This document shows, piece by piece, positions 1 to 64,000 of a stretch of DNA of 64,000 nucleotides. The stretch spans positions 49,211 to 113,210 of the IMG/VR virus record IMGVR_UViG_3300025424_000296; one strand, given 5' to 3'. Each line of letters begins with the position of its first letter. The first letter of the stretch is position 1. The notes under the pieces are model-generated. The model saw only the letters and a list, made by a program, of their open reading frames with translations, was not told the origin of the DNA and searched no databases. Origin of the DNA: a virus. Made by a program: the position numbers and the translations under genes.

Positions 1-1
1 A

Positions 2-2812
2 CCAAGCAATGTTTTAATTACAACAGGTCGAGAAACATTTATAATTGGTGTAAATGGTAGCTTGACATTGCCAGCAGGTGGTGATATCAAAGACAGCAAT
101 AATAACAGTGTATTATTCAAAGCTAATCAAAGTGTTAACACAAACAGTTCAGTAATATTTTCTAATGTTATAGTATCTAGCAATTTAACAGTTCAAGGAA
201 CAACCACAACTGTTAATCAAAGTGTGTTGAATATTGCGGATAACAAAATAACATTGAATAGTGGACAAACAGGTACTCCCACACAAAATGGTACTTTTGA
301 AGTAGATCGTGGATCTAGCCCAAATACCAGCATACGTTGGAATGAGTCTACTGGAAAGTGGGAACAGACTCGTGACGGTAACACATATGTTGTATTACCT
401 ATTAACACATCAGAACTTGCAGAAGGTACAAACCTATACTTTACCAGTGCAAGAGCAAGAAGTGCGATTAGTGTTACAGGTAGCGGTAGCTACAATAGTT
501 CAACTGGTGTTATTACAATATCTGGAGGAGTTACCAGTGTTAATACACAAACCGGTGCAGTTACACTAACCACAACTAACATAAACGAAGGCACTAATTT
601 ATATTTCAGTAACGCAAGAGTAAGAAGTGCATTGGTAGCAGGCACCGGAATTAATTACAATAGCGGTACTGGCAGTATTAGTGTAATCAACGGTGTTTAT
701 ACAACGGACACAGGCACGGTTACAAATACCATGTTAGCTGGTAATATTGCTGTTTCTAAGATAACTGGACTAGCTGTATCAGCAACAACAGATACTACAA
801 ATGCTAGCAACATTACAAGCGGTACATTACCTAATGCAAGATTAAGTAGTATTCCTAATTCAGCTTTAGCTAACGTTGCAGTAACAATTGGTACAACTTC
901 AGTTAACCTAGGCTCTGCTTCAACAACATTAACTGGTTTAACCACAGTTAACATAGGATCAGCAGTTGCTAACTTGTATAATACTGCACCATTAAATATT
1001 GTAGGTAACAGTGCCGGCAATACCATAATTGGAGTCAATCTTATCAACACTGCGGGCGGTGCTGGTAGTGGTTCTGGTATAGACTTCTACACTTATACTG
1101 GATCCTCGAGTCCTCCAGAAGCAAGAATATTTGCTTACGACAACGGTGACTATTCGGCAAGTATTCAGTTTGCTAACAAGATACCTGGTGCCAATACCAA
1201 TGTTCTACAAACAAATATGACCTTGACTACCAGCGGTAACTTGAACGTTGTTGGTTCTGTTAGTGCTCCAAGTTTTGTAATTAACGGTCAGCCAACAAGT
1301 TTTGGTTTAGTAAACAGTTCTTACTTGTTTGCACAAAATAACGCTGATCAAACAGTAGGGCAAAATGTTGCAGTTAACTTCCAAGTTACAAATGCAAGTA
1401 ACGGCAGTCTTATAAACAAGATAAGCAATACACAAGTAACACTAACAGCAGGTAATACTTATAAACTAGAAGCTGTTGTGAGAAGAATGCAATCAAGTTC
1501 AACTTGGGGTGCATTCAGATGGTATGATGTAACCAATTCTACTTATGTTGGCTTAGAAGGATTTAGTGAAGTAGCAAATTCAAGCGGTGCTATTGGTTCA
1601 ACTGATGTAGCTACATACTATGTAACTCCTAGTGTTAATACCACATATGAACTAAGACAAACCACAGTTAATTCTGTTATTGCAAATGGTAATTATGTTT
1701 CAATGGAAATTACGCAAATCAATCCTGCAATAGCAGTTCAAGCAACTGCTACTGGCACATTGAATGCTAACTATGCCAAATATACAAGAACGACATCACA
1801 AAGTGTATCCGCTAATACGGTAGTTGTTTGTAACGTGGTAGAAAACGTATCAGGCAGCGATATATCAGTTAATACTTCAACTGGACAGGTAACATTAGTT
1901 GCAGGCAAAACTTATAGACTTCGAGGAACAGTAGGAACCATGGCAGGTAGCACAGTATCATCATTGCTGGGTTACTGCTGGTATAATGAAACTACCAGTT
2001 CTTGGATCGGTGAAGGTTCTGGGTGGGTAAGTCCAGGTAGCACCAACTGGAACTCGGCTGCTGGGGGCACTGCTGAAGCAATATTTACTGCTGCATCAAC
2101 CACAGTAGTATCATTTAGAATAATATCTGCAAATAATGTATCTAGTATAGGCGGAACGGCTGCAGACTGGGGATCACCATATGGTTATCCTTGGATTGAC
2201 ATAGAAGAGATTGGAACAGCTTTCAGCCTAAACACAATTAATACATTAACCACTACATCCAGTGTAAGTGTTGGTGGTAATTTATCTGTTGCAGGTAATA
2301 TAACTGGCACATTAAATGTTACTGCTCCAACTTTCCATGGTGTTACACCGTCGTGGTCACTGGGAGATTCAGCTTCAGCTGCTTGGTTCTTGTTAGGAAC
2401 ATGGAATACAACAAATGCTGGTACCTCATTATATATGAGATTGATAGCACACTGCGGGTACAATGCTGTAGCACTTCAAAATCAAGTAACCGAATTGATG
2501 TTTGTTACTAGTAATGCAAGTTCATACATTGCAGGTTCTAGTGGTAACTTCTATGCCAACGGATTAGCTAGTGCAAACAGTCGTTTGGGCACAGGTGGAA
2601 CAAGTCCTAGCTATCAAGCACCAAATTATTTTAGAATTGTTCAAGTATCTCTAACTCAGTATCAAATATATGCTTATTTTGGTTCGGCGTATATGAGAAA
2701 TAGTAACTACAGTATTCAAATCAGCTCAGGTGATACTTGGGTAGATGGCGGCGGCGGTGTAGTATCAGCACCTAGCGGCAACTATATAACTATTACTCCA
2801 ACATCATTCTAA
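2..2812 (+). CDS. Tail-fibre / virion surface protein, 5' end outside the window
   Basis: The reading frame is open from base 2 with no stop before the TTG at 62, so the gene starts upstream of the window and at least 936 codons are visible. The visible protein is rich in Ser, Thr, Asn and Gly and carries fibre modules: a 'TVQGTTTTVNQ' segment, two 'EGTNLYF' repeats (about 420-470 and 590-640) followed by 'ARxRSA', and 'NLNVVGSVSAPSFVINGQ'-type beta-structure linkers. The C-terminal quarter (about 2340-2812) has aromatic-rich beta segments typical of receptor-binding tips. These modules are common in long tail fibres of marine T4-like phages, so a host-recognition role is likely, although no specific receptor can be inferred. 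The gene ends just before a perfect hairpin and a TATAAATA late-promoter octamer. Confidence 0.8.
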   Translation, partial: PSNVLITTGRETFIIGVNGSLTLPAGGDIKDSNNNSVLFKANQSVNTNSSVIFSNVIVSSNLTVQGTTTTVNQSVLNIADNKITLNSGQTGTPTQNGTFEVDRGSSPNTSIRWNESTGKWEQTRDGNTYVVLPINTSELAEGTNLYFTSARARSAISVTGSGSYNSSTGVITISGGVTSVNTQTGAVTLTTTNINEGTNLYFSNARVRSALVAGTGINYNSGTGSISVINGVYTTDTGTVTNTMLAGNIAVSKITGLAVSATTDTTNASNITSGTLPNARLSSIPNSALANVAVTIGTTSVNLGSASTTLTGLTTVNIGSAVANLYNTAPLNIVGNSAGNTIIGVNLINTAGGAGSGSGIDFYTYTGSSSPPEARIFAYDNGDYSASIQFANKIPGANTNVLQTNMTLTTSGNLNVVGSVSAPSFVINGQPTSFGLVNSSYLFAQNNADQTVGQNVAVNFQVTNASNGSLINKISNTQVTLTAGNTYKLEAVVRRMQSSSTWGAFRWYDVTNSTYVGLEGFSEVANSSGAIGSTDVATYYVTPSVNTTYELRQTTVNSVIANGNYVSMEITQINPAIAVQATATGTLNANYAKYTRTTSQSVSANTVVVCNVVENVSGSDISVNTSTGQVTLVAGKTYRLRGTVGTMAGSTVSSLLGYCWYNETTSSWIGEGSGWVSPGSTNWNSAAGGTAEAIFTAASTTVVSFRIISANNVSSIGGTAADWGSPYGYPWIDIEEIGTAFSLNTINTLTTTSSVSVGGNLSVAGNITGTLNVTAPTFHGVTPSWSLGDSASAAWFLLGTWNTTNAGTSLYMRLIAHCGYNAVALQNQVTELMFVTSNASSYIAGSSGNFYANGLASANSRLGTGGTSPSYQAPNYFRIVQVSLTQYQIYAYFGSAYMRNSNYSIQISSGDTWVDGGGGVVSAPSGNYITITPTSF

Positions 2813-2844
2813 TATATTAAATTTTAATATAAGGATTTCAATGA

Positions 2845-2884
2845 TATACAACATTGGTTAGTTAATAATAATCAATGTTGTATA
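2845..2884. other. Perfect 12-bp inverted repeat after the fibre gene
   Basis: Arms are 2845-2856 and 2873-2884 (TATACAACATTG and its exact complement), with a 16-nt loop. No T-tract follows, so it is not a standard intrinsic terminator. The last four bases of the 3' arm are the first four of the TATAAATA at 2881-2888, so the hairpin overlaps a late-promoter element. Confidence 0.75.
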
Positions 2885-2888
2885 AATA
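2881..2888 (+). promoter_or_regulatory. T4-type late promoter octamer TATAAATA
   Basis: Exact match to the T4 late-promoter -10 element. It lies 39 nt before a 24-codon ORF (2928) and a strong terminator at 3012. Confidence 0.5.
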
Positions 2889-2927
2889 TATCGTAAGCCA
2901 TTAATAAATTTAAAAATCAAGTGAACT

Positions 2928-3002
2928 ATGATTAGTGTTCAAAACGTAGCAGTGATCCGGGATCACAGCAGTTTAAACATTAATTTAAGATTCACCGGTT
3001 AA
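2928..3002 (+). CDS. Possible 24-residue micro-protein, or part of a small RNA
   Basis: ATG to TAA ORF encoding a 24-residue peptide beginning MISVQNVAV. It lies between a TATAAATA octamer and an intrinsic terminator, so a transcript of about 150 nt is likely. The Shine-Dalgarno match is weak (AAGTGA). The interior contains the short palindrome GTGATCCGGGATCAC, so the unit could be a non-coding RNA instead. I recognise no family. Confidence 0.25.
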   Translation: MISVQNVAVIRDHSSLNINLRFTG

Positions 3003-3009
3003 AAACCAA

Positions 3010-3046
3010 AGAACTCTAGGGTTACAGAATAGTCCTAGAGTTTTTT
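3010..3046 (+). terminator. Intrinsic terminator
   Basis: Stem AACTCTAGG (3012-3020) pairs with CCTAGAGTT (3034-3042) across a 13-nt loop and runs into TTTTTT. It closes the short transcription unit that starts near 2890. Confidence 0.85.
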
Positions 3047-3061
3047 GTTAGGTAATTGATA

Positions 3062-3184
3062 TTAGGCTGGTTTCTTAAAATAATGAGTATAGCTACAAAC
3101 AGCAACTAGTTCCCAACCCTGTGCACCAAAACTATTAAGTGTATCTAAATCTGGATTGCCACTATAAATCATATATTGCCACAT
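3062..3184 (-). CDS. DUF4177-like small protein (40 aa)
   Basis: Read on the minus strand, an ATG at 3184 follows a strong GGAGGA ribosome-binding site (3191-3196) and opens a 40-residue ORF ending at 3062. The product begins MWQYMIYS and carries 'LNSFGAQGWELVAV', the Leu-Asn-x-x-Gly-x-x-Gly-Trp-Glu-Leu-Val signature of the DUF4177 family of short proteins with no assigned function. It is transcribed away from the promoter at 3266, and three GGTTAA repeats lie between the two. The family match rests on this motif only. Confidence 0.65.
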   Translation of the reverse strand: MWQYMIYSGNPDLDTLNSFGAQGWELVAVCSYTHYFKKPA

Positions 3185-3215
3185 GGTAATTCCTCCATTT
3201 TTGATATTTAGTTTA

Positions 3216-3259
3216 TTTTGGTTAACTTTTTGGTTAAAATACCATATTATTGTGGTTAA
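3216..3259. repeat. Three GGTTAA direct repeats in a divergent control region
   Basis: TTTTGGTTAA occurs at 3216-3225 and again at 3228-3237, exactly 12 nt apart, and GTGGTTAA at 3252-3259. They lie upstream of the -35 at 3266 and of the divergent small gene at 3184, a position suited to regulator binding. No regulator can be named. Confidence 0.4.
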
Positions 3260-3265
3260 TTTTCA

Positions 3266-3294
3266 TTGACATGATTAAATAAACATGATAAACT
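3266..3294 (+). promoter_or_regulatory. Sigma70-type promoter
   Basis: TTGACA (3266-3271), 17-bp spacer, TAAACT (3289-3294). The expected start is near 3301, at the beginning of a run of small hairpins (3301-3400) with no good ORF until 3491. Confidence 0.7.
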
Positions 3295-3300
3295 ATGCAG

Positions 3301-3400
3301 ATAACCACAAGGTTATGTTGAGATAGGGGAGTCTCATCACTCCGAAAAGATTAGTTATGAGTTCCGTGTGAGACACACAAGGCAGTGAATTCTTGTGTAC
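3301..3400 (+). ncRNA. Structured leader or small RNA candidate
   Basis: Directly downstream of the promoter at 3266 the sequence folds into consecutive short hairpins: ATAACC/GGTTAT with loop ACAA (3301-3316), GGAGT/ACTCC with loop CTCATC (about 3328-3343), and ACACAAG/CTTGTGT (about 3375-3398). There is no ORF of note. It could be an independent small RNA or the leader of the gene at 3491. No known RNA family was recognised. Confidence 0.3.
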
Positions 3401-3437
3401 GTGAAAATAACAAGATCTTCTCAGCATTACCATGTGG

Positions 3438-3468
3438 TTGACACTTCTAATAAAGATGCTAATATAAT
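3438..3468 (+). promoter_or_regulatory. Possible sigma70-type promoter
   Basis: TTGACA (3438-3443) and TATAAT (3463-3468) are separated by a long 19-bp spacer, so it is probably weaker than its neighbours. It lies just before the small gene at 3491. Confidence 0.4.
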
Positions 3469-3490
3469 CTATAGCAAAGGAAGTGATGTT

Positions 3491-3619
3491 ATGAATCAAA
3501 ATGAATTAAAATCAGTGCCCACATGGGCAGTTATACTTGTAGCAGTTGGTATGATTGCTGCTAGTGTTGTATATGCTTATACAACTGATCCAACCACAAT
3601 CGCCGATGTAATCAAATAA
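3491..3619 (+). CDS. Small single-span membrane protein (42 aa)
   Basis: The ATG at 3491 is preceded by AAAGGAAG at good spacing; this start is preferred over one at 3395 that would read through the promoter region. The product begins MNQNELKSVPTW and has one hydrophobic helix (about residues 13-29) ending in 'ASVVYAYTT', consistent with a single membrane span or an uncleaved signal anchor. I recognise no family. It sits in a series of tiny phage membrane proteins that runs through the accessory block, so a role in membrane take-over or superinfection immunity is possible but unsupported. Confidence 0.6.
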   Translation: MNQNELKSVPTWAVILVAVGMIAASVVYAYTTDPTTIADVIK

Positions 3620-3623
3620 TGAC

Positions 3624-3695
3624 GGTTGTGTAACTTGGCAGGCGGGATGACGTTCTCATATGTCCTCAAGTCGTAGGTTCCAGTTCTGACACCAA
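3624..3695 (+). tRNA. Degenerate tRNA-Met(CAT)-like sequence, probably a relic
   Basis: The segment resembles an elongator tRNA-Met: GGTTGTGTAACT at the 5' end, an anticodon-arm-like GACGT/ATGTC around TCTCAT, and 'AAGTCGTAGGTTCCAGT' like a variable loop and T-arm, then ACACCA. However, the acceptor arms pair at only about four of seven positions, the anticodon loop is 6 nt by this folding, and the T-stem has a mismatch. It reads as a decaying tRNA gene. A programmed RNA of another kind is possible. Confidence 0.3.
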
Positions 3696-3709
3696 AACTA
3701 TTTTAATAC

Positions 3710-3738
3710 TTGACATAAAAATTACTGTAGAGTAACAT
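3710..3738 (+). promoter_or_regulatory. Sigma70-type promoter directly abutting an ATG
   Basis: TTGACA (3710-3715), 17-bp spacer, TAACAT (3733-3738). The next ATG begins at 3744, about where transcription should start, so the message would be leaderless. Confidence 0.65.
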
Positions 3739-3743
3739 AAAGT

Positions 3744-3935
3744 ATGAGCATACATGAAAAAATAATTATGATACTTGTGATATTGGTTATGCTTGTAATC
3801 AGTATACATTCTGATCAATCACACAATAATAAAGATATCGAAGCTTGTAAACAAGCGGGTAGTGTTGTAGTTATTAAAGATATCACCGGCAAAACTGTTT
3901 GTTTACACCCTGGTGCAGCCATTAACACCAATTAA
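3744..3935 (+). CDS. Small membrane-anchored or exported protein (63 aa)
   Basis: The product begins MSIHEKIIMILVILVMLVIS, a hydrophobic N-terminal segment that acts as a signal or anchor, followed by a short hydrophilic domain with two cysteines (about residues 35 and 53) that could form one disulfide outside the cytoplasm. There is no Shine-Dalgarno sequence. The ATG sits 5 nt after the -10 box of the promoter at 3710, so leaderless initiation is likely. No family is recognised. The next gene follows after 13 nt and is probably co-transcribed. Confidence 0.55.
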   Translation: MSIHEKIIMILVILVMLVISIHSDQSHNNKDIEACKQAGSVVVIKDITGKTVCLHPGAAINTN

Positions 3936-3948
3936 CAGGAGCATGGAC

Positions 3949-4146
3949 ATGTCCAAAGATATTAATTTCAAAGACTATGAACTAACTCAGATGGGAATAG
4001 ATGAAATACTAGATAAGGCTGCTCGTCTACAGGTATTTCTCAGTGAAAATTATAATAACATCACACTTCAAATGTGTATCGATCATGTGATCCGTGCATA
4101 TGCATCATATAATCCAGCCGAAGAAACTGTGGGTAAATACGCCTAA
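3949..4146 (+). CDS. Hypothetical small soluble protein (65 aa)
   Basis: The start at 3949 is chosen because AGGAG (3937-3941) is 7-8 nt upstream; an in-frame ATG at 3943 is too close to it. The product begins MSKDINFKDYELTQM and is mostly charged with helical character, with no membrane segment. I recognise no domain. It is the last gene of the short unit driven from 3710; a structured non-coding stretch follows before glpD. Confidence 0.5.
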   Translation: MSKDINFKDYELTQMGIDEILDKAARLQVFLSENYNNITLQMCIDHVIRAYASYNPAEETVGKYA

Positions 4147-4316
4147 TACAGTCCGGGCTAATCCTCTACTAGGCCAATGCAAATTTGAGCTTAGATATGA
4201 TGTTAAATCTGGGATTTACCAGTGAACTTAGAGGACGCTCTAAGGTACGGATATCCAGGGGTGACAAGCCCCATTAAAATCATTTCTAACTAGGCAATAT
4301 GACTTATAAGTAACAT
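4147..4316 (+). other. 170-nt structured intergenic region before glpD
   Basis: No convincing ORF. Several hairpins are visible: CTTAGAG/CTCTAAG around GACG (about 4229-4246), AAATC/GATTT around TGG, the palindrome GGATATCC, and GGGG/CCCC around TGACAAG (about 4258-4272). CCTCTA near 4163 could instead pair with TAGAGG of the first hairpin, giving two competing folds. This is the layout of a cis-regulatory leader, but I match it to no known riboswitch. A TATAAG sequence (4305-4310) lies 6 nt before the glpD ATG. Confidence 0.35.
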
Positions 4317-5771
4317 ATGATATATGACCTACTAATTGTCGGCGGCGGAATTAACGGCTGTGCTATAGCAAGAGATGCAGCAGGTCGTGGTTTACGAGTT
4401 CTGTTAGTCGAACAAAACGACCTAGCAAGTGCTACTTCTTCAGCATCAACAAAACTAATACACGGCGGCTTACGCTATCTTGAAACATACGATTTCAGAT
4501 TGGTACACGAAGCACTAGCAGAACGTGAAATATTACTGGCTAACGCACCTCACATCATTTGGCCCTTGAACTTTGTACTACCTCATGCAAAAGGACTGCG
4601 TCCAAAATGGATGATCAAACTTGGTCTTTGGTTATATGATCATCTAGCAACACGTAAAACATTACCCAAGTCTAAAATGGTAATGCTCCAGGGTAACTGG
4701 ATGGGCAAACCTCTTAAGAAAGAATACGAAATAGGGTTTACCTACGCAGATTGCTGGGTAGATGATGCTAGACTAGTTGTGCTTAATGCAGTTAATGCTA
4801 GAGAATATGGAGCGGAAATATGTGTAGGTACTCGTCTATTGAATGCTACGTCTCAAAATGGATCGTGGACTGCAACACTTAGTAATAGACGAGAAGTTCA
4901 ATCACGAGTACTGATTAATGCAGCAGGACCGTGGGTGTCTGAAGTACTTGATAATATAGAAATAAAATCTCATAAACATGTGAAATTAGTCAAGGGATCG
5001 CATATTGTAGTACATAGACAGTATCCGGGTAGTCATGCTTATATACTACAGAACAATGACGGACGTATTGCATTTGCTATTCCCTATGAAGGGGCATATA
5101 CATTAATTGGTACAACTGACTTTGTTCATAATGATGCACCCGGACCTGTTGCTATCAGTGATGTTGAAACTGATTATTTGATTGAGTTAGTTAATCACTT
5201 TTGGGACAAACCGATCGCTCACAGTGATATAGTCTGGAGTTATGCAGGATTGAGACCACTATATGATGACGGTTCGGTAAATGCATCAGTTGTAACTAGA
5301 GATTATGCGTTTGACCTTAATACAGATTCTGCACCGGTATTATCTATATTTGGTGGTAAGATTACAACTGCTCGTAGATTGGCAGAACATGCACTGGACG
5401 AGTTAGGCAAGTTTCTACCCAGTTGCGGAAACAAATGGACCAAGTCAGCAGCATTACCTGGCGGCGGTATAGATTTTGATAGATTTGTTAGACAACTACG
5501 TGAAGATAAACCTCTGATAGATTTTCACTTGTTATACAGACTTGCTCGTGCCTATGGTACACGAGCGTATGACCTATTAGGTGATGCTACAACAAATGAG
5601 GATCTTGGACGAGACTTTGGGCATGGATTGACACAAGCCGAAGTTGATTATTTAATTGCAAATGAGTGGGCAAGATCTGCTGACGATATTCTATGGAGAC
5701 GCAGTAAATTAGGATTGCACATGACTCAAGACGAGCAAGCAGTATTACGTGAATTTGTCAACAAAGAATAG
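4317..5771 (+). CDS. glpD: FAD-dependent glycerol-3-phosphate dehydrogenase (GlpD family)
   Basis: The 484-residue product has close to the usual length of aerobic GlpD (about 500). It opens with the FAD-binding Rossmann motif 'VGGGINGCAIARDAAGRG' (residues 8-25) and contains the family segments 'ASATSSASTKLIHGGLRYLE' (about 38-57), 'VDDARLVVLNAVNAREYGA', 'VLINAAGPWV', 'IAFAIPYEGAYTLIGTTD' and 'SIFGGKITTARRLAEHALDE', so it appears intact. The enzyme oxidises sn-glycerol-3-phosphate to dihydroxyacetone phosphate and passes electrons to the quinone pool at the inner membrane. As a phage auxiliary gene it could draw lipid-derived glycerol phosphate into respiration and central carbon. There is no Shine-Dalgarno sequence and a TATAAG box ends 6 nt before the ATG, so initiation may be leaderless. 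A glycerophosphodiesterase-like gene at 31900 could supply substrate, though this link is speculative. Confidence 0.93.
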   Translation: MIYDLLIVGGGINGCAIARDAAGRGLRVLLVEQNDLASATSSASTKLIHGGLRYLETYDFRLVHEALAEREILLANAPHIIWPLNFVLPHAKGLRPKWMIKLGLWLYDHLATRKTLPKSKMVMLQGNWMGKPLKKEYEIGFTYADCWVDDARLVVLNAVNAREYGAEICVGTRLLNATSQNGSWTATLSNRREVQSRVLINAAGPWVSEVLDNIEIKSHKHVKLVKGSHIVVHRQYPGSHAYILQNNDGRIAFAIPYEGAYTLIGTTDFVHNDAPGPVAISDVETDYLIELVNHFWDKPIAHSDIVWSYAGLRPLYDDGSVNASVVTRDYAFDLNTDSAPVLSIFGGKITTARRLAEHALDELGKFLPSCGNKWTKSAALPGGGIDFDRFVRQLREDKPLIDFHLLYRLARAYGTRAYDLLGDATTNEDLGRDFGHGLTQAEVDYLIANEWARSADDILWRRSKLGLHMTQDEQAVLREFVNKE

Positions 5772-5799
5772 TTGACATTAAGTTATAAGGCACTATATT
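5772..5799 (+). promoter_or_regulatory. Sigma70-type promoter
   Basis: TTGACA (5772-5777), 16-bp spacer, TATATT (5794-5799), beginning right after the glpD stop codon. It drives the secreted-protein gene at 5827. Confidence 0.7.
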
Positions 5800-5826
5800 A
5801 AACATATAAAAGAAAGGAAACCGACT

Positions 5827-6015
5827 ATGAATAGATTCTTTATTACAACAACTCTAATGGTCGTACTTGCTACAACTTCGATCCCTAACTATCTAGGATC
5901 TCTGATCGATGGAAATAGTGGTGGCTATCGATACGAAGCCAATGCTTCTACAATTAATAGAAAGCTGTCTTGTTTTACTCGTAGCTGGGATGGACACACT
6001 ACAGACTGTCTCTGA
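5827..6015 (+). CDS. Small exported protein (62 aa)
   Basis: A clear Shine-Dalgarno sequence (AAAGGAAA) precedes the ATG. Residues 1-19 (MNRFFITTTLMVVLATTSI) look like a signal peptide. The mature part has two cysteines near the C-terminus (Cys49 and the Cys before the final Leu), which may form a disulfide in the periplasm. No family is recognised. It has its own sigma70-type promoter, so it is probably expressed early on its own, ahead of the tRNA-Asn gene. Confidence 0.55.
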   Translation: MNRFFITTTLMVVLATTSIPNYLGSLIDGNSGGYRYEANASTINRKLSCFTRSWDGHTTDCL

Positions 6016-6062
6016 GGTTAACAGAGTTTTAAAAGATGCTAGTATATATGAGTAATAAATGT

Positions 6063-6142
6063 TTCCTTGTAGCTCAGTTGGTAAAGTAGTGACTGTTAAT
6101 CACTTAATCACTTAGTCGTTGGTTCGAGTCCAACCGGGGGAG
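6063..6142 (+). tRNA. tRNA-Asn(GTT) with an 8-nt duplication in the variable loop
   Basis: Acceptor TTCCTTG (6063-6069) pairs with CGGGGGA (6135-6141), using G-T wobbles. The anticodon arm is AGTGA-CTGTTAA-TCACT, giving anticodon GTT. The T-arm GTTGG-TTCGAGT-CCAAC is canonical. AATCACTT is tandemly duplicated (6098-6105, 6106-6113), stretching the variable loop from the normal 5 to 13 nt. The D-stem has a mismatch and base 26 seems to be missing. CCA is not encoded. Functionality is uncertain. Confidence 0.65.
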
Positions 6143-6165
6143 ACAAAATTAAATAATTTTGTGAT

Positions 6166-6194
6166 TTGACTCAGTTACGTACATCACTTATAAT
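6166..6194 (+). promoter_or_regulatory. Sigma70-type promoter close to an ATG
   Basis: TTGACT (6166-6171), 17-bp spacer, perfect TATAAT (6189-6194). Transcription should begin near 6201-6203, at the ATG (6203) of the next gene. Confidence 0.75.
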
Positions 6195-6202
6195 CATTGA
6201 TT

Positions 6203-6871
6203 ATGTTAGAACATTTAGAAGATCAAATCAGGAAATTAAAACCTTTCTTTGCCAAAGGTGCTGTTAAAGATATATTTTCCTGGCAAGAATTAGAGTCTTT
6301 AATAAATCTTAAACCTTTATTAAACCACCAGAGATTTCATATAATATCTGGAAAAAGATATGATCCTGGATTTTTTGCATGGACAACTGATCGTGAATTA
6401 TATAGTATAGAATCATTAGAAAATGATGTACCCAAATATCTATGCTTTTTACAGGATGCGTCGCGTGTAAATTCACAAGTTAACACAGTGTGTTCAGAAT
6501 TAGAGGAATTAACCAAATGTCCAACAGATGCGCATATATATTTTGATTTAAATCCGGTCGCTAAAAATGGGTTTGGAATACATTATGATATGTCACATAA
6601 TTTAATTGTGCAAATTGAAGGAAAAACTCAGTTTGAATGCTGGGACATCAAAGGCGGACCAGAGCCAATGGGTCCTAAACCAGAGTCTTTACCAGAAGAT
6701 CCTATTTTAGATGTAACAATGGAACCAGGTGATGCGATTTTTGTTCCTGTTTATCATTATCACAGAGCAAGATCGATAACTAAAAGACTATCTATTAGTC
6801 TCCCTAGCTGTGCCACTTCTCCATTCACTCCGTGTCAGGAAAGACAATGGATTAAATTAAATATAGATTAG
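6203..6871 (+). CDS. JmjC/cupin-type Fe(II) 2-oxoglutarate oxygenase-like protein
   Basis: The 222-residue product has a C-terminal double-stranded beta-helix signature: 'GIHYDMSHNLIVQIEGKTQF' supplies a His-x-Asp pair, and 'EPGDAIFVPVYHYHRA' supplies the distal His after the typical 'PGD-x-x-x-VP' turn. These are the three iron ligands of the JmjC/cupin-8 hydroxylases, which hydroxylate protein or small-molecule substrates using O2 and 2-oxoglutarate. The substrate is unknown. The start at ATG 6203 is preferred over an upstream in-frame TTG because it coincides with the predicted transcription start. It is followed after 7 nt by the first of two paralogues (6879, 10201) that accompany the halogenase, so these may form one modification pathway. 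Peptide or fibre modification is one option. Confidence 0.7.
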   Translation: MLEHLEDQIRKLKPFFAKGAVKDIFSWQELESLINLKPLLNHQRFHIISGKRYDPGFFAWTTDRELYSIESLENDVPKYLCFLQDASRVNSQVNTVCSELEELTKCPTDAHIYFDLNPVAKNGFGIHYDMSHNLIVQIEGKTQFECWDIKGGPEPMGPKPESLPEDPILDVTMEPGDAIFVPVYHYHRARSITKRLSISLPSCATSPFTPCQERQWIKLNID

Positions 6872-6878
6872 GAAATTA

Positions 6879-7622
6879 ATGTTCACTTTTTTTCATCGCA
6901 AACCTACTATAACAATTGACTGTTTTACCTGTAATGAATTTGCATATGAACACACACCGATAGTAAAGACTTCAAGATCTTTACCAGACTGGTGGCGTAA
7001 ACTGCCGAGAAGTAAACCCACAAATCCAATCTATCCACAGTTACAAAAAACCAATATGAGACACTGTTATGGCTTTATAGAACTTTTCAGACGTGGTCTG
7101 ATTATACCGACATGGTGTGAAGCACATATCAAGTGTTACAGTGATAATGTAGTGTGTGAACCATCTAAATCAAATATTACTGGGTTTGAAAGTCACGAGA
7201 GAGAGTTATTTGCAGGTGGGTTTTCTAGCTATAATCATTTCAAATGGCACCCGCCTTGGTTAATTAAAGAAAAAACAGGATTGCACTTTTTCTTTACTGA
7301 AGCAACTTGGTTAATAGAAAATCAATGTTACACTATTCTACCAGGTGTAGTTGAATATAAACTAAATCATAGTACTGCTATTAATTTCTTTTTTCCAAAG
7401 TCAGACGTACCGTATGATGTTTATCTACAAGCAGGTCAACCTCTGATTCAGATAGTTCCGTTGTTAGATGATAAGAATATTGAACATAAAAATCATCTAA
7501 TAAGTTCTGAAGAATATAACAGGATGCATGGTGCGTGTGCCATGGGATTATTTGGCGGATATAAATCTCTTACTAGATTATCTAAGAAAAATGAAGAACA
7601 ATCTAAATGTCCATTTGACTAA
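6879..7622 (+). CDS. Conserved protein of unknown function, paralogue of 10201-10935
   Basis: The 247-residue product begins MFTFFHRKPTITIDCFT and aligns along its whole length with the product at 10201: shared 'PIVKTSR' near residue 30, 'PDWWRKLP', 'NMRHCYGFIEL', 'WHPPWLIKEKTG', 'LPGVVEYKLN', 'PYDVYLQAGQPLIQIVPL', and a C-terminal 'SKCPF'. Such proteins occur near halogenase genes in marine T4-like phages as I recall, but I cannot assign a reaction. Trp, His and Cys residues are abundant and conserved between the copies, and the C-terminal Lys-Cys-Pro-Phe tail is kept in both. It probably acts with the halogenase or the JmjC-like protein. It is translationally close to the preceding gene (7 nt). 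Confidence 0.75.
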   Translation: MFTFFHRKPTITIDCFTCNEFAYEHTPIVKTSRSLPDWWRKLPRSKPTNPIYPQLQKTNMRHCYGFIELFRRGLIIPTWCEAHIKCYSDNVVCEPSKSNITGFESHERELFAGGFSSYNHFKWHPPWLIKEKTGLHFFFTEATWLIENQCYTILPGVVEYKLNHSTAINFFFPKSDVPYDVYLQAGQPLIQIVPLLDDKNIEHKNHLISSEEYNRMHGACAMGLFGGYKSLTRLSKKNEEQSKCPFD

Positions 7623-7685
7623 AATCAAATTGAATTTCATATCATTGATAGATTAAACAAATTTTATTTTTAAACGGAGAAAAAT

Positions 7686-8000
7686 ATGAAGAAGCCTTTT
7701 ATTTCACTACTAGCAATACTTGTTATCTCACTATCTAGTATCACTCAGGCCAGTGCATGGCGAGGCGGCGGCTGGGGTGGTCACGGCGGATATGGCTGGG
7801 GTCGCGGTGGCTATTATGGTGGTTATGGTAGGGGCTATGGTTACGGTGGTGGTTGGGGAGGCTACGGCGCTGCTGCTGGTATTGGATTAGGACTAGGTAT
7901 ACTAGGTGGTGCTATTGCTGGTAGCCAGTATTACAACCAAACTTGTATTAACCCTTATAATGGTGTTAGGTACTATTGCAACGGGTATAACGGTTGGTGA
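7686..8000 (+). CDS. Secreted glycine-rich protein (104 aa)
   Basis: A good ribosome-binding site (ACGGAGAAAAAT) precedes the ATG. Residues 1-24 form a signal peptide ending in 'ASA'. The mature N-terminal half is made of Gly, Tyr and Trp repeats (GGWGGHGGYGWGRGGYYGGY-type), then a hydrophobic 'GIGLGLGILGGAIAG' stretch, possibly a glycine-zipper membrane segment, then a short tail with two Cys. Glycine-zipper proteins often insert into the outer membrane or envelope. Function is unknown. It may alter the host envelope during infection. Confidence 0.6.
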   Translation: MKKPFISLLAILVISLSSITQASAWRGGGWGGHGGYGWGRGGYYGGYGRGYGYGGGWGGYGAAAGIGLGLGILGGAIAGSQYYNQTCINPYNGVRYYCNGYNGW

Positions 8001-8007
8001 GTTAAAT

Positions 8008-8049
8008 TAACTCCGCTGTGTTAGAATAAATATCAGCGTAGCGGAGTTA
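8008..8049 (+). promoter_or_regulatory. RBS-sequestering hairpin with a late-promoter element in its loop
   Basis: TAACTCCGCT (8008-8017) and AGCGGAGTTA (8040-8049) pair perfectly over 10 bp, extended inwards by G-T/G-C pairs to about 14 bp. The 3' arm contains GCGGAG, the Shine-Dalgarno of the gene at 8054. The loop contains AATAAATA (8025-8032). Read-through RNA from upstream would hide the RBS; RNA starting just after the late box would not contain the 5' arm. Confidence 0.6.
8025..8032 (+). promoter_or_regulatory. Late-promoter-like octamer AATAAATA
   Basis: One mismatch from TATAAATA. It lies in the loop of the hairpin 8008-8049 and 21 nt before the ATG at 8054. Confidence 0.5.
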
Positions 8050-8053
8050 TTAG

Positions 8054-8776
8054 ATGAAAATAAACGAATTAGAACGCAACATTATTAAAAAGAGTGACGC
8101 TAAACTTTGGCCCTATAAGCGAAGCGATTACACAAAAGAATTACCTATTTCTATCGGCGAGTATGATGTTCTTTCTAAAACACACAGTCAACGAGCAGGT
8201 GATAATATATCAACTATTAGCGGTATAATGGTTGGTGTATTTGACGGCGAAACAGGTGTTGCTAATATGTTTATTTCTCCTAGTGATTACCAGGGCATTA
8301 AATGTTATCATGTTGAATATACGTTTCTTAATCCAAAATACCAAGGACAGGCTATAGGCTATGAATTATACAGAGGTTTGATAGTATTAATGGGTATACC
8401 ATTGATAACTGTTGGCAGCCAAAGTCCGGGTGCAAGAAAGACTTGGCTACGATTAGCACAAGATCCTCAGATAACAGCATACGGACTTGATATTGATAGA
8501 GACATTGTGTTCAATTTACAAGCAAATAAAAATCAAACAGAATTAAAAAGTTCAGGTAAAAAGATACAGGTTTATGACAATTATAGCACGGGTATTATTT
8601 TGGTAATTAAGAATGGCCCATATGCTCGTAAGTTAGAAAAGTTAAGAAGAGAAACACAAGATCGTGTTGGATATTATGATCCATTATTTTATGATAAACT
8701 AAGTGTTGATAAAAATATCAAGAAGCCAACCAAGCCAGATATTTTCGGCACTAAGAAATTTGATCCAATAACTTGA
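8054..8776 (+). CDS. GNAT-like N-acetyltransferase fold protein
   Basis: The 240-residue product begins MKINELERNIIKKS. The middle carries 'VEYTFLNPKYQGQAIGYELYRGLI' (about residues 90-115), resembling beta-4, the acetyl-CoA pyrophosphate loop (Arg/Gln-x-x-Gly-x-Gly/Ala) and the following helix of GNAT enzymes. The loop here is YQGQAIGY, slightly off consensus. The region after it is Lys-rich and specific to this protein. A role in acetylating a host or phage protein is possible; related phage proteins are usually called hypothetical or putative acetyltransferase. Translation is likely timed by the hairpin at 8008-8049, pointing to late expression. Confidence 0.55.
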   Translation: MKINELERNIIKKSDAKLWPYKRSDYTKELPISIGEYDVLSKTHSQRAGDNISTISGIMVGVFDGETGVANMFISPSDYQGIKCYHVEYTFLNPKYQGQAIGYELYRGLIVLMGIPLITVGSQSPGARKTWLRLAQDPQITAYGLDIDRDIVFNLQANKNQTELKSSGKKIQVYDNYSTGIILVIKNGPYARKLEKLRRETQDRVGYYDPLFYDKLSVDKNIKKPTKPDIFGTKKFDPIT

Positions 8777-8789
8777 GAGTATTTGTGTA

Positions 8790-8894
8790 ATGATAGATTG
8801 TAAATTAATTATTTGGTTTTTGTGTGGTATTGTTATAATAATATTAATGACAATGTTTGATGACGTATTATTGGGGCCGCCAAACTTTCCCTAA
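8790..8894 (+). CDS. Tiny membrane protein (34 aa)
   Basis: ORF ATG 8790 to TAA 8894, 13 nt after the previous stop. The product begins MIDCKLIIWFLCGIVIIILM and consists of one hydrophobic helix followed by a short acidic tail ending in NFP. The ribosome-binding site is weak (GAGAG). The unbroken hydrophobic helix and the position between two genes argue for a real membrane microprotein. No family is recognised. Confidence 0.45.
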   Translation: MIDCKLIIWFLCGIVIIILMTMFDDVLLGPPNFP

Positions 8895-8907
8895 AAGGAG
8901 AACTGCA

Positions 8908-9021
8908 ATGGATGAAAAAAATGCAATTAAGGCTATTACAATTTTAGCTGTTGGATTTGGTTGTACAATACTTCTTGGATTTGTGTTTAGTTCATTAGTA
9001 ATGAAGTACGGTTTTAATTAA
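8908..9021 (+). CDS. Tiny membrane protein (37 aa)
   Basis: A strong Shine-Dalgarno sequence (AAAGGAGAA) sits at ideal distance from the ATG at 8908. The product begins MDEKNAIKAITILAVGFG and has one transmembrane helix (about residues 8-31) with a basic end. It lies in a run of three small genes (8790, 8908, 9038) spaced 13-16 nt apart, consistent with one transcript. No family is recognised; a small membrane effector is the only inference available. Confidence 0.6.
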   Translation: MDEKNAIKAITILAVGFGCTILLGFVFSSLVMKYGFN

Positions 9022-9037
9022 AAGGTAGCGCAATCAA

Positions 9038-9328
9038 ATGAAAAAATTATTCACAGTGGTATTGACAATTTTTATAATAAGTACCAACCTTGCTATAGCT
9101 CAAGTTTATTATGCACCATATCCTGTATACGGTGTTCAGGTAGTAGTACCTCCACCTGTTGTAGTAGCACCTGCTCCTGTAATTGTACAGCAACCCATAA
9201 TTGTACAGCAACCCATAATCGTACAGCAACCTGTTACAGTGTATACCCCGACTTGTTGGATGCAACCGGATCCTTACACTTTTCTTGGTGAAATATTCGG
9301 ATATGATTACTATCAAGTTTGCAGGTAA
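9038..9328 (+). CDS. Secreted Pro/Val-rich repeat protein (96 aa)
   Basis: Residues 1-21 are a signal peptide (MKKLFTVVLTIFIISTNLAIA). The mature part is low-complexity: 'VVVPPPVVVAPAPV' followed by three copies of 'IIVQQP' or close variants (about 9180-9232), then a C-terminal segment with two cysteines. Such proline-rich extracytoplasmic spacers often span the periplasm. Role unknown. The open frame on the opposite strand here is a by-product of the repeat. Confidence 0.6.
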   Translation: MKKLFTVVLTIFIISTNLAIAQVYYAPYPVYGVQVVVPPPVVVAPAPVIVQQPIIVQQPIIVQQPVTVYTPTCWMQPDPYTFLGEIFGYDYYQVCR

Positions 9329-9336
9329 TCTTATTA

Positions 9337-10086
9337 TTATTGGTTAGAAAGCATTCTTTTGGATGTTATGGGTATATTTGCATTTATATCCCATTTTACA
9401 CCATTATATTTTAACCAATCTGTATAAATTTTATGCGGATCAAAGGTATATAAATTCAAATCTGCAAATCTATTTAAATTATTATAAATGTCTGCCCAAA
9501 TATCCATACTCTGGCTATTACCACTCACCCATAAATCATGTAAAATCGCATACTTATCTTTGTAAAATCCGTTATATGTCAAAATGTCGGGGTTTAGTAT
9601 GGTAAGATCAATATCTTGTTCAAATAATACATCCCACCTTGTAGCAATTACGTAATCGTATTTTTTCCCAGTGAAAACTTCTTGTTGTTTTTTAAGGGTT
9701 ATTACTGCACTTCTAGAATGCATTAAGCCAAAAACACCAAGAGGTCTATGTTTAGCAAACGGCATACCAAATCTTTTAAATTGTGTGGTTAATTCTTTAA
9801 ATCTATTGATGTGCAAATTAAAATTATCTAGATGTAAACCTACTGGTTTGGTACAGTTAATCATACCCTCGATGACTCCCAGATCTACAGGCGAACTTGA
9901 TAAATGATACCCGGGGTGATAAAGAGAAGACATACATTGCTCTGGCTCTATTTGAAGTCCGATACTATCAGTCCATGTCATAGCAAATATATCAGGATTA
10001 TATGGTTTGATTAACTTCTGGTAAATTCCTTCCCAACACAACTCAAAAGTTCTAAGATGGCCGTATAAACAAAGAGCAATATTCAT
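9337..10086 (-). CDS. Putative glycosyltransferase (GT-A-like)
   Basis: The 249-residue product begins MNIALCLYGHLRTFELCW, matching the N-terminus of a group of poorly studied viral and bacterial glycosyltransferase-like proteins ('ISGxxR' type). 'YDYVIATRWDVLFEQDIDL' (about residues 143-161) has the Arg-x-Asp of a metal/nucleotide-sugar site, and 'FAMTWTDS' and 'LHDLWVSGNSQSMDIWA' fit the fold. Donor and acceptor are unknown. The gene runs opposite to its neighbours and is divergent from the halogenase operon; GAGGATAA precedes its ATG. It could glycosylate phage structural proteins or host surface glycans, along with the GT17 and GT2 genes in this window. Confidence 0.6.
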   Translation of the reverse strand: MNIALCLYGHLRTFELCWEGIYQKLIKPYNPDIFAMTWTDSIGLQIEPEQCMSSLYHPGYHLSSSPVDLGVIEGMINCTKPVGLHLDNFNLHINRFKELTTQFKRFGMPFAKHRPLGVFGLMHSRSAVITLKKQQEVFTGKKYDYVIATRWDVLFEQDIDLTILNPDILTYNGFYKDKYAILHDLWVSGNSQSMDIWADIYNNLNRFADLNLYTFDPHKIYTDWLKYNGVKWDINANIPITSKRMLSNQ

Positions 10087-10120
10087 AATTTATCCTCAGT
10101 TTTCTTTGTAATAAACTTGA

Positions 10121-10149
10121 TTGACAAGGTTTTAATTTACAAATATACT
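10121..10149 (+). promoter_or_regulatory. Sigma70-type promoter of the halogenase unit
   Basis: TTGACA (10121-10126), 17-bp spacer, TATACT (10144-10149). The expected start is near 10156, giving a leader of about 45 nt to the ATG at 10201, which has GAGGATAT upstream. Confidence 0.75.
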
Positions 10150-10200
10150 TATCTATAATAAAGTGCATATTTAACATTTATAACTAAATTATGAGGATAT

Positions 10201-10935
10201 ATGTTTACATTTTTTCACAGAACAACAAAAATAACTCTAGATTGTTTTACAGCTATGCCCGAAGTTTATAACTGTGTGCCAATAATTAAAACATCGAGAA
10301 CTATACCAGACTGGTGGAAATCTTTACCAAATCCTGGCAAAGGAAATGCATTAGTGAATCCTAACGACAATAACAATATGCGGCGTTGTTACGGATTTGT
10401 TGAGCTGTTGAAAAAAGGTGTAACCTTATGTAATTGGGCAGATATGCATCTCCGTGTGACCGATGCTGGATATAAATTTAAAGTTACTGCCGGAGTAGAA
10501 CCGGGATGCCATCATACTGATCAATATCAAGGAGCATTTTTAGACTGGTTTCACGTTAAGATGCATAGTCCTTGGTACTTCAGAGAAAAAACAGGAGTAC
10601 AATTTTTGTTTATGGGTGCTGAATGGCTGTTAGACAAATACGACTTTAAAGTTTTACCAGGTGTCGTTGAATTTCAAGTTAATGCTGCAACTAATGTTAA
10701 TATTATGGTACAAGCCAGAAGAGATCCGTATGATATATTTTTACCAGCAGGCCAGCCGTTAGTACAGTTAATACCATTAACTGAAAATAAAACAATAGAA
10801 GTAAAATGCCATGTAGTAACAGATGCAGAATACAGTAAAATTGCTCGACATCATATAACTTATAGGGGAATTAAAGAACAATTAAAATTATATAAAAAGG
10901 CGCATACACCTGAATCAAAGTGTCCTTTTCACTGA
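10201..10935 (+). CDS. Conserved protein of unknown function, paralogue of 6879-7622
   Basis: The 244-residue product begins MFTFFHRTTKITLDCFT and matches the 6879 product throughout (PIIKTSRTIPDWWKSLP, NMRRCYGFVEL, MHSPWYFREKTG, LPGVVEFQVN, PYDIFLPAGQPLVQLIPL, ESKCPFH). The two are clearly duplicates that have diverged. It is directly upstream of the halogenase (30-nt gap) and shares its promoter, so it probably works with it, for example as a substrate-binding or second modifying enzyme. I could not assign a catalytic motif. Confidence 0.75.
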   Translation: MFTFFHRTTKITLDCFTAMPEVYNCVPIIKTSRTIPDWWKSLPNPGKGNALVNPNDNNNMRRCYGFVELLKKGVTLCNWADMHLRVTDAGYKFKVTAGVEPGCHHTDQYQGAFLDWFHVKMHSPWYFREKTGVQFLFMGAEWLLDKYDFKVLPGVVEFQVNAATNVNIMVQARRDPYDIFLPAGQPLVQLIPLTENKTIEVKCHVVTDAEYSKIARHHITYRGIKEQLKLYKKAHTPESKCPFH

Positions 10936-10965
10936 TTTTAAATCTTTAAAACAAGGTAGAGTTAA

Positions 10966-12525
10966 ATGCAAATTAATAGTATAATAATTGTAGGCGGGGG
11001 ATCATCAGGATGGATGACTGCTGCTCTAATTTCAAAATTACTACCTGAAATTAATTTATCACTAGTAGAATCTAAACATATACCTATCATCGGCGTCGGG
11101 GAATCAACTTTATCAAGTATTAACTCATATTTGCGAAGACTTGAAATACATGATGATCAATGGATGAGTAAATGTAATGCTACTTATAAAACATCTATTA
11201 GATTTACTAATTTTTTTGAACAGGGTAAATCATATCATGACGTATTAAAATATCTAGAGGTTCCATTTCCCATACCAGGTAATTTTGGAATTACAATATT
11301 TAATCTATTATGCCTTAGATTTCCTGACGAATTTAGACCAGAAGATTTACCTAAATTTGCAGATGACACTTGGCAAATGATAGAAAATAACAGGTACACC
11401 GATGATCCTGGTCCAATGAGTTGGGATACTAAAAAAGAAAAAGCATATCATTTTGATGCTTATAAATTTGGATTGGTATTAAAAGATTTATTAGCCATTC
11501 CGAATGGAACAACACACATACAAGACGATGTATTAGAAGTACAAACTGATAAATTTGGTGTTAGCGGACTTGTGACTAAAGAACATGGAATATTAACAGC
11601 CGACTTATACATAGACTGTACAGGATTTAAGTCGTTATTGCTAGGTGAAACATTGGATACCCCTTTTAATAGGTTTGATGATACGCTGTTAAATAATAAA
11701 GCTGTAGTTACCAACATACCATATCTTGATAAAGTTAATGAATTAACCAGTTATACTGATTGTACAACCATGCCAAATGGTTGGCTATGGACTATCCCTA
11801 CATGGGATAAACTCGGAACAGGATATGTTTATTCAGATAAATTTGTTGATAATGAAACTGCAAAAAAACAATTTATAGACACTCTGAGATCTCGATATGG
11901 AGACAGAGTTAACGAATGTGAATTCCGTTACATTGAATTCACTCCCGGTGTGAGGGATATACCATGGAATAAAAATGTCGTCGGTATTGGACTAAGTTGT
12001 GGATTTATAGAACCACTTAGATCAACCGGACTTCAGGTTACACATGATATGGCAATAACATTAACTGATATATTAATTAAAAACAGTAGGAAAATAGGTA
12101 GTATTAATAAAGAAATTTATAATTTTAATGTTAAAGTACTCTTGCACAATGCTAGAGATTTTGTATCTTTACATTACGCATTATCTAAAAGATGCGACAC
12201 AGATTATTGGAAACACGCAGTAAATGATGTAAGTTATTTTAAGGATAATGATCTTTTTAAACAATTTGCATATTCTGGAACTAGTAATGTATTGAATAAA
12301 TTTAACAGTAATGATCAAATGTTTAGAACGTATGCTAGTTCTGGATATAATAGAATGACAGAAGCTGATTTTAAAATTTTATTAGACGATAATCCTGATT
12401 TAGATAGAGATTTACAAACTGTTAAAAAGATATGGACAAGACGGCATCAAGAAATCGGAGCATATGTAAAAACGTTGCCTACTACAGCTGAATTTTTAAA
12501 GAAAAATATATATAATACCGATTGA
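10966..12525 (+). CDS. Flavin-dependent (tryptophan-type) halogenase
   Basis: The 519-residue product carries all hallmarks of the family: FAD-binding 'VGGGSSG' (residues 9-15), 'IGVGEST' (42-48), a Lys in 'NATYKTSIRF' (Lys75) matching the catalytic lysine of PrnA/RebH enzymes, the diagnostic Trp-x-Trp-x-Ile-Pro motif as 'GWLWTIP' (272-278), and the glutamate of 'GFIEPLRSTGLQ' (Glu349). These enzymes use FADH2, O2 and halide to make hypohalous acid, which travels to the Lys and halogenates an aromatic or other electron-rich substrate. A cyanophage member (VirX1) has been characterised and prefers iodide; this protein is a plausible relative, but halide and substrate cannot be read from sequence. 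A flavin reductase is not seen nearby and may come from the host. It is co-transcribed with the unknown protein at 10201. Confidence 0.92.
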   Translation: MQINSIIIVGGGSSGWMTAALISKLLPEINLSLVESKHIPIIGVGESTLSSINSYLRRLEIHDDQWMSKCNATYKTSIRFTNFFEQGKSYHDVLKYLEVPFPIPGNFGITIFNLLCLRFPDEFRPEDLPKFADDTWQMIENNRYTDDPGPMSWDTKKEKAYHFDAYKFGLVLKDLLAIPNGTTHIQDDVLEVQTDKFGVSGLVTKEHGILTADLYIDCTGFKSLLLGETLDTPFNRFDDTLLNNKAVVTNIPYLDKVNELTSYTDCTTMPNGWLWTIPTWDKLGTGYVYSDKFVDNETAKKQFIDTLRSRYGDRVNECEFRYIEFTPGVRDIPWNKNVVGIGLSCGFIEPLRSTGLQVTHDMAITLTDILIKNSRKIGSINKEIYNFNVKVLLHNARDFVSLHYALSKRCDTDYWKHAVNDVSYFKDNDLFKQFAYSGTSNVLNKFNSNDQMFRTYASSGYNRMTEADFKILLDDNPDLDRDLQTVKKIWTRRHQEIGAYVKTLPTTAEFLKKNIYNTD

Positions 12526-12549
12526 CTTTATCAACAAAGACTATATAGT
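12522..12549 (+). promoter_or_regulatory. Sigma70-type promoter
   Basis: TTGACT (12522-12527), 16-bp spacer, TATAGT (12544-12549), starting within the halogenase stop region. It reads into the structured leader that ends in the terminator at 12682-12715. Confidence 0.65.
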
Positions 12550-12556
12550 ATAAAAA

Positions 12557-12716
12557 CGTTATGAGAAAGAACAAAACAGTGGGCTACTGGCTAAATTTTA
12601 TTTGTTTGCAACTAACCTGGATTGAACCAGGGGAGGGGCCTATCGTATAGTGTGATGTGATGACATTATACGACTTTTAGGCCCTTGGAACAGACGTGTT
12701 TCAAGGGTTTTTGTTT
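12557..12716 (+). ncRNA. Structured leader / attenuator-like RNA
   Basis: Between the promoter at 12522 and the Shine-Dalgarno of the gene at 12735 there is about 160 nt without an ORF. It folds into CCTGG/CCAGG (about 12618-12633), then a long stem GGGCCTA/TAGGCCC enclosing CGTATA/TATACG (about 12639-12687), then an intrinsic terminator. GGCCC is shared between the second and third elements, so the fold could switch. This is the shape of an attenuator or a free small RNA; no known family was recognised. Confidence 0.45.
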
Positions 12717-12717
12717 A
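12682..12717 (+). terminator. Intrinsic terminator just upstream of an RBS
   Basis: CCCTTGGAAC pairs with GTTTCAAGGG (10 bp with one G-T) around AGACGT and is followed by TTTTTGTTT. The Shine-Dalgarno AAAGGAGAAA of the next gene begins only a few nt later. Confidence 0.8.
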
Positions 12718-12734
12718 TCAAAGGAGAAACTGAA

Positions 12735-12890
12735 ATGAAATGGTCCAAGTTGATTCAACGAACATACAAAGCTATAATCAAGGGCGATGTAGAAAAAGAA
12801 GCCAAACTATGGCATAGAGCTCTTAAGAAAAATATGAAAGCGCATGCCAAAGGTAAAAAGAGAAAACCAGGCGATACTGTTATACGTTAA
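12735..12890 (+). CDS. Small basic protein (51 aa)
   Basis: The ATG at 12735 follows AAAGGAGAAA at ideal distance; an upstream in-frame start would lie inside the terminator hairpin. The product begins MKWSKLIQRTYKAIIKG and is strongly basic (many Lys/Arg, C-terminal 'KGKKRKPGD'), suggesting nucleic-acid binding. There is no known domain. Expression depends on read-through of the terminator at 12682, and two tRNA genes follow immediately (12901, 12992), so the tRNAs may share this control. Confidence 0.6.
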   Translation: MKWSKLIQRTYKAIIKGDVEKEAKLWHRALKKNMKAHAKGKKRKPGDTVIR

Positions 12891-12900
12891 AATCCAGTAT

Positions 12901-12977
12901 GCTCCCATAGATTACGTTGGTTAGATCGTTGCCCTTTCACGGCAAAGAACCCGGATCGTCGCCGGGTGGGAGCACCA
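12901..12977 (+). tRNA. tRNA-Glu(TTC)
   Basis: Acceptor GCTCCCA/TGGGAGC, D-stem GATT/GATC, anticodon arm TTGCC-CTTTCAC-GGCAA with anticodon TTC, T-stem CCCGG/CCGGG, discriminator A and encoded CCA (12975-12977). The T-loop is ATCGTCG instead of TTCRANY: positions 54 and 58 are A and T, a swap of the usual T54-A58 pair. Confidence 0.88.
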
Positions 12978-12991
12978 TTTAAAAGTTATAA

Positions 12992-13068
12992 TGGCGTGTA
13001 GCTCGGTTGGTCAGAGCATTCGACTGATAATCGAAAGGTCGGTAGTTCAAATCTACCCATGCCAACCA
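12992..13068 (+). tRNA. tRNA-Ile(GAT)
   Basis: Acceptor TGGCGTG/CATGCCA, D-stem GCTC/GAGC, anticodon arm TTCGA-CTGATAA-TCGAA (anticodon GAT), T-arm GGTAG-TTCAAAT-CTACC, discriminator A, encoded CCA (13066-13068). All arms are canonical. Confidence 0.93.
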
Positions 13069-13069
13069 T

Positions 13070-13077
13070 TATAAATA
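13070..13077 (+). promoter_or_regulatory. T4-type late promoter octamer TATAAATA
   Basis: Exact octamer immediately after tRNA-Ile and 57 nt before the ATG of the GT17 gene at 13135. Confidence 0.5.
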
Positions 13078-13134
13078 GATTTACTACAATTTATACCATA
13101 AAATATCATATTTATAATACATAAAGGAACATTC

Positions 13135-13902
13135 ATGCTCATCGATTGTGTTTCATTTCTAAATGAATATGAAATGTTAGAGGGTAGATTAAAATATCTT
13201 TATGATATAGTCGACCACTTTATTATAGTAGAATCAGACTTTACATACACAGGTACACCTAAACCATTTAATTTTCAAGAAAATCGTGATAGATACATGC
13301 CATTCATGGATAAAATCATTTATCTTCCTACACATCTTGATTATCAACCAGGAGTTAATCCCTGGCATATAGAAGACCGTCAACGAAATAGATATAATGA
13401 TGCACTACAAGAATTCAGTAATGACACAGTGGTTATGATGAGCGACTGTGACGAAATACCATTGAAAGCTACGATACCTGCAGCAATTGAAGATTTAAAA
13501 CAGAAAGGAACAACAACTGCATTCCAACAGCAATGCTTTTGGTTTAATTTTGATTGTTATGCAACATATCATAGCAATCCATGGCCGGGTACAATCATGT
13601 CAACAGTTGGAATTTTAAGAAATCAAACAACTGGCCCAATGCGCGGACAACGATACCATTATAGACCAACTCAAAATGGTGGCTATCATCTTTCATACTT
13701 TTTTGACAACGAACGAATCAGTTTTAAAATACAAAGCTCGTCGCATAGAGAACAAGACTCTGAGACTGTTAGAAATTTAGACTACATTAGTGATAAAATT
13801 AAAAATCGTATTTGTTTGTTTAACAATGTACCATTTGACACCCCGCCTCCAATTGATCCTGAAATTTATGAAATTTTTCACGGATTACAAAATATGGGAT
13901 AA
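13135..13902 (+). CDS. GT17-family glycosyltransferase
   Basis: The 255-residue product begins MLIDCVSFLNEYEMLEGRLKY and follows the Glyco_transf_17 pattern: 'FNEYEMLEGRLKYLYDIVDHFIIVES' region, 'FTYTGTPKPFNF' (about 41-52), 'DRQRNRYNDAL', the Asp-rich 'MMSDCDEIP' (about 102-110), and 'CFWFNFDCYA'. GT17 includes enzymes that add N-acetylglucosamine to beta-mannose; in phages and giant viruses such proteins are thought to modify surface or virion glycans. The Shine-Dalgarno is AAAGGAAC. It has a late-promoter octamer upstream, unlike the sigma70-driven neighbours, which hints at a role in virion modification. Confidence 0.85.
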   Translation: MLIDCVSFLNEYEMLEGRLKYLYDIVDHFIIVESDFTYTGTPKPFNFQENRDRYMPFMDKIIYLPTHLDYQPGVNPWHIEDRQRNRYNDALQEFSNDTVVMMSDCDEIPLKATIPAAIEDLKQKGTTTAFQQQCFWFNFDCYATYHSNPWPGTIMSTVGILRNQTTGPMRGQRYHYRPTQNGGYHLSYFFDNERISFKIQSSSHREQDSETVRNLDYISDKIKNRICLFNNVPFDTPPPIDPEIYEIFHGLQNMG

Positions 13903-13914
13903 ATCCTTAATTTA

Positions 13915-13943
13915 TTGACTTTGTAACTTTTATTACAAAATAA
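13915..13943 (+). promoter_or_regulatory. Sigma70-type promoter with an operator-like palindrome in its spacer
   Basis: TTGACT (13915-13920), 17-18 bp spacer, AAATAA or AATAAT (13938-13944). TTTGTAA (13920-13926) and TTACAAA (13933-13939) form a 7-bp inverted repeat lying between the boxes, a position where a bound repressor would block polymerase. Confidence 0.45.
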
Positions 13944-13966
13944 TAAATGATCAAGGAGGAAAGACC

Positions 13967-14158
13967 ATGAATAAGATTTTAATCACACTAATAGTATCAC
14001 TATTTGCTACATCTGTTGTGGCACTAACCGTCATACCGGCAGCAGTAAAAACTTCAAATGATGTTGCAGTTTCCAAACCAGCTGCTAAATCCCACACAGG
14101 AACTTGGTTGCCACCAAAAGAAATACAAGACAAGGTTGCAAAAGAAAAACAAAAATAA
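13967..14158 (+). CDS. Small exported protein (63 aa)
   Basis: The ATG follows a very strong Shine-Dalgarno sequence (AAGGAGGAAAG). Residues 1-25 (MNKILITLIVSLFATSVVAL...) are a signal peptide or anchor; the rest is hydrophilic with a Lys-rich C-terminus (KEIQDKVAKEKQK). No family. A tRNA pair follows after 14 nt, so it may share a transcript with them. Confidence 0.6.
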   Translation: MNKILITLIVSLFATSVVALTVIPAAVKTSNDVAVSKPAAKSHTGTWLPPKEIQDKVAKEKQK

Positions 14159-14172
14159 TATACTTTAAAGAT

Positions 14173-14248
14173 GCTGGTGTAGCTCAGTTGATAGAGCGCG
14201 GCATTAGTAATGCCGATGTCGGGAGTTTGAACCTCTCCACCAGCACCA
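14173..14248 (+). tRNA. tRNA-Thr(AGT), unusual A34 anticodon
   Basis: Acceptor GCTGGTG/CACCAGC, D-stem GCTC/GAGC, anticodon arm CGGCA-TTAGTAA-TGCCG, T-arm GGGAG-TTTGAAC-CTCTC, discriminator A, encoded CCA. The anticodon reads AGT, where bacterial threonine tRNAs normally have GGT, TGT or CGT. In the D-loop AGTTGATA base 19 is A, and in the T-loop base 56 is T, so the normal G19-C56 elbow pair appears replaced by A19-U56, a matched change. Confidence 0.88.
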
Positions 14249-14253
14249 CCTTA

Positions 14254-14380
14254 GCCCTTGTAGCCCAACTGGCAGAGGCAGGAGACTTACGAGAAAGGGT
14301 TAAAGCCCATAACGGTGCGATTCCGGAATCTCGGAGATAAAATCTCCCAAGTATCAGTTCGAATCTGATCAAGGGCACCA
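14254..14380 (+). tRNA. tRNA with a 50-nt insertion in the anticodon loop (Val-TAC or Leu-TAA)
   Basis: Acceptor GCCCTTG (14254-14260)/CAAGGGC (14370-14376), A73 and encoded CCA (14378-14380), D-arm, and canonical T-arm ATCAG-TTCGAAT-CTGAT (14353-14369) are intact. The anticodon stem halves GGAGA (14281-14285) and TCTCC (14343-14347) are separated by 57 nt instead of 7. Removing 14291-14340 gives loop CTTACAA (Val, TAC); other cut points give CTTAAAA (Leu, TAA). The insert forms its own stem CGAGA (14290-14294)/TCTCG (14329-14333) enclosing two smaller hairpins. It is far too short for a complete group I intron. The short variable region favours a class I tRNA such as Val. Confidence 0.75.
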
Positions 14381-14450
14381 GAAATTATAAGTCCGACCGC
14401 TGGTATCACAACTTCAATAAGTAGTATTAGTACAACTTGTGAGATTTTTA

Positions 14451-14630
14451 ATGAAAGACCGTGTAATTTTAACAACATTTTTGATTTTAATTCTAGCAAT
14501 GGCATTGGTAGGATGTAATTCAGTTGAGAACATTGATACTAACGGCTATTACACTCATAGCAACAGTATAACTCAACATGTTTGTCCGGTGCAGGTTAGA
14601 CATAACGTCGTTAAATGGTTACCATGCTGA
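14451..14630 (+). CDS. Small lipoprotein (59 aa)
   Basis: The product begins MKDRVILTTFLILILAM and has a hydrophobic signal followed by a lipobox, 'ALVGC' (Cys at about residue 22), the site for lipidation by signal peptidase II. The mature peptide is short and hydrophilic with two further cysteines. A GTG at 14439 is in frame, but ATG 14451 gives a better signal sequence. Short outer-membrane lipoproteins can be lysis spanins (Rz1-like), although no inner-membrane partner is evident beside it; it could instead be an immunity lipoprotein. Confidence 0.55.
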   Translation: MKDRVILTTFLILILAMALVGCNSVENIDTNGYYTHSNSITQHVCPVQVRHNVVKWLPC

Positions 14631-14632
14631 TA

Positions 14633-14661
14633 TTGTAATCAGTTGTATGTTAACCTATACT
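14633..14661 (+). promoter_or_regulatory. Sigma70-type promoter abutting an ATG
   Basis: TTGTAA (14633-14638), 17-bp spacer, TATACT (14656-14661). ATG of the next gene is at 14668, at the expected transcription start, with no Shine-Dalgarno. Confidence 0.55.
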
Positions 14662-14667
14662 TGATAC

Positions 14668-15024
14668 ATGATTACAACAACTATATTACTATTGGGCACA
14701 GTCGTATGGCTTATTCTAACTATAATTGTTTTTGGTTTAACTGGATTTGATAGAATTTTGGCATGCTTGCAAATGTGGTTTGATAGAAAATATTGGACCG
14801 GTTATAATCTAGTTGAAGCAACAAGTTATGCAGCTAAGGCTATTGTAATTGTCCCTGGATTAATATGGGGCATACAATTTTGGTGGTTTTATATATTAAC
14901 CTTAATAACAAGTTTAAGTTTAATTTGGTCTAGTAATCGAAAGTTATTACCTACTCTTGTTGTATTTAACACAGTCTGGGTGTGGGTTAGTGTAATGGCT
15001 ATTGCAAAATATTTTTTCTCATAA
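14668..15024 (+). CDS. Multi-span membrane protein (118 aa)
   Basis: The product begins MITTTILLLGTVVWLILTII and has four hydrophobic segments (about residues 3-25, 49-68, 70-86 and 94-115) with an aromatic, Trp-rich character, so it is an integral inner-membrane protein. No family is recognised and no conserved polar residues suggest a transporter. Initiation is probably leaderless from the promoter at 14633. A holin-like or membrane-remodelling role is possible but unproven. Confidence 0.6.
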   Translation: MITTTILLLGTVVWLILTIIVFGLTGFDRILACLQMWFDRKYWTGYNLVEATSYAAKAIVIVPGLIWGIQFWWFYILTLITSLSLIWSSNRKLLPTLVVFNTVWVWVSVMAIAKYFFS

Positions 15025-15095
15025 TTATATTTTTATTTTGCATTATTATACCATATTATGGTAAAATTTTCAAGTTATCTAATAAGGAAAAATAA

Positions 15096-16319
15096 ATGGA
15101 AAAGTTATTAGAACTTGGAAATCATTATGTTAGTGATTTTATTAAACCTAACGATCAATTGAGAAATGCCAACAAGTACAGTCTAGACGTATATTTAGAT
15201 GATGCAATTGGTGCAGCTCGTCTTAAAGAGACCCCGCCAGCAGAAAGTATGTGGGGGCAGTATTGGTATCGTTCTGGTATCAATGCCAGTATGACCAAAC
15301 AGTTGGGTCAGATCGTTGATGAAATATCAGGTAGAATTAAACTAAATGACGGCGACATTTGGTTAGATATTGCTTGTAATGACGGAACACTGTTAAAGCA
15401 ACTTCCTGATAATTTAATCAAGTTGGGGATTGATCCAGCTGATGACAGTTACCATGCAGAAAGTAGCAGGGTTGCCACAAAGGTTGTACAGGACTATTTC
15501 AGTGAGTCGGCATATCAACGCACAGGGTACGGTGATCGCAAGGCCAAGGTAATAACATGTATAGCTATGTTTTACGATTTAGATAATCCCCGTCCATTTA
15601 TCAGAGACATACATAAAGTATTAGATGACAATGGTGTTTTTGTTGTTCAAATGAGTTATACACCCTTAATGCTTAAACAGTTGGCATTTGATAATATTTG
15701 TCACGAGCATGTTTATTATTATAGTCTTACCAGTATCAAGAGACTATTTGAGTCTGAAGGATTTGTTGTACGTGATTGTAGTCTAAATGATACTAATGGT
15801 GGTAGTTTCCGAGTATACCTACAGAAGAATACCAGCGACTACACCAAGTTTTCTACTGCACCACAGCGTGATGTGTTTGACTTCCAGGTCGAAAGTATTC
15901 TCAAGTTAGAAGCTACAAAATGGGATATTGGTAATCCTGATCTTTGGATTAGTTTTGGTAATCAAATAAACGCTCTTAAGACTCAAGTATTAGAATTTCT
16001 ACACCAGGCTAAACGTGAAGGCAAGACTGTATATGGATATGGTGCCAGCACCAAGGGCAATACACTACTACAATTGTTTGGAATTGATAATACTTTAGTA
16101 ACTGCTATTGCAGAACGCAGCCCATATAAGTTTGGATTACAAACCGTTGGTACTAACATTCCTATAGTAAGTGAAGAAGAAATGCGAGCTGCAAAGCCAG
16201 ACTATCTCTTAGTTCTACCTTGGCACTTTATTAATGAATTTGTTGCTAGAGAACAAGAGTTTATATCAGGTGGTGGTAAATTAGTAGTACCATGTCCGCG
16301 CTTTGAGATTTTTGGATAA
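15096..16319 (+). CDS. SAM-dependent sugar C-methyltransferase family protein
   Basis: The 407-residue product has a class I SAM-binding core ('IWLDIACNDGTLLKQLP', about residues 87-103) and the sugar C-methyltransferase hallmark 'DNICHEHVYYYSLTSIKRLF' with 'DTNGGSFRVYLQ' downstream. The C-terminal domain contains 'VYGYGASTKGNTLLQLFG' and 'IAERSPYKFGLQTVGTNIPIV', as in the NovU/TylCIII-type family that methylates dTDP-ketosugars at C3 or C5. The N-terminal zinc-binding cysteines of the full-length family seem to be missing, so the N-terminus is reduced. It probably tailors a nucleotide-activated sugar, in keeping with the glycosyltransferases in this window. The Shine-Dalgarno is AAGGAAAAA. 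Confidence 0.85.
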   Translation: MEKLLELGNHYVSDFIKPNDQLRNANKYSLDVYLDDAIGAARLKETPPAESMWGQYWYRSGINASMTKQLGQIVDEISGRIKLNDGDIWLDIACNDGTLLKQLPDNLIKLGIDPADDSYHAESSRVATKVVQDYFSESAYQRTGYGDRKAKVITCIAMFYDLDNPRPFIRDIHKVLDDNGVFVVQMSYTPLMLKQLAFDNICHEHVYYYSLTSIKRLFESEGFVVRDCSLNDTNGGSFRVYLQKNTSDYTKFSTAPQRDVFDFQVESILKLEATKWDIGNPDLWISFGNQINALKTQVLEFLHQAKREGKTVYGYGASTKGNTLLQLFGIDNTLVTAIAERSPYKFGLQTVGTNIPIVSEEEMRAAKPDYLLVLPWHFINEFVAREQEFISGGGKLVVPCPRFEIFG

Positions 16320-16329
16320 TCAAGTGTAC

Positions 16330-16383
16330 TAGACAACATCTTCTTTTTCAGTTATAATGAAAAATTATCAACTGAAAAAGAAG
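16330..16383 (+). promoter_or_regulatory. Sigma70-type promoter embedded in an RBS-sequestering hairpin (rlpA-like gene)
   Basis: TAGACA (16330-16335), 17-bp spacer, perfect TATAAT (16353-16358). The region is also a perfect 14-bp inverted repeat, CTTCTTTTTCAGTT (16340-16353) and its complement (16370-16383), extended by ATAAT/ATTAT to 19 bp with one bulge. The 3' arm covers the start of the Shine-Dalgarno AAGGAA (16381-16386). RNA starting near 16365 lacks the 5' arm and leaves the RBS free. Confidence 0.7.
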
Positions 16384-16391
16384 GAAATGTT

Positions 16392-16883
16392 ATGATTAAA
16401 TTATCTAAATTTGTAGTAGCTGCTATTGTTGTTATTGCAATGTGTGGTCCTGACACAGCATCGGCAGATCCAATTACAGATCTTTTTGACGGAGTTTTTC
16501 ATCAAACTCGCAATCAACCTGTTGCCAATAATGGTCGTCGAGGACATCATTCAGTAACAGCAGAGCCTGCTGATAATAATTGGGTTGCTACTACATCTTC
16601 ACATAGCGGGTCGCGCATGGTTGCTTCATACTACGGACACGGTGAGCGTTTAAGTCGTCATACTGCTAGCGGTCAGCGTTTTAATCCTCATGCCATGACA
16701 GCAGCTCATCGTACATATCCATTTGGAACACGACTACATGTTTGTCACCGCGGGTGTGTCACTGTAGTAGTCAATGACCGCGGGCCGTTTGTTCGAGGAC
16801 GTCATTTAGATTTATCATATGGTGCTGCTCGTGCAATTGGTATGACCAGTACTTCAACAATTACTGTGCAACGATTAGATTGA
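16392..16883 (+). CDS. RlpA-like double-psi beta-barrel, exported cell-wall protein
   Basis: The 163-residue product has a signal peptide (about 1-25, ending 'DTASA'), a linker, and a C-terminal RlpA-like double-psi beta-barrel: 'VASYYGHGERLSRHTASGQR', 'AMTAAHRTYPFGTRLHV', 'VVVNDRGPFVRGRHLDLSYG', 'AARAIGM'. RlpA proteins bind glycan strands lacking stem peptides; the Pseudomonas enzyme cleaves them as a lytic transglycosylase. Here the His of TAAH and the Asp of NDRGP are present, but the acidic pair usually seen as Gly-Glu-x-x-Asp reads Gly-Gln-Arg-Phe-Asn, so activity may be altered or lost. The family's C-terminal SPOR domain is absent. A role in host-wall remodelling or lysis is likely. 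Expression seems gated by the hairpin-promoter upstream. Confidence 0.85.
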   Translation: MIKLSKFVVAAIVVIAMCGPDTASADPITDLFDGVFHQTRNQPVANNGRRGHHSVTAEPADNNWVATTSSHSGSRMVASYYGHGERLSRHTASGQRFNPHAMTAAHRTYPFGTRLHVCHRGCVTVVVNDRGPFVRGRHLDLSYGAARAIGMTSTSTITVQRLD

Positions 16884-16894
16884 TATAAAATAAC

Positions 16895-16928
16895 CAATAT
16901 GGTGGGACTTGATTTTCCCACCATATTG
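16895..16928. promoter_or_regulatory. Perfect 13-bp inverted repeat over a promoter -35 region
   Basis: CAATATGGTGGGA (16895-16907) and its exact complement (16916-16928) enclose an 8-nt loop that contains TTGATT, the -35 of the following promoter. There is no T-tract, so it is not a normal terminator. As DNA it could be a repressor site; as RNA it could protect the upstream mRNA's 3' end. Confidence 0.6.
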
Positions 16929-16937
16929 CTCTATAAT
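16909..16937 (+). promoter_or_regulatory. Sigma70-type promoter abutting an ATG
   Basis: TTGATT (16909-16914), 17-bp spacer, TATAAT (16932-16937). ATG codons at 16941 and 16944 coincide with the expected transcription start. Confidence 0.65.
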
Positions 16938-16943
16938 AGCATG

Positions 16944-17378
16944 ATGAGACACTTACATGTTATAATAGATATTAATGATCCATTAACACAGTTAATCAAA
17001 GATGATCCTGTTCGTCCTGAAATACCTGTAGAACAACGTATTAGTAACACCAAAGAAGTACATGTTCTATTAGAAGATGATACCCCATTAGCTGTTGTTT
17101 GTGTAAGTTATCAAGACTTTGTACCAAAAATAACTGAAGAATTATTTGGATCAAACAAACCAACTGTTGCTGTATTTTATACTATTTGGAGTTATGGGTC
17201 AGGTGCTGCTAAAGAACTTTTGTCAAGATCTACTGATTACATTAAGAACAGTAGAACAACTATTTCCAGATTTGTAACCCTCAGTCCAAAAACTCAAATG
17301 GCTGAAAAATTTCATATGGGCAATGGTGCTGTATTACTAGAAAATAATGCTGATACTGTGAATTATGAATATCTATAA
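16944..17378 (+). CDS. Hypothetical protein (about 144 aa)
   Basis: The product begins MRHLHVIIDINDPLTQLIKDD. It is soluble, of mixed alpha/beta composition, with 'AVVCVSYQDFVP', 'VAVFYTIWSYGSGAAKELLS', 'RFVTLSPKTQMAEKFHMGNG'. The last segments loosely resemble a GNAT fold (a Gly-x-Gly-Ala-Ala loop followed by a helix, and an 'AEKFHMGNGA' region like the 'FYxKxGF' end), so a small acetyltransferase is a weak possibility. The start is set at 16944, or 16941, because the -10 box ends at 16937; a longer form from 16899 would have to come from read-through RNA. Confidence 0.55.
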   Translation: MRHLHVIIDINDPLTQLIKDDPVRPEIPVEQRISNTKEVHVLLEDDTPLAVVCVSYQDFVPKITEELFGSNKPTVAVFYTIWSYGSGAAKELLSRSTDYIKNSRTTISRFVTLSPKTQMAEKFHMGNGAVLLENNADTVNYEYL

Positions 17379-17391
17379 GTTAGTGGTCAAC

Positions 17392-17742
17392 ATGTCTAGA
17401 ATAACACTTATTTGTTTATTGTTTCTTATACTTATTGGAATATTTTCTAAAGATCAAACAGAATCTGACAAACTCAATGTTAGTTGTTATACCAAAAATC
17501 AGTTAGATACTATAATAGATAATAGAAAATTTCAAACTTTTACACAGTCATTCTACGATAATGGTAAAGTACTTGAAATAATGATTACGCCACTATTTAA
17601 TAAAGAAATTATAACAATTGAATATGTTCGTGGTACATCTAACTATTGTATTACATCAATTACTCATGGCACTACAATAAATGAGGAATGGATAGAAATA
17701 TTGTATAATACTTTACAAAAAATAAAAGGTCTCAAAGTTTAA
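17392..17742 (+). CDS. Small membrane-anchored or exported protein (116 aa)
   Basis: The product begins MSRITLICLLFLILIGIFS, a hydrophobic anchor, followed by an extracytoplasmic domain of about 95 residues with two Cys ('NVSCYTKNQL' and 'TSNYCITSI') likely to form a disulfide. No family is recognised. An ATG at 17365 inside the previous gene is also in frame; 17392 is chosen because it starts the hydrophobic segment cleanly, but neither has a strong ribosome-binding site. It may be translationally coupled to the preceding gene. Confidence 0.5.
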   Translation: MSRITLICLLFLILIGIFSKDQTESDKLNVSCYTKNQLDTIIDNRKFQTFTQSFYDNGKVLEIMITPLFNKEIITIEYVRGTSNYCITSITHGTTINEEWIEILYNTLQKIKGLKV

Positions 17743-17760
17743 GTTTTAAACTCGGTGGAT

Positions 17761-17768
17761 TATAAATA
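17761..17768 (+). promoter_or_regulatory. T4-type late promoter octamer TATAAATA
   Basis: Exact octamer 37 nt before the ATG of the holin-like gene at 17806. A short hairpin GTGTTT/AAACAC (17773-17789) lies between them, leaving GGAG free. Confidence 0.6.
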
Positions 17769-17805
17769 TGGTGTGTTTATAATAAACACTGTAAGGAGAA
17801 TTACC

Positions 17806-18051
17806 ATGAATTTAGAGGGATATAAAACATATATAGTTGCGGCCCTCATGGCTGCATTGCCAACTATAACAACCGCTGTTAATCATATTGATTGGGTTAC
17901 AGTACTAACTGGATTGGGTGTTCAAAAGGAGTGGATCGTACCACTTGCAAGTTTCGCAGCAGCAGTGGTTATGGCCATAATGAGAAAAATTACTCAGGCT
18001 ACGACTGTTAAGACTGCATTAGAAACAGAGCCTCCAAAAAAGCAGGGTTGA
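17806..18051 (+). CDS. Small two-span membrane protein, holin candidate (81 aa)
   Basis: A strong Shine-Dalgarno (AAGGAG) precedes ATG 17806. The product begins MNLEGYKTYIVAALMAALP and has two hydrophobic segments (about residues 8-24 and 46-60) separated by a short loop containing 'DWVTVLTGLGVQKEW', ending in a charged tail. The 'GYKTYIVA' start is common in small phage membrane proteins near lysis genes, some annotated as putative holins. The late promoter and the RlpA-like gene 1 kb upstream support a lysis role, but a T4 T-like protein at 27911 is a competing holin candidate. Confidence 0.55.
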   Translation: MNLEGYKTYIVAALMAALPTITTAVNHIDWVTVLTGLGVQKEWIVPLASFAAAVVMAIMRKITQATTVKTALETEPPKKQG

Positions 18052-18075
18052 CAAAACGCTAAAAAACACTATATT
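18048..18075 (+). promoter_or_regulatory. Sigma70-type promoter for a tRNA pair
   Basis: TTGACA (18048-18053), 16-bp spacer, TATATT (18070-18075), overlapping the preceding stop codon. It drives tRNA-Cys, tRNA-Met and the small gene at 18302. Confidence 0.7.
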
Positions 18076-18122
18076 TAAACTTTAGCATTGGCATGATGAT
18101 GAGTCTGTAAGACCTGTGTTAT

Positions 18123-18197
18123 GTTCCGGTGCCAGAGTAGTTATGGAGCAGACTGCAAATCTGTTTTAGGTGGGTGCAAGTCCCTCCCGGAACTCCA
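18123..18197 (+). tRNA. tRNA-Cys(GCA)
   Basis: Acceptor GTTCCGG/CCGGAAC, anticodon arm GCAGA-CTGCAAA-TCTGT with anticodon GCA, discriminator T as expected for cysteine, encoded CCA (18195-18197). The T-arm GTGGG-TGCAAGT-CCCTC has one mismatch and base 55 is G rather than T. Confidence 0.88.
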
Positions 18198-18204
18198 AAT
18201 TTAT

Positions 18205-18281
18205 AGCGGGGTAGAGCAGAAGCAGCTCGCTTGGTTCATACCCAAGAGGTCGTGGTAGAGCATTTCCCACCCCCGCTTCCA
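18205..18281 (+). tRNA. tRNA-Met(CAT)-like with both elbow loops altered
   Basis: Acceptor AGCGGGG (18205-18211)/CCCCGCT (18271-18277), D-stem GAGC/GCTC, anticodon arm CTTGG-TTCATAC-CCAAG (anticodon CAT), encoded CCA. The D-loop AGAAGCA lacks the GG that docks into the T-loop, and the T-arm is GTGG-(11 nt)-CCAC with no TTC. The 9-mer GGTAGAGCA occurs both in the acceptor/D-arm junction (18210-18218) and in the T-arm, suggesting copying. It may be a pseudogene or a structurally minimal tRNA. CAT could also be Ile after modification. Confidence 0.65.
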
Positions 18282-18301
18282 TTTTTAGTAGAGGTGAGTA
18301 A

Positions 18302-18415
18302 ATGAGTTTAGATACTTTCTTTGTTTTTAGTGCAATTACAACTTTAGGAGTTACAATACTTTTAACACTGTGTTGGATCGGACTTGCTGTATATGATCAT
18401 TTGAAAAATACATAA
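18302..18415 (+). CDS. Tiny membrane protein (37 aa)
   Basis: The ATG at 18302 follows AGAGGTGAG. The product begins MSLDTFFVFSAITTLGVTIL and is one long hydrophobic helix with a charged C-terminal tail (YDHLKNT). It lies directly after the tRNA pair and 24 nt before the acyl-CoA dehydrogenase, probably on the same transcript. No family. Confidence 0.55.
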   Translation: MSLDTFFVFSAITTLGVTILLTLCWIGLAVYDHLKNT

Positions 18416-18439
18416 TACACGGTGATAATGGAGAGTAAC

Positions 18440-20137
18440 ATGGAATACAAGGCCCCAGTTGATAGTGTTTTATTTCTACTACGAGATGTGTTAAAATTTG
18501 ATAGTGATATTACTGAAGCTATTTTAACTGAGGCTGCTAAATTAGCCGAGGAATCAATTGCTCCTACTAATCAACAGGGCGACGAAGCGGGATGTTTCTT
18601 AGTCAATGGACCAGGATTAGAACGCCCAGAAGTGGTAACACCGGCATCATTTAAAGAACCATGGAAGCAATTTTGCAAGGGTGGTTGGCTGGGATTATCA
18701 GTACCCGAAGAGTATGGCGGACAGGGATTACCATATACCATTGCTTGTGTTATTAATGAGTTTGTATCCAGCGCCAATATGGCTTTAAGTCTTTATCCCG
18801 GTCTGACTCGCGGTGCTATTCAAGCATTGCTAGAGGTAGCAACAGAGGAACAGAAACAACAATTTATTCCCAAAATGGCCACCGGTGAGTGGACAGGTAC
18901 TATGAACCTAACAGAACCGCACTGTGGAACTGATCTGGGATTGCTTAAAACCAAAGCAACAGTTAGTGAGAATGGTACATATAACATAACTGGACAAAAG
19001 ATCTTTATCAGTTGTGGCGAACACGATCTCAGCAAGAATATCATTCACCTTGTGCTGGCAAGAGTAGAAGGTGATCAACCGGGGACAAAAGGTATTAGTT
19101 TATTCATTGTTCCCAAAATGATTGATGATCAGTATAATGCAGTATCGTGTGGCTCTATTGAACATAAGATGGGTATTCACGGGTCAAGTACCTGTGTTAT
19201 GAACTATGACGGGGCCGTTGGGTATCTTGTAGGTGAACGTGGTAAAGGTTTAAATGCCATGTTTATCATGATGAATGAAGCGCGACTAGGAGTTGCAGTA
19301 CAGGGATTATCACAAAGTGAATTGGCTTACCAAAATGCTGTTGCATATGCTAAAGATAGACTCCAGGGGCGTTCGCTTACTGGTGCAAAGTTTCCGGACC
19401 GAGCAGCCGATCCTATTATTGTTCACCCTGATGTGCGTCGTATGCTTATGGATATTAAGGCTGTAAATGAAGCTGGACGTCTTTTGATATTAGAAGCAGC
19501 TTTGCTATGTGAAGATAAGTCAGATGCTGCACAAGACAGATTAGGATTGATGACTCCGATTCTTAAAGGTCTTCTTACAGATTTGGGATTCGAAAATGCT
19601 GTAAAGGCACAGCAGGTATTCGGCGGACATGGTTATATTCGAGAATGGGGTATGGAACAAATTGTTCGTGACGCTCGTATTGCTCAAATATACGAGGGTG
19701 CCAATGGTGTTCAAGCTATGGATTTAATTGGGCGTAAACTTCCAAAGAATATGGGCCGTGCAGTTAAGAACTTTTTTGATGAAAATGAAAAGATTCTCAT
19801 CGACTTCATGCTTGATCCGCTTACAACAGTATCTCCTATAGCGACAGATGTATATGGAGCATTAAACGACCTAAAGGCAGCAACTAAATGGTTGATGCAA
19901 AATGCACTTAAAAATCCCAATAATGCTGGATCTGCTGCTTATGATTACATGTACTTGTTTGGTATTGTGTTGCTGGGACTTGCGCATGTTAAGATAGTTG
20001 CTGCCACTGATGATGCGGATAGACACATAACAGCCAAATATTTCATTGAACGTATTTTACCAGAAACTAAATTACGTCTCTCCCGTATCCAAGCAGGATC
20101 AGGTACAATGATGTCATTGAGTGACACTGGTTTTTGA
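18440..20137 (+). CDS. Acyl-CoA dehydrogenase (long proteobacterial type)
   Basis: Starting at ATG 18440 (GGAGAG upstream), the 565-residue product begins MEYKAPVDSVLFLLRDVL, the typical N-terminus of the roughly 590-residue acyl-CoA dehydrogenases. It has 'WLGLSVPEEYGGQGLPYTIA' (N-terminal domain), 'TMNLTEPHCGTDLGLLKTKA' and 'ISCGEHDL' (middle beta-domain, FAD contacts), 'KMGIHGSSTC', and 'QQVFGGHGYIREWGMEQIVR', then 'IAQIYEGANGVQAMDLIGRK', which holds the catalytic base glutamate. It uses FAD to make trans-2-enoyl-CoA and passes electrons via ETF. The long subfamily includes DmdC (methylmercaptopropionyl-CoA dehydrogenase of DMSP degradation) and fatty-acid enzymes; sequence alone does not separate these. 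As a phage gene it suggests boosting of fatty-acid or DMSP catabolism. No other beta-oxidation gene is in the window. Confidence 0.92.
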   Translation: MEYKAPVDSVLFLLRDVLKFDSDITEAILTEAAKLAEESIAPTNQQGDEAGCFLVNGPGLERPEVVTPASFKEPWKQFCKGGWLGLSVPEEYGGQGLPYTIACVINEFVSSANMALSLYPGLTRGAIQALLEVATEEQKQQFIPKMATGEWTGTMNLTEPHCGTDLGLLKTKATVSENGTYNITGQKIFISCGEHDLSKNIIHLVLARVEGDQPGTKGISLFIVPKMIDDQYNAVSCGSIEHKMGIHGSSTCVMNYDGAVGYLVGERGKGLNAMFIMMNEARLGVAVQGLSQSELAYQNAVAYAKDRLQGRSLTGAKFPDRAADPIIVHPDVRRMLMDIKAVNEAGRLLILEAALLCEDKSDAAQDRLGLMTPILKGLLTDLGFENAVKAQQVFGGHGYIREWGMEQIVRDARIAQIYEGANGVQAMDLIGRKLPKNMGRAVKNFFDENEKILIDFMLDPLTTVSPIATDVYGALNDLKAATKWLMQNALKNPNNAGSAAYDYMYLFGIVLLGLAHVKIVAATDDADRHITAKYFIERILPETKLRLSRIQAGSGTMMSLSDTGF

Positions 20138-20140
20138 TAC

Positions 20141-20335
20141 ATGGATGAATTAGATCAGATATTATTAGATCAACTTAAATCTTTAAAAAGAAGAGTTGAC
20201 CTGGTATCAAAAAAAACTCTAACAGTTGCTGGTATATCAATACAACTGCCAGACGATTTTGATGAGTTAGACATGGTAAGAGACCAGATTCTTTTAAAAA
20301 TACAATTTTTTGAGAACATGTTAAAGAGTGACTAA
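20141..20335 (+). CDS. Small coiled-coil protein (64 aa)
   Basis: It begins 3 nt after the acyl-CoA dehydrogenase stop, so translation is likely coupled. The product begins MDELDQILLDQLKSLKRRVD and has heptad-like Leu/Ile spacing at both ends with a short central strand region, suggesting a dimeric coiled coil. No family is recognised. Confidence 0.5.
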   Translation: MDELDQILLDQLKSLKRRVDLVSKKTLTVAGISIQLPDDFDELDMVRDQILLKIQFFENMLKSD

Positions 20336-20391
20336 CGATCATATAATTATTCATTTTGATAAGTATGTGGTATGAAATTGGGAGAGCTCTT

Positions 20392-20550
20392 ATGAAAGTA
20401 TTAGTTGTTGCAACTATATTTGTTATGCTTCAAAATGGCATGGGTCATCAACAAACAATCAAAATTGATCCAAGAGCTTGCGCTCATCCGACATATCAAG
20501 CAGAAGTTGAAGGACAGCCTGCTACAGTTGGAATTAGGTGCCATAAATAA
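20392..20550 (+). CDS. Small exported protein (52 aa)
   Basis: The ATG at 20392 follows GGGAGAG at good spacing. Residues 1-19 (MKVLVVATIFVMLQNGMGH) form a signal-like segment; the mature peptide has two Cys ('RACAHPTY' and 'GIRCHK') likely to pair. No family. It resembles in design the other short secreted two-cysteine proteins of this block (3744, 5827, 17392). Confidence 0.5.
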   Translation: MKVLVVATIFVMLQNGMGHQQTIKIDPRACAHPTYQAEVEGQPATVGIRCHK

Positions 20551-20562
20551 TTTTATTAAACC

Positions 20563-20593
20563 TTTACATTACTAATGGTAATGTTTATATAAT
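20563..20593 (+). promoter_or_regulatory. Possible sigma70-type promoter abutting an ATG
   Basis: TTTACA (20563-20568) and TATAAT (20588-20593) with a long spacer (19 bp). ATG of the next gene is at 20599, with no Shine-Dalgarno. Confidence 0.45.
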
Positions 20594-20598
20594 AGTAT

Positions 20599-20793
20599 AT
20601 GAAAACTTTTTATTTCAAATTAGCTCTGGCATTAGATAAGATCAGTAATCTCATGATCGAACATGCTAACAGATGGTATATCAAAAGTAAATTTTCAAAA
20701 TTAATCAAAGAATTTATATTTTTATTTTCAATTTTACCTGCTACATTATTATGTAATCTAGCACAATATTTTGAAAATAAATCTAAAAATTGA
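20599..20793 (+). CDS. Small basic membrane-associated protein (64 aa)
   Basis: The product begins MKTFYFKLALALDKISNLMIEH; it is Lys-rich with a hydrophobic segment ('EFIFLFSILPATLLCNLAQYF', split by polar ends) in the C-terminal half. Probably membrane-associated. Leaderless initiation is likely. No family. Confidence 0.45.
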   Translation: MKTFYFKLALALDKISNLMIEHANRWYIKSKFSKLIKEFIFLFSILPATLLCNLAQYFENKSKN

Positions 20794-20819
20794 GTCTAAT
20801 GTCTCATAAGGAGGGAAAA

Positions 20820-21518
20820 ATGTACTCGAATTCTGCAAATAAGTCTGTAACTGCTACTCAATATGACGAGGGGTTACGACAGTTCATGCAAAGTGTGTTC
20901 AATAACATGGCCACAGGTCTTGCTATTAGTGCTGTTATATCATTTCTAGTTGGTACCAATCCAGAACTGTTAAAATTATTCTTTGCTGGTCCGCAACGTT
21001 GGGTTGTAATGCTAGCACCTTTGGCTATGGTATTCTTTATCAGCTTCAGAGTGCATACCATGAGACCGGAAACGGCAAGGCTATGGTTTTTTGCCTATGC
21101 AGCCGTAATGGGATTGAGTCTAGCAACTATATTTGTTGTATATAAGATGGGTAGTATTGTCACAGTGTTTTTTGCCAGTTCTGCCATGTTTGGCGGTATG
21201 GCATTATATGGTCACACTACCAAAAGAGATCTTACACAATTGGGATCATTCTTTATTATGGGTGTATGGGGTATAGTTATTGCAGGATTGATTAATTTAT
21301 TTTTCATGAGTTCTGTTGTAACCACTGCAATCAGTATCGTTGCTGTGGTATTATTTGCAGGACTAACTGCATATGATGTGCAAATGCTTAGAGCTATGTA
21401 TGATGGGTTAGATTATGAAGACCGAGAACGGTCTGGAGTTATTGGTGCTCTGAGTCTTTACTTAGACTTTATCAACATGTTTATGAGTTTGTTACAGTTA
21501 TTTGGAGAGCGCAAATAA
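20820..21518 (+). CDS. Bax inhibitor-1 / YccA family membrane protein
   Basis: A very strong Shine-Dalgarno (AAGGAGGGAAAA) precedes ATG 20820. The 232-residue product begins MYSNSANKSVTATQYDEGLRQ and has seven predicted membrane helices, with the family elements 'FMQSVFNNMATGLAISAVIS', 'FAYAAVMGLSLATIFVVY', 'AMFGGMALYGHTTKRDLTQLG', 'GLTAYDVQMLRAMYD' and 'ALSLYLDFINMFMSLLQLFGERK'. The two conserved Asp of the Ca2+/pH site appear as 'TAYD' and 'YLDF'. Bacterial relatives include YccA, which inhibits FtsH, and the Ca2+-leak protein BsYetJ. A phage copy could block FtsH-dependent proteolysis; in lambda biology YccA-type proteins protect or expose phage regulators. This role is an inference. Confidence 0.9.
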   Translation: MYSNSANKSVTATQYDEGLRQFMQSVFNNMATGLAISAVISFLVGTNPELLKLFFAGPQRWVVMLAPLAMVFFISFRVHTMRPETARLWFFAYAAVMGLSLATIFVVYKMGSIVTVFFASSAMFGGMALYGHTTKRDLTQLGSFFIMGVWGIVIAGLINLFFMSSVVTTAISIVAVVLFAGLTAYDVQMLRAMYDGLDYEDRERSGVIGALSLYLDFINMFMSLLQLFGERK

Positions 21519-21539
21519 TAAAATATTATTGTAATGTAA

Positions 21540-21581
21540 TATTTCCCAAGGTGCACAATACAGCTTGGGAAATAACTTTTT
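21540..21581 (+). terminator. Intrinsic terminator between convergent genes
   Basis: TATTTCCCAAG (21540-21550) pairs perfectly with CTTGGGAAATA (21564-21574) over 11 bp and is followed by ACTTTTT. It ends the BI-1 transcript, facing the minus-strand fibre gene. Confidence 0.8.
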
Positions 21582-21637
21582 ATAAATATATTATTTTAAA
21601 TAATTGAATTTATTGAAAATAATTTTTAATTTTTATA

Positions 21638-23554
21638 TTATACTAACCTAATATGCAAAACTCCATTATTTTGATAAATTCCGTTTATCGGCACTCCTGC
21701 TGCTGCTGCTGTTACATCATCTGTTGCTGCAAGAATTCCTGGCATAATTGGATAATTTCCAGTTGGAGCTAGATATATTGTCCAAGCAATTACTTCCACA
21801 GTTTCTCCACCTGTTAATGGTGTATTAAGAATAACTGATGTACCATTTGTTGCAGTATACGAATTGACTAGTAGTTTAGCACCGTTTACATATATGTCTA
21901 CGTAATTTATTGAATAATTTACTGTAAATGTAGTCTGTCCCGCTGAAGCAATGAAGTCTACTGCGGTATAGGATCCCACAGTTGGCGGACCTTCTGGACC
22001 TGTTGGTCCTTGTATACCCGGTATACCTGTAACACCAATTGGACCTTGTGAGCCAGTTGGACCTTGTGAGCCAGTCGGACCTGTTACTGTACTTGCTGCA
22101 CCAGTTGGACCTGTTACTGTACTTGCTGCACCAGTTGGGCCAGTTACACCAAACCCAGTTGGACCAGTTGCACCTTGTATTCCCTGTGGACCTGTCAATC
22201 CAGTTGGACCAGTATTGCCCTGTGGTCCGGTTGGACCTTGTATTCCCTGTGTGCCTATAGGACCTGTTGGTCCTAAGTTCCCGGGAACGCCCTGATTACC
22301 TTGTGTTCCTTGTGGCCCTGTTTGACCTACATTGCCTTGCAAACCAGTTGGACCAGTTGGACCAGTAGTTCCTGCCCCGCCGCCCCCGGCTGTTGTTTGA
22401 ACTGTACCGTCAGAAAATTTGATACCAAATCCCTGAGTTCCGATAACTATGTTACCGCCATATACTGCTAATTTTCCAGATGATATTGAAACTGTACCAA
22501 TACCAACTGCTCCCTGAACTATCAATCCATTTGCAGGTGCTGTTGCTGAACCGGCATATGCACCACCACCTCCGATAACTGCACTGCCACTAACGTCTAA
22601 TGTGTTAACAGGGACGACGCCGTTTAGTCCAATACCACTAGATGTCCAAATTAACATTTGATTGCCACTTGGACTTGGACTTAGATAGCTATAATTACTT
22701 GAAATGTTATAACCAATTGTAGCACCGACAGTGACACTTGTGCCAACTATAATTTGCGGATCAGCACTGTTTAATGTATCGAACAACGCTGGGGCATTAC
22801 CTACAACATTTAGGGTTAATGAACTTGTATCATTTGTACCCACTGCCAACCTGTGGTTAGAATAGTCATAATAAAATTTATTACTATCTCCGGCGAAATT
22901 TGTTCCAGATGCATATTGTACTGCTCCATTACCACCAATAGCCGGACTTTCAAAACCAGCAGGGCCAGTTGCACCTGTGGATCCGGTTGGTCCAGAACCT
23001 TGTGGTCCTGTCCATCCTGTTGGACCTGTTACTATACTTGCCGGGCCTGTTGGACCCTGTGGTCCCGGCGGTCCTTGTAATCCATTATTATTTGAAATAT
23101 ATTGCGGCGCTATAGCAGCAGGACTCACAGCACCGTAATTTAACAGTATTTTAATTACAGATCCAACAAGATTAGCATCCACGGGGGGCGGTATAATATA
23201 TGTACGATCAACCCTGGCACGTATCCATATAAAGTTACCAGAAAAGCTGTAAGCAAAGTTACCGGTATCCCCTACTGCATCTCCATAGGCAGACAAGTCT
23301 CCAACTGGTTTAAATGGATTTTTTGGGAATTGCAAGTACTGTTGATTAGTTACCAGTGGTATTGGCACCCAGTCGCGGTCGGATGGAGTTCTTGCCAAGC
23401 TACCTTCTATATATATTCTACCAACAAAGTTATTCAATCCTATACTAACTGTATGGTTGTTACCTATTGTATTAGAATATCCGGCCCCTTGTTGTGGCTG
23501 ACCAGTTACATTTAATTGGCCACTGGTTGTATCAAGTAGGGTAATACTTTGCAT
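21638..23554 (-). CDS. Virion surface fibre with collagen-like segments
   Basis: The 638-residue product begins [18 protein letters not shown]. An N-terminal beta-rich domain (about residues 1-155, with '[20 protein letters not shown]') is of the kind used for virion attachment. There follow a first collagen-like run (about 160-205), fibre modules around '[15 protein letters not shown]' (about 305-360), a second longer Gly-x-y run (about 395-530, many GPT triplets), and a C-terminal beta domain ending '[10 protein letters not shown]'. Collagen-like runs give a rigid trimeric stalk. AATAAATA on the minus strand (23584-23577) lies 22 nt before the ATG, so it is a late gene. Part of its middle module is shared with the fibre gene at 62554. 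Confidence 0.85.
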
Positions 23555-23576
23555 CTGACACCTCTGAATTGTCAGA

Positions 23577-23584
23577 TATTTATT
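23577..23584 (-). promoter_or_regulatory. Late-promoter-like octamer AATAAATA (minus strand)
   Basis: One mismatch from TATAAATA, 22 nt upstream of the minus-strand fibre ATG at 23554. Confidence 0.55.
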
Positions 23585-23623
23585 AGTTATTTTTGTTTTA
23601 CTGTTTGGTACATTAAATGAAAA

Positions 23624-23806
23624 TTAATTTAGTTCTGCTACTTCAACAATTATTGTATTGTCATTAATTACTTCTTCGACTAGTGCGGGCACTGTTTCTT
23701 CTATTAATTTCTTTTGATCTACTGATACAACAGTAGAAGTTTTACTATCATCTTTAACTATTTTACTGAGTTTAATAACTATGATTTCTTCTAATACCTT
23801 GGCCAT
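23624..23806 (-). CDS. Small acidic protein (60 aa)
   Basis: The product begins MAKVLEEIIVIKLSKIVKDD and is dominated by Val, Glu and Ile, with alternating hydrophobic residues suggesting a small beta-protein. GGAGCAACAAC precedes its ATG. It lies between the AT-hook protein gene and the fibre gene on the same strand, with a 15-nt gap from the former. No family is recognised. Confidence 0.55.
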   Translation of the reverse strand: MAKVLEEIIVIKLSKIVKDDSKTSTVVSVDQKKLIEETVPALVEEVINDNTIIVEVAELN

Positions 23807-23821
23807 GTTGTTGCTCCGGTT

Positions 23822-24157
23822 TTAAACTGTTTGAGATTTTGGTTTCCTGCCACGTTTTTTACCAATCTTTTTATTACTGCCGTCTTTGTTTATATCATAA
23901 ACATCAGCATACCTTGAAATATCCATGCCATCTATGGCTATGATAGATTCATCATTTATTTTAATTCGTTTTTTTTCAATTATATCTTGCATGGTAAAAT
24001 TTATATTATTTTCAGTTACCTCAAAGCTCACAATACCAAAATTACCAATTTTATTTAAAGTCCTGCCCAATGCATCTCTTATGGTGTACGCAACTGTGAT
24101 AACATTGTCCTCAGTGATCGCGTGTCTGTCAAGTAACGCTGATATTATTTGGTTCAT
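23822..24157 (-). CDS. Hypothetical protein with a C-terminal AT-hook-like tail (111 aa)
   Basis: The product begins MNQIISALLDRHAITEDNVI, with a compact N-terminal domain and a C-terminal tail 'KKIGKKRGRKPKSQ'. The Arg-Gly-Arg-Lys-Pro core is an AT-hook, which inserts in the minor groove of AT-rich DNA, fitting an AT-rich genome. The start codon abuts the clpA stop (24158), so it is likely to be coupled to it. Function unknown; a DNA-binding regulator or packaging-related protein is possible. Confidence 0.6.
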   Translation of the reverse strand: MNQIISALLDRHAITEDNVITVAYTIRDALGRTLNKIGNFGIVSFEVTENNINFTMQDIIEKKRIKINDESIIAIDGMDISRYADVYDINKDGSNKKIGKKRGRKPKSQTV

Positions 24158-26440
24158 TTAAATTTCTCCGTTATTTACTGTATCCAGTAATTCAAACTCT
24201 TCTGTATCTGACAGCTCAGCTGTTTCCATATATTCGAATTCTAATTGATCATCGTTAACATGTACTGTTACAGCACCGCCATTTTTAAGACGTCCAAATA
24301 GCATTTCTTTGGCAAGAGGTTTCTTGATATTTTCCTGTATAACTCTGGCTAGTGGCCTTGCACCCATGTTGCGATCAAAACCTCTTTTGATAAGCCATTC
24401 TTTAGTAACTGAATCTAGTACAATATTAACTCTCTTTTTGCTACTGAGTTCGTTCATTTGATTTATAAATTTGTCAATGATTTTATTCATGTTTTCTTTA
24501 GATAGCTTGTTGAATCTCACAATACCATCCAGTCTGTTACGGAATTCTGGTTTAAAGTAACTGTTGATAGCATTAATGTCTTCGTCTGTGCGCTCTGTAC
24601 TACCAAATCCTATAGCAGATCGTTCCATATCTGCTGCTCCGAGATTACTGGTAAAGATAACGATAGCATGTCTAGCACTTGCAACTTTACCATTTTGGCC
24701 AGTTATGATACCACTGTCCATGACTTGTAAGAAAATGTTATAAACATCCGGATGTGCTTTTTCAATTTCGTCAAATAGTAATACACAGTGCGGATTTGTT
24801 TCTAGTGTATTAATCAATATGCCAGATCCAGCAGACCCGTCACTATAGCCCACGTAGCCCGGAGGAGATCCAATCAGTTTGCTAACAGCATGTCTTTCTT
24901 GGAACTCACTCATATCAAATCGCACAAATTCTACACCCAGACTTTTGGACAGTTGTTTTGCTAATTCTGTTTTACCTACCCCACTAGGACCGCTGAATAA
25001 AAAAGATCCAACAGTTTTATCTGCTTCTCTGAGTCCACTTCTGCTGAGCCAGATCATGCTTGACAGTGTTTCTACTGCGTCATCTTGTCCAAATATGGCA
25101 CCTTTGAGATCTGCATCAAGTTTTGCAAGCTTATCAGCTTCGGAAGTTTTAATTGTAGCCACTGGAATTTTAGCTACTCGACCAACTTCAGCTTCAATTT
25201 CTTTTTTGGTAATATTTTTAATTCTTTCATATTCTGGCCTAATTTTTTGCCAAGCAGCAGAACTATCAATTATATCAATGGCTTTATCTGGTAAGAATTT
25301 ATCATGAATATGCTTAGCTGTTAACTCTACAGCAGCATCAAGTGCTGCGATATCATAGGTCACATCGTGATATTCTTCATAGTATTTGGCAACACCTCTG
25401 AGAATACGTTTAGCATCTTCGATACTGGGTTCATGAATATTTAATTTTTGAAAACGACGTACAAGAGCACGATCTTTTTCAAAATGTTTACGGTATTCAT
25501 CCATTGTTGTTGAGCCAATACAATGAATTTCACCTCTACTCAGAGGCGGCTTCAACATGTTAGCTGCATCAAGTGACCCATTGCCACCGCCGGCATTACC
25601 GGCGCCCATGATCATGTGAATTTCGTCAATGAACATAACAGCGTCTGGTAGACTACAAAATGCCTTAATAATGGCTTTCATACGTTCTTCAAAATCGCCG
25701 CGGAATTTAGTACCAGCTACTAGTGTACTGATATCCACACTCCAAATGGTTTTATTTAATAATGTTTCTGGAACTGATTTTTCTGTAATCCTTTTGGCAA
25801 GACCTTCGATTATCTGAGTCTTACCTACGCCTGCATCGCCAGTCATTACTACATTATGTTTGTTACGACGTGCTAAAATCTGCGTAATCTGTTCAACTTC
25901 TCGTTCACGTCCAATAAGCGGATCAATTTTTCCGTTTTCAGCCTTGCGATTGAGGTTAATGCAGAAGGTTTCTAGTGTTTCTATTGCTTCGGTTAGATCC
26001 ATCTTTTCAGAATCTGCAGCTTGACTTTTATTGATAATATCTATGATAGCTTCTTTACTAGGGCCGTGCTTGTCTAGAAAGTATGCTGCATGACTATCTG
26101 TTGTTCCATATATAGCCAGTAATAAATCCACCGGTCCAACTTCGTTTCGACCACTGAATATGCTCTGAGTTTTGGCTTTCTTAACCACATTCATTAATAA
26201 TTGAGTGTGTCTTGGACTAGAAGAATTATCTTGTACTATCACATGATTATCCGGCTCATCTAAATAATCAAATGTGTCTTTGGCAACTGCTTCTGGATTA
26301 CCATTGGCTTTTTTCATTAATTTAACTAATTCTTGATCATCTAATAATGCAGCCAGTAGATGTTCAAGTGTCACCAATTCATGATGACGAGCAGAAGCTA
26401 ATTGATAACTATGCTGGACAGTCTGCTCAAAGGTTTTCAT
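24158..26440 (-). CDS. clpA: ClpA-type AAA+ unfoldase
   Basis: The 760-residue product has full ClpA architecture: Clp_N repeat domain (about 1-145, starting MKTFEQTVQHSYQLASARHH), first AAA+ module with Walker A 'GDAGVGKTQ' (about 200) and Walker B 'AVMFIDEIH', and a second module with 'GPSGVGKTEL' (about 487) and 'LLFDEIEKAHPDV'. It lacks the ClpB middle domain. An Ile-Gly-Phe tripeptide at residues 610-612 stands where ClpA has its Ile-Gly-Leu ClpP-docking loop, so docking to a protease is possible. No clpP is in the window, hence it may redirect the host ClpP. It overlaps the deformylase gene by 4 nt (ATGA), showing an operon: dnaJ-like, def, clpA. Confidence 0.95.
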   Translation of the reverse strand: MKTFEQTVQHSYQLASARHHELVTLEHLLAALLDDQELVKLMKKANGNPEAVAKDTFDYLDEPDNHVIVQDNSSSPRHTQLLMNVVKKAKTQSIFSGRNEVGPVDLLLAIYGTTDSHAAYFLDKHGPSKEAIIDIINKSQAADSEKMDLTEAIETLETFCINLNRKAENGKIDPLIGREREVEQITQILARRNKHNVVMTGDAGVGKTQIIEGLAKRITEKSVPETLLNKTIWSVDISTLVAGTKFRGDFEERMKAIIKAFCSLPDAVMFIDEIHMIMGAGNAGGGNGSLDAANMLKPPLSRGEIHCIGSTTMDEYRKHFEKDRALVRRFQKLNIHEPSIEDAKRILRGVAKYYEEYHDVTYDIAALDAAVELTAKHIHDKFLPDKAIDIIDSSAAWQKIRPEYERIKNITKKEIEAEVGRVAKIPVATIKTSEADKLAKLDADLKGAIFGQDDAVETLSSMIWLSRSGLREADKTVGSFLFSGPSGVGKTELAKQLSKSLGVEFVRFDMSEFQERHAVSKLIGSPPGYVGYSDGSAGSGILINTLETNPHCVLLFDEIEKAHPDVYNIFLQVMDSGIITGQNGKVASARHAIVIFTSNLGAADMERSAIGFGSTERTDEDINAINSYFKPEFRNRLDGIVRFNKLSKENMNKIIDKFINQMNELSSKKRVNIVLDSVTKEWLIKRGFDRNMGARPLARVIQENIKKPLAKEMLFGRLKNGGAVTVHVNDDQLEFEYMETAELSDTEEFELLDTVNNGEI

Positions 26441-26916
26441 TTTGATCTCCTAGCCCTTTTTCTAGCTAAATGTAGTGTAACTTTACCCACTCGATCTGTA
26501 AAGACAATTCCTTGACAGTGATCCCACTCATGTAGAAAGCATCTTGCTTCTAGCTCCATTAGTGTTTCAGTGTGTTCATATCCTGTTTCATCAATCCAGT
26601 TTGCAACAATGCTAAATGGTCTCGATATTGGCAATTTTAACCTAGGAAAACTAAGACAACCTTCTTCCTCAGTTGACATTTCATCGGTTGTGCTTAATAC
26701 CGTTGGATTAATACAAGTACGTTTCTTACCCATACAATTCATGACAAACATGTTAAGGTCTAATCCAACTTGAGGAGCAGCTAAACCAATGCCATCCCCT
26801 TTGTTCATAACTCTGTGCATTTCTTCGAAAGTTTCTAGTAACGTTGGTATTTGCTCTAGCTCTACCAACTTAGCCGCTGTTCTTAATATGGGATCGTAGC
26901 TGTTTGTGAGTTTCAT
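26437..26916 (-). CDS. def: Peptide deformylase
   Basis: The 159-residue product has the three family motifs: 'GIGLAAPQVGL' (about residue 42), 'EEGCLSFP' (about 85, supplying the metal Cys) and 'HEWDHCQG' (His-Glu-x-x-x-His variant, supplying two His and the catalytic Glu). It removes N-formyl groups from new proteins. Phage deformylases are known from marine T4-like phages, where they are thought to keep protein processing going. It lacks the longer C-terminal extension of host enzymes. It overlaps clpA by 4 nt and follows the DnaJ-like gene after 31 nt. Confidence 0.94.
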   Translation of the reverse strand: MKLTNSYDPILRTAAKLVELEQIPTLLETFEEMHRVMNKGDGIGLAAPQVGLDLNMFVMNCMGKKRTCINPTVLSTTDEMSTEEEGCLSFPRLKLPISRPFSIVANWIDETGYEHTETLMELEARCFLHEWDHCQGIVFTDRVGKVTLHLARKRARRSK

Positions 26917-26947
26917 GTTATTACTTTGCGGCTAAAATGCAATCTTG

Positions 26948-27823
26948 TCAAGTGGTTCTTTGATCAACAAGTTCTCTTATTTTTTGTTTGAGAGAGTTGT
27001 CTAATCCAGTTGGCACAGTGATTTTAACTGTAACAATACAATCTCCGCGAGCATGTCCGTTCCCTCTCAAAGGCATTCCGCGCCCGCTAATTTTTAAATT
27101 GGTATCAGGTTGTGTACCCTCTGGTATGGTTAATCTGACTTTTTGACCATCTATACATGTTAAAGTGTGATCACATCCAATAATAGCTGACAATGCATCG
27201 ACAGTTATTTCTGTATGAAGATTTGCTCCGTTCCTGCGGAAAACAGCGTGATTTAAAATCAAAACATTTATGTATAAATCCCCAGGAGGGGCATTTGGTA
27301 TAGATCTATCACCGTGTCCCTGGTAACGTATACGGGTACCATTTTCAATACCAGCTGGTATTTCCACGTTCAAATTGTAATTTTGTCCGTTAACTGTAAA
27401 TTGTATCGGAGTGTGTTTGCCTGTAAATGCTTCTTCCAGTGTTAGATGTAGTTCAAATGTAAAATCTTTGTTACGTGCTTGACGACCGGGATGTCCAAAT
27501 CCGTGTTGATTAAAAAATTGATTAATTATGTCTTCCATACCACCACCGCCAAATTCAAAATTAAAGTTGAATCCGCCGTGTTGGAATGGATTTCCACCTG
27601 GATGCCCGCCGCCGAATTGACGCATTTGGTCATATCTGGCTCTAGCCTCAGGATCGCCTATTTCAGAATAAGCAGTGCTTATTTTTTTAAAGCGTTCTTC
27701 AGCAGCAGCATTACCCTGATTTTTGTCAGGGTGAAACTGCATTGCTAGCTTGCGATAAGCTGATTTTATTTCTTCTTGTGAGGCGTTTTCTGCAACGCCG
27801 AGAGTGCTATAATGATTTTCCAT
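26948..27823 (-). CDS. DnaJ/CbpA-type co-chaperone (type II Hsp40)
   Basis: The 291-residue product has an N-terminal J-domain with the essential His-Pro-Asp at residues 31-33 ('FHPDKNQG'), a Gly/Phe-rich linker ('GGGHPGGNPF', 'FNFNFEFGGGGMEDII'), and two C-terminal substrate-binding domains ending in a dimerisation segment. The Cys-rich zinc-finger of DnaJ is absent, so it is of the CbpA type. It stimulates the ATPase of host DnaK and delivers clients. With ClpA and deformylase downstream it forms a protein quality-control operon. Its 5' end overlaps a divergent + strand region, but the convincing start of that gene is at 27911. Confidence 0.93.
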   Translation of the reverse strand: MENHYSTLGVAENASQEEIKSAYRKLAMQFHPDKNQGNAAAEERFKKISTAYSEIGDPEARARYDQMRQFGGGHPGGNPFQHGGFNFNFEFGGGGMEDIINQFFNQHGFGHPGRQARNKDFTFELHLTLEEAFTGKHTPIQFTVNGQNYNLNVEIPAGIENGTRIRYQGHGDRSIPNAPPGDLYINVLILNHAVFRRNGANLHTEITVDALSAIIGCDHTLTCIDGQKVRLTIPEGTQPDTNLKISGRGMPLRGNGHARGDCIVTVKITVPTGLDNSLKQKIRELVDQRTT

Positions 27824-27910
27824 AGTAAAATAATTATAATATCTTTAACCACACTGTCAATGGTTGATAGATCAAAAGTAAATATTATTACAAAAATTTT
27901 TGAGACTGCT

Positions 27911-28645
27911 ATGACTGATAACACCGATAATACTGATAACGACCTTGATACACAACTAAAAGTTGAAATTAAACCAACTATGTTGCAGATTTTAGTAGAA
28001 TATCTTACTAAAACCAGTCCGGGTTTATTGATATTACACTTATTTTATATCATGATGGTATGTGCATCATTGAGTTTTTCATATGTAATGGCTTTCCATT
28101 GGGCCACAGTTGTTCAAATCTATACAGATGCACACGATGTTAAAGGTTTTAGCAAAAATCTTAAAATGAGTGTGGAAAATGACACTAAGATTGCAGAATT
28201 GTTACACGAAACATTAGACAAAACTGGTGGAATTAGAGCATATGTTTATAGATATCATAATGGTTTAGCTGCTATCAGCAGTGTTCCATTCTTTTTTCAA
28301 ACCAATACACATGAAATTATAGCACCAGGTGGCACCAGACTGTTACCATATGAACAAAGAATTCCAGCTAGTTTTAATATTCTTATCAATAATCAATTTA
28401 TTAAAAATCAATGTGCTATAGTCACTAATACTGATGAGGACAAAGGTAGTAACTATTATTATTTTTGGACCAGTAGAGGAGCAAAATCATTTATACGTTG
28501 TCCAATCTATTTAGATAACGGTGATTTATTCGGATTTGTCGGTGTCGACTATGCAACCAACGGCACTCAACTTAAAAAAGATGCTCAGGACTTGGAAGAA
28601 GTTGCTACACAAATAGGCAATATATTTGAAACTGGTAGAAAATAA
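27911..28645 (+). CDS. T4 T-holin-like membrane protein
   Basis: With ATG 27911 as start, the 244-residue product has a polar N-terminus (MTDNTDNTDNDLDTQ), one membrane span (about residues 37-64) and a large C-terminal domain. Its end, 'IRCPIYLDNGDLFGFVGVDY' followed by a helix to 'GNIFETGRK', resembles the end of T4 holin T ('SCPYFNLDNIYAGTITMYW' to 'ARILGRAK'), and the topology is the same. The domain is GAF/PAS-like. Holin T permeabilises the inner membrane at a set time to release lysozyme. The similarity is from memory and is partial, so the assignment is tentative; a membrane sensor is the alternative. The ribosome-binding site is weak, and an in-frame start further upstream is possible. 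Confidence 0.5.
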   Translation: MTDNTDNTDNDLDTQLKVEIKPTMLQILVEYLTKTSPGLLILHLFYIMMVCASLSFSYVMAFHWATVVQIYTDAHDVKGFSKNLKMSVENDTKIAELLHETLDKTGGIRAYVYRYHNGLAAISSVPFFFQTNTHEIIAPGGTRLLPYEQRIPASFNILINNQFIKNQCAIVTNTDEDKGSNYYYFWTSRGAKSFIRCPIYLDNGDLFGFVGVDYATNGTQLKKDAQDLEEVATQIGNIFETGRK

Positions 28646-28652
28646 TTTGTTA

Positions 28653-28682
28653 TTGTTAAGCATATTATCATATGCTTAACAA
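28653..28682 (+). promoter_or_regulatory. Perfect 13-bp hairpin touching the start codon of the RuBisCO-like operon
   Basis: TTGTTAAGCATAT (28653-28665) pairs perfectly with 28670-28682 around TATC. The first gene's ATG starts at the next base (28683), with no free Shine-Dalgarno. There is no T-tract, so it is not a standard terminator. It would block ribosome entry in its folded form, or protect an mRNA end. Confidence 0.6.
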
Positions 28683-29732
28683 ATGGATATAATAATACCG
28701 TGTGCTAGTACTGACACAAACTTTCCAAATATGAGACCTAATTACTTGTTAGCTGACTATCTCAGCCGACGAATGTTAGAGTTGGTTGTAGAACCATATC
28801 TATCTAAATATCGTATACATGTTGTAATAACACAACAAGCTCAGGACTCTTATAATGTTGTCAAGGAGTTTGACACTATATTTGGTGATCAAGTTAATGT
28901 AGTAATACTGTCAAAATCTACATCAGGGTCTGCTGAGTCAGCTTATCAAGCATTAATAAAGTTAAATTTAGAATCAACTGCATTTATGATCCGTGAATGT
29001 ACTGGTATGTTTGCACATGATACAGTATTATCTGGTAATATTATTCATGTTGGAAGTCTAAATCACAGCATAAATTTAACAAATATCACCAATAAAGATT
29101 ATGTAAAGGCTAATGGACAGGGTTTCATTAGTTGTATAGCAGAAAAAGAGGTAATTGGTGATTTATTCTGTGCAGGGGGTTATCAATTTGAGTCTGCCAG
29201 AAAATACAAATTAGCTTACACCAATCTTTTAAAATCTAATGTAGATAAAATTTCGATTAAATCAATTGTTGATTACTATAGTGTGTCTTGGGGGGAAGAT
29301 TTTTCAGTAAATAAAGTCAGCGACTTTGTTGATCTAAGTACTATACAAGATTGGGAAGCTTTTAACGATCGTCCTACAATATTTTGTGACATAGATGGAA
29401 CTATTATACACAATCAAACACCTTATGGCGATAATAACTACGGTGCAACGCCCACAGTGTTAGAAAAGAATGTACAAACATTGAGACACTTTTTAATAAG
29501 AGGCAGTCAGATCATATTTACTACGTCAAGAACCACCAAGTGGTATGCTGAGACTAGACAAATGCTAGATAGTTTGGGTTTTCACAACTGCCAGTTGATT
29601 ATGGATTTACATCATGCAAGAAGAATATTAATAAATGATCATGCACTTACTAACCCTTATCCTAGTGCTGTTGCAATTAATATCAGACGCAATGATGACT
29701 CGTTGGATCAAATGATTGGCAAGAGGAACTAA
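28683..29732 (+). CDS. Nucleotidyltransferase-like domain fused to a HAD phosphatase
   Basis: The 349-residue product begins MDIIIPCASTDTNFPNMRPNY. The N-terminal part (about 1-215) looks like a nucleotide-sugar (GT-A) fold, with 'MRPNYLLADYLSRRMLELVV' and 'AFMIRECTGMFAHD'. The C-terminal part (about 235-349) is a HAD domain: 'FCDIDGTIIHN' has the Asp-x-Asp-Gly-Thr nucleophile motif, 'IIFTTSRTTKW' motif II and 'ILINDHALTNPYP' the acidic motif region. HAD enzymes remove phosphate from sugars or polyols. A fusion with a nucleotidyltransferase is typical of making activated sugars for surface glycans. First gene of the operon 28683-32370. Confidence 0.7.
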   Translation: MDIIIPCASTDTNFPNMRPNYLLADYLSRRMLELVVEPYLSKYRIHVVITQQAQDSYNVVKEFDTIFGDQVNVVILSKSTSGSAESAYQALIKLNLESTAFMIRECTGMFAHDTVLSGNIIHVGSLNHSINLTNITNKDYVKANGQGFISCIAEKEVIGDLFCAGGYQFESARKYKLAYTNLLKSNVDKISIKSIVDYYSVSWGEDFSVNKVSDFVDLSTIQDWEAFNDRPTIFCDIDGTIIHNQTPYGDNNYGATPTVLEKNVQTLRHFLIRGSQIIFTTSRTTKWYAETRQMLDSLGFHNCQLIMDLHHARRILINDHALTNPYPSAVAINIRRNDDSLDQMIGKRN

Positions 29733-29734
29733 TT

Positions 29735-30457
29735 ATGCAGATTCTTATCCCAATGGCCGGTGCTGGCAGCAGATTTGCAAAAGTAGGATATTCAAAACCA
29801 AAGCCATTAATAGACGTTGATGGTCTTCCGATGATCTCTAGAGTTATTGATAATCTTGGACCAGACAATGATTATATTTTCATAGTACAAAAATCGGTTC
29901 TAGATGATTATGAAAAAGATTTAATTTCAGCTACTGATTTTGCAAAATCTAGTAAATTTTTAATTGCTAATGGATTAACAGAGGGTGCTGCACAAACCTG
30001 CTTACTAGCCAAAGACTCGTTGGATATGGATTCTCCATTAATGATTGCCAATTGTGATCAAATTATGGATTGGAATTATGATCATTTTTACAAATGGTTT
30101 GACACAACATTTAGTGACGGATCAATAATCACTTTCTCAAGCATAGAACCTAACAATAGTTATGTAACTCTGAGAGAGGACGGATATATATTAGAAGCAC
30201 AAGAAAAAATAGTTATATCAGACATAGCTACCACAGGTGTTTATATATGGCGACAAGCACGAGATTTTATGGTATCAGCTGAGGAAATGATATCAAAAAA
30301 TATCAGATATAATAATGAATTTTATGTATGTCCTGTTTATAATCAAATTGTAGAGAAGGGCAAGTTAATTAACGTTTATCATATTAAAAGTCACTGGCCG
30401 ATCGGAACACCAGAAGATTTAGAAATATATTTGAAGCATAGACATGAAAGAATATAG
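29735..30457 (+). CDS. Sugar-phosphate nucleotidyltransferase family protein
   Basis: The 240-residue product begins MQILIPMAGAGSRFAKVGYS and has the signature loop Gly-x-Gly-x-Arg-Phe followed by 'KPKPLIDVDGLPMISRVIDN' (Lys of the active site), 'IANCDQIMDWNYD' (Asp metal site), 'ATTGVYIW' and 'KSHWPIGTPEDLEIYL'. Such enzymes couple NTP and a sugar or polyol phosphate to give NDP-sugar and PPi. The end 'GTPEDL' is common in capsule and lipopolysaccharide genes. It starts 2 nt after the previous stop and its end overlaps the cupin gene by 14 nt, so translation is coupled. Confidence 0.88.
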   Translation: MQILIPMAGAGSRFAKVGYSKPKPLIDVDGLPMISRVIDNLGPDNDYIFIVQKSVLDDYEKDLISATDFAKSSKFLIANGLTEGAAQTCLLAKDSLDMDSPLMIANCDQIMDWNYDHFYKWFDTTFSDGSIITFSSIEPNNSYVTLREDGYILEAQEKIVISDIATTGVYIWRQARDFMVSAEEMISKNIRYNNEFYVCPVYNQIVEKGKLINVYHIKSHWPIGTPEDLEIYLKHRHERI

Positions 30458-30773
30458 TGTAGAACAATTTAAATTAGGATGGTTTATCGGAGACTTCGAA
30501 CCCAGTGTCCTCCGAACATCTGACTTTGAAGTCTGTTATAGAATCCAGAAAAAAGGCGAGATACATAAACCACATGTTCATCCCATTGGCACAGAGTATA
30601 ACTATCTTATTCGAGGCGAAATGACAGTAAATGGTAAAAAGTTTATAGGACCTGTTATATTTGTTATAGAACCCGGGGAAGCTGTTTATCCAACGATGGA
30701 CACAGACTGCGAGTTAATTATAGTTAAGACTCCTAGCTTAGTTACAGATAAGATATTGGTAGAAGACCTATGA
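30444..30773 (+). CDS. Single-domain cupin
   Basis: The 109-residue product begins MKEYSVEQFKLGWFIGDFEP. Cupin motif 1 is 'KPHVHPIGTEYNYLIRGEMTV' with His-x-His and Glu ligands, and motif 2 'IFVIEPGEAVYPTMDTDCEL' (missing the usual His). A small metal-binding cupin in this setting may be a sugar or polyol isomerase or epimerase, or a sensor. It overlaps both neighbours (14 nt and 4 nt). Confidence 0.75.
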   Translation: MKEYSVEQFKLGWFIGDFEPSVLRTSDFEVCYRIQKKGEIHKPHVHPIGTEYNYLIRGEMTVNGKKFIGPVIFVIEPGEAVYPTMDTDCELIIVKTPSLVTDKILVEDL

Positions 30774-31903
30774 ATATTATAATTAATACAAAAGATCTTA
30801 AAAAGTATTTTTGGGTAAAGTATTGGGTATCATCAAAAACGGATCTCAATACCGCAGCACATGAAATAGCCATTGGACAGAGTATAGGTAACCCAAACAA
30901 ACGTAGTCTCTGGGAAACTGATACAATGATCAACGACTATTGTAATAAGATATTAGATACAGGTAACCTTGACCAGCCACAGGGCTATGTAGAAATAGGT
31001 TTTCCTTATGAACTATTAGATTGGCAAGAAGATGGTATAAGTCAACTGCTTTGTGTAATCATGGGCGGGCAAATGGATATTGACAACATAACCAGTTGTC
31101 GTGCAACTGATATTGAATTTGATGATAGTGTAATTGCTCCCTATTTTCTCGGTCCGCAGTTTGGTATTAGTGGTATAAGAAATCGGGTAAAAGTCCATAA
31201 CAAACCCCTATTTGGCGGTATTATTAAACCAAAAACTGGTATTACACCCAACCAGTTACTAGACATGACCAAAGAGTTAGTAGAGGGCGGTGTAAACTTT
31301 ATTAAGGAAGATGAGATACTGGGAAATCCTAGTGTTTGTAGACTACGGGATCGTGTTCCACTTATATCAAAATATTTACAGGATAAAAATGTAATCTACT
31401 GCTACTGTATAAATAGTGATCCTTTATATGTATTAGACCGAGCTAAATTTGTTGCAGAAAATGGCGGCAACGGTGTTCATGTAAATGTATGGAGCGGTCT
31501 AGGTGTTTATAAAAGTATTAGAGATTTAGATCTACCACTTTTCATACACTATCAAAAAAGTGGTGATAGAACTTTTACAAATAGTTTGCATGACTTTAAC
31601 ATAAGCTGGGATATATTGTGTAAACTTGCAGGCATGTGCGGAGTTGACTTTATACATGCCGGAATGTGGGGAGGATATTTGAGTAATACAGACGACGAGC
31701 TACATCGCACATTAGGCATACTTAGAAGTCTCGGTGTAATGCCTGCATTAAGTTGCGGAATGCATGCGGGATTAATAGCACCTATCACTGAAAGATTTGG
31801 TACAGATTGGATGGCAAACGTAGGCGGTGCAATACATGCAGATCCCGGTGGTACTCGTGCTGGTAGTTTACGAATAAAACATGCCATTGAGAATCTAAAA
31901 TGA
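30770..31903 (+). CDS. RuBisCO-like protein (RuBisCO large-chain superfamily, probably non-carboxylating)
   Basis: The 377-residue product, shorter than true large chains (about 420-480), aligns with the RuBisCO barrel. 'GGIIKPKTGI' provides Lys153 and Lys155 (spinach K175, K177). 'GGVNFIKEDE' provides Lys179, Asp181 and Glu182 (carbamylated K201, D203, E204). His260 in 'LFIHYQKSG' and His296 in 'DFIHAGMWGG' match H294 and H327. Ser328 in 'PALSCGMHAG' matches S379, and Gly352-Gly353 match the phosphate-binding glycines. The loop-6 lysine (K334), Arg295 and Asn123 are not conserved, so CO2 fixation is unlikely; this is a form IV-type protein. Known relatives act as enolases, isomerases or transcarboxylases on phosphorylated sugar acids. 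In this operon it probably builds or rearranges a polyol or sugar-acid phosphate before nucleotide activation. ATGA overlaps on both sides. Confidence 0.9.
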   Translation: MNIIINTKDLKKYFWVKYWVSSKTDLNTAAHEIAIGQSIGNPNKRSLWETDTMINDYCNKILDTGNLDQPQGYVEIGFPYELLDWQEDGISQLLCVIMGGQMDIDNITSCRATDIEFDDSVIAPYFLGPQFGISGIRNRVKVHNKPLFGGIIKPKTGITPNQLLDMTKELVEGGVNFIKEDEILGNPSVCRLRDRVPLISKYLQDKNVIYCYCINSDPLYVLDRAKFVAENGGNGVHVNVWSGLGVYKSIRDLDLPLFIHYQKSGDRTFTNSLHDFNISWDILCKLAGMCGVDFIHAGMWGGYLSNTDDELHRTLGILRSLGVMPALSCGMHAGLIAPITERFGTDWMANVGGAIHADPGGTRAGSLRIKHAIENLK

Positions 31904-32370
31904 AATTAATTTCACACCGAGGTTTGATAAATGGGCCAGATTTGCAATTGGAAAATACCGAGGATGCTATAACACAATGTTTGTTAAAAGGTCTTGAAGT
32001 AGAAGTAGATGTGTGGTTCAACGAAGATAGTAGCACTTGGTGGTTAGGTCACGATTTTCCTCAGTATAAAACTTCAAGAGATTTCGTATTCCAACTTGGG
32101 TTATGGATACACGCTAAAAATTTTGCAGCAGCTAAAGAATTAAATTCGTGTTGGAAGTCTGGCAATGTACATCTCAATTATTTTTGGCATGAGAATGACC
32201 ATAGAACATTGACAAGTCTCGGATATTGGTGGACATTTCCGCAACAAGAACTCGGTCCTACTAGTGTAGCAGTAATGCCAGAAAGATATACGCTATTAAC
32301 CGATTTACATTTATGTGTTACATGGAATTGTTATGGTGTATGCAGTGATTATATTAATAAACTGATATAA
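31900..32370 (+). CDS. Glycerophosphodiester phosphodiesterase-like protein (short)
   Basis: The 156-residue product begins MKLISHRGLINGPDLQLENT; His-Arg-Gly then Glu-Asn-Thr are the first two motifs of the GDPD family, and 'EVEVDVWF' (Glu-x-Asp) with 'GHDFPQ' (His) complete the metal and catalytic set. At about 155 residues it lacks the second half of the usual 240-residue barrel, so it is a reduced member, perhaps acting on a simple phosphodiester such as a polyol-phosphate sugar. It overlaps the RuBisCO-like gene by 4 nt and ends the operon; a small hairpin (32376-32396) follows. Confidence 0.75.
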   Translation: MKLISHRGLINGPDLQLENTEDAITQCLLKGLEVEVDVWFNEDSSTWWLGHDFPQYKTSRDFVFQLGLWIHAKNFAAAKELNSCWKSGNVHLNYFWHENDHRTLTSLGYWWTFPQQELGPTSVAVMPERYTLLTDLHLCVTWNCYGVCSDYINKLI

Positions 32371-32388
32371 TAAAATTTATCAATATTA

Positions 32389-32418
32389 TTGATAAAAATT
32401 GAATAATTACCGTATAAT
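32389..32418 (+). promoter_or_regulatory. Sigma70-type promoter for the GH130-like genes
   Basis: TTGATA (32389-32394), 18-bp spacer, TATAAT (32413-32418). The -35 lies in the 3' arm of the hairpin TTTATCAA/TTGATAAA (32376-32396). Leader of about 25 nt with TTGGAGAC before ATG 32450. Confidence 0.55.
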
Positions 32419-32449
32419 TAAAGCATAATTTATTGGAGACTTAAATTCC

Positions 32450-33694
32450 ATGTCAAAAATTGATTTGTCTACATATGAACAAGATCCTAGTAATCCTTCA
32501 GAAATATTGAATATAGCTGGGCACTGTGCTGAGCAGGGACAACATGATTCTGCCATGTTATTTGCTGAATCAGTTTATAGGATGAATAATCTGTCAAATG
32601 AAGTAAAGGTACAAGCATTAGAACGTTTTGCAATATCCGGTTTCTATAGTAAAATACCTTCTAGAAAACTATTAGGTAAACAGGCCTGCGAATTATTAGC
32701 CATGAACAAAGATATTAACTGGAATACCAGATATGTAGCTGGTCAAAATAGCACTTGGTATGCAAGTTCATCTAATGAATTATTTTCCAACACTGTATTG
32801 AAGCATTTAGACTTTACACCGCCAGACGATTATCTTCCATTAAACCCATCTATATACAGGTGGGGTAATCAGTTATGGATGATACAACGTACGGTGAATT
32901 ATGTTATAACTCCAAGCGGTCATTATGACATGCGCGGTGACACCGCCATAAGAACTCGTAATTGGTTGTTGAAATTAAATTCTGATCTAACGGTACATAG
33001 TGCTAGAGAAATATTACCGCCAGTTGATCTTCCAGAACCACTTTATAATTTAGTAATTGGTTTTGAAGACAATAGACTATTTGTGTGGCAAGATCAGCTA
33101 TGGTGTACGTCAACTGTCAGGGAATTAAACCAACCGGGTAATTGCGAAATAGTACTATCAAGAATAGATGATACTGAAGACGGTAAGTGTCGATATAGTA
33201 ACTGGAGAGTTATACATCCAAAGGGTGTGGAATTTCAACATCAAAAAAATTGGATGCCTGTAGTAATAAATCAAGATCTAAGATTTATATATAGCAGTGA
33301 TCCTGTTAGAATCATTGATGACCAAGGTGAAATAGTTATGCAGCACGAAGCTGTTGATGCCACTGATAGTTTCAGAGGCGGGTCACAAGCTATTAGATTT
33401 AATAATGGGTGGTTGGCTATAATACATGAAAGCCATATGATGCCCGATCAACGTCGTAGATACATGCATCGATTTGTATGGTATAATGAAAATTTTGATT
33501 TAGCAGCTTATACGCCGGCATTTTATATAGCCAAACTTGGTATTGAATTTGCAGCAGGAATAGCAGAACATCCACTTACTAACAAAATAATTGTAAGCTT
33601 TGGATTAGCAGACAACGAAAGCTGGTTAGCTGAATTTGAACCAGTTTCGATACTTGCTGCATTAAAATATATCAAAAGAAAAGAATCAAACTGA
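32450..33694 (+). CDS. GH130/GH43-like beta-propeller protein with N-terminal helical repeat
   Basis: The 414-residue product begins MSKIDLSTYEQDPSNPSEIL. An N-terminal helical region (about 1-100) resembles TPR/Sel1 repeats; then a propeller domain with 'GFEDNRLFVWQDQLWCTS', 'QKNWMPVV', 'FRGGSQAIRFNNGWLAI', 'YMHRFVWYN' and 'AAGIAEHPLTNKIIVSFG', a layout seen in GH130-like proteins (mannosyl phosphorylase/mannosidase fold). It is similar throughout to residues 1-410 of the next gene. Catalytic function is uncertain, as in viruses these proteins often occur with glycosyltransferases. It probably acts on a glycan made by the phage. Confidence 0.7.
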   Translation: MSKIDLSTYEQDPSNPSEILNIAGHCAEQGQHDSAMLFAESVYRMNNLSNEVKVQALERFAISGFYSKIPSRKLLGKQACELLAMNKDINWNTRYVAGQNSTWYASSSNELFSNTVLKHLDFTPPDDYLPLNPSIYRWGNQLWMIQRTVNYVITPSGHYDMRGDTAIRTRNWLLKLNSDLTVHSAREILPPVDLPEPLYNLVIGFEDNRLFVWQDQLWCTSTVRELNQPGNCEIVLSRIDDTEDGKCRYSNWRVIHPKGVEFQHQKNWMPVVINQDLRFIYSSDPVRIIDDQGEIVMQHEAVDATDSFRGGSQAIRFNNGWLAIIHESHMMPDQRRRYMHRFVWYNENFDLAAYTPAFYIAKLGIEFAAGIAEHPLTNKIIVSFGLADNESWLAEFEPVSILAALKYIKRKESN

Positions 33695-33695
33695 T

Positions 33696-35612
33696 ATGAA
33701 TGACATAGAAACAAAGTCTCCATTAGAAGATCCTCAGGTACTATTAGGGATATGTCAATATTTCGATTCAAAAGATAAACACAATGATGTTATGAAAATC
33801 TATGAACAGTCAATGCCTATACCTCAGTTGGATAGCGTAAAAACAGACTTTCTTCGATTAGCAGCGGTCAGTGGATTTTACAGTGATTTAGACTACTATA
33901 AAAAACTAGGTAAAGAAGCTAGCGAACAGTTAATGTCTAGCCGTAAAGTTTCTGCCACTGATAGAGACTTTGCAAGGCGTAACGGTACTTGGTACAATAA
34001 TCTAATCAAAGATCTCATTCCGTCTGCCATTTTAAAAAAGATTGAATTCAATTGTCCAGTTGGATATCGTTCAACTACTCCGAGTATCACATCCCATGGT
34101 GGTAAAATATGGATGTTACAACGGTCAATAAATCTACACGATGAGAATTATAATTTTGTTGATCCGGATGCAATATGGTGGTGTACAAAAAATTACATAC
34201 TACAACTAGATAATGATTTGAATGTTGTATATAGTGAAGAAATTAAACCGCCTGCTGATATGCAATTACCTGTTAGAGGTTTTGAAGATGCAAGACTGTT
34301 TTTTCTAGGCAACGAACTTTGGTGTTCGTGCTCATCATTAGATTTCAACGAAAACGGTGTATCTCAAATGCTTACAACTAGAATAGACGGTATAGGAACA
34401 GGAGATTGCAGATTCACTAACTATCAAGTAATGAAACCCAATTTTGGTTATGGTCAAGTTGAAAAAAATTGGATGCCGTTTGTCGAAAACAATTTACCAT
34501 ATTTCATATACAATTGTGATCCTGTGATCATAGTAGATAATAACGGTCACCTGATTGATTCTCGAGCAACACATATTGCTGCTGAAAGTTATAGGGGCGG
34601 TACTCAATTATTGGAATTCGATGATGGGTATCTGGCATTGATACATGAATCACTGGACATGGATTGGGGTGTTCGTCGTTATATGCATAGATTTGTTTGG
34701 TTTAATAGAAGTTTACAACTGACAAAGTATAGCAATTATTTTTCAATTGATGAAATAACATTAGAAGTTAGTGTTGAATTTGCTGCTGGTATAACTGTTC
34801 ATCCAATAACAGATAAATTACTGATAAGTTTTGGTAAAAATGAGTTAGAGACATGGATTGTAACAGTTGATCCAGATGATGTAAGAAATGTATTGAAGCC
34901 GGCTGGTTTAGCCTGTGAAAGATTGCCATTTGATGCAGAAACATTAAAACTATTGGAATATGAAACCAACAGAGCACTTAAAGATACCGCTACGGTAGAA
35001 AAATTTACTAATTTATTAAAAAAATATAACCTGCCATTACACGTAACACCGCAGAAAAATTGGGATAACTTGATTGCAATATATCATACAGTGCTAACCA
35101 CTGACGTTGATACTCCCATAATGGATATAGCAGGAACAGCTGACTCGGCATATCTTCCAAGCTTGTATAAATTTGGTTACAGAGATTTAACCAGTATTAA
35201 CCTGTCAGAACATGAACCTGTATTAAAAGATGGTGTTGTATATCAATACGGGGACTGTACTAACACAGGTTTCCCTGATGAATACTTTGGATTTATATCT
35301 TGTCTAAGTGTTATCGAACATGGTGTAGATATTGATGGATTCTTCAGAGAATCACATAGAATACTAAAGAAAAAAGGTAGATTGTTTGTTAGTACAGATT
35401 ACTGGCAGCATCCTGTCAATACGTTTGGCAAAATGGCATATTGGAACCCAGTTGTAATATTTGATGCAGCAGGAATAAGTGACATGGTTGCTAAAGCAGA
35501 AGCACACGGATTTGAATTAACTGGACCAGCGGATTTAACTTGTTATGACAAGGCAGTACACTGGGACGAAATGGACTACACATTTATTAATTTGTTGTTC
35601 AGCAAACGGTAA
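33696..35612 (+). CDS. GH130-like propeller protein fused to a SAM methyltransferase
   Basis: The 638-residue product repeats the domain order of the previous gene (N-terminal helical part; 'GFEDARLFFLGNELWCS', 'EKNWMPFV', 'YRGGTQLLEFDDGYLAL', 'YMHRFVWFN', 'AAGITVHPITDKLLISFG') and adds a C-terminal class I methyltransferase (about 440-638) with 'PIMDIAGTADSAYLPSL', 'EYFGFISCLSVIEHGVD' and 'ESHRILKKKGRLFVSTDYW'. The two genes are a tandem duplication, with the second gaining a methyltransferase. A linked glycan-trimming and methylation activity is plausible. It starts 1 nt after the previous stop. Confidence 0.75.
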   Translation: MNDIETKSPLEDPQVLLGICQYFDSKDKHNDVMKIYEQSMPIPQLDSVKTDFLRLAAVSGFYSDLDYYKKLGKEASEQLMSSRKVSATDRDFARRNGTWYNNLIKDLIPSAILKKIEFNCPVGYRSTTPSITSHGGKIWMLQRSINLHDENYNFVDPDAIWWCTKNYILQLDNDLNVVYSEEIKPPADMQLPVRGFEDARLFFLGNELWCSCSSLDFNENGVSQMLTTRIDGIGTGDCRFTNYQVMKPNFGYGQVEKNWMPFVENNLPYFIYNCDPVIIVDNNGHLIDSRATHIAAESYRGGTQLLEFDDGYLALIHESLDMDWGVRRYMHRFVWFNRSLQLTKYSNYFSIDEITLEVSVEFAAGITVHPITDKLLISFGKNELETWIVTVDPDDVRNVLKPAGLACERLPFDAETLKLLEYETNRALKDTATVEKFTNLLKKYNLPLHVTPQKNWDNLIAIYHTVLTTDVDTPIMDIAGTADSAYLPSLYKFGYRDLTSINLSEHEPVLKDGVVYQYGDCTNTGFPDEYFGFISCLSVIEHGVDIDGFFRESHRILKKKGRLFVSTDYWQHPVNTFGKMAYWNPVVIFDAAGISDMVAKAEAHGFELTGPADLTCYDKAVHWDEMDYTFINLLFSKR

Positions 35613-35628
35613 TTTAATGGAGACTTAG

Positions 35629-36708
35629 ATGAGTACAAAGAAATTAAGAATCGGTGTTTACTGCCCTGCTAAAAATGAATTAAAGCATGTAGAACCCTGG
35701 TATGAAAGTTGCAGGAATGCTGATGTTGTAGTATGTGCTGATACGGGTAGCACAGACGGTACAAAAGAAAAGATGTTGGAACTTGGAGTAAAAGTAACCG
35801 ATTTAAGAATACTACCGTGGCGGTTTGACGACGCATTTAATTTTGCAATGGCATTGTTACCTGACGATATTGATGTTTGCATACGATTAGATTTGGATGA
35901 ACGTCTGCAGCCTGGTTGGCGGGCTGCACTTGAAGCAGCATGGACCCCTGAGACTACTCGTTTACGTTATCCATATGTTTGGAATTGGAACCCAGATGGT
36001 TCTCCCGGACGTCAATGGTACGGAGACCGTATTCATCATAGAAATGGTTTTCGTTGGATGGGAGCAACTCATGAGGGGCTGTGTTCTAGAATACATGAAG
36101 TACAGACATTTACGGACGATGTTAAAATATATCAATATCCAGATGCCAAGGATAAGAAGCATGATCTTCCTCTGTTATTAGAAGCAACTAAAGAGTATCC
36201 AACTGATGCAAGATTGCGGGCATATCTGGGTAGAGAATATTTTTATAGAGGAGAAAATGACAAGGCAGTTGAAACTTATAAAGAGTTTCTTGGCATGAGC
36301 TGGGACAAGATTGAACGAGGTCAGGCTATGATTAACCTATCAAATGCAGATCCAAAAAATAAAGTATTTTGGTTAAAGATGGCTATTATAGAAACACCCG
36401 GTCATAGAGAACCATTAACAAATCTATCTCAGCATTATTATAATAATGAGGATTGGACCAAGTGTTACAAGTATGCTATGGATGCCTTAAAGATCACAAA
36501 ACATCCTATGGATTATACTTGCACACCAGAAGCCTGGGGATACTTGCCGCATGATTTAGCCAGTATTTCTGCTTGGCATCTTGGTTTATATAAAGAAAGT
36601 ATGGAACAGGCAAAATTAGCACTAGAACGTAGTCCAAATGACAAACGATTAGAGAATAATCTTAAGATTGTGGAAGAATTCATGAATGAACGATTAACTA
36701 ACGAGTAA
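35629..36708 (+). CDS. GT2-family glycosyltransferase with C-terminal TPR repeats
   Basis: The 359-residue product begins MSTKKLRIGVYCPAKNELKH. The N-terminal GT-A domain has 'ADTGSTDGTKE' (nucleotide-binding) and 'DVCIRLDLDERLQPGW' (Asp-x-Asp metal site); 'RIHHRNGFRWMGATHEGL' supplies the acceptor side. From about residue 190 there are TPR-type helical repeats ('RAYLGREYFYRGENDKAVET', 'LSQHYYNNEDWTKCYKYAMD'). Such GT2-TPR proteins occur in large phages and giant viruses. The ATG is preceded by ATGGAGACTTAG, similar to the leader before 32450, so the three genes form a unit. Confidence 0.88.
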   Translation: MSTKKLRIGVYCPAKNELKHVEPWYESCRNADVVVCADTGSTDGTKEKMLELGVKVTDLRILPWRFDDAFNFAMALLPDDIDVCIRLDLDERLQPGWRAALEAAWTPETTRLRYPYVWNWNPDGSPGRQWYGDRIHHRNGFRWMGATHEGLCSRIHEVQTFTDDVKIYQYPDAKDKKHDLPLLLEATKEYPTDARLRAYLGREYFYRGENDKAVETYKEFLGMSWDKIERGQAMINLSNADPKNKVFWLKMAIIETPGHREPLTNLSQHYYNNEDWTKCYKYAMDALKITKHPMDYTCTPEAWGYLPHDLASISAWHLGLYKESMEQAKLALERSPNDKRLENNLKIVEEFMNERLTNE

Positions 36709-36738
36709 TAGGTGATTAAACTGTTAATAAATAAAAGT

Positions 36739-36948
36739 ATGAAATTGTTTGAGTTATTCGTTGACTACGATAAACCTATTGTAATTGAAGCAGGTGGTGT
36801 TGGCCGCATAGTACCAGGTATCAACACCACATCTGACGTCGGGCCAAATGAAGTTGCCAAACAAGCAAAGAAGTTTGGTAATAAAGTTACCCGAGATGGC
36901 CGTCCCCCCATTGCCAGACCTGATGGCAAAAATGTTAACAAAAAATGA
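36739..36948 (+). CDS. Small conserved-type protein (69 aa)
   Basis: The start at ATG 36739 gives MKLFELFVDYDKPIVIEAGG; an in-frame GTG at 36712 would give a longer form without a better ribosome-binding site. 'MKLFELF' starts are common among small T4-like phage proteins. The C-terminal half is Lys/Arg-rich with 'RDGRPPIARPDGKN', and may be disordered. Function unknown. Its stop overlaps the next start (ATGA at 36945). Confidence 0.5.
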   Translation: MKLFELFVDYDKPIVIEAGGVGRIVPGINTTSDVGPNEVAKQAKKFGNKVTRDGRPPIARPDGKNVNKK

Positions 36949-37295
36949 CACATTGGTTAGTACTATGGAAAACATGGTTAGAAGAAGAGATTGAAACACC
37001 ATGGCCTTTTGTAGTAGTTGATCGTACTGCTGATTTCAAAAACAGAGAAACAAGTGTTCGAGTTCCCCAAGAATTGGTAGATTCTATATTTTTATCTTTT
37101 GATGTAGATAAAGTTCATAAATTTCAATCAGAACATGTATATGCACTTGTGTTATCGTGTGTGCTAGAAGCAGCTGATCAACCAGCTGCTGTGCAGTTGG
37201 TACAATCGGTATTTCCGGATGCCGAGGTTACTAACTGTGCCCTAATACCTCTGGAAATGTTATCAACTGTTATGGAAAACTTTTCACAAAAATAG
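36945..37295 (+). CDS. Hypothetical protein (116 aa)
   Basis: The product begins MTHWLVLWKTWLEEEIETPW. It is soluble, with Trp-rich N-terminus and helical segments ('VHKFQSEHVYALVLSCVLEA', 'PAAVQLVQSVFPDAE'). No domain is recognised. Coupled to the preceding gene by the ATGA overlap; it ends before a bidirectional hairpin. Confidence 0.55.
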   Translation: MTHWLVLWKTWLEEEIETPWPFVVVDRTADFKNRETSVRVPQELVDSIFLSFDVDKVHKFQSEHVYALVLSCVLEAADQPAAVQLVQSVFPDAEVTNCALIPLEMLSTVMENFSQK

Positions 37296-37318
37296 GCACT
37301 GAATTTCCTCAGTGCCTA
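37293..37318. terminator. Hairpin between convergent genes, probable terminator
   Basis: TAGGCACTGA (37293-37302) pairs perfectly with TCAGTGCCTA (37309-37318) around ATTTCC. It sits between the + gene ending at 37295 and the - gene ending at 37330. The following GTGTTATTTAATT has only a weak T-tract. Confidence 0.55.
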
Positions 37319-37329
37319 GTGTTATTTAA

Positions 37330-37524
37330 TTAGATTCTTGAACGTTTGCTAGCTGATTCTGCTTCATCCTGAGTATTACAAACTGCGATTGGGACCCAAC
37401 GTTGTGGAACTGGAAGTCCGCTACGACGATGATAATCTAAATCCGCATTGGGATCATCTACCTGTGTCCAAACCACCCACTTACCATCACCCTTACGCTG
37501 AGCAATATCGTGATTCTTTTTCAT
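37330..37524 (-). CDS. Small basic protein (64 aa)
   Basis: Starting at ATG 37524 (AATAGGTAAAAGT upstream), the product begins MKKNHDIAQRKGDGKWVVWT and contains 'VDDPNADLDYHRRSGLPVPQ' and 'AVCNTQDEAESASKRSRI'. A longer form from 37563 is possible but lacks a ribosome-binding site. It looks like a compact beta-domain; no family is recognised. Confidence 0.5.
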   Translation of the reverse strand: MKKNHDIAQRKGDGKWVVWTQVDDPNADLDYHRRSGLPVPQRWVPIAVCNTQDEAESASKRSRI

Positions 37525-37606
37525 ACTTTTACCTATTGTTTTACTTGGTTGCAGGAAATGCAAGCTTTGCTTGCAGTGTTAAGTATAAGTCTGTTTAAAT
37601 CATTGT

Positions 37607-37900
37607 CTAGTGTTTTTTTGGTACTATTACAAGTCCCTCCTCTACTACATCAATATCCCAATTATGAAACACATCTTTTAATTTAGAAACTATGGTTCTT
37701 AAATAAAATCTAGTTTTTTCCCAATTTAGATATGCATTTAATTCAGTTTCGGATGCATTATGACCAACTATACTAAACAATATTTCGTCGTCTATGATTT
37801 TAATGTGTTCGCCTTTTTTTATGTGAAACGGAATATTTAGAATTTCTTTTTCAAGAAATTCTATTATTTGTGCAGCTTCTTTTACTTCGTTTGGCGTCAT
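37607..37900 (-). CDS. Hypothetical protein (97 aa)
   Basis: ATG 37900 overlaps the stop codon of the upstream phosphoribosyltransferase gene as ATGA, and GGGAGGAA lies about 11 nt upstream. The product begins MTPNEVKEAAQIIEFLEKEI and is Glu/Lys/Ile-rich with an N-terminal helix and C-terminal strands ending 'VEEGLVIVPKKH'. No family is recognised. Confidence 0.5.
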   Translation of the reverse strand: MTPNEVKEAAQIIEFLEKEILNIPFHIKKGEHIKIIDDEILFSIVGHNASETELNAYLNWEKTRFYLRTIVSKLKDVFHNWDIDVVEEGLVIVPKKH

Positions 37901-38451
37901 CTTAACCACCATTCCTCCCAGGGAAATACTATCCACGAATCATCTTCTTCCTTGTTAATTTCCATACTATAATAGTCTACATCTGATTTGCTTGCTAGAT
38001 TGTTTATAATGGTAGCAAATCTTACGTTTTTCCCCCAAATTTCTGTTTCCCAATTAATATCATCAGGCAGACATGCCGACTGCCAATCATTTTTAATCCA
38101 CTGAATAGTTGCTCCACTATCATTAATATCATCAACAATTAAAATCTTCTTACGTCTTTGTTCAGCATTGGTATTGATGTAATTATCGTTTTCGTCATAT
38201 TGCGCACCCAATGCATCATCTGCCATCCAGCAGTTATGATCGCAGTCGTCTTCTTGACCGTCCCTAAGTGTTACCTTGAGAGTGTACATGGTAACGTTTA
38301 GATAGTGACTTAGCATAACTGCGGGAATTAATCCACCGCGGCTTAGTCCCACAATATAATCTGGTTTCCAACCATCTAGAGTAATTTTTCTACCAATATC
38401 AGCCATCATTGCGCGAATTTGTTCATTATCTATGTGTATTTCTTTAGTCAT
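37897..38451 (-). CDS. Phosphoribosyltransferase-family protein
   Basis: The 184-residue product, from ATG 38451, begins MTKEIHIDNEQIRAMMADIG. 'YIVGLSRGGLIPAVMLSHYL' and the PRPP-binding loop 'KKILIVDDINDSGATIQWI' identify the type I phosphoribosyltransferase fold, closest in layout to xanthine/hypoxanthine enzymes. It may salvage a purine base for phage nucleotide supply. A long acidic insertion ('DGQEDDCDHNCWMADDALGA') separates the two motifs. Both ends overlap neighbours by ATGA, so it is in an operon with 38448-39236 and 37607-37900. Confidence 0.88.
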   Translation of the reverse strand: MTKEIHIDNEQIRAMMADIGRKITLDGWKPDYIVGLSRGGLIPAVMLSHYLNVTMYTLKVTLRDGQEDDCDHNCWMADDALGAQYDENDNYINTNAEQRRKKILIVDDINDSGATIQWIKNDWQSACLPDDINWETEIWGKNVRFATIINNLASKSDVDYYSMEINKEEDDSWIVFPWEEWWLR

Positions 38452-39236
38452 GTCCACAAACTCCCTCTGATTCTAATCAATCTCATTAGCATTTCAGTAT
38501 CTTCGTTGAATTGATCTTCTTCTATCGTACGACTAAGATCTAACACTCTACGTTCCTCAATTTTATCTTCCTCACTATACTGGCTTTTGTCAAATAGTCT
38601 ATGACCTTTTTTCTCTCTGTATCTGCACCAGTTGCTCCAGCCGCTTGCATCTATATGGTCTGGACGATTTGGGCGTACTTCTGTCCACCATTTATACAAT
38701 TCCAAAATTTCATATGCTACTTGAGCTTGGCTTTCGCAACGTTCATTTTCATCTAGAGTTGGACTACCTAGTGAACACTCCCAATCCAAATGAGCCAGTC
38801 CTGCTTCTGGACAGCGGAAACTGCGGATGCGTAGCCAACCCAGGCTAAACCGCGGATACTTGTACTTTTTACGTGCATCCTTGTCAAACACTACATGCAT
38901 CCAAGCCTTTTCAACTTCTACAAAGTCTACTAAAAGATTGAACATACCATGCAATAGACGAGTATCACAGTCGGCATAACCAGGCTCTAAACCAGTATTA
39001 ATAACGTGATACCGGTCGAAAACTCTACAGCGAATCCAGTAACGTAAATCATTGAACGGCTTAGTGATAAAATTGTACATATCTGCAAAAAATCTGGGTA
39101 CAGTCTCGTTAAGCCAATAGGCTACCGGACGTTCTGTTCGCATTTTAGCTTCCCACTCGTCCCATTCATGCCACGGTAAGGCAAAGGGTTTTTCGTAGGT
39201 TAAACGATCTTTCAGAATTTTGAAATAATTTTTCAT
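38448..39236 (-). CDS. Hypothetical phage protein, Trp/Arg-rich (262 aa)
   Basis: The product begins MKNYFKILKDRLTYEKPFAL. It is rich in Trp, Arg and Asp, with 'FALPWHEWDEWEAKMRTE' and 'LRYWIRCRVFDRYHVI', then a region around 'GYADCDTRLLHGMFNLLVDF'. These segments match my recollection of a conserved protein seen in many large phages, with no known activity. Soluble. It is first in the operon ending at 37607. Confidence 0.6.
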   Translation of the reverse strand: MKNYFKILKDRLTYEKPFALPWHEWDEWEAKMRTERPVAYWLNETVPRFFADMYNFITKPFNDLRYWIRCRVFDRYHVINTGLEPGYADCDTRLLHGMFNLLVDFVEVEKAWMHVVFDKDARKKYKYPRFSLGWLRIRSFRCPEAGLAHLDWECSLGSPTLDENERCESQAQVAYEILELYKWWTEVRPNRPDHIDASGWSNWCRYREKKGHRLFDKSQYSEEDKIEERRVLDLSRTIEEDQFNEDTEMLMRLIRIRGSLWT

Positions 39237-39266
39237 ATTGTTACAATACTACCTCTACGTTATTTG

Positions 39267-39635
39267 TCAACCAGAAACCCATACCATTCTAAACAGCATG
39301 ATATCTTTTTGGTCAAGCCTTATTTTGAATTCAGTTGATGTCCTATCTTGTTTATATCCTCGCTTGCGACGATTATCCCAAGCCAGTTTATTATTGCTAT
39401 GACCTCCCGCCAATGCCTCAGTTGTATCTTTAAGAACTATGAAATTTTCAGTACAATTAGTAGCCAACCAATCACACAATGTTTCGGATTCTGGTTTAGA
39501 AAGTGATTGAATTGTTGAAAGTTGGTAATCAAACAGTCCAGCAGGCCAATTGGTTGACCATTTACCGTTTTCGGATTGAAAATCCTTTTTGAAGATTTCC
39601 AATAAGTCTTCTGGATCTAATCTAAATGGTCGCAT
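39267..39635 (-). CDS. Hypothetical protein (122 aa)
   Basis: The product begins MRPFRLDPEDLLEIFKKDFQ. The second half ('IVLKDTTEALAGGHSNNKLAW' split, 'FKIRLDQKDIMLFRMVWV') suggests a small alpha/beta fold. No domain is recognised. It lies between the operon beginning at 39236 and the pair 39663/40451 on the same strand. Confidence 0.5.
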   Translation of the reverse strand: MRPFRLDPEDLLEIFKKDFQSENGKWSTNWPAGLFDYQLSTIQSLSKPESETLCDWLATNCTENFIVLKDTTEALAGGHSNNKLAWDNRRKRGYKQDRTSTEFKIRLDQKDIMLFRMVWVSG

Positions 39636-39662
39636 GCACTTATTATGCAGTGCAAGAAAGTG

Positions 39663-40454
39663 TTAGTCAAGTAGCTCCAATATCAAATAACCGTTATCGC
39701 TGCTGACTAGTAGACCATTATCTACTGCCTCAACTGTATAAGCAGAGCCTAATACTTTTGATAATCTAGCACTTTCATTGATTAACGGATTACCAATTTC
39801 AAATCCAATGATCGGAACACTTGGTTCAGTTTTTGATATATGTGCTACACGGTATTTAAGTGTTGACCCTGGACTTGTAAGGAATACTGTGTCACCAAGA
39901 ATTTCAATAGATTCCATTAGACCATTTTTCAGTATGGGGGCAATGTATTCTTTCATTGAATTGGGCTCTTCCTCGGTTTCCTCAGCTTCCTGATCAGCGT
40001 CCTCTATATCATCTTGTATATCATCTTCTGCTGGTGGAACTGATTCTGGGTCTAGGTTAACATGTTCTTTGATGTTATCTTCGGTGAGATCATATATTTC
40101 ATCATCATGTAGTGTCTTGAATTGCCACTGGTCTACATTGGTTAAATTGTCAACACTATCGACCATTTTAACTAGTAGTTCTGGTAAATCAGCATTGCGG
40201 TCCATTTCGATGAATACTACATAGTATCCATCTTCTGTGGGTGCAGGACTGGTTTCTGCATCTAATATAGTAATATCACCTTTTTCTATAAATCTTTCCA
40301 AATCTTTGGCGGGTTCTTGTTCGAATACATAGAATGCAACAACAACAGCTTTGGCATTGTCGATTTTAGATTCGTAAGTATCTAGTTCTACCAATGGTAA
40401 TACGAGATAGTCCAAATCGTTTCGTAATAGTCCTGCTTCATTTAAAGATATCAT
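39663..40454 (-). CDS. Acidic two-part protein of unknown function (263 aa)
   Basis: The product begins MISLNEAGLLRNDLDYLVLP. An N-terminal domain (about 1-135), then a strongly acidic linker (about 140-170, 'DDIQDDIEDADQEAEETEEE'), then a C-terminal beta domain (about 175-263). The layout is typical of a phage accessory or virion protein with flexible hinge. It overlaps 40451-40984 by 4 nt, so both are co-translated. No family is recognised. Confidence 0.55.
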   Translation of the reverse strand: MISLNEAGLLRNDLDYLVLPLVELDTYESKIDNAKAVVVAFYVFEQEPAKDLERFIEKGDITILDAETSPAPTEDGYYVVFIEMDRNADLPELLVKMVDSVDNLTNVDQWQFKTLHDDEIYDLTEDNIKEHVNLDPESVPPAEDDIQDDIEDADQEAEETEEEPNSMKEYIAPILKNGLMESIEILGDTVFLTSPGSTLKYRVAHISKTEPSVPIIGFEIGNPLINESARLSKVLGSAYTVEAVDNGLLVSSDNGYLILELLD

Positions 40455-40984
40455 GTTTGCTCCGCTGGTTGATCTTGAGCTGCTTGATCTGGTGTTGTAC
40501 CCTGCGACACTGCTTCATCTGCTGTGTCTAGATCAACATCTTCGTCATAAAGGTCCATGATTTCTTTACTGATACTTTCAACAAATCTACGAGGTATTAA
40601 TAAATCTATCAACCATATTTTAACTTTTTCCATTTTTGGTTTCTTAGTACCTGGTTGATAGTCGTCAGGGCTTTTAATTTCAATTGGAATTTCTTCAGTT
40701 GAAATATGATAACTTATTTTGGTTCCATGTTTCAATAATCTTAATCCGCCGCTTGGATCTGGCATATCCCTATAGTCATATTTTAATGTAACCTTAACCC
40801 AGTATTTTCTAACATATGGTCCAGAAACTATTTCACCTTTGATCCAATTCTTAAAACTATACATGTCATTGGTATCTAAGTAATCTTCTATAGATATCAT
40901 GATATCTACAAGATCAGTATTATCAGATAATCTGGTGATTACCTGATCAGGTGATGTGGGATCATATTGATTATTGTCTGTCAT
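40451..40984 (-). CDS. Hypothetical protein paired with 39663 (177 aa)
   Basis: The product begins MTDNNQYDPTSPDQVITRLS. It has a central beta-rich domain ('YVRKYWVKVTLKYDYRDMP', 'HISTEEIPIEIKSPDDY') and an acidic, Gln-rich C-terminal tail. Virion or DNA-associated function is possible. CTAAATA on the minus strand (40996-40990) stands just before its ATG, so it may be late and nearly leaderless. Confidence 0.55.
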   Translation of the reverse strand: MTDNNQYDPTSPDQVITRLSDNTDLVDIMISIEDYLDTNDMYSFKNWIKGEIVSGPYVRKYWVKVTLKYDYRDMPDPSGGLRLLKHGTKISYHISTEEIPIEIKSPDDYQPGTKKPKMEKVKIWLIDLLIPRRFVESISKEIMDLYDEDVDLDTADEAVSQGTTPDQAAQDQPAEQT

Positions 40985-40989
40985 GTGAT

Positions 40990-40996
40990 TATTTAG
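40990..40996 (-). promoter_or_regulatory. Late-promoter-like CTAAATA (minus strand)
   Basis: Same heptamer as before phoH (42773-42767) and at 61705. It lies 5 nt upstream of the ATG at 40984. Confidence 0.35.
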
Positions 40997-41036
40997 CTTA
41001 TATTAGAATATAATTTTGTATTATTGGTATTATCAA

Positions 41037-41044
41037 AATAAATA
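41037..41044 (+). promoter_or_regulatory. Late-promoter-like octamer AATAAATA
   Basis: One mismatch from TATAAATA, 21 nt before the ATG of the endonuclease-like gene at 41066. The surrounding sequence is very AT-rich, so chance is possible. Confidence 0.3.
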
Positions 41045-41065
41045 TAAAAAAAATAAAGGTGTAAA

Positions 41066-41980
41066 ATGCCGAACAAAATTACAGATTTAAATTTAATTTC
41101 TAATATTGTAGACGATTTTAAAAACGGCTTATCTAAAGCTGCACTTTGTAAAAAATACAATTTATCATCTCCAACTATTCATAGGTTAATCAAAGAAAAT
41201 TATCAGCAAATTTTCAGTAGAATTCCAGAAGTTACTATTAATAAAGTTATTGAATTGTCTAGTATATTTAATTCTAAAAGTAAAATAGCTGAAACTTTAA
41301 AAATCGATATTAATACTGTTACAAAAATTCTTAAATATTATAATGTTGCAGTTATACCTCGCCCCCCCATGCAAAAAATAAAAAAAGAAACCGAGTATGA
41401 CAAATTAATGAAACTAACGTCACCTAGTTATATAACAAATCAACTTAAAAATCGAAGTGTACATAATCTATCTTTAGAATTTAATGTTTCACATAACACC
41501 CTATTAAGGTATATGAAAGATAATGACATCGAATATAAAAAATTTGTTCTTTTGACAAAAGATATTTCAGAAGACATAAAGAAAAAGATTATTACAGATT
41601 TTTCTAATCAATGCACGAAACGAGAAATTTGTAAAAAATATAATGTGAGTAGTAAACATATCGATTCAATATTACAGAAATATAAATTGCCAACACGTCA
41701 ACTTAAAATTAATAAATTAATAGATTGCGATTATATAAGGTATGTTAAACTAGCGAGAAGATTAACAAATGTAGTGAAAAATACGTATAAATTAAAAACT
41801 CCTGATGGATTTCATTGGGATCATAAATTGTCAATTGTAGACGGTTATAAACAATCTATTCCAGTTTACTTAATTGCATCTAGAGAAAATTTAGAGTTAG
41901 TACCGTCTACTGTTAATTTAAGTAAAGGTACTAACTCTAGCATTACTAAAGATAACTTATATCAATTAATTGGTTTATGA
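41066..41980 (+). CDS. HNH-type homing endonuclease-like protein with HTH repeats
   Basis: The 304-residue product begins MPNKITDLNLISNIVDDFKN. The first two-thirds contain four short helix-turn-helix units of the form 'NGLSKAALCKKYNLSSPTIH' and 'CTKREICKKYNVSSKHIDSI', as in resolvase-type HTHs. The C-terminal part 'HWDHKLSIVDGY' then 'ENLELVPSTVNLSKG' is an HNH-like site (Asp-His, Asn-Leu, Asn-x-x-Lys). Free-standing homing endonucleases with repeated HTHs are frequent in T4-like phages. The gene faces the PhoH gene and overlaps its end by 6 nt, and its codons are more A/T-rich than its neighbours, both signs of insertion. Confidence 0.75.
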   Translation: MPNKITDLNLISNIVDDFKNGLSKAALCKKYNLSSPTIHRLIKENYQQIFSRIPEVTINKVIELSSIFNSKSKIAETLKIDINTVTKILKYYNVAVIPRPPMQKIKKETEYDKLMKLTSPSYITNQLKNRSVHNLSLEFNVSHNTLLRYMKDNDIEYKKFVLLTKDISEDIKKKIITDFSNQCTKREICKKYNVSSKHIDSILQKYKLPTRQLKINKLIDCDYIRYVKLARRLTNVVKNTYKLKTPDGFHWDHKLSIVDGYKQSIPVYLIASRENLELVPSTVNLSKGTNSSITKDNLYQLIGL

Positions 41981-42736
41981 ATTATAAAGGTTTAGTATAT
42001 CTTCGATAATTGGATGTCTTTCAACATCTTTGTCATTAAACTTAATAAATGATATTTTGTTATTTGGTTTTTCTGAAATACGGTTAATAAAATCTAATAG
42101 TCCATTCTCACAGTAACCTCTATCATGTTGTGTAAGATCACCTGTTACGACCATTTTACTTCCGATACCAATTCTAGTAAGTAGCATTTTCATTTGACTA
42201 GCAGTGGAATTTTGAAATTCATCTGCTATAATAAAACTATTAGCAAAAGTTCTCCCTCTCATATATGCTAAAGGTGCAATTTCTAGTGTTCCGTGCTCGA
42301 TTAAATTTAGTACTTCTTTTTTGCTGTAGTATTGATAAAAGTAATCTAATATTGGTAGAACCCACGGTTGCATTTTATCAACTAATGTACCTGGTAAAAA
42401 TCCATGTTGTTCATCAACACTAATAGCAGGTCTGGTTATAATTATTTTATCAATTTCTCCTTTAGTAAGTTTATCTATTGCTGAGAGTGTTCCTAACATG
42501 GTTTTACCTGTACCTGCGGCACCTACAGCAAAAACAATGTCAACGTTGGGATCTTCGAGCGCATCTATATAATTCTCTTGCGCTAAGTTTTTTGGTAGTA
42601 AAGCTAGTTTCTTTTGTGGTTTTCTGTATTCTGTTATGTTTAATACATTATCCTTTGATTTTCTATTGTTACTGTAACTTGTGTTACGCTCTTCATTAAC
42701 AGCTCGAGCGTTCGAGCGTTTCATGCGTCTACTCAA
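41975..42736 (-). CDS. phoH: PhoH-like ATPase
   Basis: Walker A 'GAAGTGKTMLG', 'DKIIITRPAISVDEQHGFLP', 'YMRGRTFANSFIIADEFQN' (Walker B) and 'VVTGDLTQHDRG' are the PhoH family signature. It is an RNA-helicase-type ATPase very common in marine phages; function in infection is unclear. The best start is TTG 42736, preceded by AAAGGAGGG; ATG 42724 is possible but 16 nt away. The N-terminal 40 residues are basic and variable. CTAAATA lies upstream. Confidence 0.93.
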   Translation of the reverse strand: MSRRMKRSNARAVNEERNTSYSNNRKSKDNVLNITEYRKPQKKLALLPKNLAQENYIDALEDPNVDIVFAVGAAGTGKTMLGTLSAIDKLTKGEIDKIIITRPAISVDEQHGFLPGTLVDKMQPWVLPILDYFYQYYSKKEVLNLIEHGTLEIAPLAYMRGRTFANSFIIADEFQNSTASQMKMLLTRIGIGSKMVVTGDLTQHDRGYCENGLLDFINRISEKPNNKISFIKFNDKDVERHPIIEDILNLYNS

Positions 42737-42766
42737 ATGACCCTCCTTTAAAAAAGGTACCAATAA

Positions 42767-42773
42767 TATTTAG
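42767..42773 (-). promoter_or_regulatory. Late-promoter-like CTAAATA (minus strand)
   Basis: About 30 nt before the phoH start codon; same core as other late elements in the window. Confidence 0.4.
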
Positions 42774-42834
42774 CGGCTATAGATACAAATAATGTGTACA
42801 CATAACCTAAACTTTTGGAAATGCTTGGCATTGA

Positions 42835-56136
<13,302 letters not shown>

Positions 56137-56152
56137 TATCGATGATCAACGC

Positions 56153-56160
56153 AATAAATA
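56153..56160 (+). promoter_or_regulatory. Late-promoter-like octamer AATAAATA
   Basis: 29 nt before the ATG at 56190. Confidence 0.5.
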
Positions 56161-56189
56161 TGTAACAGAAACGATAAAGGACAAGTGAG

Positions 56190-56696
56190 ATGGCAGGTAT
56201 TCCATTAAATACGTTTAGAACAGTAGTTAAAAATGTTCAACGCCCAAACCAATTAATGTTTGGTCCTCCTCCCACTTATACTTTTACTGGATTTGATCCA
56301 GTAAATTCATATTTTGATGGTATATATCCACCTGCTCCGGGACAAAATGGCAATAGCAGTTTTCTAGTTTATACTGCTCCATTAGGTGTAACGGCTGTTA
56401 TATTATATGCACAAGTTGCAACTGATAGTACAGATACTCGTACTGTTAGTTTATGGTATTACAGACCAAATCAAAGTGCATATCCTGTTGGATTTAATAC
56501 AATTGTAAATGAAATTGAAATACCATCTAATGATGCATTAGTTGTTATTGGCGGTAAATTAGTGTTAGAAACTGGTGATCAACTTTATATTTCGTCTAAG
56601 ACTGTTGGCATGGTTACAGCAGTTGCCGCAACCCCTGAAAAAAGTATAACTGATACAAAACTCACTCTTAGTATACTGGAAAGTGCTAACCAGTAA
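56190..56696 (+). CDS. Virion structural protein (168 aa)
   Basis: The product begins MAGIPLNTFRTVVKNVQRPN and has a beta-sandwich-like pattern ('SFLVYTAPLGVTAVILYAQV', 'TDTRTVSLWYYR', 'PSNDALVVIGGKLVLETGDQ', 'LTLSILESAN'). Proteins with this start and layout lie among fibre genes in marine T4-like phages and are called structural. It may be a trimeric cap, or an adhesin head. The Shine-Dalgarno is AAAGGACAAG. Confidence 0.75.
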   Translation: MAGIPLNTFRTVVKNVQRPNQLMFGPPPTYTFTGFDPVNSYFDGIYPPAPGQNGNSSFLVYTAPLGVTAVILYAQVATDSTDTRTVSLWYYRPNQSAYPVGFNTIVNEIEIPSNDALVVIGGKLVLETGDQLYISSKTVGMVTAVAATPEKSITDTKLTLSILESANQ

Positions 56697-56721
56697 TTTT
56701 AATTCTGTATTATAAAATACG

Positions 56722-61649
<4,928 letters not shown>

Positions 61650-61704
61650 TACAGTTTACATAATTATTGATATAAGTGACCATGTAACCAAATATACAGA
61701 TTTG

Positions 61705-61711
61705 CTAAATA
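61705..61711 (+). promoter_or_regulatory. Late-promoter-like CTAAATA
   Basis: 54 nt before the ATG at 61766, immediately upstream of the hairpin at 61714-61739. Confidence 0.4.
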
Positions 61712-61713
61712 TG

Positions 61714-61739
61714 ATAGAAGGTTAATTATAACCTTCTAT
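61714..61739 (+). terminator. Perfect 11-bp hairpin after the collagen-like fibre gene
   Basis: ATAGAAGGTTA (61714-61724) and its exact complement (61729-61739) around ATTA, followed by TACTGTTTTAA. Probably a terminator or mRNA 3'-end stabiliser, though the T-tract is imperfect; a late-promoter-like heptamer touches its 5' side. Confidence 0.5.
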
Positions 61740-61765
61740 TACTGTTTTAATGGACAACCTGTGAC

Positions 61766-62452
61766 ATGACAATTAAGTATGTAGATATAGAATATCTTAG
61801 AGTTCAGGATTCTAATGCAGGACAATTATTGCTTGCAGGTTCTGGTAACACTGTAACTTATACACAATTTGTTACAGTAGATAATAGTGGAAATGTTGGT
61901 ATAGGAACTTCTAATCCAACTTATAAATTATCTGTTTTAGGTAATGTAAATATTCAAGGACATTTAACAGGCGATTCAATTTCTACTGCTTTTGGTCAAC
62001 CGGGTACAGTTCAATTTGCTGATGGAAACGGTACATTAAATGGTAATCAAACACATTTATTTTGGGATTCTACTAACTTTCGGTTGGGTATAGGAACAAG
62101 TATACCTGTTAGTACCCTACAAGTTAACTACACTGCATATGAAAGTACCAGTACAAGTTGGAGTACAACTAGTCCAACTGTGCTAGACAGTTTTCCTTGT
62201 ACTCAAGTGAGAAGCGCACATTATTTTGTTCAGGTAACTGATGAAGATAATAGTTGTTATCATACAAGTCAAATTACAGTAGTACAAGATGGTATACAGG
62301 CATATAAAAGTGAATACAATGTTGTTACAAGTGCTGATAAACTTGGCACTTTTGATTGTATTGTATCAAGCGGTAATTTACAACTGACTTTTACTGCATA
62401 TTATGCAACTAATAAAACAGTGAAAATTACGCGAACAAGTATGACAGCATAA
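61766..62452 (+). CDS. Fibre-associated protein (228 aa)
   Basis: The product begins MTIKYVDIEYLRVQDSNAGQ. Typical fibre modules are visible: 'VDNSGNVGIGTSNPTYKLSV', 'QPGTVQFADGNGTLNGNQ', 'STNFRLGIGTSIPVSTLQV', then a compact C-terminal beta domain ('SAHYFVQVTDEDNSCYHTSQ', ends 'KTVKITRTSMTA'). It is a short adaptor or tip protein. No clear Shine-Dalgarno. Confidence 0.75.
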   Translation: MTIKYVDIEYLRVQDSNAGQLLLAGSGNTVTYTQFVTVDNSGNVGIGTSNPTYKLSVLGNVNIQGHLTGDSISTAFGQPGTVQFADGNGTLNGNQTHLFWDSTNFRLGIGTSIPVSTLQVNYTAYESTSTSWSTTSPTVLDSFPCTQVRSAHYFVQVTDEDNSCYHTSQITVVQDGIQAYKSEYNVVTSADKLGTFDCIVSSGNLQLTFTAYYATNKTVKITRTSMTA

Positions 62453-62497
62453 AATTTTAAAAATTATGTTATTATTTAATACTAAACGTTACAGTGT

Positions 62498-62505
62498 AAT
62501 AAATA
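62498..62505 (+). promoter_or_regulatory. Late-promoter-like octamer AATAAATA
   Basis: 48 nt before the ATG at 62554. Confidence 0.5.
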
Positions 62506-62553
62506 ACGACATAATGACTTTGGTAATATTTAACCCAAACTTAGAGAGGTCGA

Positions 62554-64000
62554 CATGGTAGCCCCAGTTTCTAAAAATATAGATTTTATTGTAAAAGACG
62601 GCTTGCAAGTTGGTGCTAACGTTGCTGTTGGCACATCATTTGCAGGCGTGGTACATGCACCAATTGATGGTATGATTGTAAGTGGATTTGTTGGTATTGG
62701 TTCAGCAGTCCCTACTACACAGCTATCAGTTGCTGGTAATGTAAGTTTATTCAACAATGGCAGTACACTGGGTGGTATCATATTCCCAGATGGTACATGG
62801 CAGTACAGTGCTGCGACTCACGCGGCAGCAGGTGCTTCGGGTAGTATACAATTTAACGACGGAAATGGCAATTTTGCTTATAGTCCGAATTTAGAATGGG
62901 ATATTACTAATAGTAGACTCGGTGTCGGAACAAACACACCTCTTTCAGTATTACACGTAACTGGTAGTAGTCCAGCATTGATTTCTACAGAAAACAGCGG
63001 CGGTGAATATGAAATAAACGTCGGTGTTGATCTATCAACAGGTTCTGCACTTGGTTATAATAGTTCTAGTTCATATGGTTATTTAAAAATTATAGGTCAA
63101 TCAGAAATATTACAATGGAATAATGTTGGTCTTGGACTAAATGGCGTTACTCCCGTTAACACATTAGACGTTAGTGGTGGCGCAGTCATTGGTGGCGGTG
63201 CATTATATGCTGGATCAGCAACAGCACCAACAAACGGATTATTAGTACAAGGTGCAGTCGGTTTAGGTATGACTGGTACTCCGGCTGGTAAACTAGATAT
63301 TCGCCCAGGCAGCGGTCAAGCAGGTTTATTCATTAAGAATCCATCTAGCAGTGCTATTGACTTTGTGAGATTAGTAGACAGTTCTAACAATCCAATGTTT
63401 ACTATCAATAATGCAGGTAATGTTACAGTTGGTACATGGGCTGCTTCTACTATTACTGCTGATCATGGCGGTACCGGACTAAGCAGTTATACACTAGGCG
63501 ACATGCTTTATGCTACCAGTAGCACAACTGCACTCAGTAAACTACCACTTGGTGGTTCTGGTAATATTCTAGTAAGCAACGGATCTGCTCCAACTTGGGG
63601 TACAATAGATTTATCAAATGCTTCTGCTGTTGGATCAAGTATACTAGGTCTTAATAACGGTGGTACTAATGCTGATCTATCAGGTTCTGTAAGCAACGGC
63701 GGTATAGTATGGTCAAATGCATCGCAGATGCAAATACTAGCTGCTAGTGCTACAAGTGGTAACGTACTAATTTCAGGCGGTGCCGGTACTCCAAGTTGGG
63801 GTCAGTACTACACTACTTCAAACGTACCTAACTCAATTGTGTCACGTGACGGCAGCGGTAACTTTATTGCTGGTAAAATAACTGCTAACACTGGTTTCCA
63901 GGGTGGTTATGCATCAGTTAGTGCATTAAATGCAAGCGGTGCTGCAATTGTTAATTCATTAAGCAGCAACGGCACAGTAAGTGGTACTGTAATCACTGCC
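62554..64000 (+). CDS. Tail-fibre protein, 3' end outside the window
   Basis: An ATG at 62554 follows AGAGAGGTCGAC; the frame is open to the end of the window (at least 482 residues). The product begins MVAPVSKNIDFIVKDGLQVG and consists of repeated fibre modules: 'SGFVGIGSAVPTTQLSVAGN', 'GSIQFNDGNGNFAYSPNLEW', 'RLGVGTNTPLSVLHV', '[20 protein letters not shown]', 'HGGTGLSSYTLGDMLYA' (a common fibre linker). It shares the 'VNTLDVSG' module with the minus-strand fibre gene at 21638, and resembles the partial fibre gene at the other end of the window. Confidence 0.85.

Follow-up and report, generated by a model that had tools for sequence, protein, structure and literature searches.

The window analyzed here is a 64,000-nucleotide stretch of a viral record (IMG/VR record IMGVR_UViG_3300025424_000296, positions 49,211 to 113,210). 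The phage nature of the 113-kb record is based on matches to tail-fibre and virion proteins and on its IMG/VR classification; neither the T4-type capsid family (PF07068) nor terminase (PF03237) was matched anywhere in it. A sequence-only reading had placed five open reading frames at 28683-32370, and all five were confirmed (Table 1). It had also treated them as one operon of five genes: the gene order does recur elsewhere, but the conserved core comprises four genes, encoding a sugar nucleotidyltransferase (NTP), a small cupin, a RuBisCO-like protein (RLP) and a short glycerophosphodiester phosphodiesterase-type (GDPD) protein, with the 349-aa gene lying outside it. The core reading frames (29735-32370, + strand) overlap by 14, 4 and 4 nt in gene order. 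Among the genes downstream, the 414-aa neighbour is a paralogue of the N-terminal part of the 638-aa protein, and the GT2-like glycosyltransferase is a likely consumer of activated sugars.

Table 1. Genes of the RLP cassette and its surroundings (positions in the window)
Feature	Positions	Strand	Remarks
NTP-like/HAD fusion, 349 aa	28683-29732	+	Precedes the four-gene core; accessory
Sugar nucleotidyltransferase (NTP), 240 aa	29735-30457	+	Core gene
Small single-domain cupin, 109 aa	30444-30773	+	Core gene
RuBisCO-like protein (RLP), 377 aa	30770-31903	+	Core gene; PF00016, fold, residues, tree
Short GDPD-type phosphodiesterase, 156 aa	31900-32370	+	Core gene
Neighbour, 414 aa	32450-33694	+	No Pfam/PHROG match; downstream of core, same direction
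Neighbour, 638 aa, C-terminal SAM methyltransferase domain	33696-35612	+	PF08241, E 2e-8
Neighbour, glycosyltransferase (GT2-like) with TPR repeats	35629-36708	+	phrog_13126 beta-1,4-glycosyltransferase, E 3e-84

Proteins encoded alongside the RLP

The NTP scores 28.3 bits against PF00483 (cut-off 21.2) and carries an intact GAGSRF...KPKPLI motif, which places it among the GxGxRF...KPL nucleotidyltransferases. It matches phrog_3980 (E 8e-62) and PDB 4evw (E 5e-17), and its profile reaches 5xhw, a nucleotidyltransferase of the 6-deoxy-manno-heptose pathway (E 3e-8). The cupin matches phrog_24762 (E 6e-27), and its family profile finds a cupin that carries a mannose-6-phosphate isomerase annotation (E 1.4e-4).

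The 156-aa GDPD-like protein by itself has no Pfam match; its family profile finds the solved GDPD 7e0v (E 3.9e-5), and the best PDB match of its AlphaFold (AF2) model (pLDDT 94.9) is the GDPD 2o55 (Foldseek probability 1.00, E 7e-3, TM 0.59). The HRG, EN, ExD and HD motifs are retained, with H6, R7, G8, N19, E35, D37 and H51 invariant. These motifs and the TIM-barrel-like fold identify it as a GDPD, shorter than the classical members.

In the upstream 349-aa protein, the N-terminal domain is nucleotidyltransferase-like but lacks the canonical GxGxRF loop (phrog_3980, E 4e-8, residues 29-228); it is followed by a C-terminal HAD domain that has a DIDGT motif and Acid_phosphat_B/HAD matches (residues 228-307) below Pfam cut-offs. 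Because blastp found a homologue among the first 81 loci only in the window's own virus, we dropped this gene as a core member. Its NTP-HAD architecture recurs in five loci (L219, L340, L362, L021 and L356).

Fold and active site of the RLP

The identification of the 377-aa protein as RuBisCO-like was borne out. Both superfamily domains exceed their Pfam cut-offs (PF00016, E 8e-29, 101.3 versus 30.1 bits; PF02788, 23.0 versus 20.7 bits), and the AF2 model (pLDDT 93.7) aligns over the whole chain with form III RuBisCO in Foldseek (E 7e-33, TM 0.88).

Residues were tabulated for the window's RLP family over 40 aligned relatives in RuBisCO reference numbering. Retained in the window protein are K153, K155, K179, D181, E182, H296, S328, G330 and G353, while G36, N41, G100, Q262, K263 and Y303 mark altered positions. 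The residues of the metal/carbamate triad and the two lysines of the KPK motif (reference K175, K177, K201, D203 and E204) are invariant across the relatives; K179, D181 and E182, the equivalents of Lys201, Asp203 and Glu204, occur in 40/40, and carbamylation itself is predicted. Conversely, all 40 relatives have Tyr for Lys334 (Y303), Gln for His294 (Q262), Gly for Asn123 (G100) and Gly for Glu60 (G36), and all have lost Thr65; Arg295 is replaced by Lys (K263) in 39 of them. The reported absence of the loop-6 Lys, Arg295 and Asn123 equivalents thus holds family-wide. The list of retained catalytic residues stood for Lys153/155, Lys179-Asp181-Glu182, His296 and Ser328; it failed for His260, which aligns with His292 of RuBisCO and not with the catalytic His294, whose position is taken by Gln262. 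With the fold retained and the carboxylation residues replaced, the protein falls within the broad definition of a form IV RLP. Four motifs, GQSxGNPxxR, GGQxDI, HxNxWxG and QKSGD, are invariant or nearly so over 37-62% identity.

RLPs form a separate clade

In a tree of the superfamily, the RLPs form their own clade (support 100/99), apart from forms I, II/III and III, OiaX and MtnW; a position inside form III, which would have spoken against the earlier reading, was not seen. The clade has a long stem (0.84) and is sister to MtnW (support 96/92) in a tree that contains few form IV references. Scores against characterized families are correspondingly low: 160.6 bits for the form III model (cut-off 497.45), 92.6 bits for the MtnW model (TIGR03332, cut-off 513.6) and 110.7 bits for the OiaX model (NF042437, E 7e-32, cut-off 700).

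Distribution and conserved gene linkage

Members of the clade occur in at least 346 stretches of IMG/VR, and also in SAR11, Legionella, Azospirillum, Elusimicrobia and DPANN contigs. The carriers include many lake and ocean bacteriophages and a few bacteria. A tblastn search of INPHARED phage isolates found no RLP with either the window protein (1e-5) or a SAR11 relative (1e-3), megablast of the cassette region gave no match, and plasmids yielded only remote RuBisCOs or RLPs, all below 60% identity.

The sugar-activation neighbourhood proposed earlier is conserved in many viruses. Among 90 viral RLP clusters (defined at 90% identity), 89 include the NTP, 77 the cupin, which in 68 is at most 50 nt away from the reading frame of the RLP, and 70 the GDPD. 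The setting is viral only in part, as cellular loci exist too: 16 of 17 cellular RLP clusters have the NTP, with arrangements such as GDPD-NTP-RLP-NTP in SAR11, RLP-NTP in Legionella (with a LicD gene alongside) and in Elusimicrobia, and RLP-cupin-NTP in Sphingobacteriales. RLP neighbourhoods hold glycosyltransferases, SDR epimerases, methyltransferases and aminotransferases, and some carry RibB and transaldolase-like genes. The cassette contains no Calvin-cycle or small-subunit gene, no methionine-salvage genes were seen in the neighbourhoods, and no kinase is regularly linked to the RLP clusters. HAD domains appear in a small minority of the viral clusters (HAD2 in 8/90, HADC in 6/90); the dephosphorylation step proposed earlier is therefore not general, and we dropped it.

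RpiB or HAD domains fused to the NTP in loci without the RLP

In loci that lack an RLP and retain the cupin and GDPD (selected through GDPD/cupin anchors), the homologous NTP is fused to RpiB, a ribose-5-phosphate isomerase, or to HAD. RpiB and RLP were never found together (0/194 RLP loci). RpiB-fused NTPs form one clade, nested among and beside the RLP-linked NTPs in the NTP tree, and the exchange between RLP and RpiB may have been a single event. In cyanophage S-SKS1, the homologous NTP is fused instead to RibB (DHBP synthase), an enzyme that uses ribulose-5-phosphate and removes C4 as formate.

Because RpiB appears in RLP-less loci, an isomerase-type role for the RLP, one of the two activities suggested by the sequence-only reading, is favoured, and the reaction may be an RpiB-like aldose-ketose phosphate isomerization. 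In other loci with cupin and GDPD, however, it is a HAD phosphatase that is fused to the NTP at this position, so an enzyme partnered with the NTP in this way is not necessarily an isomerase.

Proposed function of the RLP and alternatives

Together, these observations lead us to favour, with moderate confidence, a joint explanation: that the RLPs make up a non-carboxylating clade of their own within the RuBisCO superfamily, and that they act as metal-dependent sugar-phosphate isomerases or enolases feeding nucleotide-sugar synthesis. Judging from the conserved residues, Mg2+ would be held by carbamylated Lys179 together with Asp181 and Glu182, and Lys153 and Lys155 would be the acid/base residues. 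The enzyme would probably enolize a keto-sugar phosphate, likely drawn from the pentose-phosphate pool, and reprotonate it elsewhere, making it a sugar-phosphate isomerase or tautomerase. RLP and cupin together would produce a sugar phosphate for activation by the nucleotidyltransferase encoded next to them; the activated sugar could then pass to glycosyl- or phosphotransferases decorating the virion or host surface, and the GDPD may cleave a phosphodiester derived from the product. Since no kinase is regularly linked, the origin of an anomeric phosphate is a point against this explanation; the phosphate on which the NTP acts may instead be non-anomeric. A further point against it is that the H327/S379 pair is retained, with Lys in place of Arg295, so that the substrate could carry a second anionic group.

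The known roles of RLPs lie in sulfur salvage and in the breakdown of sugar acids. A second, unlikely reading is that the protein, like OiaX or RibB, carries out the cleavage or decarboxylation of a keto-sugar (acid) phosphate, and that the shorter or branched product is the unit to be activated. The OiaX decarboxylase is the closest characterized sugar-acid RLP, RibB is both fused to the S-SKS1 NTP and present in some RLP loci, and a second acidic group could be bound by the retained His296 and Ser328 together with Lys263. However, the RLP scores far under the OiaX cut-off and lies outside the OiaX-type clade, whose Lys334 and His294 are Tyr and Gln here; moreover, RibB occurs in only 2/90 viral clusters, and where it co-occurs with the RLP, simple mutual replacement is impossible.

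A methionine-salvage role, as an MtnW-like enolase or 5-methylthioribulose-1-phosphate isomerase, seems very improbable. The sister position to MtnW and the adjoining cupin speak for it, the pathway's dioxygenase MtnD being a cupin as well. Yet the MtnW score is far below cut-off, none of the pathway's genes were seen near the RLP, the cupin's neighbours are NTP, GDPD, glycosyltransferases and RpiB, and Lys177, invariant in the RLPs, is absent from MtnW. We give slightly less credence still to a nonenzymatic or scaffold protein of the glycan cassette: several standard catalytic residues are lost, but the (near) invariance of the metal, carbamate and phosphate-loop residues and of the new motifs at 37-62% identity is what selection on an active site would produce.

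Viral 'rbcL' genes are already on record (PMC12607003, PMC10159854, PMC8506154, PMC12615777), and rbcL1 of PMC12615777 has 25-36% identity to known enzymes; our literature search found no report of a viral rbcL inside this sugar-activation cassette. That the RLP is a true RuBisCO, a carbon-fixation auxiliary metabolic gene, is barely credible: it has the fold and the carbamylation and Mg2+ ligands, and viral rbcL genes have been described as carbon-fixing (PMC12615777, PMC8506154), but the family-wide substitutions, the strongly supported position outside forms I, II/III and III, the low form III score and the gene context all argue against it.

An RLP at work in a biosynthetic, mostly viral nucleotide-sugar cassette would give one of the best-studied enzyme folds a further role and would bring to light an uncharacterized activated sugar. 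We advance more tentatively, at a little short of even confidence, that the whole clade was recruited into nucleotide-sugar biosynthesis as a dedicated sugar-phosphate isomerase, a functional stand-in for RpiB, and helps to build a new kind of activated sugar, perhaps a pentulose or tetrulose, for the glycans of phages and bacteria; some of the viral 'rbcL' genes of environmental surveys that are taken for carbon-fixation genes would then be clade members unrelated to CO2. The family also bears on claims that viruses raise CO2 fixation by way of rbcL. Set against the at least 346 IMG/VR stretches with an RLP, no form I-III RuBisCO was confirmed there by three narrow motif scans that required exact short peptides (one alignment of forms I-III, single form I and form III queries). 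We advise rechecking viral 'rbcL' carbon-fixation annotations against this family. At four genes, the cassette is compact enough for direct testing.

Comparison with known systems

Form III RuBisCOs (Pyrococcus horikoshii 2cwx, Thermococcus kodakarensis 3a12) share the whole-chain fold (TM 0.88-0.90), the Mg2+/carbamate ligands, Lys175, Lys177, His327 and Ser379 with the RLP, which differs at Lys334, Asn123, Glu60, Thr65, His294 and Arg295, has 25-26% identity to them and belongs to a separate clade. MtnW, the 2,3-diketo-5-methylthiopentyl-1-phosphate enolase (form IV, YkrW type), is non-carboxylating like the RLP and is the nearest reference branch, whereas the RLP lies in another gene context and retains Lys177 and His327, with a basic side chain at position 295. 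OiaX, the 3-oxo-isoapionate-4-phosphate decarboxylase, and related sugar-acid RLPs act on sugar-acid phosphates in carbohydrate metabolism; unlike the window protein, the OiaX-type clade retains Lys334, His294 and Arg295 and is encoded in catabolic loci alongside kinases and transporters for acid sugars. The form IV-GOS clade, which takes its name from ocean metagenomes (PMC10173188; GOS sequences left unplaced in PMC1821046), may include the window's family: the portions of these descriptions compared present marine, unplaced RuBisCO homologues altered at N123, K177, D198, F199, H327 and G404, and state neither viral origin nor gene context.

The closest counterparts of the cassette are islands of cultured cyanophages (S-CAM9, S-SM2, Bellamy and S-SKS1), which have the homologous NTP and, except in S-SKS1, the GDPD; Bellamy and SynMITS9220M01 also have the cupin. 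These genes lie inside glycosyltransferase/epimerase islands without an RLP, the NTP being fused instead to HAD, RpiB or RibB. GDP-/ADP-heptose biosynthesis (GmhA isomerase, kinase, GmhB HAD phosphatase and HddC nucleotidyltransferase) follows a similar logic of isomerase then nucleotidyltransferase, with RLP and cupin standing in the window's cassette in place of GmhA and no regular kinase or phosphatase.

RuBisCO-like protein encoded within an overlapping gene cassette

Within a 113-kb virus record of IMG/VR, the window spans positions 49211-113210, and an ORF listing placed all five genes of the cassette where the sequence-only reading had put them. The last four form a conserved core encoding a sugar nucleotidyltransferase (NTP), a cupin, the RuBisCO-like protein (RLP) and a short phosphodiesterase (GDPD); neighbouring reading frames share 14, 4 and 4 nt at their junctions, an arrangement in keeping with translational coupling. 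Both RuBisCO domains of the RLP exceed Pfam cut-offs, and its AlphaFold2 model (40-sequence family alignment; pLDDT 93.7, pTM 0.91) matched form III RuBisCO over the whole chain in Foldseek (E 7e-33, TM 0.88, 26% identity).

The same phage carries GlpD-like and acyl-CoA-dehydrogenase-like genes, metabolic genes unusual in a phage. The consecutive ClpA-type ATPase, peptide deformylase and DnaJ-like genes adjoin the RLP cassette also in the related viruses L002, L003, L006 and L007.

Features of the window
Feature	Position	Strand	Remarks
GlpD-like FAD glycerol-3-phosphate dehydrogenase	4317-5771	+	by inspection; no PHROG match
Tryptophan halogenase homologue	10966-12525	+	phrog_2928, E 3e-126
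Acyl-CoA-dehydrogenase-like	18422-20137	+	by inspection; no PHROG match
Bax-inhibitor-1/YccA-like membrane protein	20790-21518	+	242 aa; by inspection; no PHROG match
ClpA-type ATPase, peptide deformylase, DnaJ-like	24158-27823	-	consecutive
349-aa gene	28683-29732
NTP	29735-30457
Cupin	30444-30773
RLP	30770-31903	+	377 aa
GDPD	31900-32370
Likely tail/fibre protein	42886-56136	+	4416 aa
Likely tail/fibre protein	56766-61649	+	1627 aa; collagen-like GPTG repeats; GC rises to 0.53

Active site and phylogeny

Forty family members (the RLP and its relatives) were aligned with form I, II/III, III, OiaX and MtnW references. In RuBisCO numbering, the family keeps K175, K177, K201, D203, E204, H327, S379 and G381, with G403 in 38 of 40. 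All 40 replace E60 (G), T65 (N), N123 (G), H294 (Q) and the loop-6 lysine K334 (Y), and position 295 is Lys in 39 and Arg in one; pairwise phmmer alignments concur at loop 6 and 292-295. The reported absence of the loop-6 Lys, Arg295 and Asn123 equivalents is thus borne out, but His260, listed earlier among the kept residues, occupies the variable His292 position (Phe in ten members). MtnW and OiaX have changed some of K177, basic 295, H327 and S379, whereas the RLP family retains all four and is thereby set apart. Invariant or near-invariant motifs new to the family (RLP numbering) are GQSxGNPxxR (36-45), GGQxDI (99-104), FIKEDEI (177-183), HxNxWxG (237-243), QKSGD (262-266) and HxGMxGGY (296-303). 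Judged from its residues, the RLP could possibly carry out Mg2+-dependent enolisation, and gas addition would not be possible.

A 57-row IQ-TREE phylogeny of the superfamily, the placement that the earlier reading had proposed, resolved the family as a single clade (100/99) with a long stem branch (0.84), apart from forms I/II/III and the OiaX-type groups. Its nearest branch was MtnW (96/92); because form IV references were few, this sister relation is provisional. The family may be included in the clade named IV-GOS (PMC10173188) and among the GOS groups left unplaced in PMC1821046.

Distribution and linkage to sugar-activation genes

The RLP occurred in 110 confirmed IMG/VR stretches by single-sequence scan and in at least 346 by alignment-based scan; it was not found in any sequenced isolate phage of INPHARED. 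A prokaryote genome collection yielded 23 loci (37-56% identical), from SAR11 single cells, three Legionella species, Azospirillum oleiclasticum, Elusimicrobia, Sphingobacteriales, Verrucomicrobiia and DPANN archaea. Of the small contigs in this set, some may be of viral origin; those of Legionella are long.

Clustering viral RLPs at 90% identity gave 90 clusters, with NTP in 89, cupin in 77 (in 68 it lies at most 50 nt from the RLP reading frame) and GDPD in 70, almost without exception on the RLP strand. Outer neighbours vary by virus (glycosyltransferases, SDR epimerases/dehydratases, methyltransferases, aminotransferases). NTP is kept in 16 of 17 cellular clusters. SAR11 has the order GDPD-NTP-RLP-NTP, and in Legionella drozanskii, maceachernii and nautarum (L101-L103) an adjacent RLP-NTP pair, with a LicD-family gene alongside, offers a culturable entry to the biochemistry. 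This linkage, in viruses and in cells, connects the RLP with the activation of a sugar or polyol by a nucleotide and not with carbon fixation.

Adjoining the RLP in two SAR11 loci (L092:9217-9954; L096:9213-9953) is a second NTP-like protein, degenerate and lacking the GxGxRF loop; in concept it resembles the N-terminal domain of the window's 349-aa protein.

Viral rbcL has been listed as an auxiliary metabolic gene in landfill (an 'RbcL-like' cluster; PMC12607003), hydrothermal (PMC10159854), Great Salt Lake (PMC8506154) and mining-soil viruses (PMC12615777); for the last, with 25-36% identity, carboxylase activity was reported in lysate with rbcS. Our literature search found no paper connecting a viral RuBisCO homologue with sugar activation.

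Genes found in place of the RLP

The wider module was surveyed by anchoring on GDPD or cupin. Among 80 GDPD-anchored loci, 72 contained NTP and only 2 the RLP. NTP is unfused in nearly all RLP loci; in anchored loci without RLP it is usually fused to HAD_2 (mostly without cupin) or, in loci with cupin, to RpiB (PF02502, E 1e-29 to 9e-36) or to a HAD domain at its C-terminus. RpiB accompanied the RLP in 0 of 194 RLP loci (16 RpiB loci). The NTP tree unites the RpiB fusions in a single clade (99), which in turn groups (97) with NTPs linked to the RLP in SAR11, DPANN and Verrucomicrobiia; C-terminal HAD fusions likewise nest among RLP-linked NTPs. The exchange of RpiB and RLP may have been one single event.

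Among homologous NTPs of cultured Kyanoviridae, the S-CAM9 protein has HAD_2 as its fusion partner and the Bellamy protein RpiB; in Synechococcus phage S-SKS1 the partner is RibB, a ribulose-5-phosphate enzyme. A few RLP loci also contain RibB and transaldolase-like genes. On this comparative evidence, the theme recurring across RLP and NTP-fusion loci is ketopentose-phosphate chemistry, and the RLP's own substrate is putative.

Islands L358, L365 and L374 hold, in a row, RibB, an APH-like kinase, two NTPs, HAD, a transaldolase-like protein, cupin and RLP. The wider cassette of GDPD with HAD-NTP fusion (L219-L298; phrog_3980, phrog_34507) occurs in at least 590 IMG/VR stretches and in cultured cyanophages.

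Proposed pathway

Most likely, the RLP together with the cupin would isomerise a sugar phosphate, NTP would transfer a nucleotidyl group to the product, and the activated sugar would serve glycosyl- or phosphotransfer; GDPD would most likely cleave a phosphodiester, as editing or processing. Because no kinase or phosphatase is regularly linked to the RLP in its cluster neighbourhoods, NTP appears to use a phosphate already present on the sugar, which agrees with the LicD gene beside the Legionella pair. Nucleotidyl transfer onto a phosphate already carried is likewise how CDP-ribitol and CDP-methylerythritol are made.
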